Below, in pieces: positions 1 to 64,000 of a DNA stretch of 64,000 nt. Origin of the DNA: Acuticoccus sp. MNP-M23. GTDB taxonomy: Bacteria; Pseudomonadota; Alphaproteobacteria; Rhizobiales; Amorphaceae. The translations under genes were made by a program, and so were the position numbers. The notes beneath the pieces are model-generated. The model saw only the letters and a program-made list of their open reading frames with translations. It did no database searches and was not told the origin of the DNA. Numbering within the stretch: the first letter of the stretch is position 1; every line of letters begins with the position of its first letter. The stretch spans positions 1,054,001 through 1,118,000 of the forward strand of contig NZ_CP133480.1 of NCBI RefSeq assembly GCF_031195445.1. Reading direction: 5' to 3'.

Positions 1-1164
1 GCTGTTTTTCACCACAACGCAAGGGGCGAGCGCCCTGGCGATGCGGCGGCAGAGCGCCTGCGCTTCGCCGCGGCTCGGTGCGGCAAACTGGACAGCGTGG
101 ATCGGCAACCGGCCGCGGGCGGCGAAGCGGCGCACGACGACGCTTGGCCCCTTGGCCACCAGATCGCCGGGAAGGCGCGACTTGAGACGTGCATACTGGC
201 GCATCGCGATGCTGCGCTTGGGGTGGCCGGCCACCTGCGCGCCCCATGGTGTCCATCCGCCACCGGTCGGCGGCCGCACATCGCGCGCACGGCCCAGCCG
301 GGCAATGAGATCCGGGCAATCCACGGCCTGCGGCCTGTATTCCGGCCGGGCGGGCGGCGGGTAGGCCAGCGCCACCTCCACCGCCTGCACGGGCGGTCCG
401 GCACGTTCCGGCACAGAGGGCGCCGGCGGCCCCGCCGTCTCCGTCAGCACGGCGTCTGGTTTTGCCGGGGCTGGTGCGGCAAGGTCACCGCTGCGGCGCC
501 ATGCGGTCACAACGGGCGGACGGTCCGGCAGGCCGTTGGCGCGAATGGCCCAGTGCTTTGCCGTGCGCCCGGTGATGGAATAGACGTAGTCGATGGTTTC
601 GTAGGGAAGGCTCCCCTCGCCGGCCACAAAGCGGGGAATCCGGTTCGGCCCGCCATTATACCCGGCCGCCGCGAGCCCCCACGAACCAAGCTCCGCCTTC
701 AGATCCGCCAGAAATGACGCAGAGGCGAACAGCGCCTCCTCCCGGTCGAACGGGTTCTTCAACCCACGCAGCCGCGCCGTGCCCGGCATGAACTGCGCAA
801 TCCCCTGTGCCCCCACGGGGCTGACTGCACCGGCGTTGAAGCGGCTTTCCTTCCAGATCAGGCGAATGAAGAATTCGTGCGGCACGCCGTGCGCATCTGC
901 CGCTGCGGAAAGAAGGGTGCAAAGCTCGGCGGTTTCCTTCGCCTTCTTTTCGGCAGGGGACATTGTCTTCGGTTCGGGCGGCTTGGTGGCGGCCTCGGTC
1001 GCGGGCACTTCAGGCGCGCCGGCAGCGTGCGGTGGCGCGACGTCGTCCTGCGCAGCAAGCGGCGACACTGCGGCGCTGGCGGCCAGAAGGACCGCGGCCG
1101 TCAGCGCGCGGCAAATCGAACCGCTTGCGGTTGCATTGATGCGGCACAGGTGAAATGGCGGCAT
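1..1164 (-). CDS. Lytic transglycosylase with SPOR-like C-terminus (3' end outside window)
   Basis: Predicted periplasmic murein hydrolase that cleaves peptidoglycan glycan strands. From the ATG at 1164 I read a signal peptide (about residues 1-38, ending LAAQ), an Ala/Pro-rich linker, then an SLT domain with the catalytic Glu in KESRF (about residue 106), followed by GAQGIAQFMPGTA and AAGYNGGPNRI. Near the C-terminus WGAQVAG and RQYARLKSRLPG resemble the SPOR fold that binds denuded glycan. The reading frame stays open to base 1, so the stop is outside the window. A GTG at 1179 is an alternative start. The gene diverges from the RNase D gene across about 150 bases. Confidence 0.85.
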   Translation of the reverse strand, partial: MPPFHLCRINATASGSICRALTAAVLLAASAAVSPLAAQDDVAPPHAAGAPEVPATEAATKPPEPKTMSPAEKKAKETAELCTLLSAAADAHGVPHEFFIRLIWKESRFNAGAVSPVGAQGIAQFMPGTARLRGLKNPFDREEALFASASFLADLKAELGSWGLAAAGYNGGPNRIPRFVAGEGSLPYETIDYVYSITGRTAKHWAIRANGLPDRPPVVTAWRRSGDLAAPAPAKPDAVLTETAGPPAPSVPERAGPPVQAVEVALAYPPPARPEYRPQAVDCPDLIARLGRARDVRPPTGGGWTPWGAQVAGHPKRSIAMRQYARLKSRLPGDLVAKGPSVVVRRFAARGRLPIHAVQFAAPSRGEAQALCRRIARALAPCVVVKNS

Positions 1165-1313
1165 TCCGGGCTCCGGCACTGAAATGATGTCGTTCTGGAA
1201 ACTTGCGCGTCCGAGACGCCACATATTATCGCAAAGTGCACTGCAGATAGCACGCCGCGGTTGCGCTCGGGCTCCAACAACCCCATCAACAGAGAAACCG
1301 CAGCGAGTTTCCC

Positions 1314-1928
1314 TTGACGATACGCTTTCACCAGCGCGACCTGCCAGCCCCGATTACTGGCATAGCGTCCATTGCCATCGACACCGAGGCAATGGGTCTC
1401 AACAACACCCGCGACCGTTTGTGCGTGGTGCAGATGTCCACCGGCGACGGCACGGCCGATCTGGTGCAGATCGAGCGCGGCCAGACCGAGGCGCCCAATC
1501 TCGCCGCCATGCTGGCCGACCCGTCCATCGAGAAGCTGTTCCACTTCGGCCGGTTCGACATGGCGCTGCTGGCGCATACGCTCGGCGTCATGCCCGCGCC
1601 GGTCTACTGCACCAAGATCGCGTCCAAGCTTGCCCGCACCTACACCGACCGGCATGGCCTGAAGGAGCTGTCGCGCGAACTGATTGGCGAGGATATTTCC
1701 AAGCAGCAGCAGAGCAGCGACTGGGGCGCCCCTGCCCTGACCGACGCGCAGAAAGCCTATGCCGCGTCCGACGTTCTGTATCTCCACCGCATCCGCGAAA
1801 AGCTTGACGCGATGCTGGAGCGCGAAGGCCGTGCCGAGCTGGCACATGCGGTGTTCGAAGCCCTTCCCACACGTGTCCGCCTCGATCTGGCGGGCTGGGA
1901 AAACGTCGACATCTTCGCGCACTCGTGA
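1314..1928 (+). CDS. rnd: Ribonuclease D-type 3'-5' exonuclease (short form)
   Basis: Predicted DEDD-family exoribonuclease that trims structured RNA 3' ends. The 204-residue product holds only the exonuclease domain and lacks the two HRDC domains of the roughly 375-residue E. coli enzyme, as is usual in Rhizobiales. Exo I reads DTEAMGL (residues about 24-30) where many homologues have DTET. FHFGRFDMALL (Exo II) and the region ending AASDVLYLHRI (Exo III) are present. The start is a TTG giving MTIRFHQRDLP, the usual N-terminus of these proteins. The stop overlaps the start of the next gene (TGATG), so rnd-lptC-lptA is probably one operon. Confidence 0.85.
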   Translation: MTIRFHQRDLPAPITGIASIAIDTEAMGLNNTRDRLCVVQMSTGDGTADLVQIERGQTEAPNLAAMLADPSIEKLFHFGRFDMALLAHTLGVMPAPVYCTKIASKLARTYTDRHGLKELSRELIGEDISKQQQSSDWGAPALTDAQKAYAASDVLYLHRIREKLDAMLEREGRAELAHAVFEALPTRVRLDLAGWENVDIFAHS

Positions 1929-2590
1929 TGGGCAAGGCCGCCATCTCCGCCGCAGCCGCCGTCCATGGCGGCGAGGCCCTGCCGCCCGCGCGGCGGGTGG
2001 TGGAGCAGCGGCGCGCGCGGTCGAACTCCCGCCGGGTCCGGCGGTTGCGGGTCTTCCTTCCGGTGGTGGCCGCCCTCATTGCGGTGGTGCTGGTCGGCGC
2101 CGCAGTCCTGCCCAAGCTCTTTCCGCTGGCAGCGCTTGCCGGCCTCAGCCTCACCGCCGACGGGCTGGTCATGAACGAGCCGCGGCTTGCCGGCCATCTG
2201 GGCGGAGGGCGCCGTTATGAAGTGGTGGCCGAGCGCGCCATTCAGAGCCTTCTCAATCCCTCACGGCTGACCCTTGAGGGGCTGACTGCCAACCTCGACA
2301 TGGGCGAAGGCCAGGAAGTCGTGATCAACGGCAACACGGCGGCCTACAACACCGACACCGAGATCCTCGACCTGACGGACGGTGTGTCCCTCGCCTCGTC
2401 CGATGGCAGCACCATCAGCCTGCCGGCAGCCACCGTGGACCTGCGCGCCGGCTCCGTCGACGCCGACGGCGGCATCGAGATCGACTCCCCGCGCGGCCAT
2501 GTGACGGCCGGCGGCATTTCCGTCACCAATGGCGGCACTTTCATCCGCCTGACCGGCGGCGTATCCATCATGATCAACCCTTCGAACTGA
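1928..2590 (+). CDS. lptC: LPS export bitopic inner-membrane protein LptC
   Basis: LptC is the single-pass inner-membrane component that passes lipopolysaccharide from the LptBFG transporter to periplasmic LptA. The 220-residue product has an Arg-rich cytoplasmic N-terminus, one membrane segment (about residues 42-66), and a periplasmic LptC/OstA-like beta-jellyroll part. The ATG at 1928 overlaps the upstream stop; a GTG one codon earlier is also possible. Its place between rnd and lptA is the standard alphaproteobacterial order and supports the call. Confidence 0.85.
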   Translation: MGKAAISAAAAVHGGEALPPARRVVEQRRARSNSRRVRRLRVFLPVVAALIAVVLVGAAVLPKLFPLAALAGLSLTADGLVMNEPRLAGHLGGGRRYEVVAERAIQSLLNPSRLTLEGLTANLDMGEGQEVVINGNTAAYNTDTEILDLTDGVSLASSDGSTISLPAATVDLRAGSVDADGGIEIDSPRGHVTAGGISVTNGGTFIRLTGGVSIMINPSN

Positions 2591-2609
2591 CCGAAGCTGG
2601 AGATTATCC

Positions 2610-3167
2610 ATGTCCGCCCCAGTGGTCCGCCTGAGCGCATTTGCGGCGCTCCTCCTTGCCGCTTTCGCGCTGGCTCCGTTGCACGCAAGTGCCCAGACCT
2701 TCGACACCGGTTTTGCCGACTTCGGGTCCGATCAGTCCTCGCCGATCGAGATCGAGGCCGACGAGCTGGAAGTCCAGGACAAGTCCAACGCGGCCATCTT
2801 CAAGGGCAACGTGGTCGTGAAACAGGAACAGGCTGCGCTGCAGACGTCCACCCTCACCGTCTACTATTCCCAGAGCGCGATGCCGGCGAGCGGTGAAAAC
2901 CCCTCCACCCCGCAGAACCAGCGCATCTCGCGCCTCGAGGCCAGCGGCAGGGTGCTCATCACCGCCGACGGCCAGTCCGCCACCGGCGACGCGGGCGTCG
3001 TCAACTTCGACGACCGCACTTTGTCGCTGACGGGCAACGTCACGCTGACGCAGGACGGCAACGTGGTCACCGGCGACAAGCTCACCGTTTCGCTGGATAC
3101 CGGCGTTGCCAGCGTGCAGTCATCGTCCCGCGTCCGGGTGCTGCTCAATCCCGGCGGCAACAAGTAG
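2610..3167 (+). CDS. lptA: LPS transport periplasmic protein LptA
   Basis: LptA forms the periplasmic bridge that carries lipopolysaccharide to the outer membrane. The 185-residue product has a signal peptide (about residues 1-29, ending ASAQ) and an OstA-like domain with IEIEADELEVQD, AIFKGNVVV and ASGRVLITADGQSATGDAG, typical of the LptA family. It starts 19 bases after lptC. In most Rhizobiales lptB and rpoN follow; here a leuA leader region comes next instead, so lptB must lie elsewhere. Confidence 0.88.
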   Translation: MSAPVVRLSAFAALLLAAFALAPLHASAQTFDTGFADFGSDQSSPIEIEADELEVQDKSNAAIFKGNVVVKQEQAALQTSTLTVYYSQSAMPASGENPSTPQNQRISRLEASGRVLITADGQSATGDAGVVNFDDRTLSLTGNVTLTQDGNVVTGDKLTVSLDTGVASVQSSSRVRVLLNPGGNK

Positions 3168-3171
3168 GCAC

Positions 3172-3200
3172 TTCCCAGCACAAGCTTTGTGCTGTATAAC
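3172..3200 (+). promoter_or_regulatory. Sigma-70-type promoter of the leuL-leuA unit
   Basis: TTCCCA at 3172-3177 (4 of 6 to TTGACA) and TATAAC at 3195-3200 (5 of 6 to TATAAT) are 17 bases apart. Transcription would start near 3207, at or within about two bases of the leuL ATG at 3209, so the leader peptide would be translated from a leaderless or nearly leaderless mRNA, as described for trpL in Sinorhizobium. Confidence 0.6.
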
Positions 3201-3208
3201 ATGCTGTT

Positions 3209-3304
3209 ATGACGCACGCGCATTTCCTCCTCCGGCAGGTTGCGGCCCCCTCGGCCGCTGCTGCGCTGCCGTGCGCGCCGCTTCTTCTCCTTACCAGCCC
3301 CTGA
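3209..3304 (+). CDS. leuL: leu operon leader peptide (attenuator), 31 residues
   Basis: A short reading frame beginning MTHAHFLLRQ and ending in four consecutive Leu codons (CTT CTT CTC CTT), TSP and a TGA, 96 bases upstream of leuA. A Leu-rich leader in front of leuA is the signature of ribosome-mediated attenuation: when charged Leu-tRNA is scarce the ribosome stalls in the Leu run and the downstream RNA folds so that leuA is expressed. Seven of 31 residues are Leu, which is strongly non-random given the location. No ribosome binding site is seen; the promoter position suggests leaderless translation. Confidence 0.8.
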   Translation: MTHAHFLLRQVAAPSAAAALPCAPLLLLTSP

Positions 3305-3306
3305 TC

Positions 3307-3365
3307 GTCGGCAGCCCGCCGGACGGGCGCACGTTCAGGGGATTTGATCGCAAAACCAGCATCAA
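3307..3365 (+). promoter_or_regulatory. leuA leader RNA structure region
   Basis: Directly after leuL the RNA can form competing short hairpins: CGTCGGC (3307-3313) against GCCGGACG (3318-3325), or GCCCG (3314-3318) against CGGGC (3324-3328). A separate stem pairs TTGAT (3344-3348) with ATCAA (3361-3365). I see no U-run behind any of them, so a classical intrinsic terminator is not evident and the final switch may act on translation or by a less canonical terminator. Confidence 0.45.
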
Positions 3366-3400
3366 ACGGTTCGCACAGAACCCGGTCAGGACGTTCTAAA

Positions 3401-4933
3401 ATGCACGACATCAAAATTTTCGACACCACCTTGCGTGACGGCGAACAATCGCCCGGTGCCTCGATGACGCTGGACGAAAAGGTCCAGATCGCCACCATTC
3501 TCGACGAGATGAAGGTGGACATCATCGAAGCCGGCTTCCCGATCGCCTCCGACGGTGATTTCGAGTCCGTTTCCCAGATTGCCCACGAAGTGAAGGACGC
3601 CGTGGTCTGCGGTCTCGCCCGGGCCATCCCGGCCGATATCGACCGCGCCGCCGAAGCTGTGCGCCACGCCAAGCGTCCGCGCATCCACACCTTCGTGTCC
3701 ACCTCGCCGCTTCACCTGAAATACCAGATGAAGAAGTCCGAAGACGAGGTGATCGACATCATCGAGAAGACCGTCGGGCAGGCGCGCAACCTCGTCGACG
3801 ACGTCGAATGGTCGGGCATGGATGCGACGCGCACCCCGCTCGAATATCTGCGCCGTTGCGTGGAAACCGCCATTCGCTGCGGTGCCACCACCATCAACCT
3901 GCCCGATACTGTCGGCTACGCGACACCCAGCGAATACCGCGCCATGTTCGAGGCGATGCAGGACATCGCCGGCGCGCAGGACGTGATCTTCTCCACCCAC
4001 ACCCACAACGACCTCGGCCTCGCGGTGGCCAATGCGCTGGCGGGCGTGGAAGGTGGCGCACGGCAGATCGAGTGCACCATCAACGGCCTTGGCGAACGGG
4101 CCGGCAACGCGGCGCTGGAAGAGGTGGTCATGGCGCTGCGCACCCGCGCCGACGTGCTGCCCTACGACACCCGGGTGGATGCAACGCAGATCATGCGCGC
4201 CTCCAAGCTGGTTGCCGTCGCCAGTGGTTTCTCGGTCCAGTACAACAAGGCGATTGTCGGCAAGAACGCCTTTGCCCACGAAAGTGGCATCCACCAGGAC
4301 GGGATGCTGAAGCACGCCGAAACCTATGAGATCATGAAGCCGTCCGACGTTGGCGTGAACGCCACCTCGCTGGTCATGGGCAAGCACTCCGGTCGCCACG
4401 CCTTCCGCCAGAAGCTGGAAGAGCTGGGTTTCGTCCTCGGTGACAACGCGCTGCAGGACGCGTTCCGCCGCTTCAAGGAGCTGGCCGACCGCAAGAAGCA
4501 TGTCTACGACGAGGACATCGAGGCGCTGGTCGAGGATCAGATCACCGAGGAAAACGAAGTCGCCCGCGTGATGTCCCTCACCGTGATTGCCGGCACCGGC
4601 GGCCCGCAGAAGGCCATTCTGGTGATGGATCTGGGCGGCCGGCACGTGACCGAAGAGGCCACCGGATCCGGCCCGGTGGATGCCGTCTTCAATGCGGTGA
4701 AGAAGATCATGCCGCACGAGGCGCGCCTGTCACTTTACCAGGTCCATGCGGTGACCGAGGGGACCGATGCGCAGGCCGAAGTGTCGGTGCGCCTGCAACA
4801 GGGCGAGCGGATCGAATCCGGCCGCGGCGCGGATGTGGATACGCTGGTGGCCTCGGCCAAGGCCTATGTGGCCGCCGTCAACAAGCTGGCCGCCCGCCAC
4901 CGCCAGCACGCACAGGCTGTCGGCGCCGCCTGA
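3401..4933 (+). CDS. leuA: 2-isopropylmalate synthase
   Basis: Condenses acetyl-CoA with 2-oxoisovalerate, the first committed step of leucine synthesis. The 510-residue product has the HMGL-like TIM barrel with FDTTLRDGEQSPGASM (residues about 6-21, with the R-D-x-x-Q substrate motif), the metal-binding HTHNDLGLAVANA, and a C-terminal LeuA regulatory domain that normally gives leucine feedback. I chose the ATG at 3401 because MHDIKIFDTTLRDG is the family N-terminus and AGGA (3388-3391) lies nine bases upstream. A longer in-frame start at 3344 would run into the leader structures. The leuL leader indicates attenuation control. Confidence 0.93.
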   Translation: MHDIKIFDTTLRDGEQSPGASMTLDEKVQIATILDEMKVDIIEAGFPIASDGDFESVSQIAHEVKDAVVCGLARAIPADIDRAAEAVRHAKRPRIHTFVSTSPLHLKYQMKKSEDEVIDIIEKTVGQARNLVDDVEWSGMDATRTPLEYLRRCVETAIRCGATTINLPDTVGYATPSEYRAMFEAMQDIAGAQDVIFSTHTHNDLGLAVANALAGVEGGARQIECTINGLGERAGNAALEEVVMALRTRADVLPYDTRVDATQIMRASKLVAVASGFSVQYNKAIVGKNAFAHESGIHQDGMLKHAETYEIMKPSDVGVNATSLVMGKHSGRHAFRQKLEELGFVLGDNALQDAFRRFKELADRKKHVYDEDIEALVEDQITEENEVARVMSLTVIAGTGGPQKAILVMDLGGRHVTEEATGSGPVDAVFNAVKKIMPHEARLSLYQVHAVTEGTDAQAEVSVRLQQGERIESGRGADVDTLVASAKAYVAAVNKLAARHRQHAQAVGAA

Positions 4934-4943
4934 TTGACACCAA

Positions 4944-4969
4944 TGACCGGGGCCCGCGGGCCCCGGTCA
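4944..4969 (+). terminator. Perfect palindromic stem-loop after leuA
   Basis: TGACCGGGGCCC at 4944-4955 and GGGCCCCGGTCA at 4958-4969 pair over 12 bases around a central GC, ten bases behind the leuA stop. There is only a weak T-run after it (TTCCC), but position and stability fit transcription termination of leuA. Confidence 0.65.
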
Positions 4970-5067
4970 GTTCCCGTCCACCTCGCGCCGCCCACCATTA
5001 CAACCGAAGACAGATATAATAACCCAAAACTAAGTCACTCAAGCCGCAAGCAAGCATACGGAACGAT

Positions 5068-5105
5068 CTTAACGCCAACAGATAACGAATGTATCGTGCG
5101 TTAAG
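5068..5105 (+). promoter_or_regulatory. Stem-loop overlapping the ribosome binding site of the HWE kinase gene
   Basis: CTTAACGC (5068-5075) pairs with GCGTTAAG (5098-5105), and ACGA (5085-5088) with TCGT (5094-5097), giving a stem with a one-sided internal loop. The 3' arm runs into the AAGGA Shine-Dalgarno sequence (5103-5107) of the gene starting at 5115, so the fold could hide the ribosome binding site. Confidence 0.4.
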
Positions 5106-5114
5106 GATCAGGTC

Positions 5115-6584
5115 ATGGCAGATGTACGCCTGAACGATGGTAATGATTTAGCCAAATACCGCATGCTGTGCGGCATCCACGGAAATTCCGAACACTACCT
5201 CTATCACGAATTCTCAGAGCTTCTGCAGAAGCCGGAAACCCTGCGTTTTCTGGATGGCGTGGGGTTCAATGGCTTCTGGCTGCGTGATCTACAAACCCAC
5301 GAAGACGAGTGGATCAGCCCCGGCTTCTGGCGCTCGCTCGGCTATGAGCCAGCCTCTCGGGTACACAAGACCAAGGCCTGGCAAGCCATCGCAGTGCGGG
5401 AAGACCACGAGCAGGCCCAGCGCGATCTTGTGCGCCACTGCGCGGATCCGGCCCATCCGTACGACCAGTTCATCCGGTTCCGCACCGCTTCGGGCGACTT
5501 TGTCACCATGCGCAGCCGCGGGTTTGCGCAGCGCGAAGGCGGGCATCCGACGCGGATGTTCGGCGTCTACACCGCCGTCGGCGAGAGTGATGCCGTGGGC
5601 CTTGGCCGGCTCGCCAACGACATCTTCGAAACGCTGGATGACGCGGTGATCCTGTGGAGCGACCGGCGCGGCATCCAGCGCTGGAACGAAAGCGCGCGGA
5701 CCTTGTATGGCTACGGCGAGGACGAGGTTCTGGGGCGCGATCCCTCCGCCATCCTCGGGCATACGCTCAATGCCGAGTGGGACACTGTCTGCGAGGACAT
5801 CTATGCGGGGAAGGCATGGCGCGGCGCTTTGTCCCTTCGCGCCAAATCCGGTGAAATGGTGCCGGCGCGCACCACGGTCCGCCGTGCCGGGCAGATTGGC
5901 AGCGAAACGCTGTTCGTGCAGATCTGCCGCAACGAAAGCGCGCTGCACGAGGCCGCAGCGCGCCATAATCTGGTGCTGCGTGAACTCAGCCACCGTGTGA
6001 AAAACACGTTCTCCGTCGTGAACTCGCTGATCCTGATGAGTGCGCGCATAGAGGGGGACAGTCCGGAGTTTGCGGAGAACCTGCGGCGGCGGATTTCGGC
6101 GCTCTCCCAGGCTCATGCGCACAGCCTCAGTCCCAGCGCAGCCGATTGTGCCAGCGCCAGCAAGATCATCGAAACGATCCTGCGCGCCTACGCGGTGGAC
6201 AAGAACGGGCTCGTGATCCGCGGCGGGGCGGAGCCGCTGGCCGTTTCCCAGCTCACCCCCATCAGCCTGCTGGTGAACGAACTTGGCGCCCGCGCCAGCC
6301 AGAACGGCGCCTTTGCGCAGGACGGCGGCACGGTCACGCTCGACATTGCGCGAACCGAGGAAAGCTGGACCATCGTCTGGCGCGAAAGCGGCGCGGCAGG
6401 GCCGGTTCTGGCGGCATCCACGGGCGCATTCGGCACCAAGCTGATATCACTCTCCGCAACGCAGCTCGGCGGGACGCTGACGCAAGAGCCGACGCCGGAC
6501 GGGACGGTCATCGCCCTGTCGTTCCCGGTCGCCCGCGCGGCGACCGGTTCGCCGGCGCAGCAGCAGCCCGCAATTGCGGCCTGA
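5115..6584 (+). CDS. PAS-PAS HWE/HisKA_2-type sensor histidine kinase with degenerate N-box
   Basis: Cytoplasmic 489-residue sensor with two PAS-like domains (about residues 45-155 and 165-280) and no membrane segment. The kinase core shows the H-box LRELSHRVKNTF (His293) and the WRE signature typical of HWE kinases. The N-box reads LVNELGARASQNGAF: the Glu (389) is kept but the Mg-ATP-binding Asn of the family pattern HELATNAxKYG is Arg393, and the Lys/Tyr are Gln/Asn. The later GAFGTKLI glycine loop is present. ATP binding may thus be impaired, making this a possible pseudokinase or scaffold. It stands alone, with no adjacent response regulator. Confidence 0.8.
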   Translation: MADVRLNDGNDLAKYRMLCGIHGNSEHYLYHEFSELLQKPETLRFLDGVGFNGFWLRDLQTHEDEWISPGFWRSLGYEPASRVHKTKAWQAIAVREDHEQAQRDLVRHCADPAHPYDQFIRFRTASGDFVTMRSRGFAQREGGHPTRMFGVYTAVGESDAVGLGRLANDIFETLDDAVILWSDRRGIQRWNESARTLYGYGEDEVLGRDPSAILGHTLNAEWDTVCEDIYAGKAWRGALSLRAKSGEMVPARTTVRRAGQIGSETLFVQICRNESALHEAAARHNLVLRELSHRVKNTFSVVNSLILMSARIEGDSPEFAENLRRRISALSQAHAHSLSPSAADCASASKIIETILRAYAVDKNGLVIRGGAEPLAVSQLTPISLLVNELGARASQNGAFAQDGGTVTLDIARTEESWTIVWRESGAAGPVLAASTGAFGTKLISLSATQLGGTLTQEPTPDGTVIALSFPVARAATGSPAQQQPAIAA

Positions 6585-6612
6585 ACAATCTCCCGATCGA
6601 GGACGCAAAAAA

Positions 6613-6635
6613 CCGCCGGCGGGGCTGCCCGGCGG
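6613..6635 (-). terminator. GC-rich hairpin with T-run on the minus strand
   Basis: CCGCCGG (6613-6619) pairs with CCGGCGG (6629-6635). Read on the minus strand the hairpin is followed by six T (complement of A at 6607-6612), the form of an intrinsic terminator for leftward transcription. On the plus strand it lies 28 bases after the kinase stop but lacks a T-run. I do not recognise a minus-strand gene ending here. Confidence 0.5.
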
Positions 6636-6901
6636 GTTGAATTGCTGGCGGTGGCCCGTACGGGCTCCGCCCATTCGGCGGTCACCACCTGATGGCCATC
6701 GACGGACGCCGTGGCGCTGGTGCGCATGATCGTCACCGGGGATGGTTCGTTCCGCTGCCACGACGGAAAACCCCGACTGCCTGCAATTGCTCCTGAAGGC
6801 TGAAAATATTCTTTGCCCGCAGGCAAAACGATCGGTGACGGCTCGGGCGCGGAATGTCAGGCTCCCACCATCTCTCCGCCGCGCGAGCAACAGGAACACC
6901 C

Positions 6902-7270
6902 GTGATCCGCACCATTGTCGTTTTCCTGCTGAGCGCCGCCTTCGTCGCGGCTGCGGTTCTCCACTTCACGCAGACCGCCGCCTTTGCCAGCATCGTTCCG
7001 GCCCCCTTGCCGGCCAAAATCTTCCTCGTGCAGCTGACCGGCGCCATCGAAGGCGTGCTTGGCCTGCTCCTCCTCCCCCCGCGCACGCGGGCGCTTTCGG
7101 GCAAGCTCCTGGCGCTTTATGCGCTGGCCGTGCTTCCCGCCAATATCCAGCATGCACTGGATGGCACGCCCATCGGCAGCCTTCATCTGCCCGCCTGGGC
7201 GCTGTGGCTGCGGGTCGTCCTGCAAGCCCCTTTGATTGCGCTCATTCTGTGGGCGACAAAACGCCGATGA
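6902..7270 (+). CDS. DoxX-like small integral membrane protein
   Basis: A 122-residue protein with about four hydrophobic segments. The pattern IFLVQLTGAIEGVLGLLLL, then PRTRALSGKLLALYALAVLPANI, split by a charged turn, matches DoxX/DUF417-like proteins, whose role is generally unknown. The GTG at 6902 is preferred because AGGAA (6892-6896) sits just upstream; an ATG at 6854 would add 16 hydrophilic residues. It is 51 bases upstream of the flavin-binding protein gene and may share its transcript. Confidence 0.6.
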   Translation: MIRTIVVFLLSAAFVAAAVLHFTQTAAFASIVPAPLPAKIFLVQLTGAIEGVLGLLLLPPRTRALSGKLLALYALAVLPANIQHALDGTPIGSLHLPAWALWLRVVLQAPLIALILWATKRR

Positions 7271-7321
7271 AACCGGATCGCTTCCCATTGGTTCTCCCCT
7301 CAGAAACGAAAGGAACGAACC

Positions 7322-7813
7322 ATGAGCAATGGCCAGGAGATGAAGGAAAAATTTTGGGACGCACTGGAGGACAGCCCCTTCGTGATGCTCGGCCTTGCCG
7401 GCGTGGACGAGGCGCACACCCAGCCGATGACCGCGCAGTTTGACGACGATCTGCCGAACCGCATCTATTTCTACACCAACCGGCAGAACCGGCTTGTCGG
7501 CGCGCTCACACAGTCACACCGGGCCGTGTTCGCCTACAGCGCCAAGGGTCACGACCTGTTCGCCTCCGTCCACGGCACGCTCGAAGTCGACATGGACCGC
7601 GCGGTGATCGACAAGTTCTGGAGCCCCGTGGTGTCCGCCTGGTTCGAAAACGGCAAGGACGACCCCGACCTGGTGCTCCTGCGTTTCGACCTTGGTGAAG
7701 CGCAGATCTGGAAGGCCGGCACGGGCGACTTCCTGCACTACATGGCCGATGCGCTCTTCAAGGGTTCCGCCGAAGAAGCCTCCAAGGACGACGTGGCGCG
7801 CGTGCGTTTCTAG
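7322..7813 (+). CDS. Pyridoxamine 5'-phosphate oxidase-fold general stress protein
   Basis: A 163-residue split-barrel protein of the general stress protein 26 group (FMN-binding, pyridoxamine-phosphate-oxidase fold). Recognisable parts are the N-terminal strand region MLGLAGVDEAHTQPMTAQF, RIYFYTNRQNRLV and FAYSAKGHDLFASVHGTLE. Such proteins bind flavin and respond to stress, but the physiological reaction is not settled. A ribosome binding site (AAAGGAACGA) precedes the ATG, and an intrinsic terminator follows 26 bases after the stop. Confidence 0.75.
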   Translation: MSNGQEMKEKFWDALEDSPFVMLGLAGVDEAHTQPMTAQFDDDLPNRIYFYTNRQNRLVGALTQSHRAVFAYSAKGHDLFASVHGTLEVDMDRAVIDKFWSPVVSAWFENGKDDPDLVLLRFDLGEAQIWKAGTGDFLHYMADALFKGSAEEASKDDVARVRF

Positions 7814-7839
7814 TCCTTCTGAAAAGCTTGCGAATAAAG

Positions 7840-7871
7840 CGCCGGTCCGGATTTTCCGGGCCGGCGTTTTT
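7840..7871 (+). terminator. Intrinsic terminator between convergent genes
   Basis: CGCCGGTCCGG (7840-7850) and CCGGGCCGGCG (7856-7866) form an 11-pair stem with one G-T wobble, followed by five T at 7867-7871. The stem also serves the convergent minus-strand gene, whose side has a weaker CTTTATT tract. Confidence 0.85.
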
Positions 7872-7892
7872 GCGTTGGGACGGTCCGCCTGA

Positions 7893-8801
7893 TCAGCTGG
7901 CGTTGTCCCAGGTTCCGCTTTCCCACAGGGCGCGCAGCCCCTCGCGGTATGTCGGGTAGCGCAGCCTGACGCCAAGCTCACTGCGCAGGCGGGTGTTGGA
8001 AACACGCTTCACGTCGCCGTAGAACGAGCGCGCCATGGGGCTCATGTCCGCTTCGTCGAATGGAATTTCGGGCGGCGGGTCCATCCCCATCAGCCCGGCG
8101 GCGTATTCGATTACGTCCTGCGGCGGTGCGGGCTCATTGTCGGCCACGTTGTAGTAGCGCCGCGCAGGCCGGGCGATCGACGCCACCAGCGTCTGCGCAA
8201 TGTCTTCCACATGAATGCGGTTGAACACCTGACCGGGCTTGATGATCCGCTTGGCGCGGCCTTCCTTGAGCGAAACGAGCGGGCTGCGGCCCGGCCCGTA
8301 AATTCCCGCCAGGCGGAACACGCCAACCGGCACGTCGATCCGCCGGCCGAGCGCGAACCATGCGTCCTCGGCCTCAAGCCGCCAGAGGCCGCGGTCAGCG
8401 GTAGGCACGCACAGTGTCCGCTCGTCCACCACAGCGCCCCCATGGTCGCCATAAACGCCGATGGTGGAGAGATAACCGATCCAAGCAAGGTCCGGCGCGT
8501 TGGCAATATCCCGCTCGAAATGAAAGCGGAACGGATCGCCGCCCGGCCCCGGTCCGGCCGAGACCAGAACATGCGTTGCACTGCGGATCGCTTCGCTGAG
8601 GCTGGGGCTGGACCCGCCGTCATAAACAATGGACCGGATGCCGGACTGGTGCAGCGCATCCGCCTTTTCGGGCGACCGGGTGGTGCCCGTCACCGCCCCT
8701 GGCCGGACCGCGCGCAAGAACGCACGGGCGCTGTAACCGAAGCCGAGGCAGACAAGCCGCATCTCGGGGTGACGTCCGGGCAGTGCCGATTGCTCACTCA
8801 T
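7893..8801 (-). CDS. NAD(P)-dependent SDR, YeeZ-like
   Basis: A 302-residue atypical SDR. The nucleotide-binding motif CLGFGYSARA lies near residue 22, LSTIGVYGDHGG carries the Ser/Tyr region, and FRLAGIYGPGRSPL and FNRIHVEDIA are typical of the NAD-dependent epimerase/dehydratase group that includes YeeZ. The substrate is unknown. The ATG at 8801 overlaps the queG stop (ATGA), indicating translational coupling; an ATG at 8810 is also in frame. It is the last gene of the GST-queG-SDR operon. Confidence 0.75.
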   Translation of the reverse strand: MSEQSALPGRHPEMRLVCLGFGYSARAFLRAVRPGAVTGTTRSPEKADALHQSGIRSIVYDGGSSPSLSEAIRSATHVLVSAGPGPGGDPFRFHFERDIANAPDLAWIGYLSTIGVYGDHGGAVVDERTLCVPTADRGLWRLEAEDAWFALGRRIDVPVGVFRLAGIYGPGRSPLVSLKEGRAKRIIKPGQVFNRIHVEDIAQTLVASIARPARRYYNVADNEPAPPQDVIEYAAGLMGMDPPPEIPFDEADMSPMARSFYGDVKRVSNTRLRSELGVRLRYPTYREGLRALWESGTWDNAS

Positions 8802-9934
8802 AAGTCCCATTCCGCGCGCACCATAGCGTCGCGCTCCCGCCCCAGCGCCTCATCCGCCAGACGGCGGAGCGGCGCGTCGTCCAAAGTCTGCCGCGCGGCC
8901 CACGCTGCCGCGGCACGCACTTGCGGCGCCTCGTCTGCCACCCGCTCGCTTATCAGCTCCGCGTAGTCGTCCGACTGCGCGTTGCCCACCGCAACCATCA
9001 CGTTGCGCACGAAGCGCTCGCGGCCCAGCCGTTTCACCGGCGTGCCCGCATAGCGCTTGCGGAAGGCTGCATCGTCCAGCCGTCCGAGTTCCTGCAACGG
9101 CGCGGGGCCTTCACGGGGGGCAAACTGCATTTCTGCCGAAGCCTTTGCAAACCGGTTCCACGGGCAGACGGCCAGACAGTCGTCGCACCCAAAGATCCGG
9201 TTGCCCATTGCGCGGCGGAACGCAACAGGGATCATCTCTCGCGCTTCGATTGTCAGATATGCAATGCAACGTCGAGCATCCAGGCGGTATGGTGCCGGAA
9301 ATGCGTCCGTCGGGCACACATCGAGGCACCGGCGGCACGACCCGCAACGATCTGCATGGGCAGGGTCGGGCTCCAGCTCCAACGTGGTGAACAGCGCGCC
9401 AAGAAACAGCCAGGACCCGTAATGGCGGGAGACGAGGTTGGTGTGCTTGCCCTGCCAGCCGAGCCCGGCTGCCGCCGCCAGCGGTTTTTCCATCACCGGC
9501 GCGGTGTCCACAAACACCTTAACGTCGCCGCCAAACCGGGAGACCAGCCGCTGGGCCAGTGTCTTCATCCGGCCCTTCATCACGTCGTGATAGTCGCGCC
9601 CGCGGGCGTAGACCGAGACGACACCGCGGTCCGTGTGCGCCAGATCGTCGAGCGGGTTGTCCTCGGGGCCGTAATTTTGCGCCAGCATCACCACCGACCG
9701 GACTTCCGGCCACAGGGCCTGCGGATGCTTGCGGCGGTCTGCGGTGTCCTTCAGCCAGGCCATTTCGCCGTGCTCGCCGGCGCCGACCATGTCAGCCAGC
9801 CGTCCGCCGGGCGCGTCGCCAAAGGCCGTGAGGTCGGCAACGGCGGCATCGTCGAACCCGGCGGCCCTCGCCTCCTTTACAATGAAGGCCTTGGCGGCGT
9901 CGGCGCGGGAATTTTCAGAAATCGAGGTCGGCAT
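8798..9934 (-). CDS. queG: Epoxyqueuosine reductase QueG
   Basis: Reduces epoxyqueuosine to queuosine in tRNA wobble positions, using cobalamin and two [4Fe-4S] clusters. The 378-residue product shows the ferredoxin-like cluster motifs CGSCRRCLDVCPT and CDDCLAVCPWNRF, the cobalamin-domain segment PVMEKPLAAAAGLGWQGK, and a C-terminal HEAT-like part. I chose the ATG at 9934 (MPTSISENS); an ATG six codons earlier is possible. Either start overlaps the end of the glutathione transferase gene, so these genes are co-transcribed. Confidence 0.93.
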   Translation of the reverse strand: MPTSISENSRADAAKAFIVKEARAAGFDDAAVADLTAFGDAPGGRLADMVGAGEHGEMAWLKDTADRRKHPQALWPEVRSVVMLAQNYGPEDNPLDDLAHTDRGVVSVYARGRDYHDVMKGRMKTLAQRLVSRFGGDVKVFVDTAPVMEKPLAAAAGLGWQGKHTNLVSRHYGSWLFLGALFTTLELEPDPAHADRCGSCRRCLDVCPTDAFPAPYRLDARRCIAYLTIEAREMIPVAFRRAMGNRIFGCDDCLAVCPWNRFAKASAEMQFAPREGPAPLQELGRLDDAAFRKRYAGTPVKRLGRERFVRNVMVAVGNAQSDDYAELISERVADEAPQVRAAAAWAARQTLDDAPLRRLADEALGRERDAMVRAEWDL

Positions 9935-10604
9935 AATGCGGCGCTGGTGCAACCAGGCGCGCCTTGTCGGACAGAAGGGGGCGGAACGAGGGACGCGATT
10001 TCAGCTTCTGATACCAGGCCTTGACCGCCGGGTCCGCCTGCCACGGGGCTTCGCCCAGATAATCGACCACCGAAAGCGCAGCGCCCGCTGCAAGGTCGGC
10101 AAAGGTGAACTGGTCGCCCGCCAGCCAGTTCCGGCTCATGGCGAGCGAGCCGATATAGTGGAAATGGCTCACCGCATTTTGCCGCGCGATCCGGAGCGCG
10201 GACGAATCGGGCGCCCCGCCGCCCTTCTTGTTGGGAATTTCCAGCTTGAGAATGCGCTCGGTCACGATGGGGCCGGACACCTCGTCCTCGAACTTCTGCG
10301 TGAACCAGTTCACGAGGCGGCGCACCTCTGCGCGGTGGAACGGGTCGGCCGGCATCAGCCGATGGCCGGGCCGTCCGTCGCCATAACGCTCGTCGACATA
10401 TTCCATCAGCACGGCAGCGCCGCAGATCGGGCCGCGGTCGCCGTCGAACGCCATGGGCAGCGTCATTCCCGGATTGACGGCCACGAATTGCGGCCGCTCG
10501 TCCCAGAATGGCTCGACCACAAGCTCCTGCTCCAGCGCATGTTCGGCCAGAACGAGCCGTGCGAAGCGACACGGTGCAAGAAAGGGGTGATGGTGAACGA
10601 TCAT
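9915..10604 (-). CDS. Glutathione S-transferase family protein
   Basis: A 229-residue GST-fold protein. The N-terminal thioredoxin-like domain begins MIVHHHPFLAPCRFARLVLAE, split here after LAPC, with NPGMTLPMAF (the cis-Pro region) and GAAVLMEYVD (the Glu/Ser glutathione-binding region). The C-terminal helical domain contains DQFTFADLAAG. It is first in an operon with queG and an SDR, as in many Rhizobiales. The ATG at 10604 is preferred over an upstream one at 10640 because it gives the family N-terminus. Confidence 0.8.
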   Translation of the reverse strand: MIVHHHPFLAPCRFARLVLAEHALEQELVVEPFWDERPQFVAVNPGMTLPMAFDGDRGPICGAAVLMEYVDERYGDGRPGHRLMPADPFHRAEVRRLVNWFTQKFEDEVSGPIVTERILKLEIPNKKGGGAPDSSALRIARQNAVSHFHYIGSLAMSRNWLAGDQFTFADLAAGAALSVVDYLGEAPWQADPAVKAWYQKLKSRPSFRPLLSDKARLVAPAPHYADLDF

Positions 10605-10779
10605 CGAGAAATGCCTGACACCCTGAATGCCCTCGCGCAAGACGGGACGGGAGAACCCTAGTCGCGCGTTGGTAAGGCGAGGTTAACTGCAGCCGGACGA
10701 AGGCGTAAGGGCTTGCCATCCGTTCGCGATCGATCCGGCACGCTGTATACTGGCGCCAGCCGCTCCATAGGAGATCTTT

Positions 10780-11586
10780 TTGGAAAACGAAACCATCGCT
10801 TCGGCGTTGCTGCTCGGCGTCGTGGAGGGATTGACGGAGTTCATCCCCGTCTCATCCACCGGCCACGTCCTGCTCCTGGGAGAGCTGATCGGCTTCAAGT
10901 CCACCGGCAAGACATTCGAGGTGCTGATCCAGCTTGGTGCCATCTGCGCTATTCTGACGGTCTACACCGCACGCCTCACGCGCATTGCATTCGCCATGCC
11001 GCACGATCCGGCGGCACGGCGCTTTGCCGCGGGCATCATCCTCGCGTTCCTTCCGGCCGCGGCCGCCGGGGTGCTCCTGCACGACTTCATCAAGACCGTG
11101 CTGTTCGAGACGCCGGTGCTGATCTGCTCGACGCTGATCATCGGCGGTGTCCTGCTGCTGCTGGTCGACCGGCGTGCCCCCACGCCGCGCTATCATGACG
11201 CGACGAAGTACCCGTTGTGGCTGGCCCTTGCGATCGGCTGCTTCCAGATGCTGGCGCTGATCCCGGGCATGTCGCGCTCCGGCTCTACCATTGCCGGCGC
11301 CCTGCTCCTACGGGCGGACAAGCGGTCGGCGGCGGAGTTCTCCTTTTTCCTCGCCATCCCCACCATGACCGGCGCGTTCGCCTACGACCTTTACGCCAAC
11401 CGCAACGTGCTTTCGGTGGATGACGTGACCATCATCGCCATCGGCTTTGTGGCGGCGTTCGTGTCAGCGCTGTTTGTGGTGCGCAGGCTCCTGGACTTTG
11501 TGTCCCGCCACGGCTTCGCACCGTTTGCATGGTGGCGCATCGTGGTGGGCACGCTCGGCCTCGCGCTGATCCACTACGGGAGCTGA
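10780..11586 (+). CDS. uppP: Undecaprenyl-diphosphate phosphatase (BacA/UppP)
   Basis: Integral membrane phosphatase that recycles the lipid carrier for peptidoglycan and other surface polymers; extra copies give bacitracin resistance. The 268-residue product carries both family motifs, [14 protein letters not shown] (about residues 13-26) and [16 protein letters not shown] (about 166-181), and about seven membrane segments. The start is TTG at 10780, with AGGAG at 10769-10773 placed six bases upstream. It stands between divergent and convergent neighbours, so it is probably transcribed alone. Confidence 0.93.
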
Positions 11587-11615
11587 AGCGGCCCCCGCAG
11601 CCTGTTGCGCCGCTG

Positions 11616-12590
11616 TCAGGCGGCGCTGCCCGGCTCGGCGAACTGACCGTGGCGGCGGAACACCCAGAGATAGCTGGGCAGGATCGACGCCAGCGCCCGC
11701 GGCTCCATATCCGCCGCCTTGAAGGTGCGTCCTTCTGATATCGCCGCGTCGCTGACCACATTGTCGTGGCCGAGCATGGTGATCTGGTCTTCCGTGATTG
11801 GCGGATTGGGCAGGATCGACAGCGCCTTCGCCTGGAGCCGCGCAATGCCCTCCGGCATGGCGACCACACGCCGCTTCTGCCGCGTCACCTCGAGCATCTG
11901 CTCCATCAGCTCGCGGAAGGTGCGAATCTCGGGGCCGCCCAGCTCGTAGGTTGTCCCGGCGGGAATGCGGCCTTCCACGGCCGCAGCCGTGAACGCTGCC
12001 ACATCGCCCACATAAACCGGCTGGAAGCGCGTATCGGGCGAGATCACCGGCACGAACGGCATGCGCTTCGCCATCCCGGCAAAACGGTTGAAGAACTGGT
12101 CTTCCGGCCCGAACAGGATCGACGGGCGAATGGTGATTGCCTGGCCCGCCATTGCCTCATGCGCCGACCGCTCACCGGCGGCCTTGGTCCGGGCGTAGAC
12201 GCTCTCGCTCTCGGCATCGGCGCCGAGGGCGGACATCTGGATCAGCCGTGTGGCCCCCGAAGCCGCTGCCGCATCCGCGATGTTGCGCGCACCTTCCGCC
12301 TGGACGCCCTCGAAGGACTGCTTGCCCCCTTCCGCCAGGATTCCGACGAGGTTCACCACCACGTCGGCGTGAGCAACCGCGGCGCGGACGCTGTCCACGT
12401 GGCGCACGTTGGCGAAGACGGGCTTGATCTGCCCGACCCCGCCCATCGGTTGCAGGTGACCCACCAGGTCCGGACGGCGGACGGCGACGCGCACGCGCCA
12501 ACCGGACTTTGCGAGGGCGCGCACCAGATAGCGCCCCACAAACCCCGAGCCTCCGAACACTGTGACGAGCTTAGTAGCCTTGCGCTCCAT
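11616..12590 (-). CDS. Complex I NDUFA9-like SDR family protein
   Basis: A 324-residue atypical SDR starting MERKATKLVTVFGGSGFVGR (NAD-binding GGSGFVG near residue 14), with VNLVGILAEGGKQSFEGVQ, SALGADAESESVYARTKAAGE and ITIRPSILFGPEDQFFNRF. These match the NDUFA9/NADH-ubiquinone-oxidoreductase-associated group common in alphaproteobacteria. The role is probably linked to complex I or quinone metabolism, but no direct evidence is in the sequence. The ATG at 12590 is used; longer in-frame extensions run through the tRNA gene and are not real. Confidence 0.8.
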   Translation of the reverse strand: MERKATKLVTVFGGSGFVGRYLVRALAKSGWRVRVAVRRPDLVGHLQPMGGVGQIKPVFANVRHVDSVRAAVAHADVVVNLVGILAEGGKQSFEGVQAEGARNIADAAAASGATRLIQMSALGADAESESVYARTKAAGERSAHEAMAGQAITIRPSILFGPEDQFFNRFAGMAKRMPFVPVISPDTRFQPVYVGDVAAFTAAAVEGRIPAGTTYELGGPEIRTFRELMEQMLEVTRQKRRVVAMPEGIARLQAKALSILPNPPITEDQITMLGHDNVVSDAAISEGRTFKAADMEPRALASILPSYLWVFRRHGQFAEPGSAA

Positions 12591-12731
12591 GGCGTGACCG
12601 ATCTCTTGCATTCCCCGCCCATGGGTTAGGGCGCCGCGGCGCGAAGCGCAATGTTTTGCACCATCAACATCGCCGCAGCCTTGCCTGACGGTGCGTATCC
12701 ACAATGTTTCGCAGCATGGCTGCAACAGCCG

Positions 12732-12760
12732 TTGACATTCCACGCGCGACCCAATACCCA
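12732..12760 (+). promoter_or_regulatory. Promoter of tRNA-Leu
   Basis: A perfect TTGACA at 12732-12737 is followed after 17 bases by TACCCA (12755-12760), or after 15 by AATACC. The mature tRNA begins 19 bases downstream, a normal distance for a tRNA promoter. Confidence 0.55.
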
Positions 12761-12778
12761 GCGGCTTCCGACGCAAAT

Positions 12779-12863
12779 GCCCAGGTGGCGGAATTGGTAG
12801 ACGCGCACGGTTCAGGTCCGTGTGCCGCAAGGCGTGGAGGTTCGAGTCCTCTCCTGGGCACCA
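12779..12863 (+). tRNA. tRNA-Leu (anticodon CAG)
   Basis: An 85-base class II tRNA with encoded CCA. The acceptor stem GCCCAGG pairs with CCTGGGC, the D arm contains AATTGGTAGACG, the anticodon stem CACGG/CCGTG holds the loop TTCAGGT with CAG at 12813-12815, there is a long variable arm, and the T arm contains GGTTCGAGTCC. Five T follow the CCA. It is the integration target of the neighbouring decayed element. Confidence 0.97.
12841..12863 (+). other. Probable attachment site (tRNA-Leu 3' end)
   Basis: A P4-type tyrosine integrase relic reads away from this tRNA, starting about 110 bases behind it. P4-like integrases insert at tRNA 3' ends, so the T-arm/acceptor end is the likely attL. I did not find a second copy of these 20-odd bases elsewhere in the window, so the other boundary is unknown or eroded. 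Confidence 0.5.
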
Positions 12864-12973
12864 TTTTTCCGTCCTGCACCGTTTCAGGTTTTCCGAAACA
12901 TCCCACGGACCCCGGAAGTTTGGCATCCGGCTAAAACGACAGCGTGCGCCGGAGGGTGCTGCCAGCCAGCGAC

Positions 12974-14180
12974 ATGTTGGTATATTTGTTGGCATCGAAA
13001 CCAACGCCAACAGCCACCGACACCGCTATCCGGAATTCCAATCCAACCGCTCGAACGGTGAAGCTATCGGACGGCGGCGGCCTGTACCTCCAGGTCAAAA
13101 GAATGGAAGCCGCCTCTGGTGGATGAATAATCGGCTTGATAAGCGCCAGAAGACCGTGGCGTTCGGCTCCTATCCCGCTATCAGCCTTGCGGAGGCACGA
13201 GCCCGCCGCGACGAAGCCAAACAGCTGCTGGCCAAGGACATCGATCCCGGCGAGCACGCGAAGCGCGAGCGGGCACAGCGAACCCTCGATACCAACACCT
13301 TCGGCGCCATCGCCGAGGAGCTCTGATTAAGCGCGCGAAAAATGGCCTATCCTAAGTCACGCTCGGGAAGGCACGCTGGCTCCTTGAGTTTGCGCGCGCC
13401 GAATTGTGGACTCGGAAAATCACAGAAATCAGCGCTGCCGACATCCTTGCAGTTCTTCGAAAGGTTGAAGCTCGCGGGACCCATGAAACTGCAAACCGTC
13501 TGCGCTCAATGGTCGGGCGGGTTTTTCGGTATGCGATCTCAACCGCTCGCGTCGAAGACGATCCCATATTGGCGCTGCGCGGCGCCCTGGTTACGCCAAC
13601 GGTCACCAACAGGGCAGCGATCACAAACGTCGGTCGGATCCGGACGCTGATGAAGCGGGTGACGGAATACGGAGGACAACCAACAGTCCGGACTGCGCTC
13701 CTCCTGATGGCTTATCTCTACCCTCGCCCCGGCGAGCTCCGGGCGGCGAGTTGGTCGGAGTTCGACCTCGAACAAGGGATATGGACGATCCCGGCGGGGA
13801 GGACGAAGATGCGCCGGGAGCATCGGAAACCACCGGATGATGAACCACTCGCCCTCCTAAGCGACCTCCGGACTTTAACAGGGCATGGCGATCTCGTGTT
13901 CCCTTCTCTGACCTCATCATTCCGGCCGATTAGCGAAAACACGATGACCGGAGCCCTTCGCCGAATGGGCTACACCTCCAATGACATGACCGCCCATGGC
14001 TTCAGGGCAACAGCCAGCACGCTCCTCAATGAAAGCGGTTTATGGTCACCTGACGCGATTGAACGCGAACTCGGCCACGTCGAAATCAACGCCGTGAGAC
14101 GGGCGTATAATCGAGCTGATGATTGGGATAAGCGACGAGAGATGGCAAAATGGTTTAGCGCTTTGCACACGGGACTAGTG
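12974..14180 (+). pseudogene. P4-type tyrosine integrase, frameshifted
   Basis: Remnant of a phage/island integrase. The N-terminal arm-binding domain reads DTAIRNSNPTARTVKLSDG in one frame, shifts at about 13098 to a second frame (GSRLWWMNNRLDKRQKTVAF, then FGSYPAISLAEARARRDEAK), meets a stop near 13326, and continues in a third frame from about 13363. That third frame holds the whole catalytic domain, including YPRPGELRAASW, HGFRATAS, ERELGHVE and the nucleophile Tyr in RRAYNRADDW. The catalytic residues are intact but at least two frameshifts break the gene, so it cannot give a full-length enzyme. It follows the tRNA-Leu directly. Confidence 0.88.
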
Positions 14181-14309
14181 GATTGCTCGCAACGAAAGAT
14201 CCCCGTTCTGGGATTCCATTGCGCTGGGATTGGTGCGAGTCTGTGGGGGGCGCACCTGCATCTCGTTCGCGGTTTCCGCTCGCGCCGCCAAGTGACTTGA
14301 AGCGATCGT

Positions 14310-14960
14310 CGTCGATCCGAAGAGCCCGCAGATGCACGTCTGACGGGCTCGGGTCATTCTTCTCAGCGGTCGTGGTGCGGGGACGAACGCGATTGTCGCC
14401 GAGACGGCCAGGTCCGAGCACTGCGTCTGGCGCTGGCAGGAGCGTTTCATGCGCGAGGGCGTTGATGGTCTTCTTTATGACAAGTCGCGCTCGCCCGGCA
14501 TTGACCGCTTCCCGCCAACGATGTGGCAGAGATCGTTCGCCTGACCCACGAAGAGCCCCTGCACGAGGCGACCCATAGGACGCTGCAGGCGATGGCCAGA
14601 GCGGCCGGTGTCGCCGCCTCGACGGTGCAAGGGGATCTGCAAGGCGCATGTCCTCAGCCCCCACCGTTGGCGGGCATTTCAGCTGTCCAGAGACCCGGTG
14701 TTCGGCGAGAAGCTCACCGACATCGTCGCCCTGTATGTCGCGCCCCCGGCGCATGCAGTCGTGCTGTCAATCGACGAGAAGAGCCAGATCCACGCGCTCG
14801 ATCGTACCCAGCCCGGCCTGCCGATGAAGAAGGGTCGCGCCGGGACGATGACCCACGATTACAAGCGGCACGGAACGACGACGCTGTTTGCCGCGCTCAA
14901 CATGCTCGATGGCGCCGTCACCACAAACGCCACGTTCGATCTTTCGAAGATCCGTAATTC
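14310..14960 (+). pseudogene. IS630-family transposase remnant
   Basis: Fragments in three frames together resemble an IS630 transposase: VWRWQERFMREGVDGLL (about 14428-14478), [17 protein letters not shown] (from 14525), then [20 protein letters not shown] and [18 protein letters not shown] (about 14758-14903). The DEK-type first catalytic Asp region is visible, but the part after NMLDGAV is replaced by unrelated sequence, so the C-terminal DDE residues are gone. Two frameshifts and the truncation mark it as dead. The insertion may also have cut off the integrase C-terminus near 14180. Confidence 0.85.
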
Positions 14961-15299
14961 CATCAGGGCCCGATTTGATGCCACGTTTGTTGACGTAGTT
15001 GTTCGGCGAGAACTTCCCTTTAGGGCCCAAGGAGGGCCGGCAAATCGAATAACGTCGCTCGCAATCGGTCGGGGGGAATCGGCCAAGCTGGGCATGGCCG
15101 CTTCCCCCAACCCATCGCAAGCACGCGGCCCGACAAGTACCGATCCTCATGAAAAATTTTAAGCTGGTTTCCGGCCAATGCCTTCTGGCCATAGAGGATC
15201 GTGTCGCGCTGGGCCTCGAAGTCCTGAAAGAGGTTTTGGGCGCTTCGAACCCGATGGTCCTGAAATTTGTGCAGGGGCAAGTTCACACGCAAGCCTGCA
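14961..15299. other. Unassigned stretch between IS630 remnant and sugar locus
   Basis: About 340 bases with short open frames on both strands, none with a recognised family, good start signal or matching codon pattern. It is probably insertion-element or island debris. The stop of the minus-strand binding-protein gene bounds it on the right. Confidence 0.4.
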
Positions 15300-16310
15300 T
15301 CACGCCGCGGGTTTTGGAGTTGGAGCAAACGAATGTTTTTCCAGAATCTGCGAGCGCCAAACCGTCTGATAGCTTTCGGCCACGTTTTCCCTTGTCACCG
15401 GGAGCCCTGGCAGCGCGATCCAGTGCGGGACCGCAACGCCCAGAAGCGACTGGATCACGGTCTCGGCGGCCGCGACGCCCTGGCGGAACGGCTCCTGCGC
15501 GGCAATGCCGACGATCTGCCGGCCACGCGCCAGGCAGATCGCAGCGTCACGACCAAGATCCACCGTGGTGACGGGAATGTCGTACCCGGCCGCCTCGAAC
15601 GCATGGATTGCGGCCAAAGCTGGCGTATCCCAGACGACGAACAGTCCTGCAATCGCCGGGCTGGCGTCGATGAAAGCGCGTGTGGTCTCGCCCACCGCAT
15701 CCAGCGACGGAAAGCGGATCATGCGGACCGTCAGGTCGGGGCGGTTCGCGATCATCCAGCGCCTGAAGGCAATCTCGCGTTCGTTGGATGAATAAAAATC
15801 GATGCCATACGTCATCAGCCCGATTTCGCTGCCGGTTGCGACATGGGGAGACAGAAGCTCGGCGCAGATCAGGCCGAGCCCGAAATTGTCCGCGGATATG
15901 AACGAGGTGTAGTCGGTGCCAGGCAGCAGCCCGGTTGGCACGTTTTCCTGCAGGAAAAGCCGGATGCCGGCGCGAGACACGCAACGGTGCGCCTCGGCAA
16001 CGGACGCGTTCGCAACCGGGATGGAGATGATCGCATCGAGTGGCTCGTTGCTCAGCCTCTGCAGGGCATTGCTCTGGGCGTCCGCCCGGAAGCCGCAGTC
16101 GACGACCTCGTTCACGACGACGGCGCTGTCGCCGAATGTGCCAACCATGCCCGTCAACTGCTGCCGGGACCAGTCGCTGTCGTTGGTGTGCAACACCACG
16201 GCCACGCGGAACCGCCGTTCGCGCGCCGCAGCAATGTCGGACGGGGTGAGAGATTTCCAGGCTGGCGAAACCGCGCGCTCGCCGTGCGGGCCCAATCCGG
16301 TTATCGGCAT
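15300..16310 (-). CDS. Signal-less periplasmic-binding-protein-like protein (cytoplasmic sugar sensor?)
   Basis: A 336-residue type I periplasmic-binding-protein fold without any signal peptide or lipobox; the N-terminus is hydrophilic. It aligns from end to end with the exported binding protein at 18815-19936: NDSDWSRQQLTGM against NDWSRAQVEGM, ISADNFGLGLICAELL against VSADNYGNGVASAHLM, and LPGLPVTRENVAES against LPALPVTKDNLLDA. It has no DNA-binding domain of its own. It lies three bases after the ROK regulator gene, in the same operon. I infer that it binds the same ligand inside the cell and partners the regulator. It could also be a relic whose signal sequence was lost. Confidence 0.75.
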   Translation of the reverse strand: MPITGLGPHGERAVSPAWKSLTPSDIAAARERRFRVAVVLHTNDSDWSRQQLTGMVGTFGDSAVVVNEVVDCGFRADAQSNALQRLSNEPLDAIISIPVANASVAEAHRCVSRAGIRLFLQENVPTGLLPGTDYTSFISADNFGLGLICAELLSPHVATGSEIGLMTYGIDFYSSNEREIAFRRWMIANRPDLTVRMIRFPSLDAVGETTRAFIDASPAIAGLFVVWDTPALAAIHAFEAAGYDIPVTTVDLGRDAAICLARGRQIVGIAAQEPFRQGVAAAETVIQSLLGVAVPHWIALPGLPVTRENVAESYQTVWRSQILEKHSFAPTPKPAA

Positions 16311-16313
16311 GGC

Positions 16314-17759
16314 TTATCGCCCCTCCTGTTCATCGCGCCTCGTGTGGGGAGGCGCCGCGGGCGGATCGTATCGAGCCGGCGGCTTGTCCCGGTCGTGGCT
16401 GGAAAGCGTCTGGCGGAACCGCTCAAGGGCCGTTGGCTCGCTGAGGGTGATCCATTCCCGCAAGAAGTCCGAGTCGAAGAGCGCTTCGATCACCACCTTC
16501 GCAGCCCCCAGGAGCCCGGCGGAGCTGCCGAGGCGCGAGGCGCGGATCTTCAAGTCTCGCGTGACGAGCGGGTGGGATTCGCCGTAGACCGCCTCACGTA
16601 CGGCGGCGAGGAGAATGTCGTTCGTCTGCGCGACCGAGCCGCTGAGGACGATGATCGACGGGTTCAGCATGTTGGCGAAGGCAGCCACGACATGGCCGAT
16701 CAGGTTGCCGCTGCGCGCCATGATTTCCATGCTGACGGGATCGCCCATCTGTGCGGCCTGCCCGACGTCGATGGCGGTGACATCGCCGCCGCGGCTCAGG
16801 ATGTCGGCCAGCGCCGGGCTGCTCCCGTCGCGGGCGGCGGCGAGTCCTTCGGCGGTGATCATGTCACTCCCGGCCAATACATCCAGCGCGGCCGTGCGTC
16901 CGCCGAACGTTGTCGGCATCTGGCCGATCAGCCCGGCCGACCCTTGCGCGCCGCGGTAGAGCTGCCCGTCGCAGACAATTCCGGCGCCAATCCGCTTGCC
17001 GACCTTGACGAACAACATGTCGGACGTCTCCGCATCATCGCCTGAGTAGAGTTCACCGACGGTCATCGTCTCCACGCTGCTGCGCATCCAGACCGGGGCC
17101 CCGAACTGGACCGAGAGACGCTCGACGAATGGAATGCCGTTCCAGGCGGGCAGGAACGCCGGGGTCGTGACAAGAAAATCCTCCCCCGGCGCCATCCGGA
17201 CGGGGCCAGGAACCGAAATCCCGATCCCCCACAGCGGCACTGACCGCTCCTCCTTTTCGAGGATCCACTCGAACAGGGCGCAAAGCCGGGCGATCGTGCT
17301 CTCCGGCGGTTCGCCAAGATCCAGGGTTTCGTGGTGCACGGTCAGAAGCGTGCCCGACAGATCGGCGATGCCGACGCCGATGGCCGTCTGGTCCAGCGTC
17401 GCGACGATCACCCGCGCACGGTCGGCGTTGAACTGGACGAGCCGCGGCGCCCGGCCGCCTGCCGCCTCGGCAAAGGCGCTTTCGTCGGCCAGTTGCAGCC
17501 CGATCAGGGTGGCGAGCCTGTCGGCCACGATGGCCCGTCCGAGCTCGCTTTCGCGTTCCAGCTCCTGACGGGTGTTGGCAGCCCCGGTGCGCACGAGATT
17601 GAGGATGGTCGCCAGGCTCCGCGCCGCGGCGTCGGCATTGCGCGGCCTTCCCCTGCCGCGCTTGCGCGATCCGTTCTCGAATATCCCGTTGTCGGCCACG
17701 ACCAGACACTTTGCTGTTGCCGGAGGCGCAGGGATACACGCCGCCGATCTGCATGACAA
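16314..17759 (-). CDS. ROK-family transcriptional regulator lacking the zinc motif
   Basis: A 481-residue NagC/XylR-type regulator with an N-terminal winged-helix region (about residues 45-100, TRQELERESELGRAIVADRL) and a ROK sugar-kinase-like domain (GIGISVPGPVRM, VGKRIGAGIVCDGQLYRGAQ, NMLNPSIIVLSGSVA). The CxCGxxGCxE zinc motif of classical ROK proteins is absent; the equivalent stretch reads GSAGLIGQMPTTFGGRTAAL. The start is uncertain: the ATG at 17759 adds about 20 odd residues before a GTG at 17699 (VADNGIFENGS). It diverges from the sugar operon and is its obvious regulator. Confidence 0.82.
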   Translation of the reverse strand: MSCRSAACIPAPPATAKCLVVADNGIFENGSRKRGRGRPRNADAAARSLATILNLVRTGAANTRQELERESELGRAIVADRLATLIGLQLADESAFAEAAGGRAPRLVQFNADRARVIVATLDQTAIGVGIADLSGTLLTVHHETLDLGEPPESTIARLCALFEWILEKEERSVPLWGIGISVPGPVRMAPGEDFLVTTPAFLPAWNGIPFVERLSVQFGAPVWMRSSVETMTVGELYSGDDAETSDMLFVKVGKRIGAGIVCDGQLYRGAQGSAGLIGQMPTTFGGRTAALDVLAGSDMITAEGLAAARDGSSPALADILSRGGDVTAIDVGQAAQMGDPVSMEIMARSGNLIGHVVAAFANMLNPSIIVLSGSVAQTNDILLAAVREAVYGESHPLVTRDLKIRASRLGSSAGLLGAAKVVIEALFDSDFLREWITLSEPTALERFRQTLSSHDRDKPPARYDPPAAPPHTRRDEQEGR

Positions 17760-17773
17760 TCATAGGCTTCTGC

Positions 17774-17861
17774 ATTTAATCTGCAAAAGTCCGCCATATT
17801 ATGCTGAATAAATTTTGACTTGCGCCCGTGATCGTCTAAACTGCCCACAACAAGATTAAAT
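17774..17861. promoter_or_regulatory. Candidate ROK operator pair flanking the sugar promoter
   Basis: ATTTAATCT at 17774-17782 and its exact reverse complement AGATTAAAT at 17853-17861 lie 79 bases apart, centre to centre, on both sides of the promoter at 17815-17842. AT-rich operators in looping pairs are known for NagC/Mlc-type ROK repressors. The match is exact over nine bases, which is suggestive but short. Confidence 0.45.
17815..17842 (+). promoter_or_regulatory. Promoter of the sugar catabolic operon
   Basis: TTGACT at 17815-17820 and TAAACT at 17837-17842, 16 bases apart, form a good sigma-70-type promoter about 80 bases upstream of the isomerase start. GGGAG at 17919-17923 is the ribosome binding site of that gene. 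Confidence 0.6.
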
Positions 17862-17929
17862 TCTCCGGCCACCGGGGAGCGCGCCCGGATCGGCTTGTCG
17901 CCGTCACCGGTGCGCGAAGGGAGAATCAG

Positions 17930-18754
17930 ATGGTGCAGTGGAATCTCGCCTACCACGCGAACTGCTGGGGCCCGCTTGGAGGCGACGCGGTGGGCGTAAC
18001 TTCGATTACACAGCTGACCTATCGAACCTTTGGCGATATGGGGCAGGCGTTCGAGGACATAGCGAGAGCCGGATACCAGGGTGTCGAGGTTTTCGACGGC
18101 AACCTGATGGATGTCCCGGCCCGCGAATTCACGCAGATGCTGGGCATCAACGGGCTTGCACTGGTTGCAGCCTATTCCGGCGGCAACTTCATCTTCGATG
18201 ACATTATTGAAGAGGAGCTGGCGCGGATCCGCCGCGTCGCGGACCGTGCCGCCGAACTCGGGGCGCCGCATCTGGTCGTGGGCGGCGGAGCAACGCGCGC
18301 CACCGGCATTCGCGATGCCGACTATGGCAAGCTTGGCGCCGCGCTCGATCGGGTCGCTGGCATCGCCAGAGAGCGCGGGCTCACCGCCCACTACCATCCG
18401 CACCTGTCGACCATTGTCGAGGGCCCCGAACAGGTGCGCCGCATATTCAGTGAAACCGGGATCGACTTCTGCCCGGACACGGCCCATCTGGCCGCCGCCG
18501 GCGGCGATCCCGCGGCCATGATCCGCGAGCATCGGGACCGGATCAGCTACGTGCATCTCAAGGGCCTGCAACGCGAACCGTTCGCATTCACGCCGCTCGA
18601 CCGCGGCGACGTCGACAGCGGCCCGATCGTCGACGCGCTCATCGACACGGGATTCGACGGTTGGGTGACCGTCGAGCTGGACGCCTGGGACGATCCCCTC
18701 GGCGGCGCCGTCCAAAGCCGCAACTACCTTGAATCGCGACTGAAATTAGCCTGA
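17930..18754 (+). CDS. Sugar phosphate isomerase/epimerase-type TIM barrel protein
   Basis: A 274-residue xylose-isomerase-like TIM barrel (AP endonuclease 2 superfamily), as in IolE/IolI and related sugar epimerases and dehydratases. Likely metal ligands are in GVEVFDGN, LTAHYHPHLS, FCPDTAHLAAAG and TVELDAWDD, with YVHLKGL near the end. First gene of the operon with a sugar ABC transporter and a Gfo/Idh dehydrogenase, so it probably rearranges or dehydrates the imported sugar, polyol or its keto product. The exact substrate cannot be read from sequence. Confidence 0.75.
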   Translation: MVQWNLAYHANCWGPLGGDAVGVTSITQLTYRTFGDMGQAFEDIARAGYQGVEVFDGNLMDVPAREFTQMLGINGLALVAAYSGGNFIFDDIIEEELARIRRVADRAAELGAPHLVVGGGATRATGIRDADYGKLGAALDRVAGIARERGLTAHYHPHLSTIVEGPEQVRRIFSETGIDFCPDTAHLAAAGGDPAAMIREHRDRISYVHLKGLQREPFAFTPLDRGDVDSGPIVDALIDTGFDGWVTVELDAWDDPLGGAVQSRNYLESRLKLA

Positions 18755-18814
18755 TCGGCCGATTTGCAAGGGCGGGCCTGCCGGCGCGTCCCAACAGTGG
18801 AGGAGGAAACACAA

Positions 18815-19936
18815 ATGATAAGAACAATGTTCACGCGCGGCGCCATCGCAGCCGCGTTCCTTGCGGGCGGACTTGCCAGCATGCCGGCCCATGCCGACCC
18901 GGATGCCGCGCTCGCGGCGCTTCAGTCTACCGTGTTGTCGAAGGGTCCCAGCGGCGAGGAGCCGAGCCCGGCATCCGACCTCGTCCTTTCCGATGACGAA
19001 ATTGCAAAGATCAAGGCGATGAACGCCACCGCCGCCATCGTCATGCACTACGGCGGCAATGACTGGTCGCGGGCCCAGGTCGAGGGGATGCGCTACCAGT
19101 TCGGCGAGATGGGCGTCGAGGTCATTGCCGTGACCGACGCTGGCTTCAAGCCCGAGAAGCAGGTCGCCGACATCGAGACCGTCCTGGCGCAGAAGCCGGA
19201 CATCATCGTCTCGGTCCCGACCGATCCTGCGGCGACCGCTGCGGCCTACAAGGCGGCGGCCGACGCCGGCGTGAAGGTCGTCTTCATGGAAAACACGCCG
19301 CCGGGGCTGGAAGTCGGCAAGGACTACATTTCCGTGGTTTCCGCTGACAACTACGGCAACGGCGTCGCGTCGGCGCACCTGATGGCCAAGGCTCTCGGTG
19401 GCAAGGGCAAGGTCGGCATGGTCTTCTTCGCCGCCGACTTCTTCGTGACCCAGCAGCGCTACGATGCCTTCAAGGCGACGATGGCGTCGGACTATCCGGA
19501 CATCGAGATCGTGGCCGAACAGGGCGTCGGCGGACCCGACTTCAGCGGCGACGCTGACAAGGCGGCCTCCGCCATGCTGATCTCGAACCCCGACCTCGAC
19601 GGGATCTGGGCCGTCTGGGACGTTCCGGCGGAAGGCGTGGTTTCCGCAGCGCGGGTTTCCGGGCGCGACGACCTCGTCATCACCACGATCGACCTTGGCG
19701 AAAACGTCGCCATCAACATGGCCCAGGGCAGCTACGTGAAGGGGATCGGCGCACAGCGGCCGTTCGACCAGGGCGTGGCTGAAGCGATGCTGGCCGGCTA
19801 CGGCCTCCTGGACAAGGAGGCGCCTGCCTTCGTCGCGCTGCCGGCACTGCCCGTCACCAAGGACAACCTCCTCGACGCGTGGAAGACCGTTTACCGCACC
19901 GACGCGACGGCAAACATCCAGAAGAGCATGAACTGA
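18815..19936 (+). CDS. Sugar ABC transporter substrate-binding protein
   Basis: A 373-residue exported binding protein of the ribose/xylose type (periplasmic binding protein I fold). The signal peptide spans about residues 1-27, ending PAHA. VSVPTDPAATAAAY, VVSADNYGNGVAS and WAVWDVPAEG are typical. The start at 18815 has a strong ribosome binding site (GGAGGAGGAA). It captures the ligand in the periplasm for the ATPase and permease encoded downstream. Its close paralogue without signal peptide is encoded at 15300-16310. Confidence 0.88.
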   Translation: MIRTMFTRGAIAAAFLAGGLASMPAHADPDAALAALQSTVLSKGPSGEEPSPASDLVLSDDEIAKIKAMNATAAIVMHYGGNDWSRAQVEGMRYQFGEMGVEVIAVTDAGFKPEKQVADIETVLAQKPDIIVSVPTDPAATAAAYKAAADAGVKVVFMENTPPGLEVGKDYISVVSADNYGNGVASAHLMAKALGGKGKVGMVFFAADFFVTQQRYDAFKATMASDYPDIEIVAEQGVGGPDFSGDADKAASAMLISNPDLDGIWAVWDVPAEGVVSAARVSGRDDLVITTIDLGENVAINMAQGSYVKGIGAQRPFDQGVAEAMLAGYGLLDKEAPAFVALPALPVTKDNLLDAWKTVYRTDATANIQKSMN

Positions 19937-19941
19937 GAAAC

Positions 19942-19970
19942 CGGGGCTGGCGCCAGGAGCGCCGGCCCCG
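19942..19970 (+). promoter_or_regulatory. Stem-loop behind the sugar-binding protein gene
   Basis: CGGGGCTGGCGC (19942-19953) and GCGCCGGCCCCG (19959-19970) form a 12-pair stem with one T-G wobble and a five-base loop, five bases after the stop. There is no T-run. Such intercistronic hairpins commonly protect the 3' end of abundant binding-protein mRNA and reduce read-through to downstream genes. Confidence 0.6.
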
Positions 19971-20035
19971 ACGACCGCTGGGCAGCCACGCAAAGCCTGC
20001 CCTGAACCTCGCCAGTCCCGACGGGAGCAACAACA

Positions 20036-21205
20036 ATGACAAAAACGCTGAACGTGGCGATGATCGGTGGCGGTTTCATGGGCAAGGCCCATGCGATGGC
20101 TTACGCCGTGATGCCGATGTTCTTCTGGCCGGCCGCGGCCATCCCGCACCGAAAGGTCGTGGTGGATGTCACCGACGAAATGGCCGAGGACGCCCGTTTG
20201 CGGTTCGGCTTCGACGAAGCGTCTTCGGACTGGCGCTCCGTCGTGAACCGGGATGACGTCGACATCGTCGACATCTGCACGCCCAACAATGTGCATGCCG
20301 AGATTGCCATCGCAGCAGCGAAGGCCGGCAAACACATCATGTGCGAAAAGCCGCTCGCCCGCGGCGGCGAAGAGGCGCGCCAGATGCTGGACGCCGTCAA
20401 TCAAGCCGGCGTGATCCACATGGTTGCCTTCAACTACCGGCGGACGCCGGCAGTGGCGCTGGCGAAGAAGTATATCGACGAGGGCCGGATCGGAAAGATC
20501 CTCAACTTCCGCGGCACCTACCTGCAGGACTGGTCGGCCGATCCGGACGGCCCGCTGTCGTGGCGGTTCCAGAAGAAGATCGCCGGCTCGGGCACCATCG
20601 GCGATATCGGCACGCACGTTGTGGATCTGGCGCACTACCTTGTGGGCCCGATTGCGGCGGTGTCCGCGATGACGCCGACCTATATCAAGACGCGCCCCGT
20701 CCAGTCGGGCGGCGTCGACAAGCTGGGCGCCAGCGACAAGAACGCCAACGCCGAACGCGCGGCGGTCGATGTCGAGGACGAGCTGGTCTCGATGCTGAAA
20801 TTCCAGAACGGCGCCATCGGTTCTCTGGAGGCGACGCGCAACGGCTATGGCCGCAACAACTTCATCACTTTCGAGATCCACGGCACCGAGGGCTCGATCG
20901 CCTTCAACTACGAGCGGCGCGACGAACTCCAGGTGATGTTCAACAGCGACCCTGCCGATGCGAGGGGTTTCCGCACCGTCTACACGGGGCCGGCGCACCC
21001 GTATGGCGAGGGGCTGTGGCCGATCCCGGCTCTAGGCATCGGCTATTCCGAAACCAAGATCATCGAGTGCCATGACTTCTTCACCGCGATTGCCACCGGA
21101 AAGCAGCCCTCGCCCAACTTTGCGGACGGCCACCTGACCGAAGTTGTGGCCGATGCGATGATCGAGTCGGGCAAGACCCAGCAATGGGTCAATGTAGCCT
21201 CATGA
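20036..21205 (+). CDS. Gfo/Idh/MocA family oxidoreductase
   Basis: A 389-residue NAD(P)-dependent dehydrogenase. The Rossmann motif MIGGGFMGKAHAMAY is at about residues 9-23, the EKP motif is in MCEKPLARGG, and DIGTHVVDLAHYL supplies the conserved catalytic-region His. Members oxidise sugars or cyclitols such as myo-inositol or glucose. Its position between the binding protein and ATPase genes indicates that it oxidises the imported ligand or an isomerised product. The ABC ATPase start overlaps its stop (ATGA). Confidence 0.87.
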   Translation: MTKTLNVAMIGGGFMGKAHAMAYAVMPMFFWPAAAIPHRKVVVDVTDEMAEDARLRFGFDEASSDWRSVVNRDDVDIVDICTPNNVHAEIAIAAAKAGKHIMCEKPLARGGEEARQMLDAVNQAGVIHMVAFNYRRTPAVALAKKYIDEGRIGKILNFRGTYLQDWSADPDGPLSWRFQKKIAGSGTIGDIGTHVVDLAHYLVGPIAAVSAMTPTYIKTRPVQSGGVDKLGASDKNANAERAAVDVEDELVSMLKFQNGAIGSLEATRNGYGRNNFITFEIHGTEGSIAFNYERRDELQVMFNSDPADARGFRTVYTGPAHPYGEGLWPIPALGIGYSETKIIECHDFFTAIATGKQPSPNFADGHLTEVVADAMIESGKTQQWVNVAS

Positions 21206-22779
21206 CCCCCACGGCTCATGCGGTGGACATGCGCGGCATCTCCAAGCGTTTCGGTGGCGTGCACGCACTGAGGAGCGTCGACTTTCAGGTCGACGCGGGA
21301 GAAGTCCATGCGCTGCTGGGTGGCAACGGCGCCGGCAAGTCGACCATCCTTAAGGTGCTGAACGGCGTCCACGCGCCTGACGAGGGCACCATCGAGGTCT
21401 GCGGTACCAGAATCACCGAGCCATCGCCGGAAGCGGCCCGAGCGGCCGGCATGGCGATGATCTTTCAGGAGATGAGCCTCGTCCCCTCACTGACGGTCGC
21501 CCAGAACGTCTTCCTGAACCGCGAGATGAAGACGCGACTCGGCCTGATCGACGACCGCGAGGGCGAGCGGAAAGCGCGCGACCTGTTCGACCTTCTGGAG
21601 GTCGACGTGAACCCGAAGGCACTGGTGGCCGAACTCGGTGCCGGCCAACGGCAGCTGACAGAGATCGTCAAGGCGATCAGCCAGGATGCGCGCGTGCTGG
21701 TGCTGGACGAGCCGTCCACTGCGCTTTCCGTCTCGGACGTGGACCGGCTTTTTGTTTTCCTGCGCAAGTTGAAGGCGCGCGGTGTGGCCGTCATCTACGT
21801 GTCGCACAGGATGGACGAGATCGCGCGCATTGCCGACCGTGCGACCATCCTTCGCGACGGCCGACATGTCATCACGGCGCCCCTGTCCGAGCTGCCGATG
21901 GACACCATGATCGAGCATATCATCGGCAAACGATCCAGCGGCTTTCATGATGTGAAACGCGAAGACGTCGAGATTGGCGCTCCTCTTCTGGAGCTTGTGG
22001 GCGTGTCTGGCCGCAACAAGCCGGTGGAAGTAACGCTGACGGTGCACCGGGGCGAGATCGTGGGGCTGGCCGGCCTCCTCGGATCGGGCCGCTCGTCGCT
22101 CGCCAAGGTGATTGCCGGGATCGAGCCATGCGCGAGCGGCGAGATCCGGCTCTCCGGCAAGCCGATCCTCGCTCGCAGCCCGCGAGATGCGATTGAAGCT
22201 GGCATCGCACTTGTCCCTGAAGCGCGAGCGACACAGGGCATCATCCCCGCGCATTCGGTGGCCGACAACCTGACGATGGCGGTGCTCGACAAGCTGTCGT
22301 CGCGCGGTTGGATCGAGCGTGAAGCGGTCGCGATAACCGCCGACGGGCAGATCGCAGACCTCTCGATCAAGACCGCCTCGCGCGACCACCCGGTGGGCAC
22401 GCTGTCGGGCGGCAACCAGCAGAAAGTGGTGATCGGCAAATGGCTCGCAGCCGACCCTGCCCTCTTCGTGCTGGACGAACCCACGGCCGGCATCGACATC
22501 GGGTCGAAGTCCGAGATCATCCGCCTGATCCGCGAACTGGCGAAAGCCGGCAAGGGCGTCGTCATGGTTTCTTCCGAACTCAGTGAACTTCTGACCGCCT
22601 GCGACCGGATCGTTGTCCTTTCCGAAGGGCGCCTTGCCGGCAGCTACGCTCGCAAGGACCTTGATGACCCCACCATTGCAGCCGGCGACACCGCACATCG
22701 GCTGCAAGCCGCCGAGCAAAAACTCCAATCCCACATCCAGAACGCCCTGAAGGATCAGGAAACGCGCCATGCCCACTGA
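21202..22779 (+). CDS. Sugar ABC transporter ATP-binding protein (two ABC domains)
   Basis: A 525-residue RbsA-like ATPase. Domain 1 has Walker A GGNGAGKST, signature LGAGQRQLTEI and Walker B VLVLDEPSTAL. Domain 2 has the degenerate Walker A GLLGSGRSSL usual in this family, signature LSGGNQQKV and LFVLDEPTAGID. The ATG at 21202 overlaps the preceding stop; an in-frame ATG at 21184 lies inside the dehydrogenase gene. The last 11 bases overlap the permease gene. Confidence 0.92.
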   Translation: MTPTAHAVDMRGISKRFGGVHALRSVDFQVDAGEVHALLGGNGAGKSTILKVLNGVHAPDEGTIEVCGTRITEPSPEAARAAGMAMIFQEMSLVPSLTVAQNVFLNREMKTRLGLIDDREGERKARDLFDLLEVDVNPKALVAELGAGQRQLTEIVKAISQDARVLVLDEPSTALSVSDVDRLFVFLRKLKARGVAVIYVSHRMDEIARIADRATILRDGRHVITAPLSELPMDTMIEHIIGKRSSGFHDVKREDVEIGAPLLELVGVSGRNKPVEVTLTVHRGEIVGLAGLLGSGRSSLAKVIAGIEPCASGEIRLSGKPILARSPRDAIEAGIALVPEARATQGIIPAHSVADNLTMAVLDKLSSRGWIEREAVAITADGQIADLSIKTASRDHPVGTLSGGNQQKVVIGKWLAADPALFVLDEPTAGIDIGSKSEIIRLIRELAKAGKGVVMVSSELSELLTACDRIVVLSEGRLAGSYARKDLDDPTIAAGDTAHRLQAAEQKLQSHIQNALKDQETRHAH

Positions 22780-23740
22780 AAAATCCGGCCAATCACAGGG
22801 GCTTGTTTCCCGCGCAAGCTTTGCCAACTGGCGAAAATACATCATCTACATCGGCTTCGTCGCAATCTTCCTGATCTTTGCGGCGACACTGAGCGACAAG
22901 GGGTTCCTCAACCCCAACAACCTGCTCAACATTTTCCGGCAGACTGCGATGATTGCGGTGATGGCAATCGCGATGACCTTCGTGCTGGCGTCCGGGGAGA
23001 TCGACCTCAGCGTCGGCGCGGTGGCAGGGCTTGCCTCGGTCACGGTCGCGATGGCCATCGACTCGGGCGGGATGGTCTTCGGCATCTTTGCCGGGCTGGC
23101 CACCGGTATTGCCGCCGGCGTGTTCAATGGCCTTCTGACGACGCGGATCGGGATCCCCTCATTCCTGACGACACTTGCGATGATGGGAATCGCAAAGGGC
23201 GTTGCGATGTGGATCAGCGATTCCGCCGCGGTCCCGATCATCAACCCGATCTATTCCTGGTTTTTCGGCGGCGGCTCCATCGGCAAGCTGCCGGTCCTCC
23301 TCATCTGGATGCTGGTGATCGGCGTGATCGGACATTTCGTCCTGCGGCGAACGACCTTCGGCCGGCGGGTGCTGGCAAGCGGCGGCGGCGAGACGGCTGC
23401 ACGCTATTCCGGCATCGACACGCGGTCGGTCAAATTCCGGGTTCTGGTCATCTCGGCAACGGCCGCAGCACTCGCCGGGATGCTGTATGCGGGCCGCCTG
23501 CAATCAGGCCGCTTCCAGTTCGGCGAAGGCGATGAGCTGTCCGTGATCGCAGCAGCGGTCCTTGGCGGCACCAGCCTGTTCGGCGGTTACGGCACCGTTG
23601 TCGGCACCATCGTCGGGGCGCTGATGATCGGCCTCATCAACAACGGGCTGATCCTGATGGGCCTGGAATTCAGCCAGCAGCTCATCGCGCGCGGCGGCAT
23701 CATCATCCTCGCCGTCGCTCTGAACCAGAAGAGGAGCTGA
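22769..23740 (+). CDS. Sugar ABC transporter permease
   Basis: A 323-residue RbsC-like permease with eight to ten membrane segments. FVLASGEIDLSVGAVAGLAS (about residues 70-89) and the C-terminal VLGGTSLFGGYGTVVGTIVG are family hallmarks. It forms the membrane channel with the ATPase encoded just upstream. It overlaps that gene by 11 bases and is followed after three bases by the ABM gene. Confidence 0.92.
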   Translation: MPTEKSGQSQGLVSRASFANWRKYIIYIGFVAIFLIFAATLSDKGFLNPNNLLNIFRQTAMIAVMAIAMTFVLASGEIDLSVGAVAGLASVTVAMAIDSGGMVFGIFAGLATGIAAGVFNGLLTTRIGIPSFLTTLAMMGIAKGVAMWISDSAAVPIINPIYSWFFGGGSIGKLPVLLIWMLVIGVIGHFVLRRTTFGRRVLASGGGETAARYSGIDTRSVKFRVLVISATAAALAGMLYAGRLQSGRFQFGEGDELSVIAAAVLGGTSLFGGYGTVVGTIVGALMIGLINNGLILMGLEFSQQLIARGGIIILAVALNQKRS

Positions 23741-23743
23741 GCC

Positions 23744-24064
23744 GTGACCATAGGATGCACGATCATCGGAACCGTCGTTGCAAAACCCGAGATGCAGGCG
23801 GAGCTCAAGGCGATCCTCGGAGCGCTGGTTGCGCCGACCCGGGCCGAAACGGGCTGCATCAACTACGACTTCCATGTCGACGCCGCAGACCCTTGCGTCT
23901 TCGTCTTCTACGAAAACTGGACGAACCGGCAGGCGCTGGACGAGCATCTGGCCAAGCCGCATCTGAAACCGTTGCTGGACCGGCAGGCAGAACTGCTCGC
24001 GCGGCCGGTGGAAATACGCCACCTGGTCATGCTGAGCGAAATTCCCGGCCGGCCGGCAGCGTAG
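23744..24064 (+). CDS. Antibiotic biosynthesis monooxygenase (ABM) domain protein
   Basis: A 106-residue ferredoxin-like ABM/YgiN-type protein: KAILGALVAPTRAETGCINY and FVFYENWTNRQALDEHLAKP are the typical segments. Homologues are quinol monooxygenases or small mutarotase-like dimers; the true reaction here is unknown. The GTG start lies three bases after the permease stop, so it belongs to the sugar operon and may process the imported compound or a quinone-linked product. Confidence 0.75.
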   Translation: MTIGCTIIGTVVAKPEMQAELKAILGALVAPTRAETGCINYDFHVDAADPCVFVFYENWTNRQALDEHLAKPHLKPLLDRQAELLARPVEIRHLVMLSEIPGRPAA

Positions 24065-24073
24065 GAGACGACG

Positions 24074-24997
24074 ATGGCCGCACCGCGCCTCAACACGCAG
24101 GTACCAGGCTGGTACCGCTTCCTGATCGGTGAGTTCGAGTGCACGATCATCTGGGATGGCTACATCCATCATCTTTATGATGGGCTGTTCCCGAACGGCG
24201 ATCCAGCCGAAGTGCAGCGGTTGCAGGAGGCATACCGCCTGCCGCTCGATCACATCCCGATGGACCTCAACCCGGCGCTTGTGAACACCGCAGACCGGCT
24301 GTTCGTCGTTGATACCGGGATGGGCCAGAAGCGCCCCATCATGGGAGACTTCACCGGCAAGATGGCGCAGAACATGGCTTCGGCTGGGTTGCACCAGGCT
24401 GACGTCGATGTCGTGCTGATCACCCATATGCATCCCGACCACACGTTCGGTCTCATCCGCCCGGACGGCAGCAAGACCTACCCGAACGCCGACCTCGTCG
24501 TGCCGCGGATCGACTGGGAGGAATGGACCGACACGCGGAACCTCGGCCGGGACGATTTTCGCGGCGTATGGACCGAAGGAATTCTGGAGGCCGTCGCGCC
24601 GTACCGGGACCGCATCCGCCTCGTCGAGCCGGGCGAACAGCCTTTTGCGGGTGTTTCGGTCATGTCAGTGGCCGGTCACTCTTCCGGGCAATGCGCCTAC
24701 ATTTTCGAGAGCAACGGGGAGAAGGTGATCTTCACCGGTGACGCAACCCACCACCACGTCTTCGATCCGCACCATCCCGAGTGGTTCTTTCACAACGAGT
24801 TCGACAGCAACCCTGCGCAGGGTGCCGAGGCGAAGGCGACTGTTTTCAGGAAGGCCGTCGATGAACGGCTCCGGTTCCACGGCTACCATTTTCCGTATCC
24901 GGGCCTCGGGATCATCATCCCGGCAGACGACGGATCGTTCCGGTATCTGCCTGACATGCCGACGCCCCGGCTGGGACCGGGGCGCTTTGGCACCTGA
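24074..24997 (+). CDS. MBL-fold metallo-hydrolase
   Basis: A 307-residue metallo-beta-lactamase-fold hydrolase. Zinc ligands: THMHPDH (H-x-H-x-D-H, about residues 116-122), the His of GHSSGQ, the Asp in FTGDATHHHV, and a C-terminal His in HGYHF. It has no signal peptide, so it is cytoplasmic. In this operon a lactonase or ester-hydrolase role is plausible after oxidation of the sugar by the Gfo/Idh enzyme, but this is inference. It is last in the operon, ten bases after the ABM gene. Confidence 0.8.
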   Translation: MAAPRLNTQVPGWYRFLIGEFECTIIWDGYIHHLYDGLFPNGDPAEVQRLQEAYRLPLDHIPMDLNPALVNTADRLFVVDTGMGQKRPIMGDFTGKMAQNMASAGLHQADVDVVLITHMHPDHTFGLIRPDGSKTYPNADLVVPRIDWEEWTDTRNLGRDDFRGVWTEGILEAVAPYRDRIRLVEPGEQPFAGVSVMSVAGHSSGQCAYIFESNGEKVIFTGDATHHHVFDPHHPEWFFHNEFDSNPAQGAEAKATVFRKAVDERLRFHGYHFPYPGLGIIIPADDGSFRYLPDMPTPRLGPGRFGT

Positions 24998-25220
24998 AGT
25001 GCGGGACGTAGGCCGTCTCAGTCGCAAACCCACTCGACGCGGATGACATAGGCGTGGCGGCGGGGGTCCAGCGCTCTGAGCTGACGTCGCGTCAGTAGAC
25101 AGTTCGGGGGGCGGCAGAAGCCGCGCCATTCTTGAAAGCGCGGACCCACATTTGCTACGGGGCAAGCGTTGGTGGCGATTGCCGGCGGTATCGCGGACGC
25201 CGGCCAAAGCGGATCGTCTC
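24998..25220. other. Intergenic stretch between MBL hydrolase and MCP genes
   Basis: About 220 bases between convergent genes with no recognised gene or clear terminator hairpin. CGGTATCGCGGACGCCGGCC near 25188 is GC-rich with partial dyad symmetry only. Confidence 0.3.
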
Positions 25221-26750
25221 TCAACCCTCTTGGATCCGCCCCATCGCGGCGACCTCGCCGACGAAGGCGCCAATGCGGTTCTTCAGCCCATGGAGCTTCT
25301 CGGCCGCGGCGGCGGCGACCCCCTGCACCGTCCCGGCTTCCTTGCTGCCGGTCTCGATGACCCTCGACAGTCGGTCGACGCTCGCGATGGCAGACTGGTT
25401 CGCCTGACGGGCATCCTGGAAGGCATCCGTCAGAGCGGTCGTCGCGGTGTCCTGCTCGTCCACCGCGGCCGTGACCTGGGACGCGCTCTCGTTCACCGCG
25501 TTGCACATGGCGCCGATCTCACCGATTTTAGCGGTCGCGGTCTGCGTGGAGGCTTCGATGGCGGCGAGGCGCTGGGCGATGGTGTCCGTGGCGGCGCCGC
25601 ACTGTTCGGCCAGCTGCTTCACCTCTGCCGCGACAACCGCGAACCCGCGGCCCGCCTCCCCCGCCCGTGCCGCCTCGATGGTCGCATTCAGCGACAGGAG
25701 GGAGGTCTGCTCCGAGACCGAGCGGATCACCTGCAGAATGGACGTCAACTCCGCCGCCGCGCTCGCGACCCCATCTACCGCGGCGTTGCCTTCGACGCTG
25801 CGCCTGGCGACGGCCTCCACCCGTTTGATCGCATCGTTCATGCTATTGCGGATGCGGGTGCAGGACCCGCTCACGGTTTCTCTTGCCACGTCCGCCGTCT
25901 CCATGGCCTGCGTGACGCGGGACGTTGCCGTCAGCACGTCATCGAGCCGACCGTGACCCTCCCGCGTTACCGCTTCCATGGCGTCGACGACGCTGGACAT
26001 GCGCTCCATCTCCGAGACGGCGGTGGCGGCAATGCTGTCGGTCTCGACGTTGAACCGATCGATGCAGCTGCGCAGCGTCGACTGTTGCGCCGTCTCGGCG
26101 GCCAGCCGGCCCTTGAGGTCGGCGGTCATCATGTCGACCTTGTGCAGCGCATCCCGCTCGCTGGCGTCCGCCACGCGCACGAGACTCTCCATGCGCGACG
26201 AGGCCGGCATCAGGAACGCGATCTGGATGAAGACGAAGCCGCCGTGGATCACGAAGACGCGGAACCAGTCCGTCCCTTCCGGGAAGACGCACATGGGAAA
26301 GAAGAGGTTGAAGACGACGTGGTGGCCGACGGCGATCGCCGACGTGGTGAAGAACACGTTCCTGTCGCAGAAGCCGATCATGCCGGACATGAGCACGAAG
26401 AAGTACATGTGCATGTCAAGCTGGTAGGGGGACCCGTTCAGCGCGGCGATCAAGACAAGCGACTGCGAGACCGCGACGCCCGACAGGATGTGGCGGCCAA
26501 AAGAAGCGGCGCCGCCCATGCGCCAACCCACCAGCGAGACGATGCAAAGCACGAGGCTGATGCCAACGACGAGACTCGCGAAGCCGAGCGTCTGACCCGA
26601 AACGACGCAGAGAAGCAGCGCCGCCGGCGGATGGGCCCAGAGGAAGAATGCGAGAAACTTGCCGAACTTCTCCCGCATCTGCACGAGCCGCTGCGAGTCG
26701 TCGTGTGCACCCATCGAAGTGGATGGGTCGTACGTGGTCCTGTCAAGCAT
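25221..26750 (-). CDS. Methyl-accepting chemotaxis protein with six-helix membrane sensor
   Basis: A 509-residue chemoreceptor. About six membrane helices cover residues 24-190 without a large periplasmic domain, followed by a long coiled coil. The signalling tip is [20 protein letters not shown], then [20 protein letters not shown]. No HAMP domain is evident. The sensor part contains [15 protein letters not shown] and [15 protein letters not shown], seen in a group of alphaproteobacterial MCPs. ATG 26750 has GAGGA eight bases upstream. It sits beside the sugar locus inside the island and may steer cells to the same nutrient. Confidence 0.85.
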
Positions 26751-27009
26751 GCGACGTGTCCTCGGGGTCTGGTTCACCACGCTCTGCTGCCCGTCGGGGC
26801 GCTGCAGACGGATGGAGCACTCACTATACGCAAGGTCTTGCCCGGGCCTGAGACGGTCGAGGCAAGCCTCGGCCGCCCGCGCGGCTCTAGACTAGGCGGG
26901 CACGGGTCGCGGCTCCCGGGTCCTTACCTTGGCCAATCGTCCGACGCGGACCGGGGGCGGCGTCCAAAGGTTCTCGAGACCGCGATCGTGGCGGCGGGAG
27001 GCAGGGTAC

Positions 27010-27159
27010 ATGAAGATTTACGCGCTCGTGGCGCTGTATGGATTCGCGCTGGCCTGCGCGGCGCAGGTTTACGCCGCGCGCCTGTCTGTTGCGGGCGCGT
27101 CGGAGTTCCTGGTCATGTGCACCACCGCGATCGCCTCGCTGACAGGCGTCGCGGACTGA
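27010..27159 (+). CDS. Small hydrophobic protein, 49 residues
   Basis: MKIYALVALYGFALACAAQV begins a short frame with one hydrophobic helix or signal-like segment and a hydrophobic tail. GGGAGGCAGGG just upstream of the ATG at 27010 is a good ribosome binding site. I recognise no family. It lies 260 bases from, and divergent to, the chemoreceptor gene. Confidence 0.4.
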   Translation: MKIYALVALYGFALACAAQVYAARLSVAGASEFLVMCTTAIASLTGVAD

Positions 27160-27640
27160 TCGTAGCTGCCTGTTGCGACAAGCTGGCCTCCAGCTTCCTC
27201 GGCATTGTACAACTCGCCACAATCTGAATCTGGATCAGGTTCGTCCACACGACCTGGGTCGCAATCCTACATCTCGAGCCAAAAACCCATCAGCGCGCCG
27301 AGTAGCCAATGATGCCGCGCCCATCGTGCCTAGGACTGACAAACTTCGTCGCACGCTCGAGCGAAGGCGCGAAATAGTGGCAGATTGTGCGCCTTTAGAA
27401 GCGCCACATTGGCCGGCTTCAGGTCGGACCCAGATTATCAAAGTCCGTGAACGGCCGTCGAAACACCACGAAAGCTGAATAGTTTGTTGGTACAATCGTT
27501 TCTACCCCGCCACTTGCGGAGGCGAAATCTAGTAATAAATCAACGGCATAACGAACTAATGCCAGTCCTCTTCTGGCACCACGGCCACTCAAGGGCCGCA
27601 GCCTGAACATCAGCGTTTCTGCGGACTTAACGGAGCCCAT
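27160..27640. other. Decayed, gene-poor stretch
   Basis: About 480 bases, AT-richer than the surroundings near 27480-27600, with only short frames and no recognised product. It precedes an integrase relic and probably represents eroded island DNA. I see no tRNA, repeat or att copy in it. Confidence 0.35.
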
Positions 27641-27925
27641 GTGCTACACAAGGGTGTTCCACAGTGGTCGTCCGACGTCCTGCCGAAGGCACTCGGTCAG
27701 CGGCTGACGATTCCCTTTGGTGACAGGGTCGTTCACAAGACTCTCGGCCCAAAGGAATCGGAGATCGGATTCTCTCTCCGCACCCGTGACCCGGCCGAGG
27801 CAAAGCGCCGCCAGGCCGCCGTCCTCGACCACCTCAACACAGTCTGAGATGGTCTGCGCAATGGCTCACGCAGGCTGACCAAGCGAGAGCTGGTTGCCCT
27901 GGCCGGTGAAGTCTACCGTGAATAG
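27641..27925 (+). pseudogene. Tyrosine integrase N-terminal remnant (DUF6538-like)
   Basis: Starting at a GTG, the frame reads to SLRTRDPAEAKRRQAAVLDH, a segment typical of the N-terminal domain of phage-type integrases, then meets TGA at 27845-27847 where a Trp codon (TGG) is expected. It continues in the same frame as DGLRNGSRRLTKRELVALAG and EVYRE to a TAG at 27923-27925. The catalytic domain is missing, cut off by the IS3 fragment that follows. It is a second, different integrase from the one at 12974-14180. Confidence 0.75.
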
Positions 27926-27951
27926 CGCCGAATTTTTTGGACGCCCTCGAG

Positions 27952-28235
27952 TTACATTTCCTGCTGCCGTTCGAACTGGGCGGGTGACAGGATCCCGTTG
28001 CTGACGTGCTAGCGCTTTGCGTTGTAGAACATCTCGGTGTAGTCGAACACGTCCTGCCTTGCCTCTTCGCGTGTTCGGTCAGTCCTGCGCCGGATCCTCT
28101 CGCGCTTGAGAAGATTGAAGACGCTCTCTGACACAGCGTTGTCGTGGCAGTTTCCGCGCCGGCTCATCGAATGCTCAAGATTGTGGTGCTTCAGGAAGGC
28201 CGCCTAATCCATGCTGGTGAACTGGGCGGTTTCGA
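27952..28235 (-). pseudogene. IS3-family transposase (OrfB) C-terminal remnant
   Basis: On the minus strand the frame reads AAFLKHHNLEHSMSRRGNCH, then DNAVSESVFNLLKRERIRRR and TREEARQDVFDYTEMFYNAKR, split after FYNAK, and ends ILSPAQFERQQEM. This is the C-terminal end of an IS3-family DDE transposase including the final Glu region (SESVFNLLK). Two codons are now stops (after SMD, where Trp is expected, and after YNAKR). Only about 95 codons remain, so the element is dead. Confidence 0.85.
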
Positions 28236-28240
28236 CCCGT

Positions 28241-28457
28241 CGCTGCAACGCTCATCTGAAAAAGGTTGCGATGGCAGGGAAGCGGCGCTCGGAGCGATCG
28301 ACACGGTAGGCTCTCAGTTCGCCGGGCTGACCGCCGGTGGCGCAGCGCGGGCATCGGCAAGCGTTCTGGTCGGCGATCGCGGTGGGGCGCCCGAGCTGAC
28401 CTCATTGATGATCGGCCTGCCACCGTCGGCAGCTGCGGTCCGTCAAGAATGATGCCC
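28241..28457. other. Unassigned debris between IS3 remnant and CoA-transferase gene
   Basis: About 215 bases with no recognised gene. A minus-strand frame contains CPRCATGGQPGELRAYRVDR, perhaps a fragment of an old coding sequence, but I cannot assign it. Confidence 0.3.
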
Positions 28458-29606
28458 TTACCCCCTTTTCGCGCCGGCATCGGTGGGGCTGAACTCGGCG
28501 CGGATGGCGGCGCCGTGCTCGTCGATGGCCGGCACGGCGCCGAAGTCGGGCGTCTCGCCATCGACGAGCGCGCCTGGCGCCAGGAAGCGGACCGGGCCGC
28601 TCGGCGTGTCGGCGTCGGCATAGCGGTTCTGCGGGTGGGCGGCGAGGTCTTCCATTGAAGAGACGCGCCCGTTGGCGATGCCGGCCGCCTCCAGCATCCC
28701 GGCCAGAGTGTCCCGGTCGTGCTGGCGGAAGACGCCGTCGATCACGGCGTCCAGCGCATCGCGGTGCGCGACCCGGTCCGAGTTGGAGGCAAAGCGCGGG
28801 TCGGTGGCAATGCCGGCGTCCCCCAGAACATCGGCGCACAGATTGGCCCATTCGCGCTCGTTCTGGATCGAGAACAGCACCTCCTTGTCATCGCGCCCGG
28901 CATAGGCGCCGTAGGGGGCGATGGTGGGGTGACTGAGCCCGTTGCGGGCGGGCGGCTTCCCGCCATAGACGAACTGGAGGTACGGCACGTTCATCCAGTC
29001 CGCCAGCGCGTGGAACAGGCTGACCGCAATGTGGCGCCCCTCGCCGGTCGTCCCGCGTGCGATCAGCGCCTCCAGCACCGCCTGATGCGCGGTCATCCCG
29101 CAGGCCACGTCGCAGACCGAGACGCCGACGCGAGCCGGCCCGTGTTCGTTGCCGGTGATTGCCGACAGGCCGCTTTCGGCCTGCACAAGAAGGTCGTAGG
29201 CCTTCTTCTTCGCAAACGGCCCCTCATCGCCGTAGCCGGAGATCGATACGGTGATGAGCCGGGGGTTCCTGGCGCGCAGTTCGGCGGGATCGAAGCCGAG
29301 GCGCTGGATCGCGCCGGGGGTAAGGTTCTGAATGAAGACGTCGGCCGTTGCGAGCATGTTGGCCATCACGGCCTTGTCCGCCGGTTCGCGCAGGTCGAGG
29401 ACGACGGACTCCTTGCCCCGGTTCAGCCAGACGAAGTAGGCGCTTTCCCCGTGGACGAGGTGATCGTACTCGCGCGCGAAATCCCCCTCCCGGCGTTCCA
29501 CCTTGATGACGCGTGCGCCCGCAGAGGCGAGCCGACCCGAGAGATACGGCGCCGCCACCGCCTGCTCCAGCGAAACGACAAGAAGGCCCTTCAGTTCGCC
29601 CGCCAC
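28458..29606 (-). CDS. Family III CoA-transferase (CaiB/BaiF type)
   Basis: A 382-residue enzyme that moves CoA between carboxylic acids. Family features: VVSLEQAVAAPYLSGRLASA near the N-terminus, VFIQNLTPGAIQRLG, and the catalytic Asp166 in VSVCDVACGM. The GTG start at 29606 has AAGGA six bases upstream; longer frames add about 65 unrelated residues. It diverges from a CitE-like lyase gene. With that lyase and the class I fumarase, the likely acceptor is citramalate, mesaconate or itaconate, giving the CoA ester to be cleaved. Confidence 0.85.
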   Translation of the reverse strand: MAGELKGLLVVSLEQAVAAPYLSGRLASAGARVIKVERREGDFAREYDHLVHGESAYFVWLNRGKESVVLDLREPADKAVMANMLATADVFIQNLTPGAIQRLGFDPAELRARNPRLITVSISGYGDEGPFAKKKAYDLLVQAESGLSAITGNEHGPARVGVSVCDVACGMTAHQAVLEALIARGTTGEGRHIAVSLFHALADWMNVPYLQFVYGGKPPARNGLSHPTIAPYGAYAGRDDKEVLFSIQNEREWANLCADVLGDAGIATDPRFASNSDRVAHRDALDAVIDGVFRQHDRDTLAGMLEAAGIANGRVSSMEDLAAHPQNRYADADTPSGPVRFLAPGALVDGETPDFGAVPAIDEHGAAIRAEFSPTDAGAKRG

Positions 29607-29669
29607 GCTCGATCCTTCCCGCAATCCGGCACTGTTGTTCACAATGCCGGACGCGCCCCAACGCCCGGA

Positions 29670-29686
29670 AATAGGTTTTGCCTGTG
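29670..29686. promoter_or_regulatory. Weak LysR-type box between CoA-transferase and lyase genes
   Basis: AATAG (29670-29674), seven bases, CTGTG (29682-29686): four of five positions on each side match the CATAG-N7-CTATG palindrome found at three other promoters of this cluster. The A of the T-N11-A core is replaced by G. It lies in the divergent promoter region, so it is plausible but weak. Confidence 0.3.
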
Positions 29687-29779
29687 AGCGGTATCGGCTC
29701 GCAATATGTCCCCGCGACGCATGCGCGCGCATAGCCTTTGCCGCAGACCGCACGCCCGACCCGATGAGGATGGCCGCCG

Positions 29780-30586
29780 ATGGATCTCGACCGTATCTCA
29801 CTGCCGCTCTTCCTGCCCGCGGACCGGCTCGATCGCCTGGAAAAAGCGCTCGGCGCCGGCGCCGACGCGGTCATCCTCGACCTTGAAGATGGCGTCGGCG
29901 CGGAGGGCAAGTCTGCCGCGCGCGACGCGCTCGCAGGCCGGGTGCCGGAGACGCCGCCTGTCCCGGTGATCCTGCGCATCAACGGCGCGGACACAGCATG
30001 GTTTGCCGATGATCTTGCCGCCGCCGCCCGCCTGCCGCTCGCCGCGGTGATGCTGCCCAAGGCGGAAACCGCAAAAGCCTGCGAGCATGTCGCCGGCACG
30101 GCCGGCAAGCCCGTGGTCGGCCTGATCGAGTCCGGTCGCGGCGTGCGTGCGGCGGACGAGGTGGCGGCCGCTTGCGCGCGCCTCGCCTTCGGCTCCATCG
30201 ACTATGCCGCCGATGTCGGCTGCGGCCACGAGCGCGAGGCGCTGCTGATGGCCCGCTCCGCCCTCGTCCTCGCAGCACGTCTTGCCGGCCGCCCCGCGCC
30301 CATCGACGGCGTCACCACCGCCATTGGCGACGAGGATGCGCTCCTTGGCGATTGCCGCCATGCGGTGACGATGGGCTTTGCCGGCAAACTCATCATCCAT
30401 CCGGCGCAGATCGAGCCGGCGCGGCGCGGTTTCGCCCCGTCCGCTGACGAGGTCGACTGGGCGCGCCGCATTCTGGCGGCGATCGGGTCCAACACCGGCG
30501 CGGTGAAGGTCGACGGGGCGATGGTCGACGCCCCGGTCATCAAGCGCGCCCGGCAGATTCTGGCGCGCGCGGGGGAGACCGCATGA
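29780..30586 (+). CDS. HpcH/HpaI-family lyase, citramalyl-/malyl-CoA lyase-like (CitE-like)
   Basis: A 268-residue TIM-barrel lyase of the CitE/CLYBL group. Signatures: VILDLEDGVG (Asp/Glu metal region), MLPKAETAKA, VGLIESGRGVRAADEVA and AFGSIDYAADVG. Such enzymes split (S)-citramalyl-CoA to acetyl-CoA and pyruvate, or malyl-CoA to acetyl-CoA and glyoxylate. The neighbouring CoA-transferase and fumarase/mesaconase favour citramalyl-CoA here. Its stop overlaps the fumarase start (ATGA), so the two are co-translated. Confidence 0.8.
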   Translation: MDLDRISLPLFLPADRLDRLEKALGAGADAVILDLEDGVGAEGKSAARDALAGRVPETPPVPVILRINGADTAWFADDLAAAARLPLAAVMLPKAETAKACEHVAGTAGKPVVGLIESGRGVRAADEVAAACARLAFGSIDYAADVGCGHEREALLMARSALVLAARLAGRPAPIDGVTTAIGDEDALLGDCRHAVTMGFAGKLIIHPAQIEPARRGFAPSADEVDWARRILAAIGSNTGAVKVDGAMVDAPVIKRARQILARAGETA

Positions 30587-32070
30587 CGATTACCGAAGAC
30601 CACCTCGTCTCTTCCATCGCCGAAGCACTGCAATTCATCTCCTACTACCACCCGGCCGACTTCGTGGCCGCGATGGCGGATGCGTGGGCGCGCGAGGAGA
30701 GCCCGTCGGCAAAGGAGGCGATCCGCCAGATCCTCGTCAACTCGCGGATGGCGGCCGTGGGCAAACGCCCGCTTTGCCAGGACACCGGCAGCGTTAACGT
30801 CTTCCTCGAAGTCGGGGTCGAGGCGCCCACCGCATGGCGTCGCTCCGTGCAGGAGATGGCCGACGAGGCCGCGCGCCGGGCCTATCTCCTCGAAGCCAAC
30901 CCGCTGCGCGCCTCCGTCGTTTCCGACCCGTTGGGCGCGCGCAGGAACACCGGCGACAACACGCCCGCGATGATCCAGACCGAGCTTGTCGCCGGAGACC
31001 GCGTCTCCGTCACGGTTTCGGCGAAGGGTGGCGGGTCGGAGAACAAGACGAAATTTGCCGTCCTCAATCCCTCCGATTCGGTGGCCGACTGGGTGGTGGA
31101 TACGGTGAAGACGCTGGGCGCCGGCTGGTGCCCGCCCGGCATCATCGGCCTCGGCGTCGGCGGCAGCGTCGACAAGGCGATGGCCATGGCCAAGAAGGTC
31201 CTGAACGACCCGATCGACATTACCGATCTTCGCGCACGCGGCGCCCGCTCCGCCGAGGAAGAACTGCGGCTCGAACTTGTCGACCGTCTCAACGCGCTCG
31301 GCATCGGCGCGCAAGGCCTCGGCGGGCTGACCACGGTGCTCGACGTCAAGGTTGCGACATTCCCGACGCATGCAGCCTCGCTGCCGGTGGCGCTGATCCC
31401 GAACTGCGCCGCGACGCGGCACGTCCACTTCACGCTGGACGGCAGCGGGCCGGCCACCTTCACCCCGCCGTCGCTCTCGGCGTGGCCCGAGATCGGCGCG
31501 GGCGACGCTGCCGGCCGGCCGCTCGACCTCGACAATCTTGATGAGGCGACGCTCGCCTCGCTTGCGCCCGGCGACACGCTGCTCCTCTCCGGGCACCTCT
31601 TCACCGGACGCGACGCAGCGCACCGGCGGATGGTCGACGCGCTGGGGCGCGGCGACCCCCTCCCCGTCGACCTCGCCGGCCGCGCGATTTATTATGTTGG
31701 CCCGGTCGATCCTGTCGGCGACGAGGTCATCGGCCCGGCAGGCCCGACGACATCCACGCGGATGGACAAGTTCACCCGTCCGCTGCTGGAAGGCACCGGG
31801 CTCAAGCTGATGATCGGCAAGGCGGAGCGCGGACCGGCGGCAATCGAGGCGATCCGCGACAACGGCGCGGTCTACCTCATTGCTGTCGGCGGCGCGGCCT
31901 ATCTCGTCTCCAAGGCCATCAAGGCGGCCAAGCCGGTCGCCTATCAGGACCTCGGCATGGAGGCGATCTACGCCATTCGCGTCGAGGACATGCCGGTCAC
32001 GGTCGCGGTCGACATGCGCGGCGCATCCATCCACACCCTCGGCCCCGCGCGATGGGCGCGTGCCGGCTGA
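30583..32070 (+). CDS. Class I (iron-sulfur) fumarate hydratase / probable mesaconase
   Basis: A 495-residue oxygen-sensitive [4Fe-4S] hydro-lyase with fused alpha and beta domains. The three cluster cysteines are visible: Cys65 (RPLCQDTGS), Cys183 (GAGWCPPGI) and Cys275 (LIPNCAATRH). The beta part holds GPTTSTRMDKFTRPLLEGTG and AVGGAAYLVSKAIKAAK. Class I fumarases also hydrate mesaconate to (S)-citramalate. Coupled to a CitE-like lyase and beside a CoA-transferase, a mesaconase role is more likely than a TCA-cycle role, but sequence cannot exclude fumarase. Confidence 0.85.
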   Translation: MTITEDHLVSSIAEALQFISYYHPADFVAAMADAWAREESPSAKEAIRQILVNSRMAAVGKRPLCQDTGSVNVFLEVGVEAPTAWRRSVQEMADEAARRAYLLEANPLRASVVSDPLGARRNTGDNTPAMIQTELVAGDRVSVTVSAKGGGSENKTKFAVLNPSDSVADWVVDTVKTLGAGWCPPGIIGLGVGGSVDKAMAMAKKVLNDPIDITDLRARGARSAEEELRLELVDRLNALGIGAQGLGGLTTVLDVKVATFPTHAASLPVALIPNCAATRHVHFTLDGSGPATFTPPSLSAWPEIGAGDAAGRPLDLDNLDEATLASLAPGDTLLLSGHLFTGRDAAHRRMVDALGRGDPLPVDLAGRAIYYVGPVDPVGDEVIGPAGPTTSTRMDKFTRPLLEGTGLKLMIGKAERGPAAIEAIRDNGAVYLIAVGGAAYLVSKAIKAAKPVAYQDLGMEAIYAIRVEDMPVTVAVDMRGASIHTLGPARWARAG

Positions 32071-32100
32071 CGCCGCGCCGCGCATTGCCGGATCGCGCGA

Positions 32101-32117
32101 CATAGATCTATCCTATG
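32101..32117. promoter_or_regulatory. LysR-type operator in front of the LysR gene
   Basis: A palindrome CATAG (32101-32105), seven bases, CTATG (32113-32117), with the T-N11-A spacing of LysR-type boxes. It begins 52 bases upstream of the regulator start, as expected for autoregulation. Near-identical boxes lie at 36524-36540 and 43118-43134. Confidence 0.65.
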
Positions 32118-32152
32118 GCTCTGTTGAATGCGGCGGGGCATGGGGGAGCGGC

Positions 32153-33085
32153 GTGGACGTCAGGCATCTGCGCTATTTCCTCGCCATCGCCGAGGCGAGG
32201 TCCATCACCGCCGCCGCCAACGCGCTCGGCGTCGCGCAGCCCTCGCTGTCGCAGCACGTCAAACGCATGGAGGCCGAACTCGGCGTTCAGCTGGTCGAGC
32301 GGTCCTCCCGCGGCACGCTGCTGACCGAGGAGGGCGAGCTTCTCGTCGAGCACGCGCGCAAGATCTGCGAGAGCCTCGACCTTTGCCTCCACGAGATGCG
32401 CGAACTTGGCGGCCACATCCGCGGCCGCGTCTCGTTCGGGATGCCACCGTCATGCTCGATGGTGATGTCGGTGCCGCTGGCCGAGACGGTGCGGCTGGAG
32501 CTGCCGGACGTGCGCCTGCGCGCAATCGAGGCGATGAGCGGCTACCTCAAGAACTGGCTGCAGGACGGCACGGTCGAGCTTTGCTTCCTCTACGACCTCG
32601 ACGAGGTGGGCCACTTTCGCGCCACCCATGTCCTCGACGAGGAGCTTTGCTTCTATGCCGCGCCCGACGCCTGGCCGTTCGACACCCCGCCCGGCACCGA
32701 CGTGCCGCTGAAGGCGATGGAAGCGCTCGACATGGTGCTCCCGTCGAGCGAGCTCGGCCTCGGGCGCCTGATTGCGAACTTCTGCATCCAGCACGGCGTT
32801 CGCCTCAACGTCGTGGTCGAGATGGACGCGATGACGCAGATCAAGGAGCTGGTGGCGCGGGGCTCGGGTTACACGATCTTCGCGCCCGTCGCCGCGCAGG
32901 ATTATGTCGCGCGCGGTGAGCTGGTCCGGGCGCGCATCGTCGACCCCGTCATGACGCGCCCGGTGCACCTCGTGAACAACCCCGCCCGCGTCATGAGCCG
33001 CGCTTCGCGTGCGGTCGAGCAGGTCACGCTGAAGGTCGCGCGGGAGTTGGTCAGCCGCGGGATATGGGAGGGAACGCTGGTCTGA
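32153..33085 (+). CDS. LysR-family transcriptional regulator of the carboxylic-acid cluster
   Basis: A 310-residue LysR protein: the N-terminal helix-turn-helix has MDVRHLRYFLAIAEARS, AANALGVAQPSLSQHVKRME and LGVQLVERSSRGTLLTEEGE; the effector domain begins about residue 92 (GRVSFGMPPSCSMVMSVPLA). The start is the GTG at 32153 preceded by GGGGGAG. Its position amid the catabolic genes and the palindromic boxes in its own and two other promoter regions suggest it controls the whole 28.4-44.4 kb cluster, probably with a pathway acid or CoA ester as inducer. Confidence 0.88.
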   Translation: MDVRHLRYFLAIAEARSITAAANALGVAQPSLSQHVKRMEAELGVQLVERSSRGTLLTEEGELLVEHARKICESLDLCLHEMRELGGHIRGRVSFGMPPSCSMVMSVPLAETVRLELPDVRLRAIEAMSGYLKNWLQDGTVELCFLYDLDEVGHFRATHVLDEELCFYAAPDAWPFDTPPGTDVPLKAMEALDMVLPSSELGLGRLIANFCIQHGVRLNVVVEMDAMTQIKELVARGSGYTIFAPVAAQDYVARGELVRARIVDPVMTRPVHLVNNPARVMSRASRAVEQVTLKVARELVSRGIWEGTLV

Positions 33086-33095
33086 TGATGGCCTT

Positions 33096-33932
33096 TCAGC
33101 GCGTGGCCGTCGCCTGCATCGTGACGACGCCGTCCTCATCGCGCCGCACGCGCAATTCCAGACCGCCGTCCGTCTCGCGCGCCTCCACAGTGACTGGACG
33201 AGTGGCGGTAAGCGGCGATACCCCGCGATAGCGGAAGATTGACGCGGCGGCGCCGAACATTTCTGCGGCGAGGCACTGCATCCACGTCGCCTGCAACGGA
33301 CCGTGGACGACAAGGCCGTCGTATCCCTCGACGCTGGTTGCGTAGGGCGCATCGTAGTGGATGCGGTGGCCGTTGAAGGTCAGCGCGGAGTAGCGGAAGA
33401 GGAGCGTCGGGTCCGGCGTGATGTGCCGGGCCGCGACGACGGACCAGTCCTCGCCGGGCGCGGGCGTTGGGGCCGGTCCCGCCGGATCCTCGCGGTAGAC
33501 GATGTCCTGCCGTTCGGTGAGCCGCTCGTCGCCGCCGACAGCGTAGACGTGGTTCACCGTGACGAAACCCAGGCGGCCGCTGCGGCCCTCCTTGAAGGCG
33601 ACATCGGCAACGGTGGAGCGGCGGCTGACCTGCTCGCCCGCCGCGAACCCTGCGGCAGTGCGGACCTCGCCGCCGGCCCACATCCGGCGCGGCAGCGGCA
33701 GTTTCGGGACGACGAGACCGGGGCGCGGATGGCCATCGCGGCCAAGTTCTTCGCGCGGCAGGGTGTCTGGCGCCAACAGCCATTGTGCGCCGGGCGGCAC
33801 GGCCCCCGCCGCAGCGGTGCCCATGGTGCCGAGCGTGACGCGGTACTCGGCAACAAGGCGCCCTGTCAGCACGTCGCTCGCCTCGCGAGTACGGCCGATC
33901 CAGGCGGCGACGTCCGGAGAAAGGTCCGTCAC
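33096..33932 (-). CDS. Hot-dog (FAS1-like/MaoC) dehydratase, mesaconyl-C4-CoA hydratase-like
   Basis: A 278-residue protein with an N-terminal FAS1-like dehydratase half and a C-terminal MaoC-like half (YSALTFNGHRIHYDAPYA and YDGLVVHGPLQATWM, the hydratase active-site region). Size and layout match 3-methylfumaryl-CoA (mesaconyl-C4-CoA) hydratases and itaconyl-CoA hydratases. It would feed citramalyl-CoA to the CitE-like lyase. Its ATG overlaps the stop of the PrpD-like gene, and it ends ten bases from the convergent LysR gene. Confidence 0.75.
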   Translation of the reverse strand: MTDLSPDVAAWIGRTREASDVLTGRLVAEYRVTLGTMGTAAAGAVPPGAQWLLAPDTLPREELGRDGHPRPGLVVPKLPLPRRMWAGGEVRTAAGFAAGEQVSRRSTVADVAFKEGRSGRLGFVTVNHVYAVGGDERLTERQDIVYREDPAGPAPTPAPGEDWSVVAARHITPDPTLLFRYSALTFNGHRIHYDAPYATSVEGYDGLVVHGPLQATWMQCLAAEMFGAAASIFRYRGVSPLTATRPVTVEARETDGGLELRVRRDEDGVVTMQATATR

Positions 33933-35263
33933 AGCTGCCCGGAACGCACGAATGCGCCGAGGTCGCGGGCCGAAACGCCGCCCAGCCGGCCGGTGAGCGC
34001 GAGCAGTGCCTCCGCCTCGCGCGGGAGCACGGCGCGGGCCTTGGCGGCAATGCGGGCGGCGAGCACCTCAGGCAGTATCGGCGCGGCAAGGTCGTGGGAG
34101 GCCTCAACCGCCTTGCCGGAGGTGAGGTGCAGCGTGACCGCGGCCTGCTGATCGCTTACTCCCTCGTCCGCCACCACCTCCACGCGGTCGGCGAATGCGG
34201 CGAGCAAGGCGTCACCGGCGAGGGCATCGGCGTAGATCCTGTCGTCGCCCGTCCTCATGCCGGCAAGCACCATGCCCGCGAGCCAGACATAGCTGAACTT
34301 TACCTCCAGCCCCGTGCGCGGCGCCTTGATGTCGCAAACCCGCAGCCAGCGCGGGTTGGTGGCAACGCGGAGGGAGGCGACGTCCGAAAGGGTCAGCCCG
34401 TGCGCATCGCGGGCCTCGGCAAGCGCCTCGATCATCGCGTGGGTGCCGTGGCAGCATGCGTGGAACTTGTAGGAGTTGGTGAGGAAGCGAAAGCCGTCGT
34501 CTTCGCCAAAGGCGGCTTCATCCGGCGCATCGGCGTGGGTGGGAACGAAGCCCTGCGCGCCCAGCACGCCGTCATCGGCGGAGGTGACACCGAGTGCAGC
34601 AAGCGCCGCCGCCTCGACACCGTTGGAGGCGGCGATGCCGGCATTCAGCGGTTTGCCCATCGTCCCGAACTGCGACTTGAGGCCCGAGGCGCGGGTGGCG
34701 CAAAGGCCGAGCGCGGCACGCACCTTACTGCGGCTGAGACCGCCGAGCCGGGCGGCAGCCATGGTGGCGCCGAACGCACCGGCCGTCGCCGTCTGGTGGA
34801 AGCCGCGGTTGTAGTGCTGCGCGCCGAGCACACAGCCCAGGCGAATGGCGGCCTCTGCGCCTACAAGGAAAGCGTCCACCACGGCGCCCGCCGAGGCATC
34901 CGCCGCCTCGCCCGCTGCCAATGCCGCCGGGTAGATCCCGACGGAGAGGTGGCCGACATGGTCGAAATGGGTGTCGTCATAGTCGAGCGCGTGGCTGGTG
35001 GCGCCGTTGACGAGCGCCGCCGTGCGCGCCGGTGCCATTTTGCCGCCGAACAGCGAGGCGGGGCCGCCGTCACCCTCCTGCGCTGCGAAGGCGCGCAGCT
35101 TCTGGGCCACCGGCTCGTCGACGGCAGCGCGGCCGCACACCAGCCAGTCCGTCAGCGAGGCGCGGGCCATTGCCAGCGCGTCCGCCGGCAACGATGCGGG
35201 CGGGCGCGCGGCAAGGTCGATCATCCGGTCGATGATCGCAGCGGACGGTCGTGTCGTGCTCAT
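33929..35263 (-). CDS. MmgE/PrpD family protein
   Basis: A 444-residue member of the family that includes 2-methylcitrate dehydratase and cis-aconitate decarboxylase. HALDYDDTHFDHVGHLSVG, YNRGFHQTATAGAFGA, FGTMGKPLNAGIAAS and YKFHACCHGTHAMIEAL carry the conserved Asp, His and Lys positions. Which reaction it performs cannot be decided; cis-aconitate decarboxylase activity would give itaconate, which fits the C5-acid genes nearby, but many family members are uncharacterised. The ATG at 35263 overlaps the acyl-CoA dehydrogenase stop (ATGA). Confidence 0.8.
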   Translation of the reverse strand: MSTTRPSAAIIDRMIDLAARPPASLPADALAMARASLTDWLVCGRAAVDEPVAQKLRAFAAQEGDGGPASLFGGKMAPARTAALVNGATSHALDYDDTHFDHVGHLSVGIYPAALAAGEAADASAGAVVDAFLVGAEAAIRLGCVLGAQHYNRGFHQTATAGAFGATMAAARLGGLSRSKVRAALGLCATRASGLKSQFGTMGKPLNAGIAASNGVEAAALAALGVTSADDGVLGAQGFVPTHADAPDEAAFGEDDGFRFLTNSYKFHACCHGTHAMIEALAEARDAHGLTLSDVASLRVATNPRWLRVCDIKAPRTGLEVKFSYVWLAGMVLAGMRTGDDRIYADALAGDALLAAFADRVEVVADEGVSDQQAAVTLHLTSGKAVEASHDLAAPILPEVLAARIAAKARAVLPREAEALLALTGRLGGVSARDLGAFVRSGQL

Positions 35264-36438
35264 TTGCGCGGACCGTAGGATTTCGGCATGCCCAGCACCT
35301 GCTCTGCAAGGAAGCACAGGATGAGGTTGGTCGAGATTGGCGCCACCTGATAAAGCCGCGCCTCGCGGAATTTGCGCTCCACGTCATACTCTTCGGCAAA
35401 GCCGAAGCCGCCGTGGGTCTGCAGGCACGCCTCGGCTGCCTCCCACGAGGCGTCCGCGGCAAGCATCTTGGCGGCGTTGGCCTCCACGCCCGGCGTTTCG
35501 CCCTCATCATAGAGATTTGCGGCACGGTAGACGATGGCTTCGGCTGCCAGCATGTGCGCGTAAGCGCGGGCGAGCGGAAACTGGATGCCCTGGTTCTGGC
35601 CGATCGGGGTGCCGAAGACCTCGCGCTCCTTGGCGTAGGCCGAGCCGGTTTCGATGAACCACTTCGCGTCGCCGATGCACTCCGCCGCAATCAGGATCCG
35701 CTCGGCATTCATGCCGGAGAGGATGTAGCGGAAGCCCTTCCCCTCCTCGCCGATCAGCGCAGATGCCGGAATGCGCGCATTGTCGAAGAAGATCTCGGTC
35801 GTCGCGTGGTTGATCATCGTGCGGATCGGGCGGATCTCGACGCCGTTGCCGCGCAGCGCCGTGAGGTCGATGAGGAACACCGACAGGCCGTCGGTCCGTT
35901 TTTCGGCCTGATCGCGCGGCGTGGTGCGGGCCAGAAGCACCATCAGGTCGGAATGCTCGGCGCGGCTGATCCAGATCTTCGAGCCGTTGATGACGTACTC
36001 GTCGCCCTCCCGCCTTGCCGTCGTCTTCAGCGCCAGCGTGTCGGTGCCGGAGGTCGGCTCGGTGACGCCGAAGGCCTGGAGGCGCAAACTCCCGTCAGCG
36101 ATCTTCGGCAGGTAGTGCGCCTTCTGCTCGTCCGATCCGTGCCGCAGCACCGTGCCCATCGTGTACATCTGCGCGTGGCAGGCGCCCGCGTTGGCGCCGT
36201 TGCGGTGGATTTCCTCCAGGATTACAGCGCCGGCGGTCAGCGGCAGGCTGGAGCCGCCATACTCCTCCGGGATCATCGCGGCGAGGTAGCCCTCGCGGAT
36301 CAGCGCATCGACGAATGCCTTCGGGTACTCCCTCCTGGCGTCCAGCTCGCGCCAGTAGCTCATCGGGAATTCATCGCAAACGCGCTTCACGCCCTCGCGG
36401 ATTTCGGCATAGTCGGCGGTCGGATCGAACACCCGCAT
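35260..36438 (-). CDS. Acyl-CoA dehydrogenase family protein
   Basis: A 392-residue FAD-dependent dehydrogenase introducing a 2,3-double bond into acyl-CoA. Domains: N-terminal helical part, MIPEEYGGSSLPL, the middle strand domain QAFGVTEPTSGTDTLALKT and VINGSKIWISRAEHSD, and the C-terminal helical part ending AEACLQTHGGFGFAEEYD. The MCAD-type Glu position reads YQVA here, while GMNAERILIAAE places a Glu where isovaleryl- and long-chain acyl-CoA dehydrogenases carry the catalytic base. First gene of an ATGA-coupled operon with PrpD-like and hydratase genes; a LysR box lies 86 bases upstream. Confidence 0.88.
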   Translation of the reverse strand: MRVFDPTADYAEIREGVKRVCDEFPMSYWRELDARREYPKAFVDALIREGYLAAMIPEEYGGSSLPLTAGAVILEEIHRNGANAGACHAQMYTMGTVLRHGSDEQKAHYLPKIADGSLRLQAFGVTEPTSGTDTLALKTTARREGDEYVINGSKIWISRAEHSDLMVLLARTTPRDQAEKRTDGLSVFLIDLTALRGNGVEIRPIRTMINHATTEIFFDNARIPASALIGEEGKGFRYILSGMNAERILIAAECIGDAKWFIETGSAYAKEREVFGTPIGQNQGIQFPLARAYAHMLAAEAIVYRAANLYDEGETPGVEANAAKMLAADASWEAAEACLQTHGGFGFAEEYDVERKFREARLYQVAPISTNLILCFLAEQVLGMPKSYGPRK

Positions 36439-36523
36439 TTTACTTCGAATTCTCCGTTGTCACGTCGTCGGCGATTGTCCCGGACGGGCGCGGCCCCCGC
36501 AAAGAGGCGCGGCCACTGGGCTC

Positions 36524-36540
36524 CATAAAGTCGGCCTATG
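36524..36540. promoter_or_regulatory. LysR-type operator upstream of the acyl-CoA dehydrogenase operon
   Basis: CATAA (36524-36528), seven bases, CTATG (36536-36540), with T at 36526 and A at 36538 (T-N11-A). One base differs from the boxes at 32101 and 43118. It lies 86 bases from the start codon at 36438, close to the 84 bases seen for the cyclase operon. Confidence 0.6.
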
Positions 36541-36560
36541 GCGGCGAGGCGCCGCGCCGC

Positions 36561-37307
36561 TCAGATGGTGCGGCCGCCATCCACTTCGAGGATGACGCCG
36601 GTGATGAACTCGGCCTCCTCGGAGGCGAGATAGAGCGCCGCGTTGGCAATGTCCCTCGGTTCCGACAGGCGGCCCATGGGGATGGTCGCGATGAATTTTG
36701 CCCGGTTCTCGGGCGTGTCTGGCACCCCCATGAAGCTCTCAAGGAGGCCGGTGGCCCCCATCACCGGGGCGATGCCGTTGACGCGGATGACCGGTGCAAG
36801 CTCCACCGCCAGGGAACGCGTCATCAGGTTCACCGCGCCCTTGGACGAATTGTACCACGTGAGCCCCGGCCGCGGACGGATGCCCGCGGTGGAGCCGACA
36901 TTGATCATCACGCCCGAGCCCTGCTCGCGCCACAGCGGCACGCAGGTCTTCGTCATGTGGAAAATCGACAGGACGTTGATGTCGAAGATCTTGCGGAAGG
37001 TGGCTTCGTCGGTCTCCAGCAGTGGCCGGTTGGGGTTGGTCCACCCGGCGTTGTTGACCGCCACGTCGAGGCGGCCGAACGCGTCGGTCGTGGCCTTGAC
37101 CGCGGCGTCGATGTCATCCGCCTTCGCCACGTCGCAGGTGACGGCGATGGCGGCGTCACCGAGCGCGGCCGCGACCGCCTCGGCGCCCTCGGCATTGAGA
37201 TCGACGACAGCGACCTTGGCGCCTTCGCGCACATAGGTTTCGGCGATGGCCTTGCCGAAGCCTGAGGCGGCACCCGTGACGAGGGCGACCTTGCCGGACA
37301 TTCTCAT
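36561..37307 (-). CDS. Classical short-chain dehydrogenase/reductase
   Basis: A 248-residue NAD(P)-dependent SDR of the FabG type: TGAASGFGKAIAETY (cofactor binding), NNAGWTNPN, the catalytic Ser in NVGSTAGIRP and YNSSKGAVN with the YxxxK pair, and ITGVILEVDGGRTI at the end. Substrate unknown; probably a hydroxyacyl or alcohol intermediate of the cluster. It follows livF by 114 bases on the same strand and is probably the last gene of the Liv operon. Confidence 0.87.
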   Translation of the reverse strand: MRMSGKVALVTGAASGFGKAIAETYVREGAKVAVVDLNAEGAEAVAAALGDAAIAVTCDVAKADDIDAAVKATTDAFGRLDVAVNNAGWTNPNRPLLETDEATFRKIFDINVLSIFHMTKTCVPLWREQGSGVMINVGSTAGIRPRPGLTWYNSSKGAVNLMTRSLAVELAPVIRVNGIAPVMGATGLLESFMGVPDTPENRAKFIATIPMGRLSEPRDIANAALYLASEEAEFITGVILEVDGGRTI

Positions 37308-37421
37308 GGGTCTACTCCAGTTGAAGCGAGCGTTAGCCCTGGTTGAGGGGGACGGTTTTCACGCGGGAAAATCCGTCCGGGGCGATGCCCCCCCTTCGCC
37401 GGGGCACGGCGGCGCGAGCGT

Positions 37422-38099
37422 TCATGCGTGTTCTTCCGGCGACGTGGCGGCGGCGGAAATCTCACCGCGCTCGATGACCAGCGTGCGGTCGGCAAACCCC
37501 TTGAGCAGCGAAGGGTTGGATTCGGTGATGAGGAGCGCGACGGTGCGGTCGTGATCGCGCAGGCGCCGCAGCGCCTCGGCGTAACGCTGGGCAAGCGCCG
37601 GGGCGAGGCCCTGGAACGGTTCGTCCAGCATGATGAGCCGGGTGCCGGACATCAGCGCACGGCCGAGCGCGACCATCTTGCCCTGCCCGCCCGACACGTT
37701 GCCCGCCGGACGCCCGATCATCTCCTTCAGCTCCGGCAGGATCTCGTAGACCCGGCCGATGCGGCGCGTCGTCTCGTCCTTCGACAGACCCGCAGCCTGC
37801 GCCGGCAGCAGCAGATTTTCCTCCACGGTGAAGGCCGAGAACAGCCGGCGGTCCTCCGGCGCGTAACCGATGCCGAGGCCGGGGCGCTTTGGCGCGGCCA
37901 GCGCCGTGATCGGCTTGCCGTCGAACAGGATATCGCCGGTCACCTTGGTGAACCCCATTAGGGTGCGCAGGAAGGTGGTCTTGCCGGCGCCGTTGCGGCC
38001 GATGAGGGCGACCGTTTCAGCCTCCTGGATGGACACGTTGAGGTCACGCAGGATCTCGATGATGCCGATGAAGGCGTGAACGTTGCGGACTTCCAGCAT
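37422..38099 (-). CDS. livF: Branched-chain amino acid-type ABC transporter ATPase (LivF-like)
   Basis: A 225-residue ABC ATPase with Walker A GRNGAGKTT, signature NVSGGQGKMVALGRAL and Walker B LIMLDEPFQGLAP. The LivF-type sequence PEDRRLFSAFTVEENLLLPA is present. Its ATG overlaps the livG stop (TGATG). With LivG it energises import of the ligand captured by the LivJ-like protein; context suggests a carboxylic or aromatic acid rather than an amino acid. Confidence 0.9.
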   Translation of the reverse strand: MLEVRNVHAFIGIIEILRDLNVSIQEAETVALIGRNGAGKTTFLRTLMGFTKVTGDILFDGKPITALAAPKRPGLGIGYAPEDRRLFSAFTVEENLLLPAQAAGLSKDETTRRIGRVYEILPELKEMIGRPAGNVSGGQGKMVALGRALMSGTRLIMLDEPFQGLAPALAQRYAEALRRLRDHDRTVALLITESNPSLLKGFADRTLVIERGEISAAATSPEEHA

Positions 38100-38848
38100 C
38101 AGACGCTCTCCCCGATCACGTCGCGGATCACATCGGGATGGGACAAGACCTCCGCCGGTGTGCCGCGAAGCTGCACGTTGCCGGAATTCCAGACGGCGAC
38201 CTCGTCGGCATGGGTTTCGACGATGCCCATGTCGTGCTCGACGAAGACGGAGGTGACGTTGGCTTCCGCCAGCGCCTTGACCAAAATCTCCATGATCTCG
38301 TGCTTTTGCGAGGACGCGACGCCGGACGTCGGCTCATCCATCAGGAGAAGGCGCGGCTTCAGCGCAAGCGCCACGGCAATGTCGATCAGCTTGCGCTGCC
38401 CCTCCGAAAGCTCGACCACCGTCCGGTCCGCCACGTCCGCGCAGTTCACCATCTCGAGGAGGTGGAGCATCTCGGCGCGCTCCGGGATCCGGTGGAGGTC
38501 GACGATCGGGTTGCGCAGGTTGTCGCGTGCGGCGACGGCAATGAGAAGGTTTTCCAGCGCCGTGTGCTCGGTGAAAAGCTGCGGGATCTGGAAGGCGCGG
38601 GCGACGCCGCGGTGCACGATCGCCCGCGGCGGCAGCTTGGTGATGTCCTTGCCCTCGAACAGCACCGTGCCGCTCTTGGGCTTCAGCCAGCCGGTGCAGA
38701 TGTTGAGGAAGGTGGTCTTGCCCGCCCCGTTCGGCCCGATGATGGCAAGGTTCTTCCCCGCCTCGATGATCAGCGAGACATCGTTGGCGGCAATCACGCC
38801 GCCGAACTGGATGACGAGGTTGCGGGTTTCCAGCAGCGGCGCGGTCAC
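38099..38848 (-). CDS. livG: Branched-chain amino acid-type ABC transporter ATPase (LivG-like)
   Basis: A 249-residue ABC ATPase: LVIQFGGVIAANDVSL, Walker A GPNGAGKTT, VARAFQIPQLFTEHTALENL (LivG-type), signature LSEGQRKLIDIAVAL and Walker B LLLMDEPTSGV. The GTG start at 38848 overlaps the livM stop (GTGA). A much longer open frame upstream covers livM in another frame and is not real. Confidence 0.9.
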   Translation of the reverse strand: MTAPLLETRNLVIQFGGVIAANDVSLIIEAGKNLAIIGPNGAGKTTFLNICTGWLKPKSGTVLFEGKDITKLPPRAIVHRGVARAFQIPQLFTEHTALENLLIAVAARDNLRNPIVDLHRIPERAEMLHLLEMVNCADVADRTVVELSEGQRKLIDIAVALALKPRLLLMDEPTSGVASSQKHEIMEILVKALAEANVTSVFVEHDMGIVETHADEVAVWNSGNVQLRGTPAEVLSHPDVIRDVIGESV

Positions 38849-39819
38849 GAGCGGCCTCCGATCCGGCGCGCAATGCCGACGATGCCGCCCGGCGCGAACA
38901 GGATGATGACGAGAAGGAACGCGCCCAGGATCGCCTGCCATACGTCCCCGGCAAGCGCGGAAGCGTAGATCCGCACCGTCTCGTAGATCAGCGCGCCGAT
39001 GAATGCGCCCGGCACCGAGCCCGCACCGCCCAGAACCGCGATGAACACCATTTCGGCCGAGCGCACCCACCAGACATATTCCGGCGTGACGACACCCTGG
39101 GTGATCCCCATCAGCGCGCCGCCGACGCCGCACAGCGCAGCCGACAGCAGATAGCCCGACAGGAGGGCCCGCTTGGGCGACACGCCGAGATATTCCAGCC
39201 GCGTCTCGTTGGTCTTGATCGTCTGAAACAGGTGGCCGACGGGGGAGGCGAACCAGCGGATGGTGAACCAGCCAAGCCCCAGCATCAGCGCGATGGCGAG
39301 GTAGTAAACCACCAGCTCGAACGGCCCTCGCTCCAGCGACAGGCCGAGCACGGTCGGCCGCGGCAGGCGAATGCCATCCGCCCCGCCGGTGATGTGGTAG
39401 AATTTTTCGAGGATCGACCAGAAGATCATCGAGAAGGCAAGGTTGAGCATCCCGAAGAAGATGCCCCGGTAACGCACCACGAAGAGGCCGACGATGAGGC
39501 CCGACACCGTCGCGCCGAGCGCGCCGACGACGATGAGGACGACCAGATCCGCCCCCGGCCAGGAGGCAATCAGGAACGCGCCGCAATAGGCGGAGATGCC
39601 GAAGAACAGCGCATGGCCGAACGACACCTGCCCTGCACGCAAGAGAACGGTGACGCCCAGCACCGCGATCCCCTTGGCAAGCGCGAAGTTGACGAGAAGC
39701 TGCATCGACGGCAGCGCGAACGGCACTGCGGCGAGCGCGGCCACGGCCAGGACGAGCAGCACCAGCGGAAGGGCGCGAACCTGCGAGGCCGGCGCGGAGG
39801 GGGTTGTCATTTCGGCCAT
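38845..39819 (-). CDS. livM: Branched-chain amino acid-type ABC transporter permease (LivM-like)
   Basis: A 324-residue permease with about nine membrane segments; GQVSFGHALFFGISAYCGAF and IAVLGGAGSVPGAFIGALIY are LivM hallmarks. It lies one base downstream of livH and overlaps livG. It forms the translocation pore with LivH. Confidence 0.9.
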   Translation of the reverse strand: MAEMTTPSAPASQVRALPLVLLVLAVAALAAVPFALPSMQLLVNFALAKGIAVLGVTVLLRAGQVSFGHALFFGISAYCGAFLIASWPGADLVVLIVVGALGATVSGLIVGLFVVRYRGIFFGMLNLAFSMIFWSILEKFYHITGGADGIRLPRPTVLGLSLERGPFELVVYYLAIALMLGLGWFTIRWFASPVGHLFQTIKTNETRLEYLGVSPKRALLSGYLLSAALCGVGGALMGITQGVVTPEYVWWVRSAEMVFIAVLGGAGSVPGAFIGALIYETVRIYASALAGDVWQAILGAFLLVIILFAPGGIVGIARRIGGRS

Positions 39820-39820
39820 A

Positions 39821-40726
39821 TCAGATCTTCCGGGCGGCCGGGGTGCTGAACAGCCCCTGCGGGCGGAACGAGAGCACCACGATCATGATGACGTAGGGAA
39901 CGAGCACGGAGACTTCCGGCCACAGATACACCGCAAACGAGCGGCCGAGTCCGAGCATCAGCGCGGTCAGCGCCGCGCCCTCGATCTGGCCAAGCCCCGC
40001 GGTGGCGACGACCGCAAAGGAGAGGACGATCATGTCCGCGCCCATGCCCGGCAGGATGGAGGTTGTGGGCGACGCCAGCGCACCGCCGAGGCCGGCGAGC
40101 ACCGCCCCCAGGACGAAGGTGAGAAGGAACACCTTGTCGGCGTCGATGCCGATTGATTGCGCCGCCTCGCGGTCCTCTGTCGTGGCGAGGATCAGCTTGC
40201 CGACGACGGTGTGGCGCAGGAAGACGCGCATCCCGATAAGGAGGACGAGCGCGATCAGCGGCAGCAGGATGAGCTGATAGACCGTGTAGGTGACACCGAA
40301 GACGGTGACATTGCCCAGCGTCATCAGCGCGGTGGACTGGAAGTAGGGCTGCGTGCCCCAGACGAGGCGCTGCACGTCTTCCAGGATCATGAACACCGCG
40401 AAGGTGACAAGCAGCTGGAGCACTTCCGGCTTGTCGTAGATCCGCCGCAGCAACAGCCACTCGATCGGCCCGCCGAGCGCGACACCGACGAGGATGGCGG
40501 AGACAATCATCAGCGGGAACGCCAGCACCGGCGCTGCCCCTGCCGCGACCGCCCACGCGACGAGCGACACGGTCACATAGGCGCCGATGGCATAGAGCGA
40601 GCCATGGGCGACGTTGAGGATGCGCATCACGCCGAAGATCAGCGTGAGGCCGAGCGCTACGATGAAGACGAGCGCTGCATAGGCGACGCCATCGAACACG
40701 GCGAGCAGGAAAATCGTGAGGTCCAT
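39821..40726 (-). CDS. livH: Branched-chain amino acid-type ABC transporter permease (LivH-like)
   Basis: A 301-residue permease; LIFGVMRILNVAHGSLYAIG and VVATAGLGQIEGAALTALML fit LivH. The ATG at 40726 gives MDLTIFLLAVFDGVAYA; a GTG three codons earlier is the alternative. A strong hairpin separates it from the binding-protein gene, which probably lowers its expression relative to livJ. Confidence 0.88.
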   Translation of the reverse strand: MDLTIFLLAVFDGVAYAALVFIVALGLTLIFGVMRILNVAHGSLYAIGAYVTVSLVAWAVAAGAAPVLAFPLMIVSAILVGVALGGPIEWLLLRRIYDKPEVLQLLVTFAVFMILEDVQRLVWGTQPYFQSTALMTLGNVTVFGVTYTVYQLILLPLIALVLLIGMRVFLRHTVVGKLILATTEDREAAQSIGIDADKVFLLTFVLGAVLAGLGGALASPTTSILPGMGADMIVLSFAVVATAGLGQIEGAALTALMLGLGRSFAVYLWPEVSVLVPYVIMIVVLSFRPQGLFSTPAARKI

Positions 40727-40744
40727 CGGGGTCACATTCCGGTA

Positions 40745-40773
40745 GGCGGGGAGAGGTCACGCCTCTCCCCGCC
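40745..40773 (-). promoter_or_regulatory. Intercistronic stem-loop between livJ and livH
   Basis: GGCGGGGAGAGG (40745-40756) and CCTCTCCCCGCC (40762-40773) form a perfect 12-pair stem with a five-base loop, seven bases after the livJ stop and about 20 bases before livH. No T-run follows, so partial termination or mRNA 3'-end protection, keeping the binding protein in excess, is the likely function. Confidence 0.7.
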
Positions 40774-40779
40774 CGGTTG

Positions 40780-42063
40780 TCACTTCTCGAAGGTGTCGAC
40801 GGCGACGCTGTCGGCGAAGGAGGCGTCGAGGCCACCGATCCATTCGACAGAGTTCTCGCCGACCGGCGTGGTGAGGTCATCGCCGTCGAAGATCATGATG
40901 TTCGACAGCGTTGCGAACGGGTAGTCTCCGTTCTGCGCCGAGGTGCCGAGGAGCTGGTCCTCGACGCCCTGGTGGTCCTCGCGGATCGTCACCGAACGGC
41001 CGAGGCCCTGGAACTCAAGTCCCTCGAATGCAGCAAGGAGCTGCTCCTCGGACGGCCACTCGACGTCGTTGTCCGCAATGGCTTTCTCGTAGGCCGCTTC
41101 CAGCGCGGCAAAGGCCTGCGAGGCGTGGAACACCGGGTAGACCGAAACCTGCCCGGTCTTCTCGGTGTACTCTTCCATGAATGCCTTGAAGTCTTCGTCG
41201 TCCCGGCGTTCGGGGTGCAGGAAATAGTGGTCACCGCGACCGCCGACGATATGGCCAGCCGGCAGCGCGTTGCCGAGCCGCTCAAGCGAGGATTCGGCCA
41301 GCGGCAGCACGAACGTGGAGGTGTTCATGAGGCCGCGCTGGAAGGCCTGCTGGACGAACGTGTCGAGGTCGCCGCCCCACGAGGTGGAGAGAATGACGTC
41401 CGGCCGCATCGCCTGAAGGCGGGAGATCTCGGTGGAGAAGTCGGGCGAGCCGAACTTCGGGAAGAATTCGCCCAGAACCTCGACATCAGGCTTCATCGCC
41501 TTCAGCGCGGTGGAGAAGATCTCCCACGAATCGCGGCCCCATGCGTAGTCCTGGTTCACCACCGCGATGGTCTTGAAGTCCGGGTTGGTCTTCAGGAGAT
41601 AGACGACGGTGGCCAGCATTTCCGGCGCGGCATTCGCCTGCGTGCGGAAGACGTATTTGTAATCCGCCTCCTCGAAGATGCGCTGCGTGCCGCAGTCCCA
41701 CATCAGGTTCGGCACCTGAAGGTCTTCGGCCAGCGGCGCCAGCGTCATGCAGTTGCCGGACGAGATGGAGGCCATCATCACCTCGGCGCCCTCATCCACC
41801 AGACGGCGATACTCGGACGTCAGCGCTTCGGCGCCGGCGCCTTCGTCGATGAAGGAGATCTCGATCGGAACGCCGGCGATGCCGCCATTCTCGTTGATGT
41901 TCTTCACGAGGATTTCGGCCGCGTTCTGGCCGGGGACGCCGAAGACGGACGCCGGGCCGGTGAGGAACGTTGTCATGCCGATCTTCAGCGTTTCCGGCTT
42001 TTCAGCGGCTGAGACGGCGAACGGGATCGCTGCAAAAAGCGATGCGAGAGCAATCTTTTTCAT
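40780..42063 (-). CDS. Branched-chain amino acid-type ABC transporter substrate-binding protein
   Basis: A 427-residue exported binding protein of the LivJ/Peripla_BP_6 type. Signal peptide about residues 1-19 (ending SAA); mature part starts EKPETLKIGMTTFLTGPASV, with NINENGGIAGVPIEISFID and SGNCMTLAPLAEDLQVPNL. ATG 42063 (MKKIALASLF) is favoured by AAGG eight bases upstream; an in-frame GTG at 42072 is the alternative. Ligand unknown; LivJ-type proteins in such catabolic clusters often bind aromatic or short organic acids. Confidence 0.87.
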   Translation of the reverse strand: MKKIALASLFAAIPFAVSAAEKPETLKIGMTTFLTGPASVFGVPGQNAAEILVKNINENGGIAGVPIEISFIDEGAGAEALTSEYRRLVDEGAEVMMASISSGNCMTLAPLAEDLQVPNLMWDCGTQRIFEEADYKYVFRTQANAAPEMLATVVYLLKTNPDFKTIAVVNQDYAWGRDSWEIFSTALKAMKPDVEVLGEFFPKFGSPDFSTEISRLQAMRPDVILSTSWGGDLDTFVQQAFQRGLMNTSTFVLPLAESSLERLGNALPAGHIVGGRGDHYFLHPERRDDEDFKAFMEEYTEKTGQVSVYPVFHASQAFAALEAAYEKAIADNDVEWPSEEQLLAAFEGLEFQGLGRSVTIREDHQGVEDQLLGTSAQNGDYPFATLSNIMIFDGDDLTTPVGENSVEWIGGLDASFADSVAVDTFEK

Positions 42064-42074
42064 GCGGGGCACCT

Positions 42075-43034
42075 TCAGCGGATCGCAATGGGGTTGATGA
42101 TCATCTGGACGGCGCCCTTCAGACGCGCCTGCCCGAGCACGAACAGGAACTCGTTCACGCCGTCGGCTGCGAGTTCGCGGGTGTCCATGTTCTCAAGAAT
42201 GTAGATGCCGTTGACCGGCTGCAGGATCTGATGGGCCTTGAACAGGATCCCGTCTTCTTCCGGCGGCACGACTTCCATGCCCCACGTGTCGGCACCGACG
42301 GCCATCACGTTGAGGCCGGCCAGATACTCCGCGCCGGAAACGCCGACGCCCGGCTCGACGGAGCCGAACTTTGCGGGGTCCGCATTGTCGCCTTCGAGGA
42401 GGTCCATCCAGTTGGAGTGGAAGAGGACGACGTCGCCCTCGCGGATCTCCACGCCCTGTGCCTCTGCGGCTGCCTTGATGTCTTCCTCGGTGTAGGGTGT
42501 GCCGCCCTCCACCATGTCCACGCCGAAGTGCTTGGTCATGTCGAGCATGACGCCGCGGCCGACGAGGCCGGGAAGCTTGTCGAGGCCGAGTTCGGTCAGG
42601 CCGTCTGGCTTGGCGAAGTCGTCATAGGTGCGGCCGCCATAATAGTGGTGATCGACACCGGCGTGGCCGAGACCGTCGATCTGCGGGCCGATGCCGAGCC
42701 AGCCCATGAAGATGTCGTCATTGTAGGTGAAGCGGTTCTCGCCGAGCCCGGTGTTGCCGTTCTGGCCGGGCTGCAGAATGGTCACCGACAAGGAGCGCGG
42801 CGGAAAGGCCGGCGTGTCAGCGCCAACGATCATCCCAAGCGAGTAGACCTTGCCATCGGTCACGAGGCCGGCTGCGTCCTTCACGCGCTCGGGTGTCATC
42901 AGGTTGGCGGAGCCGATCTCGTCGTCCGCACCATACTTGGCGGGCGGAATCTCGGGGACCGGGCTTTGCGCAAGCGCCGCGGTGCTTGTCGCGCTCGCCA
43001 GAAGTATCGCACACAGTCGTCCTGAGTGTTTCAT
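42075..43034 (-). CDS. Exported cyclase-family hydrolase (kynurenine formamidase-like)
   Basis: A 319-residue metal-dependent hydrolase of the cyclase family. Unlike typical cytosolic members it has a clear signal peptide (about residues 1-22, ending ALAQ) and should act in the periplasm. The metal motif, usually HxGTHxDxPxH, appears as QIDGLGHAGVDHHYYGG; REGDVVLFHSNWMD and VGADTWGMEVVP are other family segments. First gene of an operon with the Liv transporter (livJ starts 11 bases after its stop), so it probably hydrolyses a periplasmic ester, lactone or amide whose product is then imported. A LysR box lies 84 bases upstream. Confidence 0.78.
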   Translation of the reverse strand: MKHSGRLCAILLASATSTAALAQSPVPEIPPAKYGADDEIGSANLMTPERVKDAAGLVTDGKVYSLGMIVGADTPAFPPRSLSVTILQPGQNGNTGLGENRFTYNDDIFMGWLGIGPQIDGLGHAGVDHHYYGGRTYDDFAKPDGLTELGLDKLPGLVGRGVMLDMTKHFGVDMVEGGTPYTEEDIKAAAEAQGVEIREGDVVLFHSNWMDLLEGDNADPAKFGSVEPGVGVSGAEYLAGLNVMAVGADTWGMEVVPPEEDGILFKAHQILQPVNGIYILENMDTRELAADGVNEFLFVLGQARLKGAVQMIINPIAIR

Positions 43035-43117
43035 TCAGTCCTCCCTTTAATTTTTTCTTTGAAGTGAGGTTATGTGACCGCTCGACATGCCGGCTAATAT
43101 TGTCAGCCAATCGCGGA

Positions 43118-43134
43118 CATAGGCGCGTCCTATG
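43118..43134. promoter_or_regulatory. LysR-type operator between cyclase/Liv operon and alcohol dehydrogenase
   Basis: CATAG (43118-43122), seven bases, CTATG (43130-43134), T at 43120 and A at 43132 (T-N11-A). The flanks GA and G also match the 32101 box. It sits in the divergent promoter region, 84 bases from the cyclase start and 113 bases from the alcohol dehydrogenase start, and may control both. Confidence 0.65.
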
Positions 43135-43246
43135 GGGCCGGCTGTTACGGACGACGCTGGCAAGAGACGGCGTAGTCTCACGTTTGGAGCGCCGCACGGG
43201 CGGAACGGGAAACGGCTGAATCGACGGGCCGACGGAGAAAAAGACG

Positions 43247-44371
43247 ATGAAGATCAAGGCGGCGGTACTTGAGCGTGGCAACATCGAGAAGGATTTCGAG
43301 GCCGCAAAAGCGCTGACCGTGCGCGAAGTTGACCTCGATGGCCCCGGACCCGGCGAAGTGCTGGTGCGCCTCGGCGCAGCTGGCGTTTGCCACTCCGACC
43401 TGTCGGTCATCAACGGCGTGCGGCCAAGGCCGGTGCCGATGGTTCTGGGGCACGAGGCGTCGGGCTTTGTCGAGGCCGTGGGTGCGGGCATCGACGATCT
43501 GGCGCCGGGCGATCATGTGGTGTGCATCTTTGCGCCCGGCTGCGGGACCTGCTCGTTCTGCGCGCAGGGGCGGCCGGCGCTGTGCACCAAGGCTGCAAAA
43601 CACCACGGCGTTGGCGAACTGATGACAGGGCACCGGCGGCTGTCGATGGATGGCGAGACCGTTCACCACCATGTCGGCATTTCGAGCTTTGCAAGCCATG
43701 CCGTGATGGTCCGCCAGTCGCTGGTGAAGTGCGAGGTCGACCTGCCGGCCCACATCTCGGCCCTGTTCTCCTGCGCGATGCTGACGGGCGCGGGGGCAGT
43801 GTTCAACACGGCGCGCGTGATGCCGGGGTCCAAGGTCGCCGTGTTCGGGCTCGGCGGTGTCGGCCTTGCTGCGGTTCTTGGCGCGGCGGCTGCGGGCGCA
43901 GGAGAAATCATCGCCATCGACCCGTTCGAATCGAAGATGGACGCCGCGATGTCGATGGGCGCCACCCACACCGTGAAGGCGGATGCCCACACCGCCGAGG
44001 CGGTCCGCGAACTCACCGGCGGCGGCGTCGACACCGCCATCGAACTTGCCGGCTCGGTCAAGGCGCTGGAAACGGCCTACGACTGCACCTGCCGCGGCGG
44101 GACGACGGTGACCGCCGGCCTCCCCCACCCGGACGCGCGCATGTCGCTGAACGCGCTGAAACTCGTCGCCGAGGAGCGCTCACTGAAGGGCAGCTACATC
44201 GGCTCCTGCGTCCCGCAACGCGACCTGCCGCGGATGTTCTCCCTCCACGCCCAGGGCAAGCTGCCGGTCGAGAAGATGCTCACCCACCGCCTGAAGCTGC
44301 CGGACATCAACATCGCGATGGACCGCCTCAACGACGGCACCGCAATCCGCCAGGTCGTCGAGTTCGACTGA
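43247..44371 (+). CDS. Zinc-dependent alcohol dehydrogenase (class III-like MDR)
   Basis: A 374-residue medium-chain dehydrogenase. Catalytic zinc ligands are in AAGVCHSDLS (Cys) and VLGHEASGFVE (His, Glu); structural zinc Cys are in GCGTCSFCAQGRPALC; the Rossmann motif is VFGLGGVGLAAVLGA. SYIGSCVPQRDLPRMF resembles the C-terminal part of class III and NDMA-linked enzymes. It is transcribed divergently from the cyclase/Liv operon with a shared LysR box and may oxidise an alcohol released by the cyclase-family hydrolase. Confidence 0.9.
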   Translation: MKIKAAVLERGNIEKDFEAAKALTVREVDLDGPGPGEVLVRLGAAGVCHSDLSVINGVRPRPVPMVLGHEASGFVEAVGAGIDDLAPGDHVVCIFAPGCGTCSFCAQGRPALCTKAAKHHGVGELMTGHRRLSMDGETVHHHVGISSFASHAVMVRQSLVKCEVDLPAHISALFSCAMLTGAGAVFNTARVMPGSKVAVFGLGGVGLAAVLGAAAAGAGEIIAIDPFESKMDAAMSMGATHTVKADAHTAEAVRELTGGGVDTAIELAGSVKALETAYDCTCRGGTTVTAGLPHPDARMSLNALKLVAEERSLKGSYIGSCVPQRDLPRMFSLHAQGKLPVEKMLTHRLKLPDINIAMDRLNDGTAIRQVVEFD

Positions 44372-44387
44372 GGCTGCGCGCCATCCC

Positions 44388-44423
44388 GGCAGGGAGATGA
44401 GCGCACGCGTTCATCTCTCTGCC
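44388..44423. terminator. Bidirectional hairpin between convergent genes
   Basis: GGCAGGGAGATGA (44388-44400) pairs with TCATCTCTCTGCC (44411-44423) with one G-T wobble over 13 positions around a ten-base loop. It lies between the convergent alcohol dehydrogenase and lactonase genes. T-runs are poor on both sides. Confidence 0.65.
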
Positions 44424-44453
44424 GATCGATTGACGGGTTGCAGTGTGGTCGCC

Positions 44454-45476
44454 TCACACGGGCAGGATCCAGCTCGGCCCCTTGCCCACTTCGAGCTGCG
44501 AGGCCGCCTCCAGCGCGCCGTCCGGCTGCATCCGGTAGGTCCGCGCTTCCCCGCTTTCTTCGCCCAGAACCACCAGATAGCGGCCAGACGCATCGAACCC
44601 GAAGGCGCGCGGGCATTCGGGCGCAGGTTCTGCGCATATCGGCCGGATCTCCCGGTGACCGTCGAGGCCAAAGCCGAAGATCTGCGACGAGTTGCGCTCC
44701 GACACATAAAGCACGGCCTCCGCCGGCGCGAGACGCACCTCTGCCGCCCAGGCGTCCTGCCCCTTTGGCAAGAGGTCGACGCTTTGCTCTGCCGTCAGGG
44801 CGCCCGTGTCGGGCGACACGGCAAAACGGGTCACCCGGCCGGCAAATTCGGACACCAGATAGGCGAAAGAGCCGTCAGCGGTGAACGCGATGTGCCTTGG
44901 ACCGGACCCCGCCGGCACGTCTTGACGCGCCACCGGCCGCAACGCGCTGCGCGTATCGTCGAACGCGTAGATCTGGATGAAGTCGCCGCGCAGACTTGCC
45001 GTGTAGACGAGGCCATTCGGCGCTTCGACGAGGCAGTGCGCATGCATCGCCTGGTCGGCCATGATCGGCTCGCCAGCGTCGCCGCCGGCACCGACCGGGC
45101 TGATCGCAATGGCACTTCCCGGAAAGGATGCGGTGAGAAGGCGCTCCCCGCACGATGCCATCGACAGCCAGCACATGCTGGCGGGCAGGCTGGATGTGGC
45201 AACGAAACCAAGCTCGCGCGACTCCCTGTCGAGCGCAAAGCTGAACAGCTGCGGGTCCTCCCCCCGCCACGCCACATAAACATGGCGCTTCGCCGCGTCG
45301 GCCGCCATCGGCATGCCGCCGCAACCGCCTTCGACGCCCGGCAGCCCGACCTTGCCTCGCAGTGTGAGTGCGCCGGTCGCCGTGTCGAAATCGCACAATG
45401 CCAGCGCTCCCTCGCCTGACAGGGCGATGACGAGGAGGTCGGTCTCGTGCGGCTGTGTGGTCTGTTGCGAAGCCAT
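44454..45476 (-). CDS. Lactonase family protein (YbhE-type beta-propeller)
   Basis: A 340-residue cytoplasmic seven-bladed propeller of the 6-phosphogluconolactonase YbhE family. GSGPRHIAFTADGSFAYLVS (about residues 190-209) and CPRAFGFDASGRYLVVLGEE contain the family repeats. The ATG at 45476 lies two bases after the stop of the enolase-superfamily gene, so both form an operon. A sugar-acid lactone is the likely substrate, opened to the acid used by the neighbouring dehydratase. Confidence 0.82.
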   Translation of the reverse strand: MASQQTTQPHETDLLVIALSGEGALALCDFDTATGALTLRGKVGLPGVEGGCGGMPMAADAAKRHVYVAWRGEDPQLFSFALDRESRELGFVATSSLPASMCWLSMASCGERLLTASFPGSAIAISPVGAGGDAGEPIMADQAMHAHCLVEAPNGLVYTASLRGDFIQIYAFDDTRSALRPVARQDVPAGSGPRHIAFTADGSFAYLVSEFAGRVTRFAVSPDTGALTAEQSVDLLPKGQDAWAAEVRLAPAEAVLYVSERNSSQIFGFGLDGHREIRPICAEPAPECPRAFGFDASGRYLVVLGEESGEARTYRMQPDGALEAASQLEVGKGPSWILPV

Positions 45477-45478
45477 CT

Positions 45479-46687
45479 CTAGTGCTCTCCCGTCCGCTTC
45501 AGCCGCAGGCGGGATCGGCGGCGACCGCGGGTTTGAAAATAAACGCATTCATCAAAGGTGCCCTCTTCGTAGGCGCCTTCGTTCTTCGGTACATCGGTGA
45601 CGTTCCGTGCACTCGGATATTTCTCGATCTCTTCTTCCACCAGCTCGACGCCGAGGCCCGGAGCATCCGGCACCGGCAAGGCACCATTCACAGCCTTCAG
45701 TACCGGCGACACGACCTCATACCGACCGGACCAGTCGAACTCGATCCGCTCCAGCATCAGGGCATTCGGAATGGTCGCCATCACGTGCAGCGCGGCGAAT
45801 TCCGCCACCGGCCCCAGCGAGCCGGAGTGCGGCGCCATGGTGATGAACTGGGCTTCGGCCATCGCCGCCATCTTGCGCATCTGCGTGATGCCGCCGGCGC
45901 GCCCCGTGTCGGGCTGGATCACGTCGACGAGCTGCCGGTCGATGTAGGGCCGGATCCCCCAGATCGTGCTGACCCGCTCACCCGCTGCCAGCGGAATATC
46001 GACCGCATCGCGCACCTTCGCCAGCGCATCGAGATTTTCCGGGGCGACCGGATCTTCGTAAAACAGGAGGTCGAGCGGTTCCAGTTCGCGGCCCACGAGG
46101 ATCGCATCGCGGGTGGTCATCCAGGACGGGCCGTGCGCGTCGACCATCAGATCGACGTCCGGCCCCACCGCGTCGCGGATAGAGGCGACGAGATCGAGAT
46201 TCACAGCGCCCGTGAAGCTGACCTTTGCCGCTTTGTAGCCGCGATCAATCAGTTCGCGCGCCCGTTCCGGCGTCGTGGCATGACCGTAGACGGGGATGGT
46301 GTCGCGGAAACGGCCGCCGAGCAGGTTCCAGACCGGCTGACCCAGCACTTTCCCCTTGATGTCCCACAACGCCATTTCGATGCCGGTCAGCGCACCGCCG
46401 CCGACGGTGCCGGTCATGCCGTGCCCCATCGCGCCGATGTATAGGCGATGCCACAGGCGGTCGATGTCGCGCGGGTCCTCGCCGACGAGGAGGTGGGCGA
46501 AATCCTGCACCGCCCTTTCAATCACCCGAGGCCAGCCCGAGCATTCGCCGATGCCGGAAACACCCTCGTCGGTCTCGATCCTGACGAACAACCAGTTGCG
46601 CGAGCCGCGAAAGGAGCCCTCAGCGGTGGCAAGGCCCGGCCGCCCGCCAACCTGCATCAGATAAGTCTTGATCTCGGTAATTTTCAC
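45479..46687 (-). CDS. Enolase-superfamily acid-sugar dehydratase (GalD-like mandelate racemase family)
   Basis: A 402-residue MR/MLE-type enzyme. Metal and acid/base positions: VDLMVDAHGPSW (Asp and His of a D-x-H-G motif as in galactonate dehydratase), LLFYEDPVAPEN (Glu), LAAGERVSTIWG (Glu) and FITMAPHSGSLGPVA (His). I start at GTG 46687 (VKITEIKTYLMQVGG); an in-frame extension to 46969 encodes part of an unrelated ABC ATPase. Sugar acid dehydration to a 2-keto-3-deoxy acid fits with the lactonase downstream. Confidence 0.83.
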   Translation of the reverse strand: MKITEIKTYLMQVGGRPGLATAEGSFRGSRNWLFVRIETDEGVSGIGECSGWPRVIERAVQDFAHLLVGEDPRDIDRLWHRLYIGAMGHGMTGTVGGGALTGIEMALWDIKGKVLGQPVWNLLGGRFRDTIPVYGHATTPERARELIDRGYKAAKVSFTGAVNLDLVASIRDAVGPDVDLMVDAHGPSWMTTRDAILVGRELEPLDLLFYEDPVAPENLDALAKVRDAVDIPLAAGERVSTIWGIRPYIDRQLVDVIQPDTGRAGGITQMRKMAAMAEAQFITMAPHSGSLGPVAEFAALHVMATIPNALMLERIEFDWSGRYEVVSPVLKAVNGALPVPDAPGLGVELVEEEIEKYPSARNVTDVPKNEGAYEEGTFDECVYFQTRGRRRSRLRLKRTGEH

Positions 46688-46696
46688 AGGAGCGCC

Positions 46697-46880
46697 CTCA
46701 GGTTTTTTTTTCTTGGTATCGGCAGTGCAGACAGCCTCGGCATCGCCGGGTTCGACGATCCTTCCACGATACATGACCGCGAGGCGGTTGCAGAAACAGC
46801 GGATCACCGCAACGTCATGGCTGGTCGGGATGAAGCTGAGGCCGAGCCGCGCCTGAAGGTCGAGGATTGGCGTGCGCAGG
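46697..46880 (-). pseudogene. Oligopeptide/dipeptide ABC ATPase fragment
   Basis: On the minus strand, in frame with the downstream dehydratase gene, ILDLQARLGLSFIPTSHDVA is followed by VIRCFCNRLAVMYRGRIVEP and GDAEAV, the stretch after Walker B of Dpp/Opp-type ATPases (normally LLDLQ...FISHDLAVVR). Walker A, signature and C-terminus are missing. It is a relic, apparently from a peptide-type transporter once near the sugar-acid genes. Confidence 0.75.
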
Positions 46881-47201
46881 CTCGCAGTTGCGCCGGTGCC
46901 GCGGACGATCACCGGGACCCGGATCAGCGCGGCTGGGCCGGCGGGCATCGCAAACGACCAGGGCGCCACCTGACGTTCTTCGGCAATCAGGCGCGAGACT
47001 TCAGGACCGAAGTCGATGGCGGCGACCTCTGCGCGGGACGAGGGTTACTCGCCCCAAACGCCGCGCGATCGAGCGTCATTCCGGTTGGGCCTGGACGACC
47101 TTCGATGATGCTGCCTGTTTACAGGCTTCGGGCTGACCTGCCCCATGAGCGGAACACCGCCATACGGGCTCCGCTTCTGCGTTCGGCGCGCAGGACGCCG
47201 C
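46881..47201. other. Debris upstream of the ABC ATPase relic
   Basis: About 320 bases without an intact gene. A minus-strand frame reads AAIDFGPEVSRLIAEERQVA and APWSFAMPAGPAALIRVPVI directly into the ATPase relic, probably a second gene fragment joined by deletion. I cannot assign it. Confidence 0.4.
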
Positions 47202-48197
47202 TCACTCGGCGGGAAACACCTTCGTCCAGTCGTTCTTCATGCTGATGAGGTGCCAGCCTTCGGTGGGGGCCGCGTCGAGCGCCTTGGAGAGTTTGCCGAA
47301 ATGGGAGTCGCGGTCGTAGGCGAACTCGCGGGCGGCATCGTCGTGGTGGACGATCATGCCGAGCCGCCGGCCCTCGCCGCCCGTGGTCCAGGCCAGCATC
47401 TCGAAATCACCGTCGGAATTGCCGAACGCTGCAATCGGCCGCTTGCCGATGTGGTTCTGGATCCCGACCGGCTTTCCCGGCCCGTCATCAACAAAATCCA
47501 CCGCATCCAGACGCTGGAGCGACGGACCTGCATCGCCCGCCACGTATTTCAGCTTCACCGACGATCCGACGACGTTCCGCGGCCCGATGCCGTAGACCGC
47601 TTCTGTCCACGGACGCATGAAGGCAATCCCGCCGCCCGAGACGATGAAGACCTCGAACTCATTGTCCTTGAGGTAATTCACCAGCTCCAGCATCGGCTGA
47701 AAGATCATCTCGGTGGCAAGCTTGCCGGTTTTCGGGTTCTTCGCCGTCTTGATCCAGTCCGAGACGATCGACGCGAATTCATCCGTCGTCATGCCCGAAT
47801 GGGTCGCGCCGATGATTTCGAGCACGCCTTTCTTGCCGCTGGCAGCAATCCCGGCGACATCGCCCGCAAGAACGGACTTGAACGGCTCGGTCGTCTTCCA
47901 CTCGGGGTGCTGGGGCGCCAGTGCCTTCACCCGGTCCAGTGCGAACTGGAGCTGAACGTACATCGGCTGCTCGCTCCACAACGTCCCGTCATTGTCGAAT
48001 GTCGCGACGCGGTCTTCGGGAGCAACATAGTCCGGCCCGCCATCGGTGGTGACGGCGCCCACGAACTCGAGGATCGCCTGCTTGTTGGGGCCATCGTTCC
48101 AGGAGGGAAGCGGATCGTCCGCCGCCAGGGCGGGGAAGGAGAATGCGAGAACCGCCGCAGCCGCGATCGCTCGCATCGCCGAAAGTTGGAATGCCAT
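47202..48197 (-). CDS. Exported HAD-family hydrolase (acid phosphatase-like)
   Basis: A 331-residue haloacid-dehalogenase phosphatase with a signal peptide (about residues 1-25, ending ALAA). Motif I is FDNDGTLW (nucleophile Asp and DxDGT pattern), motif II EVFIVSGGG, motif IV AAFGNSDGDFEML. It should act in the periplasm on a phosphate or phosphonate ester. It lies 71 bases downstream of the outer-membrane protein gene on the same strand and is likely co-transcribed. Confidence 0.82.
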   Translation of the reverse strand: MAFQLSAMRAIAAAAVLAFSFPALAADDPLPSWNDGPNKQAILEFVGAVTTDGGPDYVAPEDRVATFDNDGTLWSEQPMYVQLQFALDRVKALAPQHPEWKTTEPFKSVLAGDVAGIAASGKKGVLEIIGATHSGMTTDEFASIVSDWIKTAKNPKTGKLATEMIFQPMLELVNYLKDNEFEVFIVSGGGIAFMRPWTEAVYGIGPRNVVGSSVKLKYVAGDAGPSLQRLDAVDFVDDGPGKPVGIQNHIGKRPIAAFGNSDGDFEMLAWTTGGEGRRLGMIVHHDDAAREFAYDRDSHFGKLSKALDAAPTEGWHLISMKNDWTKVFPAE

Positions 48198-48268
48198 GCC
48201 GGCACCTCCTCAATCTTGTTGTTATCGCACGACGCTCGGTGCGGGCGCGGTGGCGTTCGCAGAAGCGG

Positions 48269-49111
48269 TCAGAAGCGCAGCGTGGCGCCGATCATGGGTC
48301 CGTGCATCTTCATGTCGAACTCGAACCCGTCGTCGTCATAGTCGACGCCAAGGCCGCGATAGCCGATCGTCGCGGAGAAATTATCGCCGACATCGTAGCT
48401 CAGCCCGCCGAGGACATCCCACGCGAAGGCAGACGAGCCGCCGCCGGCCAGCGCCGTGCCGGTCAGGTGGATGCGCTCGGTCAGCGCGAAGCGCCCCCTG
48501 ACACCGGCCATCGCGTCGACCCAGGTCGCCTGGTCGCTGAAGGAGCGGCCATTGAGGAGGCCGCCCTTCAACGCGATGGTGTCTTCAACGTGCCAAAGGC
48601 GTGGGCCGCCGACGAGGTCGATCTGAACCCTCTCATCGTCGACGACGGCGTACCCCGCAAGGGCGGTCATCTCCAGCGTCTTCACCTTGAGATCGGCGCG
48701 ATCGGCAAGAACCTGGAACGGCGTCGAGGCGCCGCTCGACATGCTGATGTAGATCAGGTCCGTCGACAGGCTGAACCGGCCGCGGCGCGCCTGTGAGGCG
48801 AGCATGACCGACATGTGAAGGTCTTTCAGGATGTCGCCGAAACGCATGTCCACATCGACAGGCGGCGCACCGAATGCAGAGGCGGTGCCCGAAAGGCTCG
48901 CCATCCAGAAATAGGGCGTCACGTCGAATGACCATTCCGGCGCAGGCGGCTTGGCTTCCGGCACGGGTTCAACGAGCACATCGGCAGCATCGGCGGGTGC
49001 GCCGGCAAGCATGCCAAGGATCAAGGCGAACGCCATCGCGCTGCCGCGCCTCGAAAACGCGCCCCGCCCATTGGCGGCAGGCGCCGTCCGACCGTCTTGT
49101 GTGAAGCGCAT
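48269..49111 (-). CDS. Outer-membrane beta-barrel protein
   Basis: A 280-residue protein with a signal peptide (about residues 1-43, ending DAAD region) and a C-terminal strand ending in Phe (GPMIGATLRF), the usual outer-membrane insertion signal. WSFDVTPYFWMASLSGTAS and ALTERIHLTGTALAGGGSSA resemble barrel proteins common in Rhizobiales. Function unknown. The ATG at 49111 has GGGAGGGA just upstream; longer frames exist but lack support. A TGACGCAA-type motif lies 89 bases upstream. Confidence 0.72.
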   Translation of the reverse strand: MRFTQDGRTAPAANGRGAFSRRGSAMAFALILGMLAGAPADAADVLVEPVPEAKPPAPEWSFDVTPYFWMASLSGTASAFGAPPVDVDMRFGDILKDLHMSVMLASQARRGRFSLSTDLIYISMSSGASTPFQVLADRADLKVKTLEMTALAGYAVVDDERVQIDLVGGPRLWHVEDTIALKGGLLNGRSFSDQATWVDAMAGVRGRFALTERIHLTGTALAGGGSSAFAWDVLGGLSYDVGDNFSATIGYRGLGVDYDDDGFEFDMKMHGPMIGATLRF

Positions 49112-49200
49112 CGCGATCCCTCCCCGTCGTTGCGGAAATAGAGCAGTTTTTTGCATCCGGTGGAGATGAGGGTAGCGGGACGTCTCTCCGGACGGCTTGT

Positions 49201-49212
49201 CAAATTGCGTCA
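49201..49212 (-). promoter_or_regulatory. TGACGCAAATTG-type motif upstream of outer-membrane protein/HAD operon
   Basis: Read toward the gene, TGACGCAATTTG matches 11 of 12 bases of the motif that is perfect at 51297-51308 and 51349-51360. It is 89 bases from the start codon at 49111. Confidence 0.5.
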
Positions 49213-49259
49213 ATCAAACATTGCACCACGAAATTGCTCGTTTTCGCGACATTTATACC

Positions 49260-51215
49260 TCAAAGAGGGCCATACTGCCGGCGCAACGCGCCAAGGTTCG
49301 GGTCGGCAGGGTTGGCATAGAGCGCATCGCGCAGCGTTTCCCGTGCGACTGGGATTTCGCCCATCGCAGCCGCAATCCGGACGAGCATCACCCAGGCCTC
49401 CACGCGCTGCGGATCCATGGTGACGACCTCCCGGAAAGCGTCGCGCGCGGCTTCGAATTCGCGGTTGGTCAACGCGATGCCGGCGCGCTGAAGCTGCGTC
49501 TCGGGGAAGTCGAGCCGGCTTGCGACTGCGCTTTTCCACTCGCCGTCCGCCCGCGCCAGCGCGTCGCGCGCTGCTTGCGGGATGGTCTCTGCCGGGATGC
49601 CTGCCAGGGCGCGTGCAGCGGCGATCCGTACGTTCCGCCGGGTGTCGTCAAGAAGGGGGGTCAGGCGACTGACGCGTTCGGCAGGCGCGGCCAACCGCTG
49701 CACCTCGGTGGCCGCGGCGCGCACCAGCGCATCGGGGTCGGCCAGCAACGCGGCGGACCGCGGCGCCGCTTCGGCGATGCCGGAGCGTGCGAGGAGCCAG
49801 AGCGCCGTGCCGCGCACGACGCCGGGCATCTCGCTGTTCTGCGCAAGGCTGAGGAGCGCCGCGGAGGCCTGCGCGGGATCGGCCTGGCCGGCCGCGAGGG
49901 TCGTGCCGTAGTGCGCGCCGCGGTTGTCGCTACCCGGAAACCAAGCGGCGATCTGACCAGCTGCCCACGCCGGATCACGGTCGGCATGACAGGTCGTGCA
50001 GGCGTCTGGCGCACCGGTCATGCCGGCGAGATCAGGCCGCGGGATGCGGAAGGAATGATCGGCCCGCCAGTCGTTGCCCATGTAGACGCGCTCGACCATG
50101 TGGCAGCTCTTGCACGCCGCCCCCGGTGTCCCCGCCTCGTGATGGGTGTGCGCGGGGCTGTCGTAGTCCGCCGGCACGATGGAGGGGAATTCCGGATTGC
50201 CGGCCGGGTTGTGGCACTGGGTGCAAACGGCATTGCCGGCCGCCTTCAGACGCGCCGCGTGCGGCTCGTGGCAATTGGTACACGTCACGCCCTTGGCATA
50301 CATTTTCGACTGGAGGAACGAGCCGTAGACGTAGACCTCGTCCAGCGTCTGCCCATCGGCATGGTAAAGGCCGGGGAGGAGAAGGGAGAGGTTGTAGGCG
50401 TCGTCGAAGGGGGTGCCGGGCGGCGGCGTTCCCGCAGCCAGAGGCTCGCGGCGCGAGTGGCAGCCCGCACATTGCTCGATGGCGGCCGCCGGGTCGCTGG
50501 TATCGACGGGCAGGCCGGCGTTGGGCAGGTCGCCGGCGGCACCCTCGCCCGAAGCCGAGGCGACATGGATGCTGCCCGGCCCGTGACACGCCTCGCAGCC
50601 GACACCCTTCTCGACCTGTTTTGACGCGAACATCTTGGTCAGCGGATCGTAGTTCTTCTCGTAACCCGTCGCGTGGCAGACTGCGCAGCGGCCGTTCCAT
50701 GTCTTGTAGGGGCCGGTCCAGTGCATCCCGTCATCCGGCGCGAGATTGCTACCGGCGTAGAGGTGAAACCAGCGCTCGGCCTCAGTGTCCCAGACGACAT
50801 CGAAACTTTGCAGCCGGCCGGGCTCGGTCTCCAGCAGATATTGCTGGAGCGGCTCGATCCCCACGACCGAGTGGACCGGGTAATTGCGCCGGGAGCCATC
50901 CGCCTCGGTCACGTCCACTTCGTGGGTGCCGTCCGGACCGACCGAGAATCGAGCGATCATGTCTCCGTCGGTGAAACTGGTTCCGTCGAAATCGGCGACC
51001 ACCGTTGCCGCGGACGGGTCCGTCCACGCGAGCGCATGGTGGGAGCCTTCCCAGCTGCGCGCAGCATCCTCGTGGCAGCCGGCGCATGCTTGCGACCCGA
51101 CATAGCGCGCCGCCGGGACCTCCTGGGCAACGCCATCGAACGCCACGCCCGCAATGATGGCAAGAAGTCCGACGAAGAGGCCGAGCAGAATGATGCGATA
51201 CACGGGCGACCTCAC
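49260..51215 (-). CDS. Octaheme c-type cytochrome with repeat C-terminus
   Basis: A 651-residue exported protein anchored or cleaved by an N-terminal hydrophobic segment (about residues 8-30). Eight CxxCH heme motifs: CAGCH, CAVCH, CEACH, CAGCH, CTNCH, CTQCH, CKSCH and CTTCH, all in the first two thirds. The C-terminal third has HEAT-like repeats (LLDDTRRNVRIAAARALAG) and a TPR-like part (FREVVTMDPQRVEAWVMLVR). The fold resembles multiheme oxidoreductases with doubled CxxCH motifs; the electron donor and substrate are unknown. Transcribed alone, divergent from the MscS-type channel gene. Confidence 0.85.
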   Translation of the reverse strand: MRSPVYRIILLGLFVGLLAIIAGVAFDGVAQEVPAARYVGSQACAGCHEDAARSWEGSHHALAWTDPSAATVVADFDGTSFTDGDMIARFSVGPDGTHEVDVTEADGSRRNYPVHSVVGIEPLQQYLLETEPGRLQSFDVVWDTEAERWFHLYAGSNLAPDDGMHWTGPYKTWNGRCAVCHATGYEKNYDPLTKMFASKQVEKGVGCEACHGPGSIHVASASGEGAAGDLPNAGLPVDTSDPAAAIEQCAGCHSRREPLAAGTPPPGTPFDDAYNLSLLLPGLYHADGQTLDEVYVYGSFLQSKMYAKGVTCTNCHEPHAARLKAAGNAVCTQCHNPAGNPEFPSIVPADYDSPAHTHHEAGTPGAACKSCHMVERVYMGNDWRADHSFRIPRPDLAGMTGAPDACTTCHADRDPAWAAGQIAAWFPGSDNRGAHYGTTLAAGQADPAQASAALLSLAQNSEMPGVVRGTALWLLARSGIAEAAPRSAALLADPDALVRAAATEVQRLAAPAERVSRLTPLLDDTRRNVRIAAARALAGIPAETIPQAARDALARADGEWKSAVASRLDFPETQLQRAGIALTNREFEAARDAFREVVTMDPQRVEAWVMLVRIAAAMGEIPVARETLRDALYANPADPNLGALRRQYGPL

Positions 51216-51296
51216 AAGAGCGGTTCGATGACGGGCGGCGGCGTCCAGATTCCGAGCATCGCCCGCAATCTATGTCGCGGCTTTTTCAGCGCTTGG

Positions 51297-51360
51297 CAAT
51301 TTGCGTCACCGCCTTTGCGAACGTCGCCCGGCGTCTTCCATAGCGGCCTGACGCAAATTG
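51297..51360. promoter_or_regulatory. Inverted 12-base motif pair in the cytochrome/MscS divergent promoter
   Basis: CAATTTGCGTCA at 51297-51308 and its exact reverse complement TGACGCAAATTG at 51349-51360 lie 40 bases apart. Each copy reads TGACGCAAATTG toward its own gene: 81 bases from the cytochrome start (51215) and 50 bases from the channel start (51411). An exact 12-base inverted pair is unlikely by chance. Confidence 0.65.
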
Positions 51361-51410
51361 CAAAGGGCAGACCTCAGAATTCGGCAACAGTTTCTCAGTT
51401 CAAGCAACAA

Positions 51411-53402
51411 ATGGATCGTGACCGCGCTGTGTCAGACATTGTCATTACTGTCCCCGCGAACACGCCGGTGGAAGAACTTTCACGGATCCATGCGATTTTC
51501 CCCGAGGCGGGGTTCGTCGCCCCGGCGGCGGCCTCCGCTCCGCCGAGCCTGGACGATGCGTTCGCCGCGGCCGTGGTGGCGGCGAAATCCTTCCCCGCCG
51601 ATCTCGCCAGCGCCATTGCAGCGGCCGGCGGCCTTACCCCGATCCTTTACATGCTGGCCGCAATCGCGGCGGGAATCGTGGCAGAATGGGTGGTCCGTCT
51701 CACGGCGCTGAGGGGCCTTGGCAAGGACGCGCCCGGCGCCGCCAGCGGGCGCTTGCGCGATCGTGCACCGCGCGCGGCGAGATATGTTGCCTCGCGGCTG
51801 ATCGCGCTTGCGGTCTTCACCGTCGTGGCCTTCATGGCCGGGCGCCTCCTCCATCTCGACAGCGAGGCCCGCATTCTCGGCCGTGCCGTGATCATGGCGG
51901 TGGTTTTCGCGCGCATTCTTTATCTGTTTGTCTCCGTCAACGCCGCGCCGGCCGCGCCGCAACGCCGCCTGATGGGCTTTACCGACGCTGAGGCGCGGGT
52001 GGTCCAGCGCGCGGGTGTCGCCATCGCAATCGCGGTCGGCCTCATCGGAACGCTGCGCGGCTTCGTCACCATGGCGGTCGGCACACATGCCTCCGGCGAG
52101 CTTCCGCGCCTCGCGCTCGCGGTCGCGCTGGGGCTTGCGACGGTTCTCTTCTTCACCGCAATCCGCAGACCGCTCGGCAATCTGATCGGACGCTCCCTCG
52201 CCAGCGATGGCGAGGCGAAGCCGGGCTGGGGGACACGCATCGCGCGGCGGACGGTCTCGGTCTTCATCATCCTCGTCATTCTCGATGTGATGGTGAAGTG
52301 CCTCGGCGCCCTGGGCCTTCTGGGCGCAGCTGCTGCGTCCGGCGCAGGGTCCACCGTGTTTCTCCTCGTGCTCGCCCCGCTGGTGATTGCGGGGATCCGG
52401 ATCTGGGTCAGCGAACTCGACGACAACGAGAAGACGCCGATGGTCCTTGCCGCCTTCGCGCTTGCGGAGGGCGCGGTGATCGTCGGCATCGCGTCGCTCC
52501 TGTTCACCGCCTGGGGGATCCAGCCCTTTGGCGAGACCGAGGCCACTGGGTTTGCCGCCGTCGTGCCGCGCATCATGGAAGCAGGCGTGATCGTCGTTGT
52601 CGGCGTTGCCGTGTGGCGGGCGATCCTCGGTATCCTCGGCGAAGCGCATGGCGATGACGCCGAGGACGATGCCGCCCCGGTCGAGCATGGCGAGATGGGT
52701 GGCGGTGGCGGCGACAGGATGGACACGATCCTGCCCATCCTGCGGGGCGCCTCGTTCGTGCTGGTGATCCTCGTGACGATGTTCACCGCGCTCACGTCGC
52801 TCGGCGTCAACATTGCGCCGCTGATCGCTTCGGCCGGTGTCCTCGGGCTCGCGATCGGCTTTGGCGCCCAGACCCTCGTCACCGACATCATCAGCGGGCT
52901 GTTCTACCTTTACGAAGATGCGCTCCGGGTCGGAGAATACATCGAGACCGATGCCGGCGGCGGCGCGGTCGAGCGGATCTCGCTGCGTTCGGCAACGCTG
53001 CGCCACTCGCGCGGCGCGCTCATCACGGTGCCCTTCTCCAAGATGGGGACCATCCGCAACAACAGCCGCGACTGGGCGGTGATGAAGTTCTCGTTCCGTG
53101 TTCCGGCCGACACCGACGTCGAGATGGTGCGCAAGCTGGTCAAGAAGGTGGGCGAGGAGATGGCGCTCAATCCGGAACTGAAGGACAGCATCATCGCACC
53201 GCTGAAATCGCAGGGTGCGATCTCGATCACCGGGCGGAGCTACGAAATCGGCTGCAAGTTCACCGCGGTTCCGGGCCAGCAGTTCGGGCTTCGCCGCCAC
53301 GCCTTCGCAAAGCTGCAGAAGGCTCTCAAGGAAAAGGGTGTTTCTCTGGCGGGCCAGGATCTGGACCTGTCGCAGATCGCGAACCCCGCCAAGGCGGCAT
53401 GA
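51411..53402 (+). CDS. Large MscS-family mechanosensitive channel
   Basis: A 663-residue membrane protein with about ten helices and a C-terminal MscS core: the pore helix region GVLGLAIGFGAQTLVTDIIS, then GLFYLYEDALRVGEYIETD and VERISLRSATLRHSRGALIT, followed by the cytoplasmic alpha/beta part. MscS channels open on membrane tension to release solutes. The N-terminus at 51411 has no clear signal peptide, unlike many long MscS proteins, so the start is uncertain. The gene ends 11 bases from the convergent AraC gene. Confidence 0.83.
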   Translation: MDRDRAVSDIVITVPANTPVEELSRIHAIFPEAGFVAPAAASAPPSLDDAFAAAVVAAKSFPADLASAIAAAGGLTPILYMLAAIAAGIVAEWVVRLTALRGLGKDAPGAASGRLRDRAPRAARYVASRLIALAVFTVVAFMAGRLLHLDSEARILGRAVIMAVVFARILYLFVSVNAAPAAPQRRLMGFTDAEARVVQRAGVAIAIAVGLIGTLRGFVTMAVGTHASGELPRLALAVALGLATVLFFTAIRRPLGNLIGRSLASDGEAKPGWGTRIARRTVSVFIILVILDVMVKCLGALGLLGAAAASGAGSTVFLLVLAPLVIAGIRIWVSELDDNEKTPMVLAAFALAEGAVIVGIASLLFTAWGIQPFGETEATGFAAVVPRIMEAGVIVVVGVAVWRAILGILGEAHGDDAEDDAAPVEHGEMGGGGGDRMDTILPILRGASFVLVILVTMFTALTSLGVNIAPLIASAGVLGLAIGFGAQTLVTDIISGLFYLYEDALRVGEYIETDAGGGAVERISLRSATLRHSRGALITVPFSKMGTIRNNSRDWAVMKFSFRVPADTDVEMVRKLVKKVGEEMALNPELKDSIIAPLKSQGAISITGRSYEIGCKFTAVPGQQFGLRRHAFAKLQKALKEKGVSLAGQDLDLSQIANPAKAA

Positions 53403-53413
53403 GCGTCGCCCCT

Positions 53414-54466
53414 TCAGTCTGCGCGCAAGGGTTGCCGATTCTGCCGGGTGCGGCTGGTGGCCTCCCGGTAGGTCGAGGGGGGACAGCCAACCTGCCGCCG
53501 GAATGCGCGGCTGAAGGTGGCATGATCTTCGTAGCCCAGAGAAAGCGCGATATCGACCATCGACAGTTCGGTGTCCTGCAAGAGGGCCTCGGCGCGCTTC
53601 TGGCGCGCGACATTGACGATCTCGCGGTAGGAGAAGCCCCCTTGCCGCAACCGCCGCTGAAGCCCCTGTACGCTGAGGCCGGCCATCTCGGCCGTGCCGT
53701 CGATGTCGGCGCGGCCATCGAGAAGACGCAGGGCCACAAGGGCCCCGATCGACCGCGCCGGCTCCGGCTGATCGGCAATCACCCCCTCCGCCACAACCTC
53801 TCGCATCGTTATCGGGGGTCTGTTTTGCGCCAGCGCGGTCTTGAGAGGCTCGGACAGATCGGTCGGCTTCAGGACAATGCCGATGCCGGGCTTTTCAAAA
53901 AAAACAGGAGCCTGCAGCTTCTCCTCGATCAGTCCGGCATCCGCATCGCGCTTGTAGTTGAGCTCGATGGCTTCGGGCTCCCAGTCGAGGCCCAGATATT
54001 GCCGGCAGAGCAGAAGCATCGGGCCGATGACGTGATCGGCATGCGTCTGGACACTGGCCTCGAAGGGCCGGATCGAATACCGCCAGATATAGCGCTCCCC
54101 GGTCCGATTGAGCGAAAGGCCGGCTCCGGTCTGATGCATCGGGAGGGTGGCGCAGAGACGTCTGATTGCGGTGGCGAGGTAAGGTGCCGTCGCGCCGTAC
54201 TGCCTCCAGAGTCCGTAGGCATTCGCGGCCATGATCTGCCCCACTTCGAGGCCGAAGGCGCGGTCGCCGAGGATGCGGGCCGACCGATCGAAGAGCGCAA
54301 CCATCGCGCTGAGCGGGATCGGCATTTGCGGCGAATCAATGACCGCGTACGGGATTTTCAACGACTCGAACGTTTTCAGAAACGCGTGCTCGCCAGCCCG
54401 TTCCTCAAGAAGGCGTGGCAGCGGGCCGAACCCGTTGGCCCGCGTGAGATCGACGGAAAATGCCAA
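53414..54466 (-). CDS. AraC-family transcriptional regulator (OruR/GbuR type)
   Basis: A 350-residue regulator with an arabinose_bd-type N-terminal domain (YAVIDSPQMPIPLSAMVALF, LYGL-like segment AYGLWRQYGATAPYL) and a C-terminal AraC double helix-turn-helix (about residues 235-335: MAGLSVQGLQRRLRQGGFSY, VDIALSLGYEDHATFSRAFR). It lies in the middle of the envelope cluster and is the best candidate to bind the TGACGCAAATTG motif, though none was seen at its own promoter. Confidence 0.87.
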   Translation of the reverse strand: MAFSVDLTRANGFGPLPRLLEERAGEHAFLKTFESLKIPYAVIDSPQMPIPLSAMVALFDRSARILGDRAFGLEVGQIMAANAYGLWRQYGATAPYLATAIRRLCATLPMHQTGAGLSLNRTGERYIWRYSIRPFEASVQTHADHVIGPMLLLCRQYLGLDWEPEAIELNYKRDADAGLIEEKLQAPVFFEKPGIGIVLKPTDLSEPLKTALAQNRPPITMREVVAEGVIADQPEPARSIGALVALRLLDGRADIDGTAEMAGLSVQGLQRRLRQGGFSYREIVNVARQKRAEALLQDTELSMVDIALSLGYEDHATFSRAFRRQVGCPPSTYREATSRTRQNRQPLRAD

Positions 54467-54674
54467 AAAAAATCTTCCTTCGCTCGGTCAGACAATCACC
54501 CTCACCGGAAATGATGCATAAAATAACCTTTGAGATTTGTATATTGGGAAATAACCACCAGGAGACTGGCGGCTTCAGAAGAGATTCGGTTTGCCGAACG
54601 TTGCGCGGCGCTCCAGCATCGCGCTGAAACGCCGGCTCACCAGCAACACGCCGGTCGATGGTTTCCGGCCCGGC
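54467..54674. other. Intergenic stretch around the AraC promoter
   Basis: About 200 bases, AT-richer than average near 54460-54560 (GATGCATAAAATAACC, TTGTATATTGGG), which fits a promoter for the minus-strand AraC gene. No motif shared with the other envelope genes was found. Confidence 0.3.
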
Positions 54675-55493
54675 CTACTTCGGAAACAAGAGCGAGAAGT
54701 TGGCGCGCAGGCCCCAGTCCGGACCGTATTTCGGGCGGTTGACATACACGCGCCCACCAGCCTGAAAGCTCGCCGGCTGGTCTCCGATCGTGAAGACCTT
54801 GGTGTACTGGGCGTTGATCGGCACCGTCGCCTGCTCGCTGTTCCAGTTGTACGTGGTTTCGGTGTCGAGCGTCAGCGTCTGGCCACTTCCCAGCGCATAG
54901 GCCACGAATGGCTGCACGAAGGTGGCGTTGACTTCTGCATTCTTGTCCACGGACCAGATGTGGTTGGCGAGCGTGCCAAAGGTCCATCGCCCTTCCTGGA
55001 TGAGTCCGACTGCTGTGGGGCCGATGCCGAATTGCCCGGTTCCGAGCAGCTTGTCCGTGGCCGTCGGCAGGTTGAACACGGGGCCGACGCCCCAGATCAG
55101 GCCACCCGGCCCTGGTGCGGTGGGCGATAAAAACAGGCTTTGCACGGTGTCGCCGATGCCGAACACGTCGCGGGGATAGATGTTGGTCTCCCACTTCACC
55201 GGGACGATCGTGCGGGAAATGAGATTCCAGCTCTCGTTGATCCGGATCGGGATGACGGGCTGGATGTTGAGCGTCTGGCTGACGCCGTCGCCATCGGGAC
55301 CGATGCCAAAGTCGATGTTGTACTGGAACGGCACGCTGACGAGGCTGGCGATGGGGTTCGACAGCTGTTTGGCAAGCTCATCGGCCTTGTCCTGAGCCAT
55401 TGCCGGCGAACTGCAAAGCAGCGCCGCCACAGCCGAAAGCATTGTGACGGAGAGAAGGGATCGGGGCGAGCGGCGGTTCGGACGCAGAGACAT
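54675..55493 (-). CDS. Outer-membrane transporter-like protein (phenol-MetA family)
   Basis: A 272-residue exported protein with signal peptide (about residues 1-34, ending AMAQ) and a predicted beta-barrel ending NFSLLFPK. LISRTIVPVKWETNIYPRD, GLIWGVGPVFNLPTATDKLL and FGIGPTAVGLIQEGRWTFG match the MetA-pathway-of-phenol-degradation family, suspected outer-membrane channels for hydrophobic compounds. It follows the sulfatase gene, but a strong hairpin lies between them. Confidence 0.78.
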   Translation of the reverse strand: MSLRPNRRSPRSLLSVTMLSAVAALLCSSPAMAQDKADELAKQLSNPIASLVSVPFQYNIDFGIGPDGDGVSQTLNIQPVIPIRINESWNLISRTIVPVKWETNIYPRDVFGIGDTVQSLFLSPTAPGPGGLIWGVGPVFNLPTATDKLLGTGQFGIGPTAVGLIQEGRWTFGTLANHIWSVDKNAEVNATFVQPFVAYALGSGQTLTLDTETTYNWNSEQATVPINAQYTKVFTIGDQPASFQAGGRVYVNRPKYGPDWGLRANFSLLFPK

Positions 55494-55527
55494 TTGAGAG
55501 CCTGTCATTTTGTTGCTGAAAAGGTTT

Positions 55528-55560
55528 GACGCAGGGCCATGCTTTCGAGGGCCCTGCGTC
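55528..55560 (-). terminator. Strong stem-loop between sulfatase and outer-membrane genes
   Basis: GACGCAGGGCC (55528-55538) pairs perfectly with GGCCCTGCGTC (55550-55560) around an 11-base loop. Downstream on the minus strand comes AAACCTTTTC, a weak T-tract. It probably terminates or attenuates transcription from the sulfatase operon into the barrel gene. Confidence 0.65.
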
Positions 55561-55637
55561 GCTTTTCGTGCTCATGAAAGGCAGCGTCAGAAACGCGGTC
55601 GCTGTTCAGCGAAGCCGCGTTTCATTCGGCATGCCGG

Positions 55638-57461
55638 TTACGGGGTCGGGCGACCGACGCCGCGTTCCTTGAGCATTTTCTCCACGCCACCGCGGACTTC
55701 GGGCGCCAGGTTGTAGAGCGCCGGGTTGTTGCCCACGAAGCCGATCTTGAACTGCGGCGGGAACTTCATCAGCTCGGCCATGTAGTCGCCCGAGGCCGAC
55801 ATCAGCGGCACGGTGGCCGGAATGTGCCGGATGCCGACGTTCACGTCTTCCTGCGGATTGGCGTAAAGGTTGAACATGACGGCGCCGCCGGTGTCGTGGA
55901 AGATGGTGCCGCTGAAGCCACCCCAATTACCCTTCTGCACGATCGAGTCCTGGATCTCGCCAGTGAACATGTACTTGAACTCGTCGATACGCATCGCGCC
56001 GAAGTACTGGTTGATGGTGTAGGGCCGGCTGCGGCGGTTGGATTCGCCGTCGTCTGCAAGAAGGAACGACATCTGGTCCACACCGTCGATGTAGGTCTTC
56101 TCGTCGAAGAGCTTGCCGATATCGCCGCCCTTGACGCCGGTGATCGACATGGCGGTCGGCAGGATGTCGGCGAAATCGAACAGGCCATCGGAACGGCGCG
56201 CCGGGATCATGTCCTTCCAGTAGGCGAAGGTCGGGACGCGAACGCCACCTTCCCAGTTGGAGCCCTTGCAGCCACGGAACGGCGTGCGGCCATGCGGCGG
56301 GATCTCGCATTCCGGACCGTTGTCCGAGGTCAGCAGGATCAGCGTGTTTTCGAGCTGGCCGGTTTCTTCCAGCTTGTCGACCAGAGAGCCGAACACGTCG
56401 TCCATTTCGACCATGCAGTCGGAGTACACGGTGTGCGCCGCGGACTTGCCGGCGTAGTCGTCGCTCGGATAGTTGTCGAAGTGGCAGCCGCGCGTGGCGT
56501 GATACAGGAAGAACGGATCGTCCGCGTCTTTCTGCTTCTCGATGAAGTCGAGGCTGACGTCCTTCCAGTGCTGGTCGAGATCCTTGATGTAATCCAGGTC
56601 GATCAGCTTGCCGTCTTCACACTTCTCGGTGTCCGCCGCGGTGCAGTGGACTTCGTTGTGGTTGAACTCGTCCTCAACCATCATGTCGAAGCGGGACGGG
56701 GACAGCGCGATTTCCGGGTTCAGGTAGATATCGCGCCACTCGGTGTACATGTCCGACACGCCGAGGAAGCCGACATAGTCGTCGTAGCCGACGTTCTGCG
56801 GCAGCGAACCCTTGTTCTCGCCCATGTGCCACTTGCCGACGCCTTGGGTCGTATAACCCTTGTCCTTCAGGAGCTTGGGCAGCGTGGTCGCACCGTCGAG
56901 GCCACCGGACTCGCCGTACATCGGCGGCCGCAGGATGCCGTGGTGCAGCGGGTTCTGGCCGGTGTGGATGGTCGCGCGGCTCGGTGAGCAGGAGGGGGTG
57001 GAGTAGGCGGAAGTGAGCAGGAGGCCGTCTTCTGCCAGCTCGTCCATGTTCGGCGTGGCGTTGCCGACGGCGACACCACCGCCGTTGAAGCCCATGTCCA
57101 TCCAGCCCACGTCGTCGAGCAGGAAGACCATGATGTTCGGCTTCTTGCCGGTCTTGGCTTCCAGCGCTTCGAGCTTGGCCACTGCGGCCTTGTCCTGATC
57201 GGGACGCTGCAGCGCGGGGTACATGTTGTCGGCCGGTTTCACACCCTTCATGTGGAGCGAGAATCCCGGGTAGTCGAAGCCCTTGGCCGAGGTCGGCCCG
57301 GTCGTCGAGCCACGGGGATTACCGGCATCCTGTGCAATTGCTGCAGCAGGCACCAGAACGGCAAGTGAAAGCGCAGCGGCAAGACCCCGCGCGCCCCAGG
57401 CTGCACCCGTTCCAGATGTTCGGCTACGAAGCCGATCATTCTGCAATAAACAGTGCCTCAT
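55638..57461 (-). CDS. Exported type I (formylglycine) sulfatase
   Basis: A 607-residue arylsulfatase-family enzyme hydrolysing sulfate esters. Signal peptide about residues 18-44 (ending AIAQ); metal-binding MVFLLDDVGWMDMG (two Asp); the formylglycine site is Cys158 in PSCSPSRATIHTGQNPLHHG, matching CxPSR; GVGKWHMGENKG holds the conserved Lys and His; LLTSDNGPE gives the second Asp-Asn metal pair. It needs a formylglycine-generating enzyme, which is not in the window. The N-terminus is Arg-rich without a twin-Arg motif, so Sec export is likely. Third in an operon after DUF2092-like and small exported protein genes. Confidence 0.9.
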   Translation of the reverse strand: MRHCLLQNDRLRSRTSGTGAAWGARGLAAALSLAVLVPAAAIAQDAGNPRGSTTGPTSAKGFDYPGFSLHMKGVKPADNMYPALQRPDQDKAAVAKLEALEAKTGKKPNIMVFLLDDVGWMDMGFNGGGVAVGNATPNMDELAEDGLLLTSAYSTPSCSPSRATIHTGQNPLHHGILRPPMYGESGGLDGATTLPKLLKDKGYTTQGVGKWHMGENKGSLPQNVGYDDYVGFLGVSDMYTEWRDIYLNPEIALSPSRFDMMVEDEFNHNEVHCTAADTEKCEDGKLIDLDYIKDLDQHWKDVSLDFIEKQKDADDPFFLYHATRGCHFDNYPSDDYAGKSAAHTVYSDCMVEMDDVFGSLVDKLEETGQLENTLILLTSDNGPECEIPPHGRTPFRGCKGSNWEGGVRVPTFAYWKDMIPARRSDGLFDFADILPTAMSITGVKGGDIGKLFDEKTYIDGVDQMSFLLADDGESNRRSRPYTINQYFGAMRIDEFKYMFTGEIQDSIVQKGNWGGFSGTIFHDTGGAVMFNLYANPQEDVNVGIRHIPATVPLMSASGDYMAELMKFPPQFKIGFVGNNPALYNLAPEVRGGVEKMLKERGVGRPTP

Positions 57462-57617
57462 CTATTCCTCCTTGAGTGGAACTTTTGGCCATTTCTCTCG
57501 AAACAGCTTTACTGGATCGGCAACGTTACGGATTCTTCGATGCCGAATACGGCCAACAGAAAGTTCGCCGCATAAAGTGTGCCGCTACCGAGCCGAGGGC
57601 TGTCCCCGTCCGCTCGG

Positions 57618-57842
57618 TCAGCAGCCGTACATGCGGCGGGCGCAGCGGCGGATCGTGCGCCGTGTGGTACGGCGCGCCACGCCTGCGACGCTCAACGGCG
57701 TGAGAGGCCGCCCGACGATTGCGTGAGCTGGCCCGACAATGCTGCTCACCCCGGGAACCGACACTCCGGTGCCGTTCTCCATGACGCTGGCCACGAGCAG
57801 GATCGACAAGGCGAAGAGGCTGACGCGCGTCTTGACGGTCAT
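57618..57842 (-). CDS. Small exported basic protein, 74 residues
   Basis: MTVKTRVSLFALSILLVASV starts a short frame with a clear signal peptide, a small middle region and a strongly basic tail (RRTTRRTIRRCARRMYGC). Its ATG overlaps the stop of the DUF2092-like gene (TGATG), which supports real translation. No function is known to me. The basic tail with two Cys could bind nucleic acid, anionic polymer or another envelope protein. Confidence 0.6.
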   Translation of the reverse strand: MTVKTRVSLFALSILLVASVMENGTGVSVPGVSSIVGPAHAIVGRPLTPLSVAGVARRTTRRTIRRCARRMYGC

Positions 57843-58651
57843 CACTGGTCTCCAAGTTTGAAGTGGGACGGAATCTCGTTGGCGAGGGCGCGCAGTTCTT
57901 CGAAGCTGACCAACGTCGCGTCGTCCATCGCGTCGAAGGTGAAGGCGGCTTCGGCGACCTTGCCGCCGGTCGCCCAGTCGTCGAAATCGATCTGGTAGCG
58001 CGGTGCGCCTTCGATATCCTCCGACGTGATGACGTACCGGCACGGCAGGGGGCGGTCGCCCTGCGCCACGAAGATCTGCCAGTCGACAGTTTCGGTCCGA
58101 AGCGCGATGTGGTCGCACATCACGCCGCCGATCACGCCCGCGCCGAGATCCTTGACGTCGGTGACGCCGTCCATCAGCACCGCATAGGGATCTGCGACCA
58201 GAATGTCGGCGCCGGGGACCGGAAAGCCGTACTGGTCATGCAGGACGTCGAGCAACTGCTCGACGCTGCCGGAATATTCAGCCGTCGCGTAGGCGTCGGC
58301 GTTTCTGCCGGCGACCGTCACATCCGTCCCGTCGAACATCATTTCGACATCGGAAAAGCCACCGGTCCGGGTCGCGTGAAGACGACCGTCGCGATCGAAA
58401 GCGACCCCGCCAGACGACGCGATGCTGACGACCTGCCCCTCGTCCGTTACGACATCGAGCGCCGTGTCATACGCAAAGGCGATTGATGTCTGAGACACCA
58501 GCGTATCCGACATCTTTCTCAGGATCTTTTTTGCTTCGGCGCTTTCCGCGAAAACTGGTTGGCTGCCAGCGGCAACAAACATGGTCGCCAGAATTACGCC
58601 AGTTGTGATCGTCGATGCGGCAGGTCGGAGTTTTATGCTGCTTTTTGACAT
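57842..58651 (-). CDS. DUF2092-like exported protein
   Basis: A 269-residue exported protein with signal peptide (about residues 1-35, ending VFAE). AKKILRKMSDTLVSQTSIAF, VEQLLDVLHDQYGFPVPGAD and VMCDHIALRTETVDWQIFVA match DUF2092, a family thought to adopt a LolA-like half-barrel. It may carry a lipid or hydrophobic ligand in the periplasm. First gene of the sulfatase operon. The ATG at 58651 is chosen because it starts the signal peptide directly. Confidence 0.75.
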   Translation of the reverse strand: MSKSSIKLRPAASTITTGVILATMFVAAGSQPVFAESAEAKKILRKMSDTLVSQTSIAFAYDTALDVVTDEGQVVSIASSGGVAFDRDGRLHATRTGGFSDVEMMFDGTDVTVAGRNADAYATAEYSGSVEQLLDVLHDQYGFPVPGADILVADPYAVLMDGVTDVKDLGAGVIGGVMCDHIALRTETVDWQIFVAQGDRPLPCRYVITSEDIEGAPRYQIDFDDWATGGKVAEAAFTFDAMDDATLVSFEELRALANEIPSHFKLGDQ

Positions 58652-58915
58652 GGGCCTTGCACGTTCCAGACAATGCACCCGGATTCATCGAACCAGGTTT
58701 GCAAGCATCATCCAAAGGCCCTGGCAGGGCGAATGCCTTTGCATATTGCGTCGAGCAGCCGATATTTTTCGAATTGGTGCGCAGAAAACCGCCGCTCCGG
58801 TCAGCGCGGCGGGTGCGACCCTGCCACTGCTGAAGCGTTGCTATGAGCGGACGTTCTGCGTTGGCGCCCGAGACCCGGCAGCCGCTCCTGGAGGGATGCT
58901 GCCCACGTCCCCGAA
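58652..58915. other. Promoter region of the sulfatase operon
   Basis: About 260 bases between the DUF2092-like start and the MFS stop, with no gene seen. It contains CATATTGCGTCG at 58742-58753; read toward the operon this is CGACGCAATATG, nine of 12 to the TGACGCAAATTG motif, and it lies 90 bases from the start codon, as for the barrel/HAD operon. Confidence 0.4.
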
Positions 58916-60301
58916 CTATCGGCCGGCGGGCCACACCGGGTGGTGATCGTCGATGACGAATGGGTGGGCGTGCCGGACCGGCCGATGGCGGTGCCAGTCC
59001 GTCGACAGCTGGTCGATGGCGCTGGCGCCGTGGTGAACGTCGTCAGCAAAATCGTGACTGTGCTCGACGGCATCGTGAAAATGGTCGATTACATCGGGAT
59101 CGTGTCGCGGCCACAGAACCGCGGCCGCCGCGGTGCCGAAAATTGCACCGAGCGCCATCACAATGAATGTCGGCCCCAGACCGAAGCTCGATCCAAGCCA
59201 ACCGGCCACAGGGTATGTGATGAGCCAACAGGCATGCGAAAGGGCAAACTGCGCGGCATAGAGCGTGGGGCGGTCTTCGGCATGGGACGAACGGCGCAGC
59301 AGCAGCCCCGCCGGCGTCTGGATCAGCGATGCGCCGATCCCCATCACGCCCCACAACCCTGAGATGGCCACGAGGCTGGACGATGCGCTGGCGAGCACGA
59401 GCGCCACCGGGAGGATCGCGCTGCCGGCCAGCATCACCGTCCGTGGCGCGAATTGTGGCTGGTCCTGAGGGCCGCCGAAGAGAAGGCGCGGCAATGCGAG
59501 CGCCACAACCATGGAGCCAAGCCCGTACGCGGCAAACGCGATCGCGACGTCACCGTCGCTGCCACCCAGTTCGCCCTTCACCAGAACGACGGTGTTGACG
59601 ATCACCATCGCGCCCGCCGAAGCGAGCGCGAAATTGAGCGCAAGCAGCCCCCGTAGCCGGGGCGTGGCGAGATAGATCCAGCTGCCGCGCGTCAGCCGCC
59701 GCAAGAATGGCTTGGCGGAGTTCTTGCCGCGCACCGCGGGCAGCGCAACGGACGCGACCAGCGCCGCGGATGCGAGAAAGCCGAGCGCATTGCCCACGAA
59801 CAGCCAGTGGAAGCTCACCAGCGTGAGCAGCGCGCCCGCCACCATCGGGGAGACGAGCGATTCCAGATCGTAGGCGAGACGGGACAACGAAAGCGCGTTT
59901 GTGTAGGCGCGTTCGTCGGCAAGAACCTCCGGAATGGTGGCCTGAAAGGTTGGAGTGAAGGCTGCCGAACAGGCCTGGAAGGCGAACACCAGCCCGTAGA
60001 CCTGCCAGAGTTCGGTCACGAATGGCAGAAAAAGGACCATCGCCGCGCGGGCAAGGTCGAGTCCGACAAGGAAGGCGCGGCGCGGCACACGGCCGGCGAG
60101 CGCACCCGCAATCGGCGCGATCCCGACATAGGCGATCATCTTGAGTGCGAGCGCGGTGCCCAGAACGCGCCCCGCATCCGCGCCGGCAAGATCGTAGGCG
60201 AGCAGCCCGAGCGCGACGGTCGTCAGCCCCGTCCCCAGAAGCGACAGCACCTGCGCGGCGAAGAGATGACGATAAATGCGGTTGTCGAGAACGGACAGCA
60301 T
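58916..60301 (-). CDS. MFS efflux transporter with His-rich C-terminus (NreB-like, nickel/cobalt)
   Basis: A 461-residue 12-helix major facilitator protein beginning MLSVLDNRIYRHLFAAQVLS. The last 60 residues hold about 13 His among acidic residues (DHFHDAVEHSHDFADDVHHG, WHRHRPVRHAHPFVIDDHH), as in nickel exporter NreB. The gene starts two bases behind a DmeR/RcnR-like metalloregulator gene, which makes Ni/Co efflux from the cytoplasm likely. Confidence 0.82.
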   Translation of the reverse strand: MLSVLDNRIYRHLFAAQVLSLLGTGLTTVALGLLAYDLAGADAGRVLGTALALKMIAYVGIAPIAGALAGRVPRRAFLVGLDLARAAMVLFLPFVTELWQVYGLVFAFQACSAAFTPTFQATIPEVLADERAYTNALSLSRLAYDLESLVSPMVAGALLTLVSFHWLFVGNALGFLASAALVASVALPAVRGKNSAKPFLRRLTRGSWIYLATPRLRGLLALNFALASAGAMVIVNTVVLVKGELGGSDGDVAIAFAAYGLGSMVVALALPRLLFGGPQDQPQFAPRTVMLAGSAILPVALVLASASSSLVAISGLWGVMGIGASLIQTPAGLLLRRSSHAEDRPTLYAAQFALSHACWLITYPVAGWLGSSFGLGPTFIVMALGAIFGTAAAAVLWPRHDPDVIDHFHDAVEHSHDFADDVHHGASAIDQLSTDWHRHRPVRHAHPFVIDDHHPVWPAGR

Positions 60302-60302
60302 C

Positions 60303-60623
60303 TCAGAGGTACCGCGTGATTGCTTTGAACTCGGCCAGATCGGCGCCCTGCCCTTCGCCGCTGCTGCGGACCGCAGCATCGAGGCAATTGTCGATATGAT
60401 CCTCGATCAACACGCGCCGGGCCCGACTGAGTGCCTTTTCCACCGCATGAAGCTGCTGCGCGATGTCCACACAAGGCCGCTCCGCCTCGATCATTCCGAC
60501 AACGGCCGCGAGGTGCCCGTGCGCCCGCTTCAGCCGCTTGATGACCAGCGGGTGGCTCGTGTGCTGATGCCCGGCGGGCTGCTCGCCGGCAGTGAGGGGT
60601 GTGTTCGCGGGCTGTTTCTTCAT
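60303..60623 (-). CDS. CsoR/RcnR-family metal-sensing repressor (DmeR-like)
   Basis: A 106-residue all-helical repressor. HPLVIKRLKRAHGHLAAVVG, then MIEAERPCVDIAQQLHAVEK and LIEDHIDNCLD, match DmeR-type sensors. Likely metal ligands are Cys50 region (RPC), the His and Cys of DHIDNC, and His in the N-terminal GHQHTSH. It should dissociate from its operator when nickel or cobalt binds, switching on itself and the MFS pump. A perfect C6/G6 palindrome lies ten bases before the start. Confidence 0.88.
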   Translation of the reverse strand: MKKQPANTPLTAGEQPAGHQHTSHPLVIKRLKRAHGHLAAVVGMIEAERPCVDIAQQLHAVEKALSRARRVLIEDHIDNCLDAAVRSSGEGQGADLAEFKAITRYL

Positions 60624-60632
60624 GCCGCGGAT

Positions 60633-60653
60633 ATATCCCCCCAGGGGGGATAT
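60633..60653. promoter_or_regulatory. CsoR/RcnR-type operator
   Basis: A perfect palindrome: ATATCCCCCC (60633-60642), a central A, GGGGGGATAT (60644-60653). G/C hexamer tracts flanked by AT are the recognition site of the CsoR/RcnR family. It overlaps the expected promoter or leader immediately upstream of the repressor start (60623). Confidence 0.85.
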
Positions 60654-60710
60654 GGGAAGCCCCTGGTTGCGGGTTTCAAGCGACCGCCCGCGGTCGGTGC
60701 GCGCGCATCA

Positions 60711-61643
60711 CTAGGGAAGCGCGTGGGCACTGCGCATCCTTGTGCCTTCCTCACCAAAATAGTGCCGCACATGGTCCAGAAGGACGGAGACCGCAGGGCG
60801 CCGCCGCGCGCGGTGCGACGTGAGGATCGCCACCTCCGTCGGCTCGCGGGTCCCGCTGAGGGGAACCATCGACACCCGGCCGCCGTCGTAGGTGTAGGGC
60901 GTATCGGGCAGTGCGTTGTGCAGCGTGTAGCCGCGCCCGTGGGCCACGAGACCTCGCAACAGCTCGGTGGAGCGAGAGCGGTGGGCGATCTGTGGCTGCA
61001 CCCCCTCCGCGGAGAAAAGGCGCAGGAAATAATCGCGCGAATGGGGCAGATCGAGGAGCAGGAACGGCTCGCCTGCCAGTGCTTTGAGGTCCACTGCGGG
61101 CGACCCTGCCAAGGGGTGGCGGGCGGCCAGCACGGCATGGGGATGGAGACGCTGCAATGGCTCCACCGTCACATCGCCCGGGACCGCCAACGTGTAGGAC
61201 AGCGCCACCTCGATCCGGCCTTCGGCGAGGCCCGCGAGGAGCTCGTCCTGATCGCCCTCGTGCAGCACGACCACAATGCCCGGATGAAGCTCCGCCAGCG
61301 AACCGAGGAGCTGGGGCATGTAGCGGATTGCAAGGCTCGGGAACGCACCGACCACGACCTCGCCGGTCAGCCCTTCGCCCAGCTCGCTGACCATCTGCGA
61401 AAAATCCTGCGCATGGGTCAGCAGCATGCGCGCCTCGCGAACGATACGCTCGCCGGCCGGGGTCAGCATCACCCCGCGCGCGTGCCGGCGGATGAAGATC
61501 TGGACCGCAAACTTCTCCTCGAACTGCGAAATGGCAGCGGAAATGGATGGTTGCGATACATTGAGCCGCCGCGCCGCCTCGGACACGTTGGCGCATTCCG
61601 CGGCCGCAACGATGTAGGACAGCCCGCGCAGGGACGCGTTCAT
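60711..61643 (-). CDS. LysR-family transcriptional regulator of the TRAP locus
   Basis: A 310-residue LysR protein with helix-turn-helix AARRLNVSQPSISAAISQFE and IFIRRHARGVMLTPAGERIV, and a full effector domain (VVVGAFPSLAIRYMPQLLG, EPFLLLDLPHSRDYFLRLF). It is divergent from the TRAP transporter operon across about 390 bases and probably controls it. The ATG at 61643 (MNASLRG) is chosen; an ATG at 61655 is also in frame. Confidence 0.88.
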   Translation of the reverse strand: MNASLRGLSYIVAAAECANVSEAARRLNVSQPSISAAISQFEEKFAVQIFIRRHARGVMLTPAGERIVREARMLLTHAQDFSQMVSELGEGLTGEVVVGAFPSLAIRYMPQLLGSLAELHPGIVVVLHEGDQDELLAGLAEGRIEVALSYTLAVPGDVTVEPLQRLHPHAVLAARHPLAGSPAVDLKALAGEPFLLLDLPHSRDYFLRLFSAEGVQPQIAHRSRSTELLRGLVAHGRGYTLHNALPDTPYTYDGGRVSMVPLSGTREPTEVAILTSHRARRRPAVSVLLDHVRHYFGEEGTRMRSAHALP

Positions 61644-61655
61644 CAGGTTCGCCAA

Positions 61656-62030
61656 TCCAGTTGCGATTTGCCATTGGCAGACGCTATCGCCCGTAGCAAT
61701 TTTCGCGCCAACGCAGCTAAACGCCTCAACTTAGCAGTGATTTCGGACCAACAATCAGTCGAACGCCCAATTCGCGCCCTATTGTTAGGCAATTTCTGCG
61801 TAATTATTGCGCCAATCAACTCTATCTACTTCATCAGGAAAAGCGATAACGGAGATTATCTTCATCGTTTCGGCGCAAATCATCGAATTCAGCGCGTTGT
61901 CGCATTTGCATTCTTCAATGAGATGCTGAAGCGTCGGTGGTGTGAGTGGCAACCGGCGAAGGCTTCTTCGCGGAAGCTCGTTCCGGTCTGGGGCCGCGCA
62001 CAGACACAATCCAACGACGGAGTGAGATCA
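61656..62030. promoter_or_regulatory. Divergent LysR/TRAP promoter region
   Basis: About 375 AT-richer bases without a gene. GATAA (61845-61849) and TTATC (61856-61860) form an inverted repeat with six bases between, a possible regulator site, although the spacing is T-N10-A rather than the usual T-N11-A. TGCCATTGGCA at about 61670 is another small palindrome. Confidence 0.35.
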
Positions 62031-63014
62031 ATGCGCAAGTTTGCGACCCTTACCGCGGCCGCCCTGGTGGCCGGTGCCCTCGGGATGGCTGGCGCGCAAG
62101 CGCAGACACCGCTCCGCCTTTCGGTGGAAACGCCGCAGGGCGAGCCGCTGAACTTCATGCTGCGCTCCTTCGCCGAAGCGCTTGAGGAAGAGGCGCCGGG
62201 CGCATTCGACGTGGAGATCTTCGACGGCGGCGTTCTTGGCGACGAAATCGCCCAGATGGAGCTGGTCCGCGCCGGCCAGGTCGACGTGGTGCCGATGGGT
62301 TCCGACGTGGTCGAGATCGACGATCATTTCGCCCTTTTCGATGCACCGTTCTTCTTCCCCGACGCAAAGACGGCACGCACCGCGCTCGACGGTGAACTGG
62401 GCGCCATGTACGCCGAGAGCCTGCTCGAGCGCACCGGCCTGAAGCTTCTCGCCTTTGGCGAACTCGGCTTCCGGATGATCACCAACAACGTGCGCCCTGT
62501 GGTGGTGCCGGCGGATCTGGACGGGCTCAAGCTGCGCACGCCCGGCTCCTCCACCCGCATCATGGCCTTCGAAACGCTGGGCGCTGCCCCCACGCCGATG
62601 AACCTTGGCGAAGCCTACCTCGCCATGCAGCAGGGTGTGCTCGACGGGCAGGAAAACCCCTTCGGTACCATCCGCGAAATGTCGTTCCACGAGGTGCAGA
62701 AATACCTGTCCCTCTCGCGCCACGTCTATACGCCGATCACGCTCGTCATGAATGCGAAGACCTGGGACGGCCTCAGCGCCGAAGAGCAGGACGCCGTGAT
62801 GGCGGCGGCAGAAACGGCCAAGGAAGCCTCCCGCGCACAGTCGGATGACAACACCGCCAGCCTGCTCGACGAGTTCAAGGCCGCCGGCATGGAAGTCAAC
62901 GAGATCGACCTTGCCGCCTTCAAGGAAGCCGTGCCGCCGATCTACGACGAAATCGGCAGCATTGTCGGCCCGGACTTCATGGACAAGGCAACCTCCACCA
63001 TCGAAGGGAACTGA
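62031..63014 (+). CDS. TRAP transporter substrate-binding protein (DctP-type)
   Basis: A 327-residue periplasmic binding protein: signal peptide about residues 1-25 (ending AQAQ), LDGLKLRTPGSSTR with the conserved carboxylate-binding Arg, and LGEAYLAMQQGVLDGQENPF, the DctP hallmark. It binds an organic acid for sodium-driven TRAP import. Upstream in-frame extensions cross the promoter region and are rejected. The enzyme gene follows after five bases. Confidence 0.92.
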   Translation: MRKFATLTAAALVAGALGMAGAQAQTPLRLSVETPQGEPLNFMLRSFAEALEEEAPGAFDVEIFDGGVLGDEIAQMELVRAGQVDVVPMGSDVVEIDDHFALFDAPFFFPDAKTARTALDGELGAMYAESLLERTGLKLLAFGELGFRMITNNVRPVVVPADLDGLKLRTPGSSTRIMAFETLGAAPTPMNLGEAYLAMQQGVLDGQENPFGTIREMSFHEVQKYLSLSRHVYTPITLVMNAKTWDGLSAEEQDAVMAAAETAKEASRAQSDDNTASLLDEFKAAGMEVNEIDLAAFKEAVPPIYDEIGSIVGPDFMDKATSTIEGN

Positions 63015-63019
63015 GCGAG

Positions 63020-63805
63020 ATGGCATTCGAGCGAGGCGTAGATCCCGCACGCCTCATGCCCGACGGGTGGGGGGACAAGGGCCGGATCGGGCTCGTCTAC
63101 CTCCACTCGTCCGTGGTGATGGAAAACGAGATGTGGGCGATGGCGGCACCCGGCGTGTCGGTCCACACCTCCCGCATTCGCATCGGCAAGATCAACGTGC
63201 ACGACATTGGCGCGATGGTGGAATCGCCTGAGTTCGAGACCAGCATCCGTCTTGTGGCGGGCGCGCCGGTCGATGTCGTGCTGTTCGGCGGCACCAGCGC
63301 GTCCTTCCTCCACGGCAACGCCTGGGACGAAGCGACGACGGCGCGGATGCAGGGCTGGTCCGGCGGCACCCCGGCGCTGACGACGGCAACCGCCTGCGTT
63401 CGCGCGCTGGAATCGCTTGGCATCGGCAAGGTCGCGCTTGCAACGCCCTATGTCGAGGAAGTGCACGAGCGGTGCGCCGCATGGCTCGGCGCCAACGGCC
63501 ATCCGGTGACCGACGGGCGCTTCCTGTCGATCACCGAAGACCAGGCGCTGGCGGAAGTCCCGCTCGACGACATCTGGGAGCTTTGCAAGGCCGTCGACAC
63601 GCCGGATGCGGACGCGGTGTTCATTTCCTGCACCAACTTCCGCTCCATCGCGCTCATCAAGGCGCTGGAGGAGGAGCTGGGCAAACCGGTCATCTCGGCC
63701 ATCCAGGCGTCGATGTGGGGCGCTTTGAACGTGATGGGCGTAGCCGGCGCACGGCCCGGCTACGGGCGGCTGATGGCGGACGTCGAGGCGGAGTCCGAAT
63801 TGTGA
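63020..63805 (+). CDS. Arylmalonate decarboxylase/EutA-like Asp/Glu racemase-family protein
   Basis: A 261-residue enzyme of the Asp/Glu racemase superfamily. The first active-site loop reads VLFGGTSASFLHG (Gly-Thr-Ser, no Cys), the second FISCTNFRSIALI has the catalytic Cys, and RPGYGRLMAD closes the family pattern. Maleate isomerases need Cys in both loops, whereas arylmalonate decarboxylase has Gly and one Cys, as here. It probably acts on the imported dicarboxylate, by decarboxylation or isomerisation. Embedded in the TRAP operon; its stop overlaps the DctQ start (GTGA). Confidence 0.75.
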   Translation: MAFERGVDPARLMPDGWGDKGRIGLVYLHSSVVMENEMWAMAAPGVSVHTSRIRIGKINVHDIGAMVESPEFETSIRLVAGAPVDVVLFGGTSASFLHGNAWDEATTARMQGWSGGTPALTTATACVRALESLGIGKVALATPYVEEVHERCAAWLGANGHPVTDGRFLSITEDQALAEVPLDDIWELCKAVDTPDADAVFISCTNFRSIALIKALEEELGKPVISAIQASMWGALNVMGVAGARPGYGRLMADVEAESEL

Positions 63806-64000
63806 CGAAGGGGTCCTCCTACGACGACATCGCGCGCGAGGTCGCCCACGTCGGCGAGGGGGACCATGTGGAGCGCCCCGCTTTGCCGGGGCCTCTGGCA
63901 TTCGTCGACAAAGTGGTGGAAGTGGCCGGTGTTCTCGCTCTCGGCCTCATCGTCGGGCTCGTCCTCATCAACGCGTGCGGGCGCTATCTCTTCTCTCGTC
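63802..64000 (+). CDS. TRAP transporter small permease (DctQ-type), 3' end outside window
   Basis: The first 66 codons of a small TRAP membrane subunit: a hydrophilic start from the GTG at 63802, then VDKVVEVAGVLALGLIVGLV and NACGRYLFSR, the typical first helix and following RY motif of DctQ. The frame is open at the window end. The large DctM permease is expected next. Confidence 0.85.
   Translation, partial: MTKGSSYDDIAREVAHVGEGDHVERPALPGPLAFVDKVVEVAGVLALGLIVGLVLINACGRYLFSR

Follow-up and report, generated by a model that had tools for sequence, protein, structure and literature searches.

Many of the sulfatases that bacteria encode have yet to be matched to a substrate. The nearest described kind of operon to the cluster reported here is the slf locus of Psychrobacter plasmid pP62BP1, a putative alkyl-sulfate operon in which, as described in PMC3346939, an AraC regulator with an Arabinose_bd domain (SlfR) is predicted to control a secreted alkyl sulfatase (SlfS) through promoter repeats. 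For type I sulfatases, PMC8484680 describes action of PsFucS1 (PDB 7AJ0) on fucoidan oligosaccharides and states that S1_13 specificity was unknown before this enzyme. A link between DUF2092 and LolA was already made in a passage of PMC4520260.

The cluster lies in a 64,000-nucleotide window (the whole stretch of Acuticoccus sp. MNP-M23 DNA analysed). Like slf, it has an AraC-family regulator with PF12625 and HTH domains and a sulfatase. Unlike slf, its sulfatase is type I (PF00884, CSPSR) and not a class III (metallo-beta-lactamase) alkyl sulfatase; class III was found only in a relative (locus L311), which pairs an AraC gene with an alkyl sulfatase. The regulator and the sulfatase operon of the window are on the same strand and not divergent; they are divergent in relatives L278, L281, L310, L311 and L312. 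Compared with slf as PMC3346939 presents it, the window cluster is without dehydrogenases or a CoA ligase and adds an octaheme cytochrome, a HAD enzyme, a LolA-like protein, a small basic protein, an MscS channel and two barrels. The SlfR repeat printed there, TTGA(N6)AGGACA, is another sequence than the window site. On sequence features, therefore, the cluster resembles the slf operon yet falls outside it by sulfatase class and regulator orientation. We consider it reasonably probable that the AraC regulator encoded at 53414-54466 turns on a kit of extracytoplasmic proteins for processing an organic sulfated compound, probably an amphiphile.

One 19-base site ahead of four gene units

Four gene fronts in the window share a 19-base site with the core YGACGCAAWWTGMMAAG. 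It was located at 51290-51308 (minus strand, TGACGCAAATTGCCAAGCG) before the cytochrome gene, at 51349-51367 (plus strand, TGACGCAAATTGCAAAGGG) before the MscS gene, at 49194-49212 (minus strand, TGACGCAATTTGACAAGCC) before the barrel 1/HAD unit and at 58735-58753 (minus strand, CGACGCAATATGCAAAGGC) before the DUF2092/small protein/sulfatase unit. A sequence-only reading had reported a 12-mer here in two perfect, one 11/12 and one 9/12 copies, all facing their genes, and the positions bear this out. The perfect 12-mer, TGACGCAAATTG, occupies 51297-51308 (minus), 81 bases from the cytochrome start (GTG, 51215), and 51349-51360 (plus), 50 bases from the MscS start (ATG, 51411). The 11/12 copy (49201-49212) is 89 bases from the start of barrel 1 (ATG, 49111), and the 9/12 copy (58742-58753) is 90 bases from that of DUF2092 (ATG, 58651). 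Each copy points toward its own gene.

In the 5.16-Mb genome the exact 12-mer was matched twice, both times in the cluster. With at most one mismatch it occurred 10 times (three in the window), compared with two for a reversed control, and a refined 17-base pattern had five exact matches, four of which were the cluster sites, so that across the genome the motif departs from its background frequency. An 18-base pattern with three mismatches was too loose (584 genome matches vs 652 in the reversed control) and was dropped. The fourth copy was not significant as a 12-mer with three mismatches (34 window matches vs 44.7 expected), but it is distinguishable from background because the likeness extends to 19 bases. 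When both strands of 10 Mb of first-order Markov sequence were scored, 0, 0, 2 and 10 positions reached the leave-one-out scores of the four sites; for the weakest copy, the expectation was 0.064 per 64 kb.

The regulator and sites in other genomes

The likely reader of the site is the AraC-family regulator (53414-54466, minus strand; PF12625, 92.9 bits, plus HTH_18). Its nearest NCBIfam model is QhpR (NF049968), matched over residues 51-334, but at 159.8 bits it falls below the equivalog cut-off of 250. The start of the AraC gene itself is overlapped only by a weak site (13.1 bits) on the opposite strand. Among 12 genomes with a close AraC, 11 also held the cytochrome or HAD gene, against 37 of 199 overall.

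A scoring matrix built from the four window sites only was applied to 158 foreign loci (2.80 Mb). At a score of at least 15, nine of 28 matches lay upstream of module genes, vs a background of 2.6% (p = 2.7e-8), and the reversed matrix gave none of eight. Genes behind the foreign sites included those for sulfatase, cytochrome and MscS; at a score of 13, sulfatase genes accounted for 10 of the 15 module-upstream matches. In these relatives the site repeatedly adjoined AraC homologues, which supports the earlier proposal of a single regulator. Beside or near such a homologue it preceded a sulfatase-HAD-barrel 2 operon (L278), DUF1254 genes (L279 and L280), and barrel 1 (L353, and also L279, with a 107-aa ORF in between). 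At L311, again near an AraC homologue, the gene behind the site was for an alkyl sulfatase with another fold. At L314, where no AraC was called, it preceded a Phenol_MetA_deg barrel next to a sulfatase-HAD pair. The recognition-helix string DHA.F.RAF was found in the window, L050, L278 and L280 and was absent from L054, L113 and L279, which also have sites, so that it gives no support for the AraC-site pairing. The predicted regulatory link from the AraC protein to the four-site cluster is well supported at the sequence level, and we infer that the protein binds the 19-base site and activates the units.

No site was found upstream of the kit genes in Rhizobium binae (whose upstream region was covered as well), R. 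leguminosarum 248, L162, L175, L183 and L194, indicating that the gene set and the site are separable.

The sulfatase and candidate maturation enzymes

Domain and motif matches agreed with the sulfatase, octaheme cytochrome, MscS, HAD and DUF2092 identities proposed from the sequence. The type I sulfatase (55638-57461, minus strand; PF00884, 206.5 bits, cut-off 25) has the C-x-P/A-x-R maturation motif as CSPSR at residue 158 (CSPSRATIHTG). It was 56% identical to E. coli AslA over 85% of the query, and its best solved relative was PsFucS1 (PDB 7aj0, E 4e-99). The model of the maturation enzyme FGE (PF03781) scored over its cut-off at three places in the same genome (as four rows, a pair of which are fragments of a single frame), one directly behind a second sulfatase-HAD pair, and FGE genes recurred beside the kit at 11 loci. 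The cysteine motif was matched in 67 of 101 sulfatase ORFs; of the 34 others, 10 were inspected, nine carrying CTAGR and one being a fragment. By domain, motif and FGE in the genome, the window sulfatase is thus of the formylglycine type and is predicted to hydrolyse a sulfate ester, in line with the sulfate release proposed for the cluster.

The other proteins of the cluster

Export of the cluster proteins, the sulfatase and HAD enzyme included, was predicted from N-termini judged by eye. The c-type cytochrome (49260-51215, minus strand) has eight CXXCH motifs, matches to Cytochrome_C7, C554 and Paired_CXXCH, and C-terminal HEAT/TPR repeats. The best 50 matches of its structural model (pLDDT 75 on average, with low values over the hemes) were weak TPR/HEAT matches only, none at E 0.001; as the heme region was poorly modelled and gave no usable match, no fold is claimed for it. 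The HAD-family hydrolase (47202-48197, minus strand; PF12710, 35 bits) has DNDGT at 68, SGGG at 187 and GNSDGD at 259 and a match to PDB 4ovy (E 5.5e-119); the sole basis for the phosphate release once suggested for the cluster is this HAD fold. The suggested pressure relief likewise comes down to the large MscS-family channel (51411-53402, plus strand; PF00924, PF21082 and PF21088), a close orthologue of which was present in only two of 199 genomes. The MscS profile had drifted (248 ORFs), and a single-sequence search was used instead.

Barrel 1 (48269-49111, minus strand) matched the TIGR04219 outer-membrane protein model at E 4.7e-5 (22.7 bits vs a cut-off of 105), and its relatives adjoin sulfatase, HAD or cytochrome genes. 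Barrel 2 (54675-55508, minus strand) had no Pfam or NCBIfam match; its relatives on plasmids are annotated 'transporter'. These features hint that both may be beta-barrels.

The DUF2092 protein (57842-58651, minus strand; PF09865, 196.4 bits, cut-off 21.2) is predicted to have the LolA fold: its model (mean pLDDT 83) matched LolA 8v1k in Foldseek at E 3.2e-11. It would thus share the fold of LolA, LppX and LprG as a putative periplasmic carrier of lipid or lipoprotein. It differs from them in its setting, as DUF2092-type genes adjoined a small basic protein gene in 13 of 14 loci opened. In the window this gene (57618-57842, minus strand) encodes 74 aa with a signal-like N-terminus, and a 13-member alignment had the invariant residues A.A..G.P.TP.S.AG..RR..RR. 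The small-protein profile drifted (278-bit matches for a 74-aa protein), and its rows were excluded.

Co-conservation of the genes

Within the order, 22 octaheme cytochrome loci were sampled, and at 20 of them a sulfatase gene lay no more than 10 kb away (0.03 expected). Across 199 genomes the cytochrome (27 genomes) and the HAD enzyme (32 genomes) co-occurred in 22 (p = 4e-17). A plasmid of R. binae has seven gene types in one run, DUF2092-small protein-sulfatase-MscS-cytochrome-barrel-barrel, with a different sulfatase and a different MscS (33% over residues 180-648). The genes are thus co-conserved in other bacteria, so that this test named by the sequence-only reading, like that of motif frequency, does not refute it. 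Counting against the proposed pathway, only three of nine plasmid regions opened from the barrel 2 search contained a sulfatase (L390, L394 and L395), though eight contained some kit gene. None of 32 compared loci contained the adjacent MR_MLE, lactonase-like and MFS genes, which were therefore left out of the cluster.

Discussion

A shared, near-unique site together with genes that travel together elsewhere suggests a single envelope pathway that handles sulfated compounds under one regulator. The AraC protein would bind the site ahead of the four units and turn them on; the exported formylglycine-type sulfatase would strip sulfate from an organic compound, and the HAD enzyme and octaheme cytochrome would act on or beside the desulfated product. 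The two predicted barrels may move the compound or product through the outer membrane, and the LolA-like DUF2092 protein may ferry the hydrophobic part over the periplasm. We infer the substrate class, the direction of electron flow and the roles of the MscS, HAD and small proteins.

The genes might instead form a general set for envelope defence or hydrophobic compounds, in which the sulfatase is one of several exchangeable hydrolases and stress on the envelope is met by the MscS channel (itself a cluster member), the LolA-like carrier and the barrels. Barrel 2 relatives beside alpha/beta hydrolases, DUF1254 or DUF3604 and without an annotated sulfatase (L391, L397 and L399) are consistent with this, as is RseB, an envelope-stress sensor, among the matches of the DUF2092 model. 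We regard it as unlikely, though deserving attention, since foreign sites prefer sulfatase genes, one of them precedes the alkyl sulfatase of L311, and FGE genes recur near the kit.

It is less likely still that one regulator governs two processes, one run by the sulfatase, DUF2092 and barrel 2, the other a redox or osmotic response of the cytochrome and MscS. Each unit stands apart and has its own site, the orthologous MscS is rare, and in a wider named set (some loci of the order included) 27 of 46 usable cytochrome loci were without a sulfatase within 10 kb, a count that also weighs against the main reading. The cytochrome-sulfatase neighbourhood within the order argues against a division, and so does R. 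binae, which joins DUF2092, another sulfatase, another MscS, the cytochrome and both barrels. A chance repeat, or a site belonging to an unrelated regulator, is very improbable in view of the near uniqueness, the leave-one-out scores and the recurrence ahead of the same gene families, even though a second, related 17-base pattern somewhat exceeded its control (76 vs 45) in the 187 genomes that lack a close AraC.

Beyond the probable AraC-controlled processing of a sulfated compound in this strain, we tentatively propose, as a rather doubtful generalisation, a reshuffling kit that couples periplasmic amphiphile desulfation to an octaheme electron-transfer protein. Its parts would be the sulfatase, FGE, HAD enzyme, LolA-like carrier (paired with a small cationic protein of its own), two barrels and MscS, with sulfatase subfamilies and regulators (AraC, two-component, perhaps adenylate cyclase) exchangeable. 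Such a kit was not found described in the literature searched, and a search for this gene combination gave nothing relevant among the matches listed.

A compact regulon with one near-unique predicted operator offers a direct handle: once its inducer is found, the substrates of AslA-like sulfatases, DUF2092, DUF1254 and the octaheme cytochrome family would become testable together. If true, the proposal would add an example in which a sulfatase system is connected to an extracytoplasmic redox protein.

The site in the cluster and in the genome

Four copies of a 12-base motif had been noticed in the cluster (47202–58753) before the octaheme cytochrome gene, the MscS gene, the operon of barrel 1 (like barrel 2, a predicted beta-barrel) and HAD, and the DUF2092/small protein/sulfatase operon; their positions, orientations and distances were all borne out on re-check. 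When the copies (TGACGCAAATTGCCAAGCG, TGACGCAAATTGCAAAGGG, TGACGCAATTTGACAAGCC and CGACGCAATATGCAAAGGC) were aligned in register, the 12-base core was a portion of a longer, 19-base site. The cytochrome and MscS genes diverge, and the region between them contains TGACGCAAATTGCCAAGCG and TGACGCAAATTGCAAAGGG at a spacing of 40 bases. Each copy was scored with a matrix from the other three, and 10 Mb of sequence generated by a first-order Markov model contained 0, 0, 2 and 10 places, respectively, that reached its score.

A scan of the genome (5,158,509 bases) with the exact 12-mer gave two matches, both in the cluster; with one mismatch there were 10, three of them in the cluster, vs two for the reversed pattern. 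A 17-base pattern, YGDCGYRAWNTGMHAAG, had five exact matches in the genome, the four cluster sites (by construction, the pattern having been refined using sites of other genomes) and C1:2173315; with one mismatch, 22 were found vs 10 for the reversed pattern. This only exact site outside the cluster (C1:2173315–2173331, locus L360) overlaps the end of a kinase-like gene, ~220 bases before a run of TRAP transporter, Rieske oxygenase and reductase-like genes. It could relate to import and degradation of the product, or else be due to chance.

Beyond the MFS gene at the cluster edge lies a gene for a TRAP-type substrate-binding protein (~62000–63014, +; the 3′ part of frame 60276–63014, read by eye), and no site before it was among the best 25 window sites listed. 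In an MR_MLE enolase-superfamily frame (45479–46969, −), residues 35–81 match the C-terminal part of oligopeptide ABC ATPases; a decayed ABC gene probably lies upstream, in frame with it.

Recurrence of the site in other genomes

With a matrix derived solely from the window sites, 158 loci from other genomes were scanned, 2.80 Mb in all, with some overlap and with each repeated context counted once. As many as 9 of the 28 matches at score 15 stood before module genes (sulfatase 6, cytochrome 2 and MscS 1), i.e. on the same strand from 300 bases before to 150 after the predicted start, against 2.6% expected (p = 2.7 × 10−8, related loci not being independent). The reversed matrix gave eight matches on the same loci, none of them before module genes. 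The nearest case was L050, of the same genus, where MscS and a different sulfatase are divergent with one site each.

Further sites were found with a matrix already including relatives' sites and are thus an illustration, not a test. Those beside AraC homologues preceded a sulfatase-HAD-barrel 2 operon (L278), DUF1254/DUF1214 genes (L279 and L280), barrel 1 (L353, and L279 with a 107-aa ORF in between) and an alkyl sulfatase of metallo-beta-lactamase fold (L311). Sites also stood before a Phenol_MetA_deg barrel adjoining a sulfatase-HAD pair (L314; no AraC gene called in the stretch) and ~150 bases before a DUF1254 gene on an Agrobacterium plasmid. The best single pointer to organosulfates is the alkyl sulfatase of L311, a second, unrelated sulfatase class under the same kind of site.

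Co-conservation of the cluster genes

The sequence-only reading took the genes for parts of one process, and the genes proved co-conserved in other genomes. The order sample gave 29 cytochrome loci, of which 22 had flanks of 5 kb or more in each direction and were usable; a sulfatase lay within 10 kb of the cytochrome in 20 of these, where 0.03 sulfatase neighbours were expected per locus (from 154 sulfatase genes, E 1e-25, in 26 of the 27 cytochrome genomes, G009 not included). Four of the seven short-flank loci (L066, L070, L071 and L072) also had a sulfatase, and three ended at a contig edge without one. The link was weaker in a wider named set, partly of order loci (19/46 usable, 34 left out). 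On plasmids, 7 of 8 cytochrome loci opened, of 147 records with a match, had a sulfatase neighbour. Genomes with the cytochrome (27) and with HAD (32) shared 22 (p = 4 × 10−17, kinship ignored). In four genomes from a different family, close orthologues of the window sulfatase (66–72%; in two pieces in one genome) stood beside HAD and cytochrome. Several genomes (e.g. L051, L056 and L112) have MoxR/DUF58/VWA (Bat-like) gene runs separating the sulfatase from the cytochrome.

A single run on a Rhizobium binae plasmid comprises DUF2092, a small protein, an arylsulfatase, MscS, cytochrome and both barrels, with identities to the window of 24% (sulfatase) and 33% (MscS), both distant, and 36–60% (others). 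R. leguminosarum 248 has DUF1254, DUF2092, the small protein, an alpha/beta hydrolase, both barrels, FGE (the formylglycine-generating enzyme maturing sulfatase) and a distant arylsulfatase. Two results count against the picture. No site was found before the kit genes of these two or of L162, L175, L183 and L194. Nine plasmid regions were opened from a barrel 2 search: three had a sulfatase, five lacked one but had HAD, FGE, barrel 1 or DUF1254 of the kit, and L398 had no recognised kit gene.

The small protein (57618–57842, −), directly after DUF2092, had no Pfam match; its family also occurs in L345–L357, L394 and L395. DUF2092 had 23 matches beyond the own genome; of the 14 such loci opened, 13 had the small protein next to it, but only four of the 14 (L346, L349, L350 and L353) also had strong sulfatase, AraC or barrel neighbours. 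In an alignment of 13 sequences, a signal-like N-terminus is followed by [IV]GRPLTPxSxAGVARRTxRR and often, at the C-terminus, by C..G.YYC; the picture is of a basic peptide accompanying a LolA-like carrier. For DUF2092 a LolA fold was predicted (E 3.2e-11), in agreement with PMC4520260, which points to a hydrophobic cargo. Overall the genes thus form a kit with reshuffled and replaced members and not a fixed operon.

AraC as candidate reader of the site

The AraC gene (53414–54466, −), with domains PF12625 and HTH_18, lies inside the cluster. In the order sample of 199 genomes, 12 had a close homologue; cytochrome or HAD was also present in 11 of the 12, vs 37/199 overall. A second 17-base pattern, YGDCGYRAANTGVMAAG, catching two of the four window sites, occurred 19 times in the 12 genomes and 76 times in the other 187, against control counts of 2 (reversed pattern) and 45, respectively, as counted by hand with a pattern drawn partly from some of the 12. 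Comparison of recognition helices of AraC proteins did not settle the AraC-site pairing.

Sulfatase and proposed function

The window sulfatase shares 56% identity with E. coli AslA, and PsFucS1 was its best match among solved structures. It is probably active and exported, given its CSPSR maturation motif and the FGE genes of the genome. One FGE gene lies directly 3′ of a second sulfatase-HAD pair (C1:1969–1973 kb, L287); no site above score 13 was found before this run.

No published description of the gene combination was found by title or abstract among the open-licence matches listed. The nearest described system found was the putative slf locus of Psychrobacter, comprising an AraC regulator and a secreted alkyl sulfatase (PMC3346939). 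The window AraC has the same domain pair as that regulator, but the sulfatase class and a divergent regulator, as given there, are unmatched, so the cluster was not filed as an slf member; it may work like one.

The barrels, and the DUF1254 and Phenol_MetA_deg partners, are consistent with a hydrophobic or amphiphilic compound being passed through. The octaheme cytochrome, carrying C-terminal HEAT/TPR repeats, could take up or supply electrons in a follow-on step, and MscS, at a guess, could relieve the ion load from sulfate release. We lean towards the cluster being an AraC-controlled regulon for extracytoplasmic processing of organosulfates.
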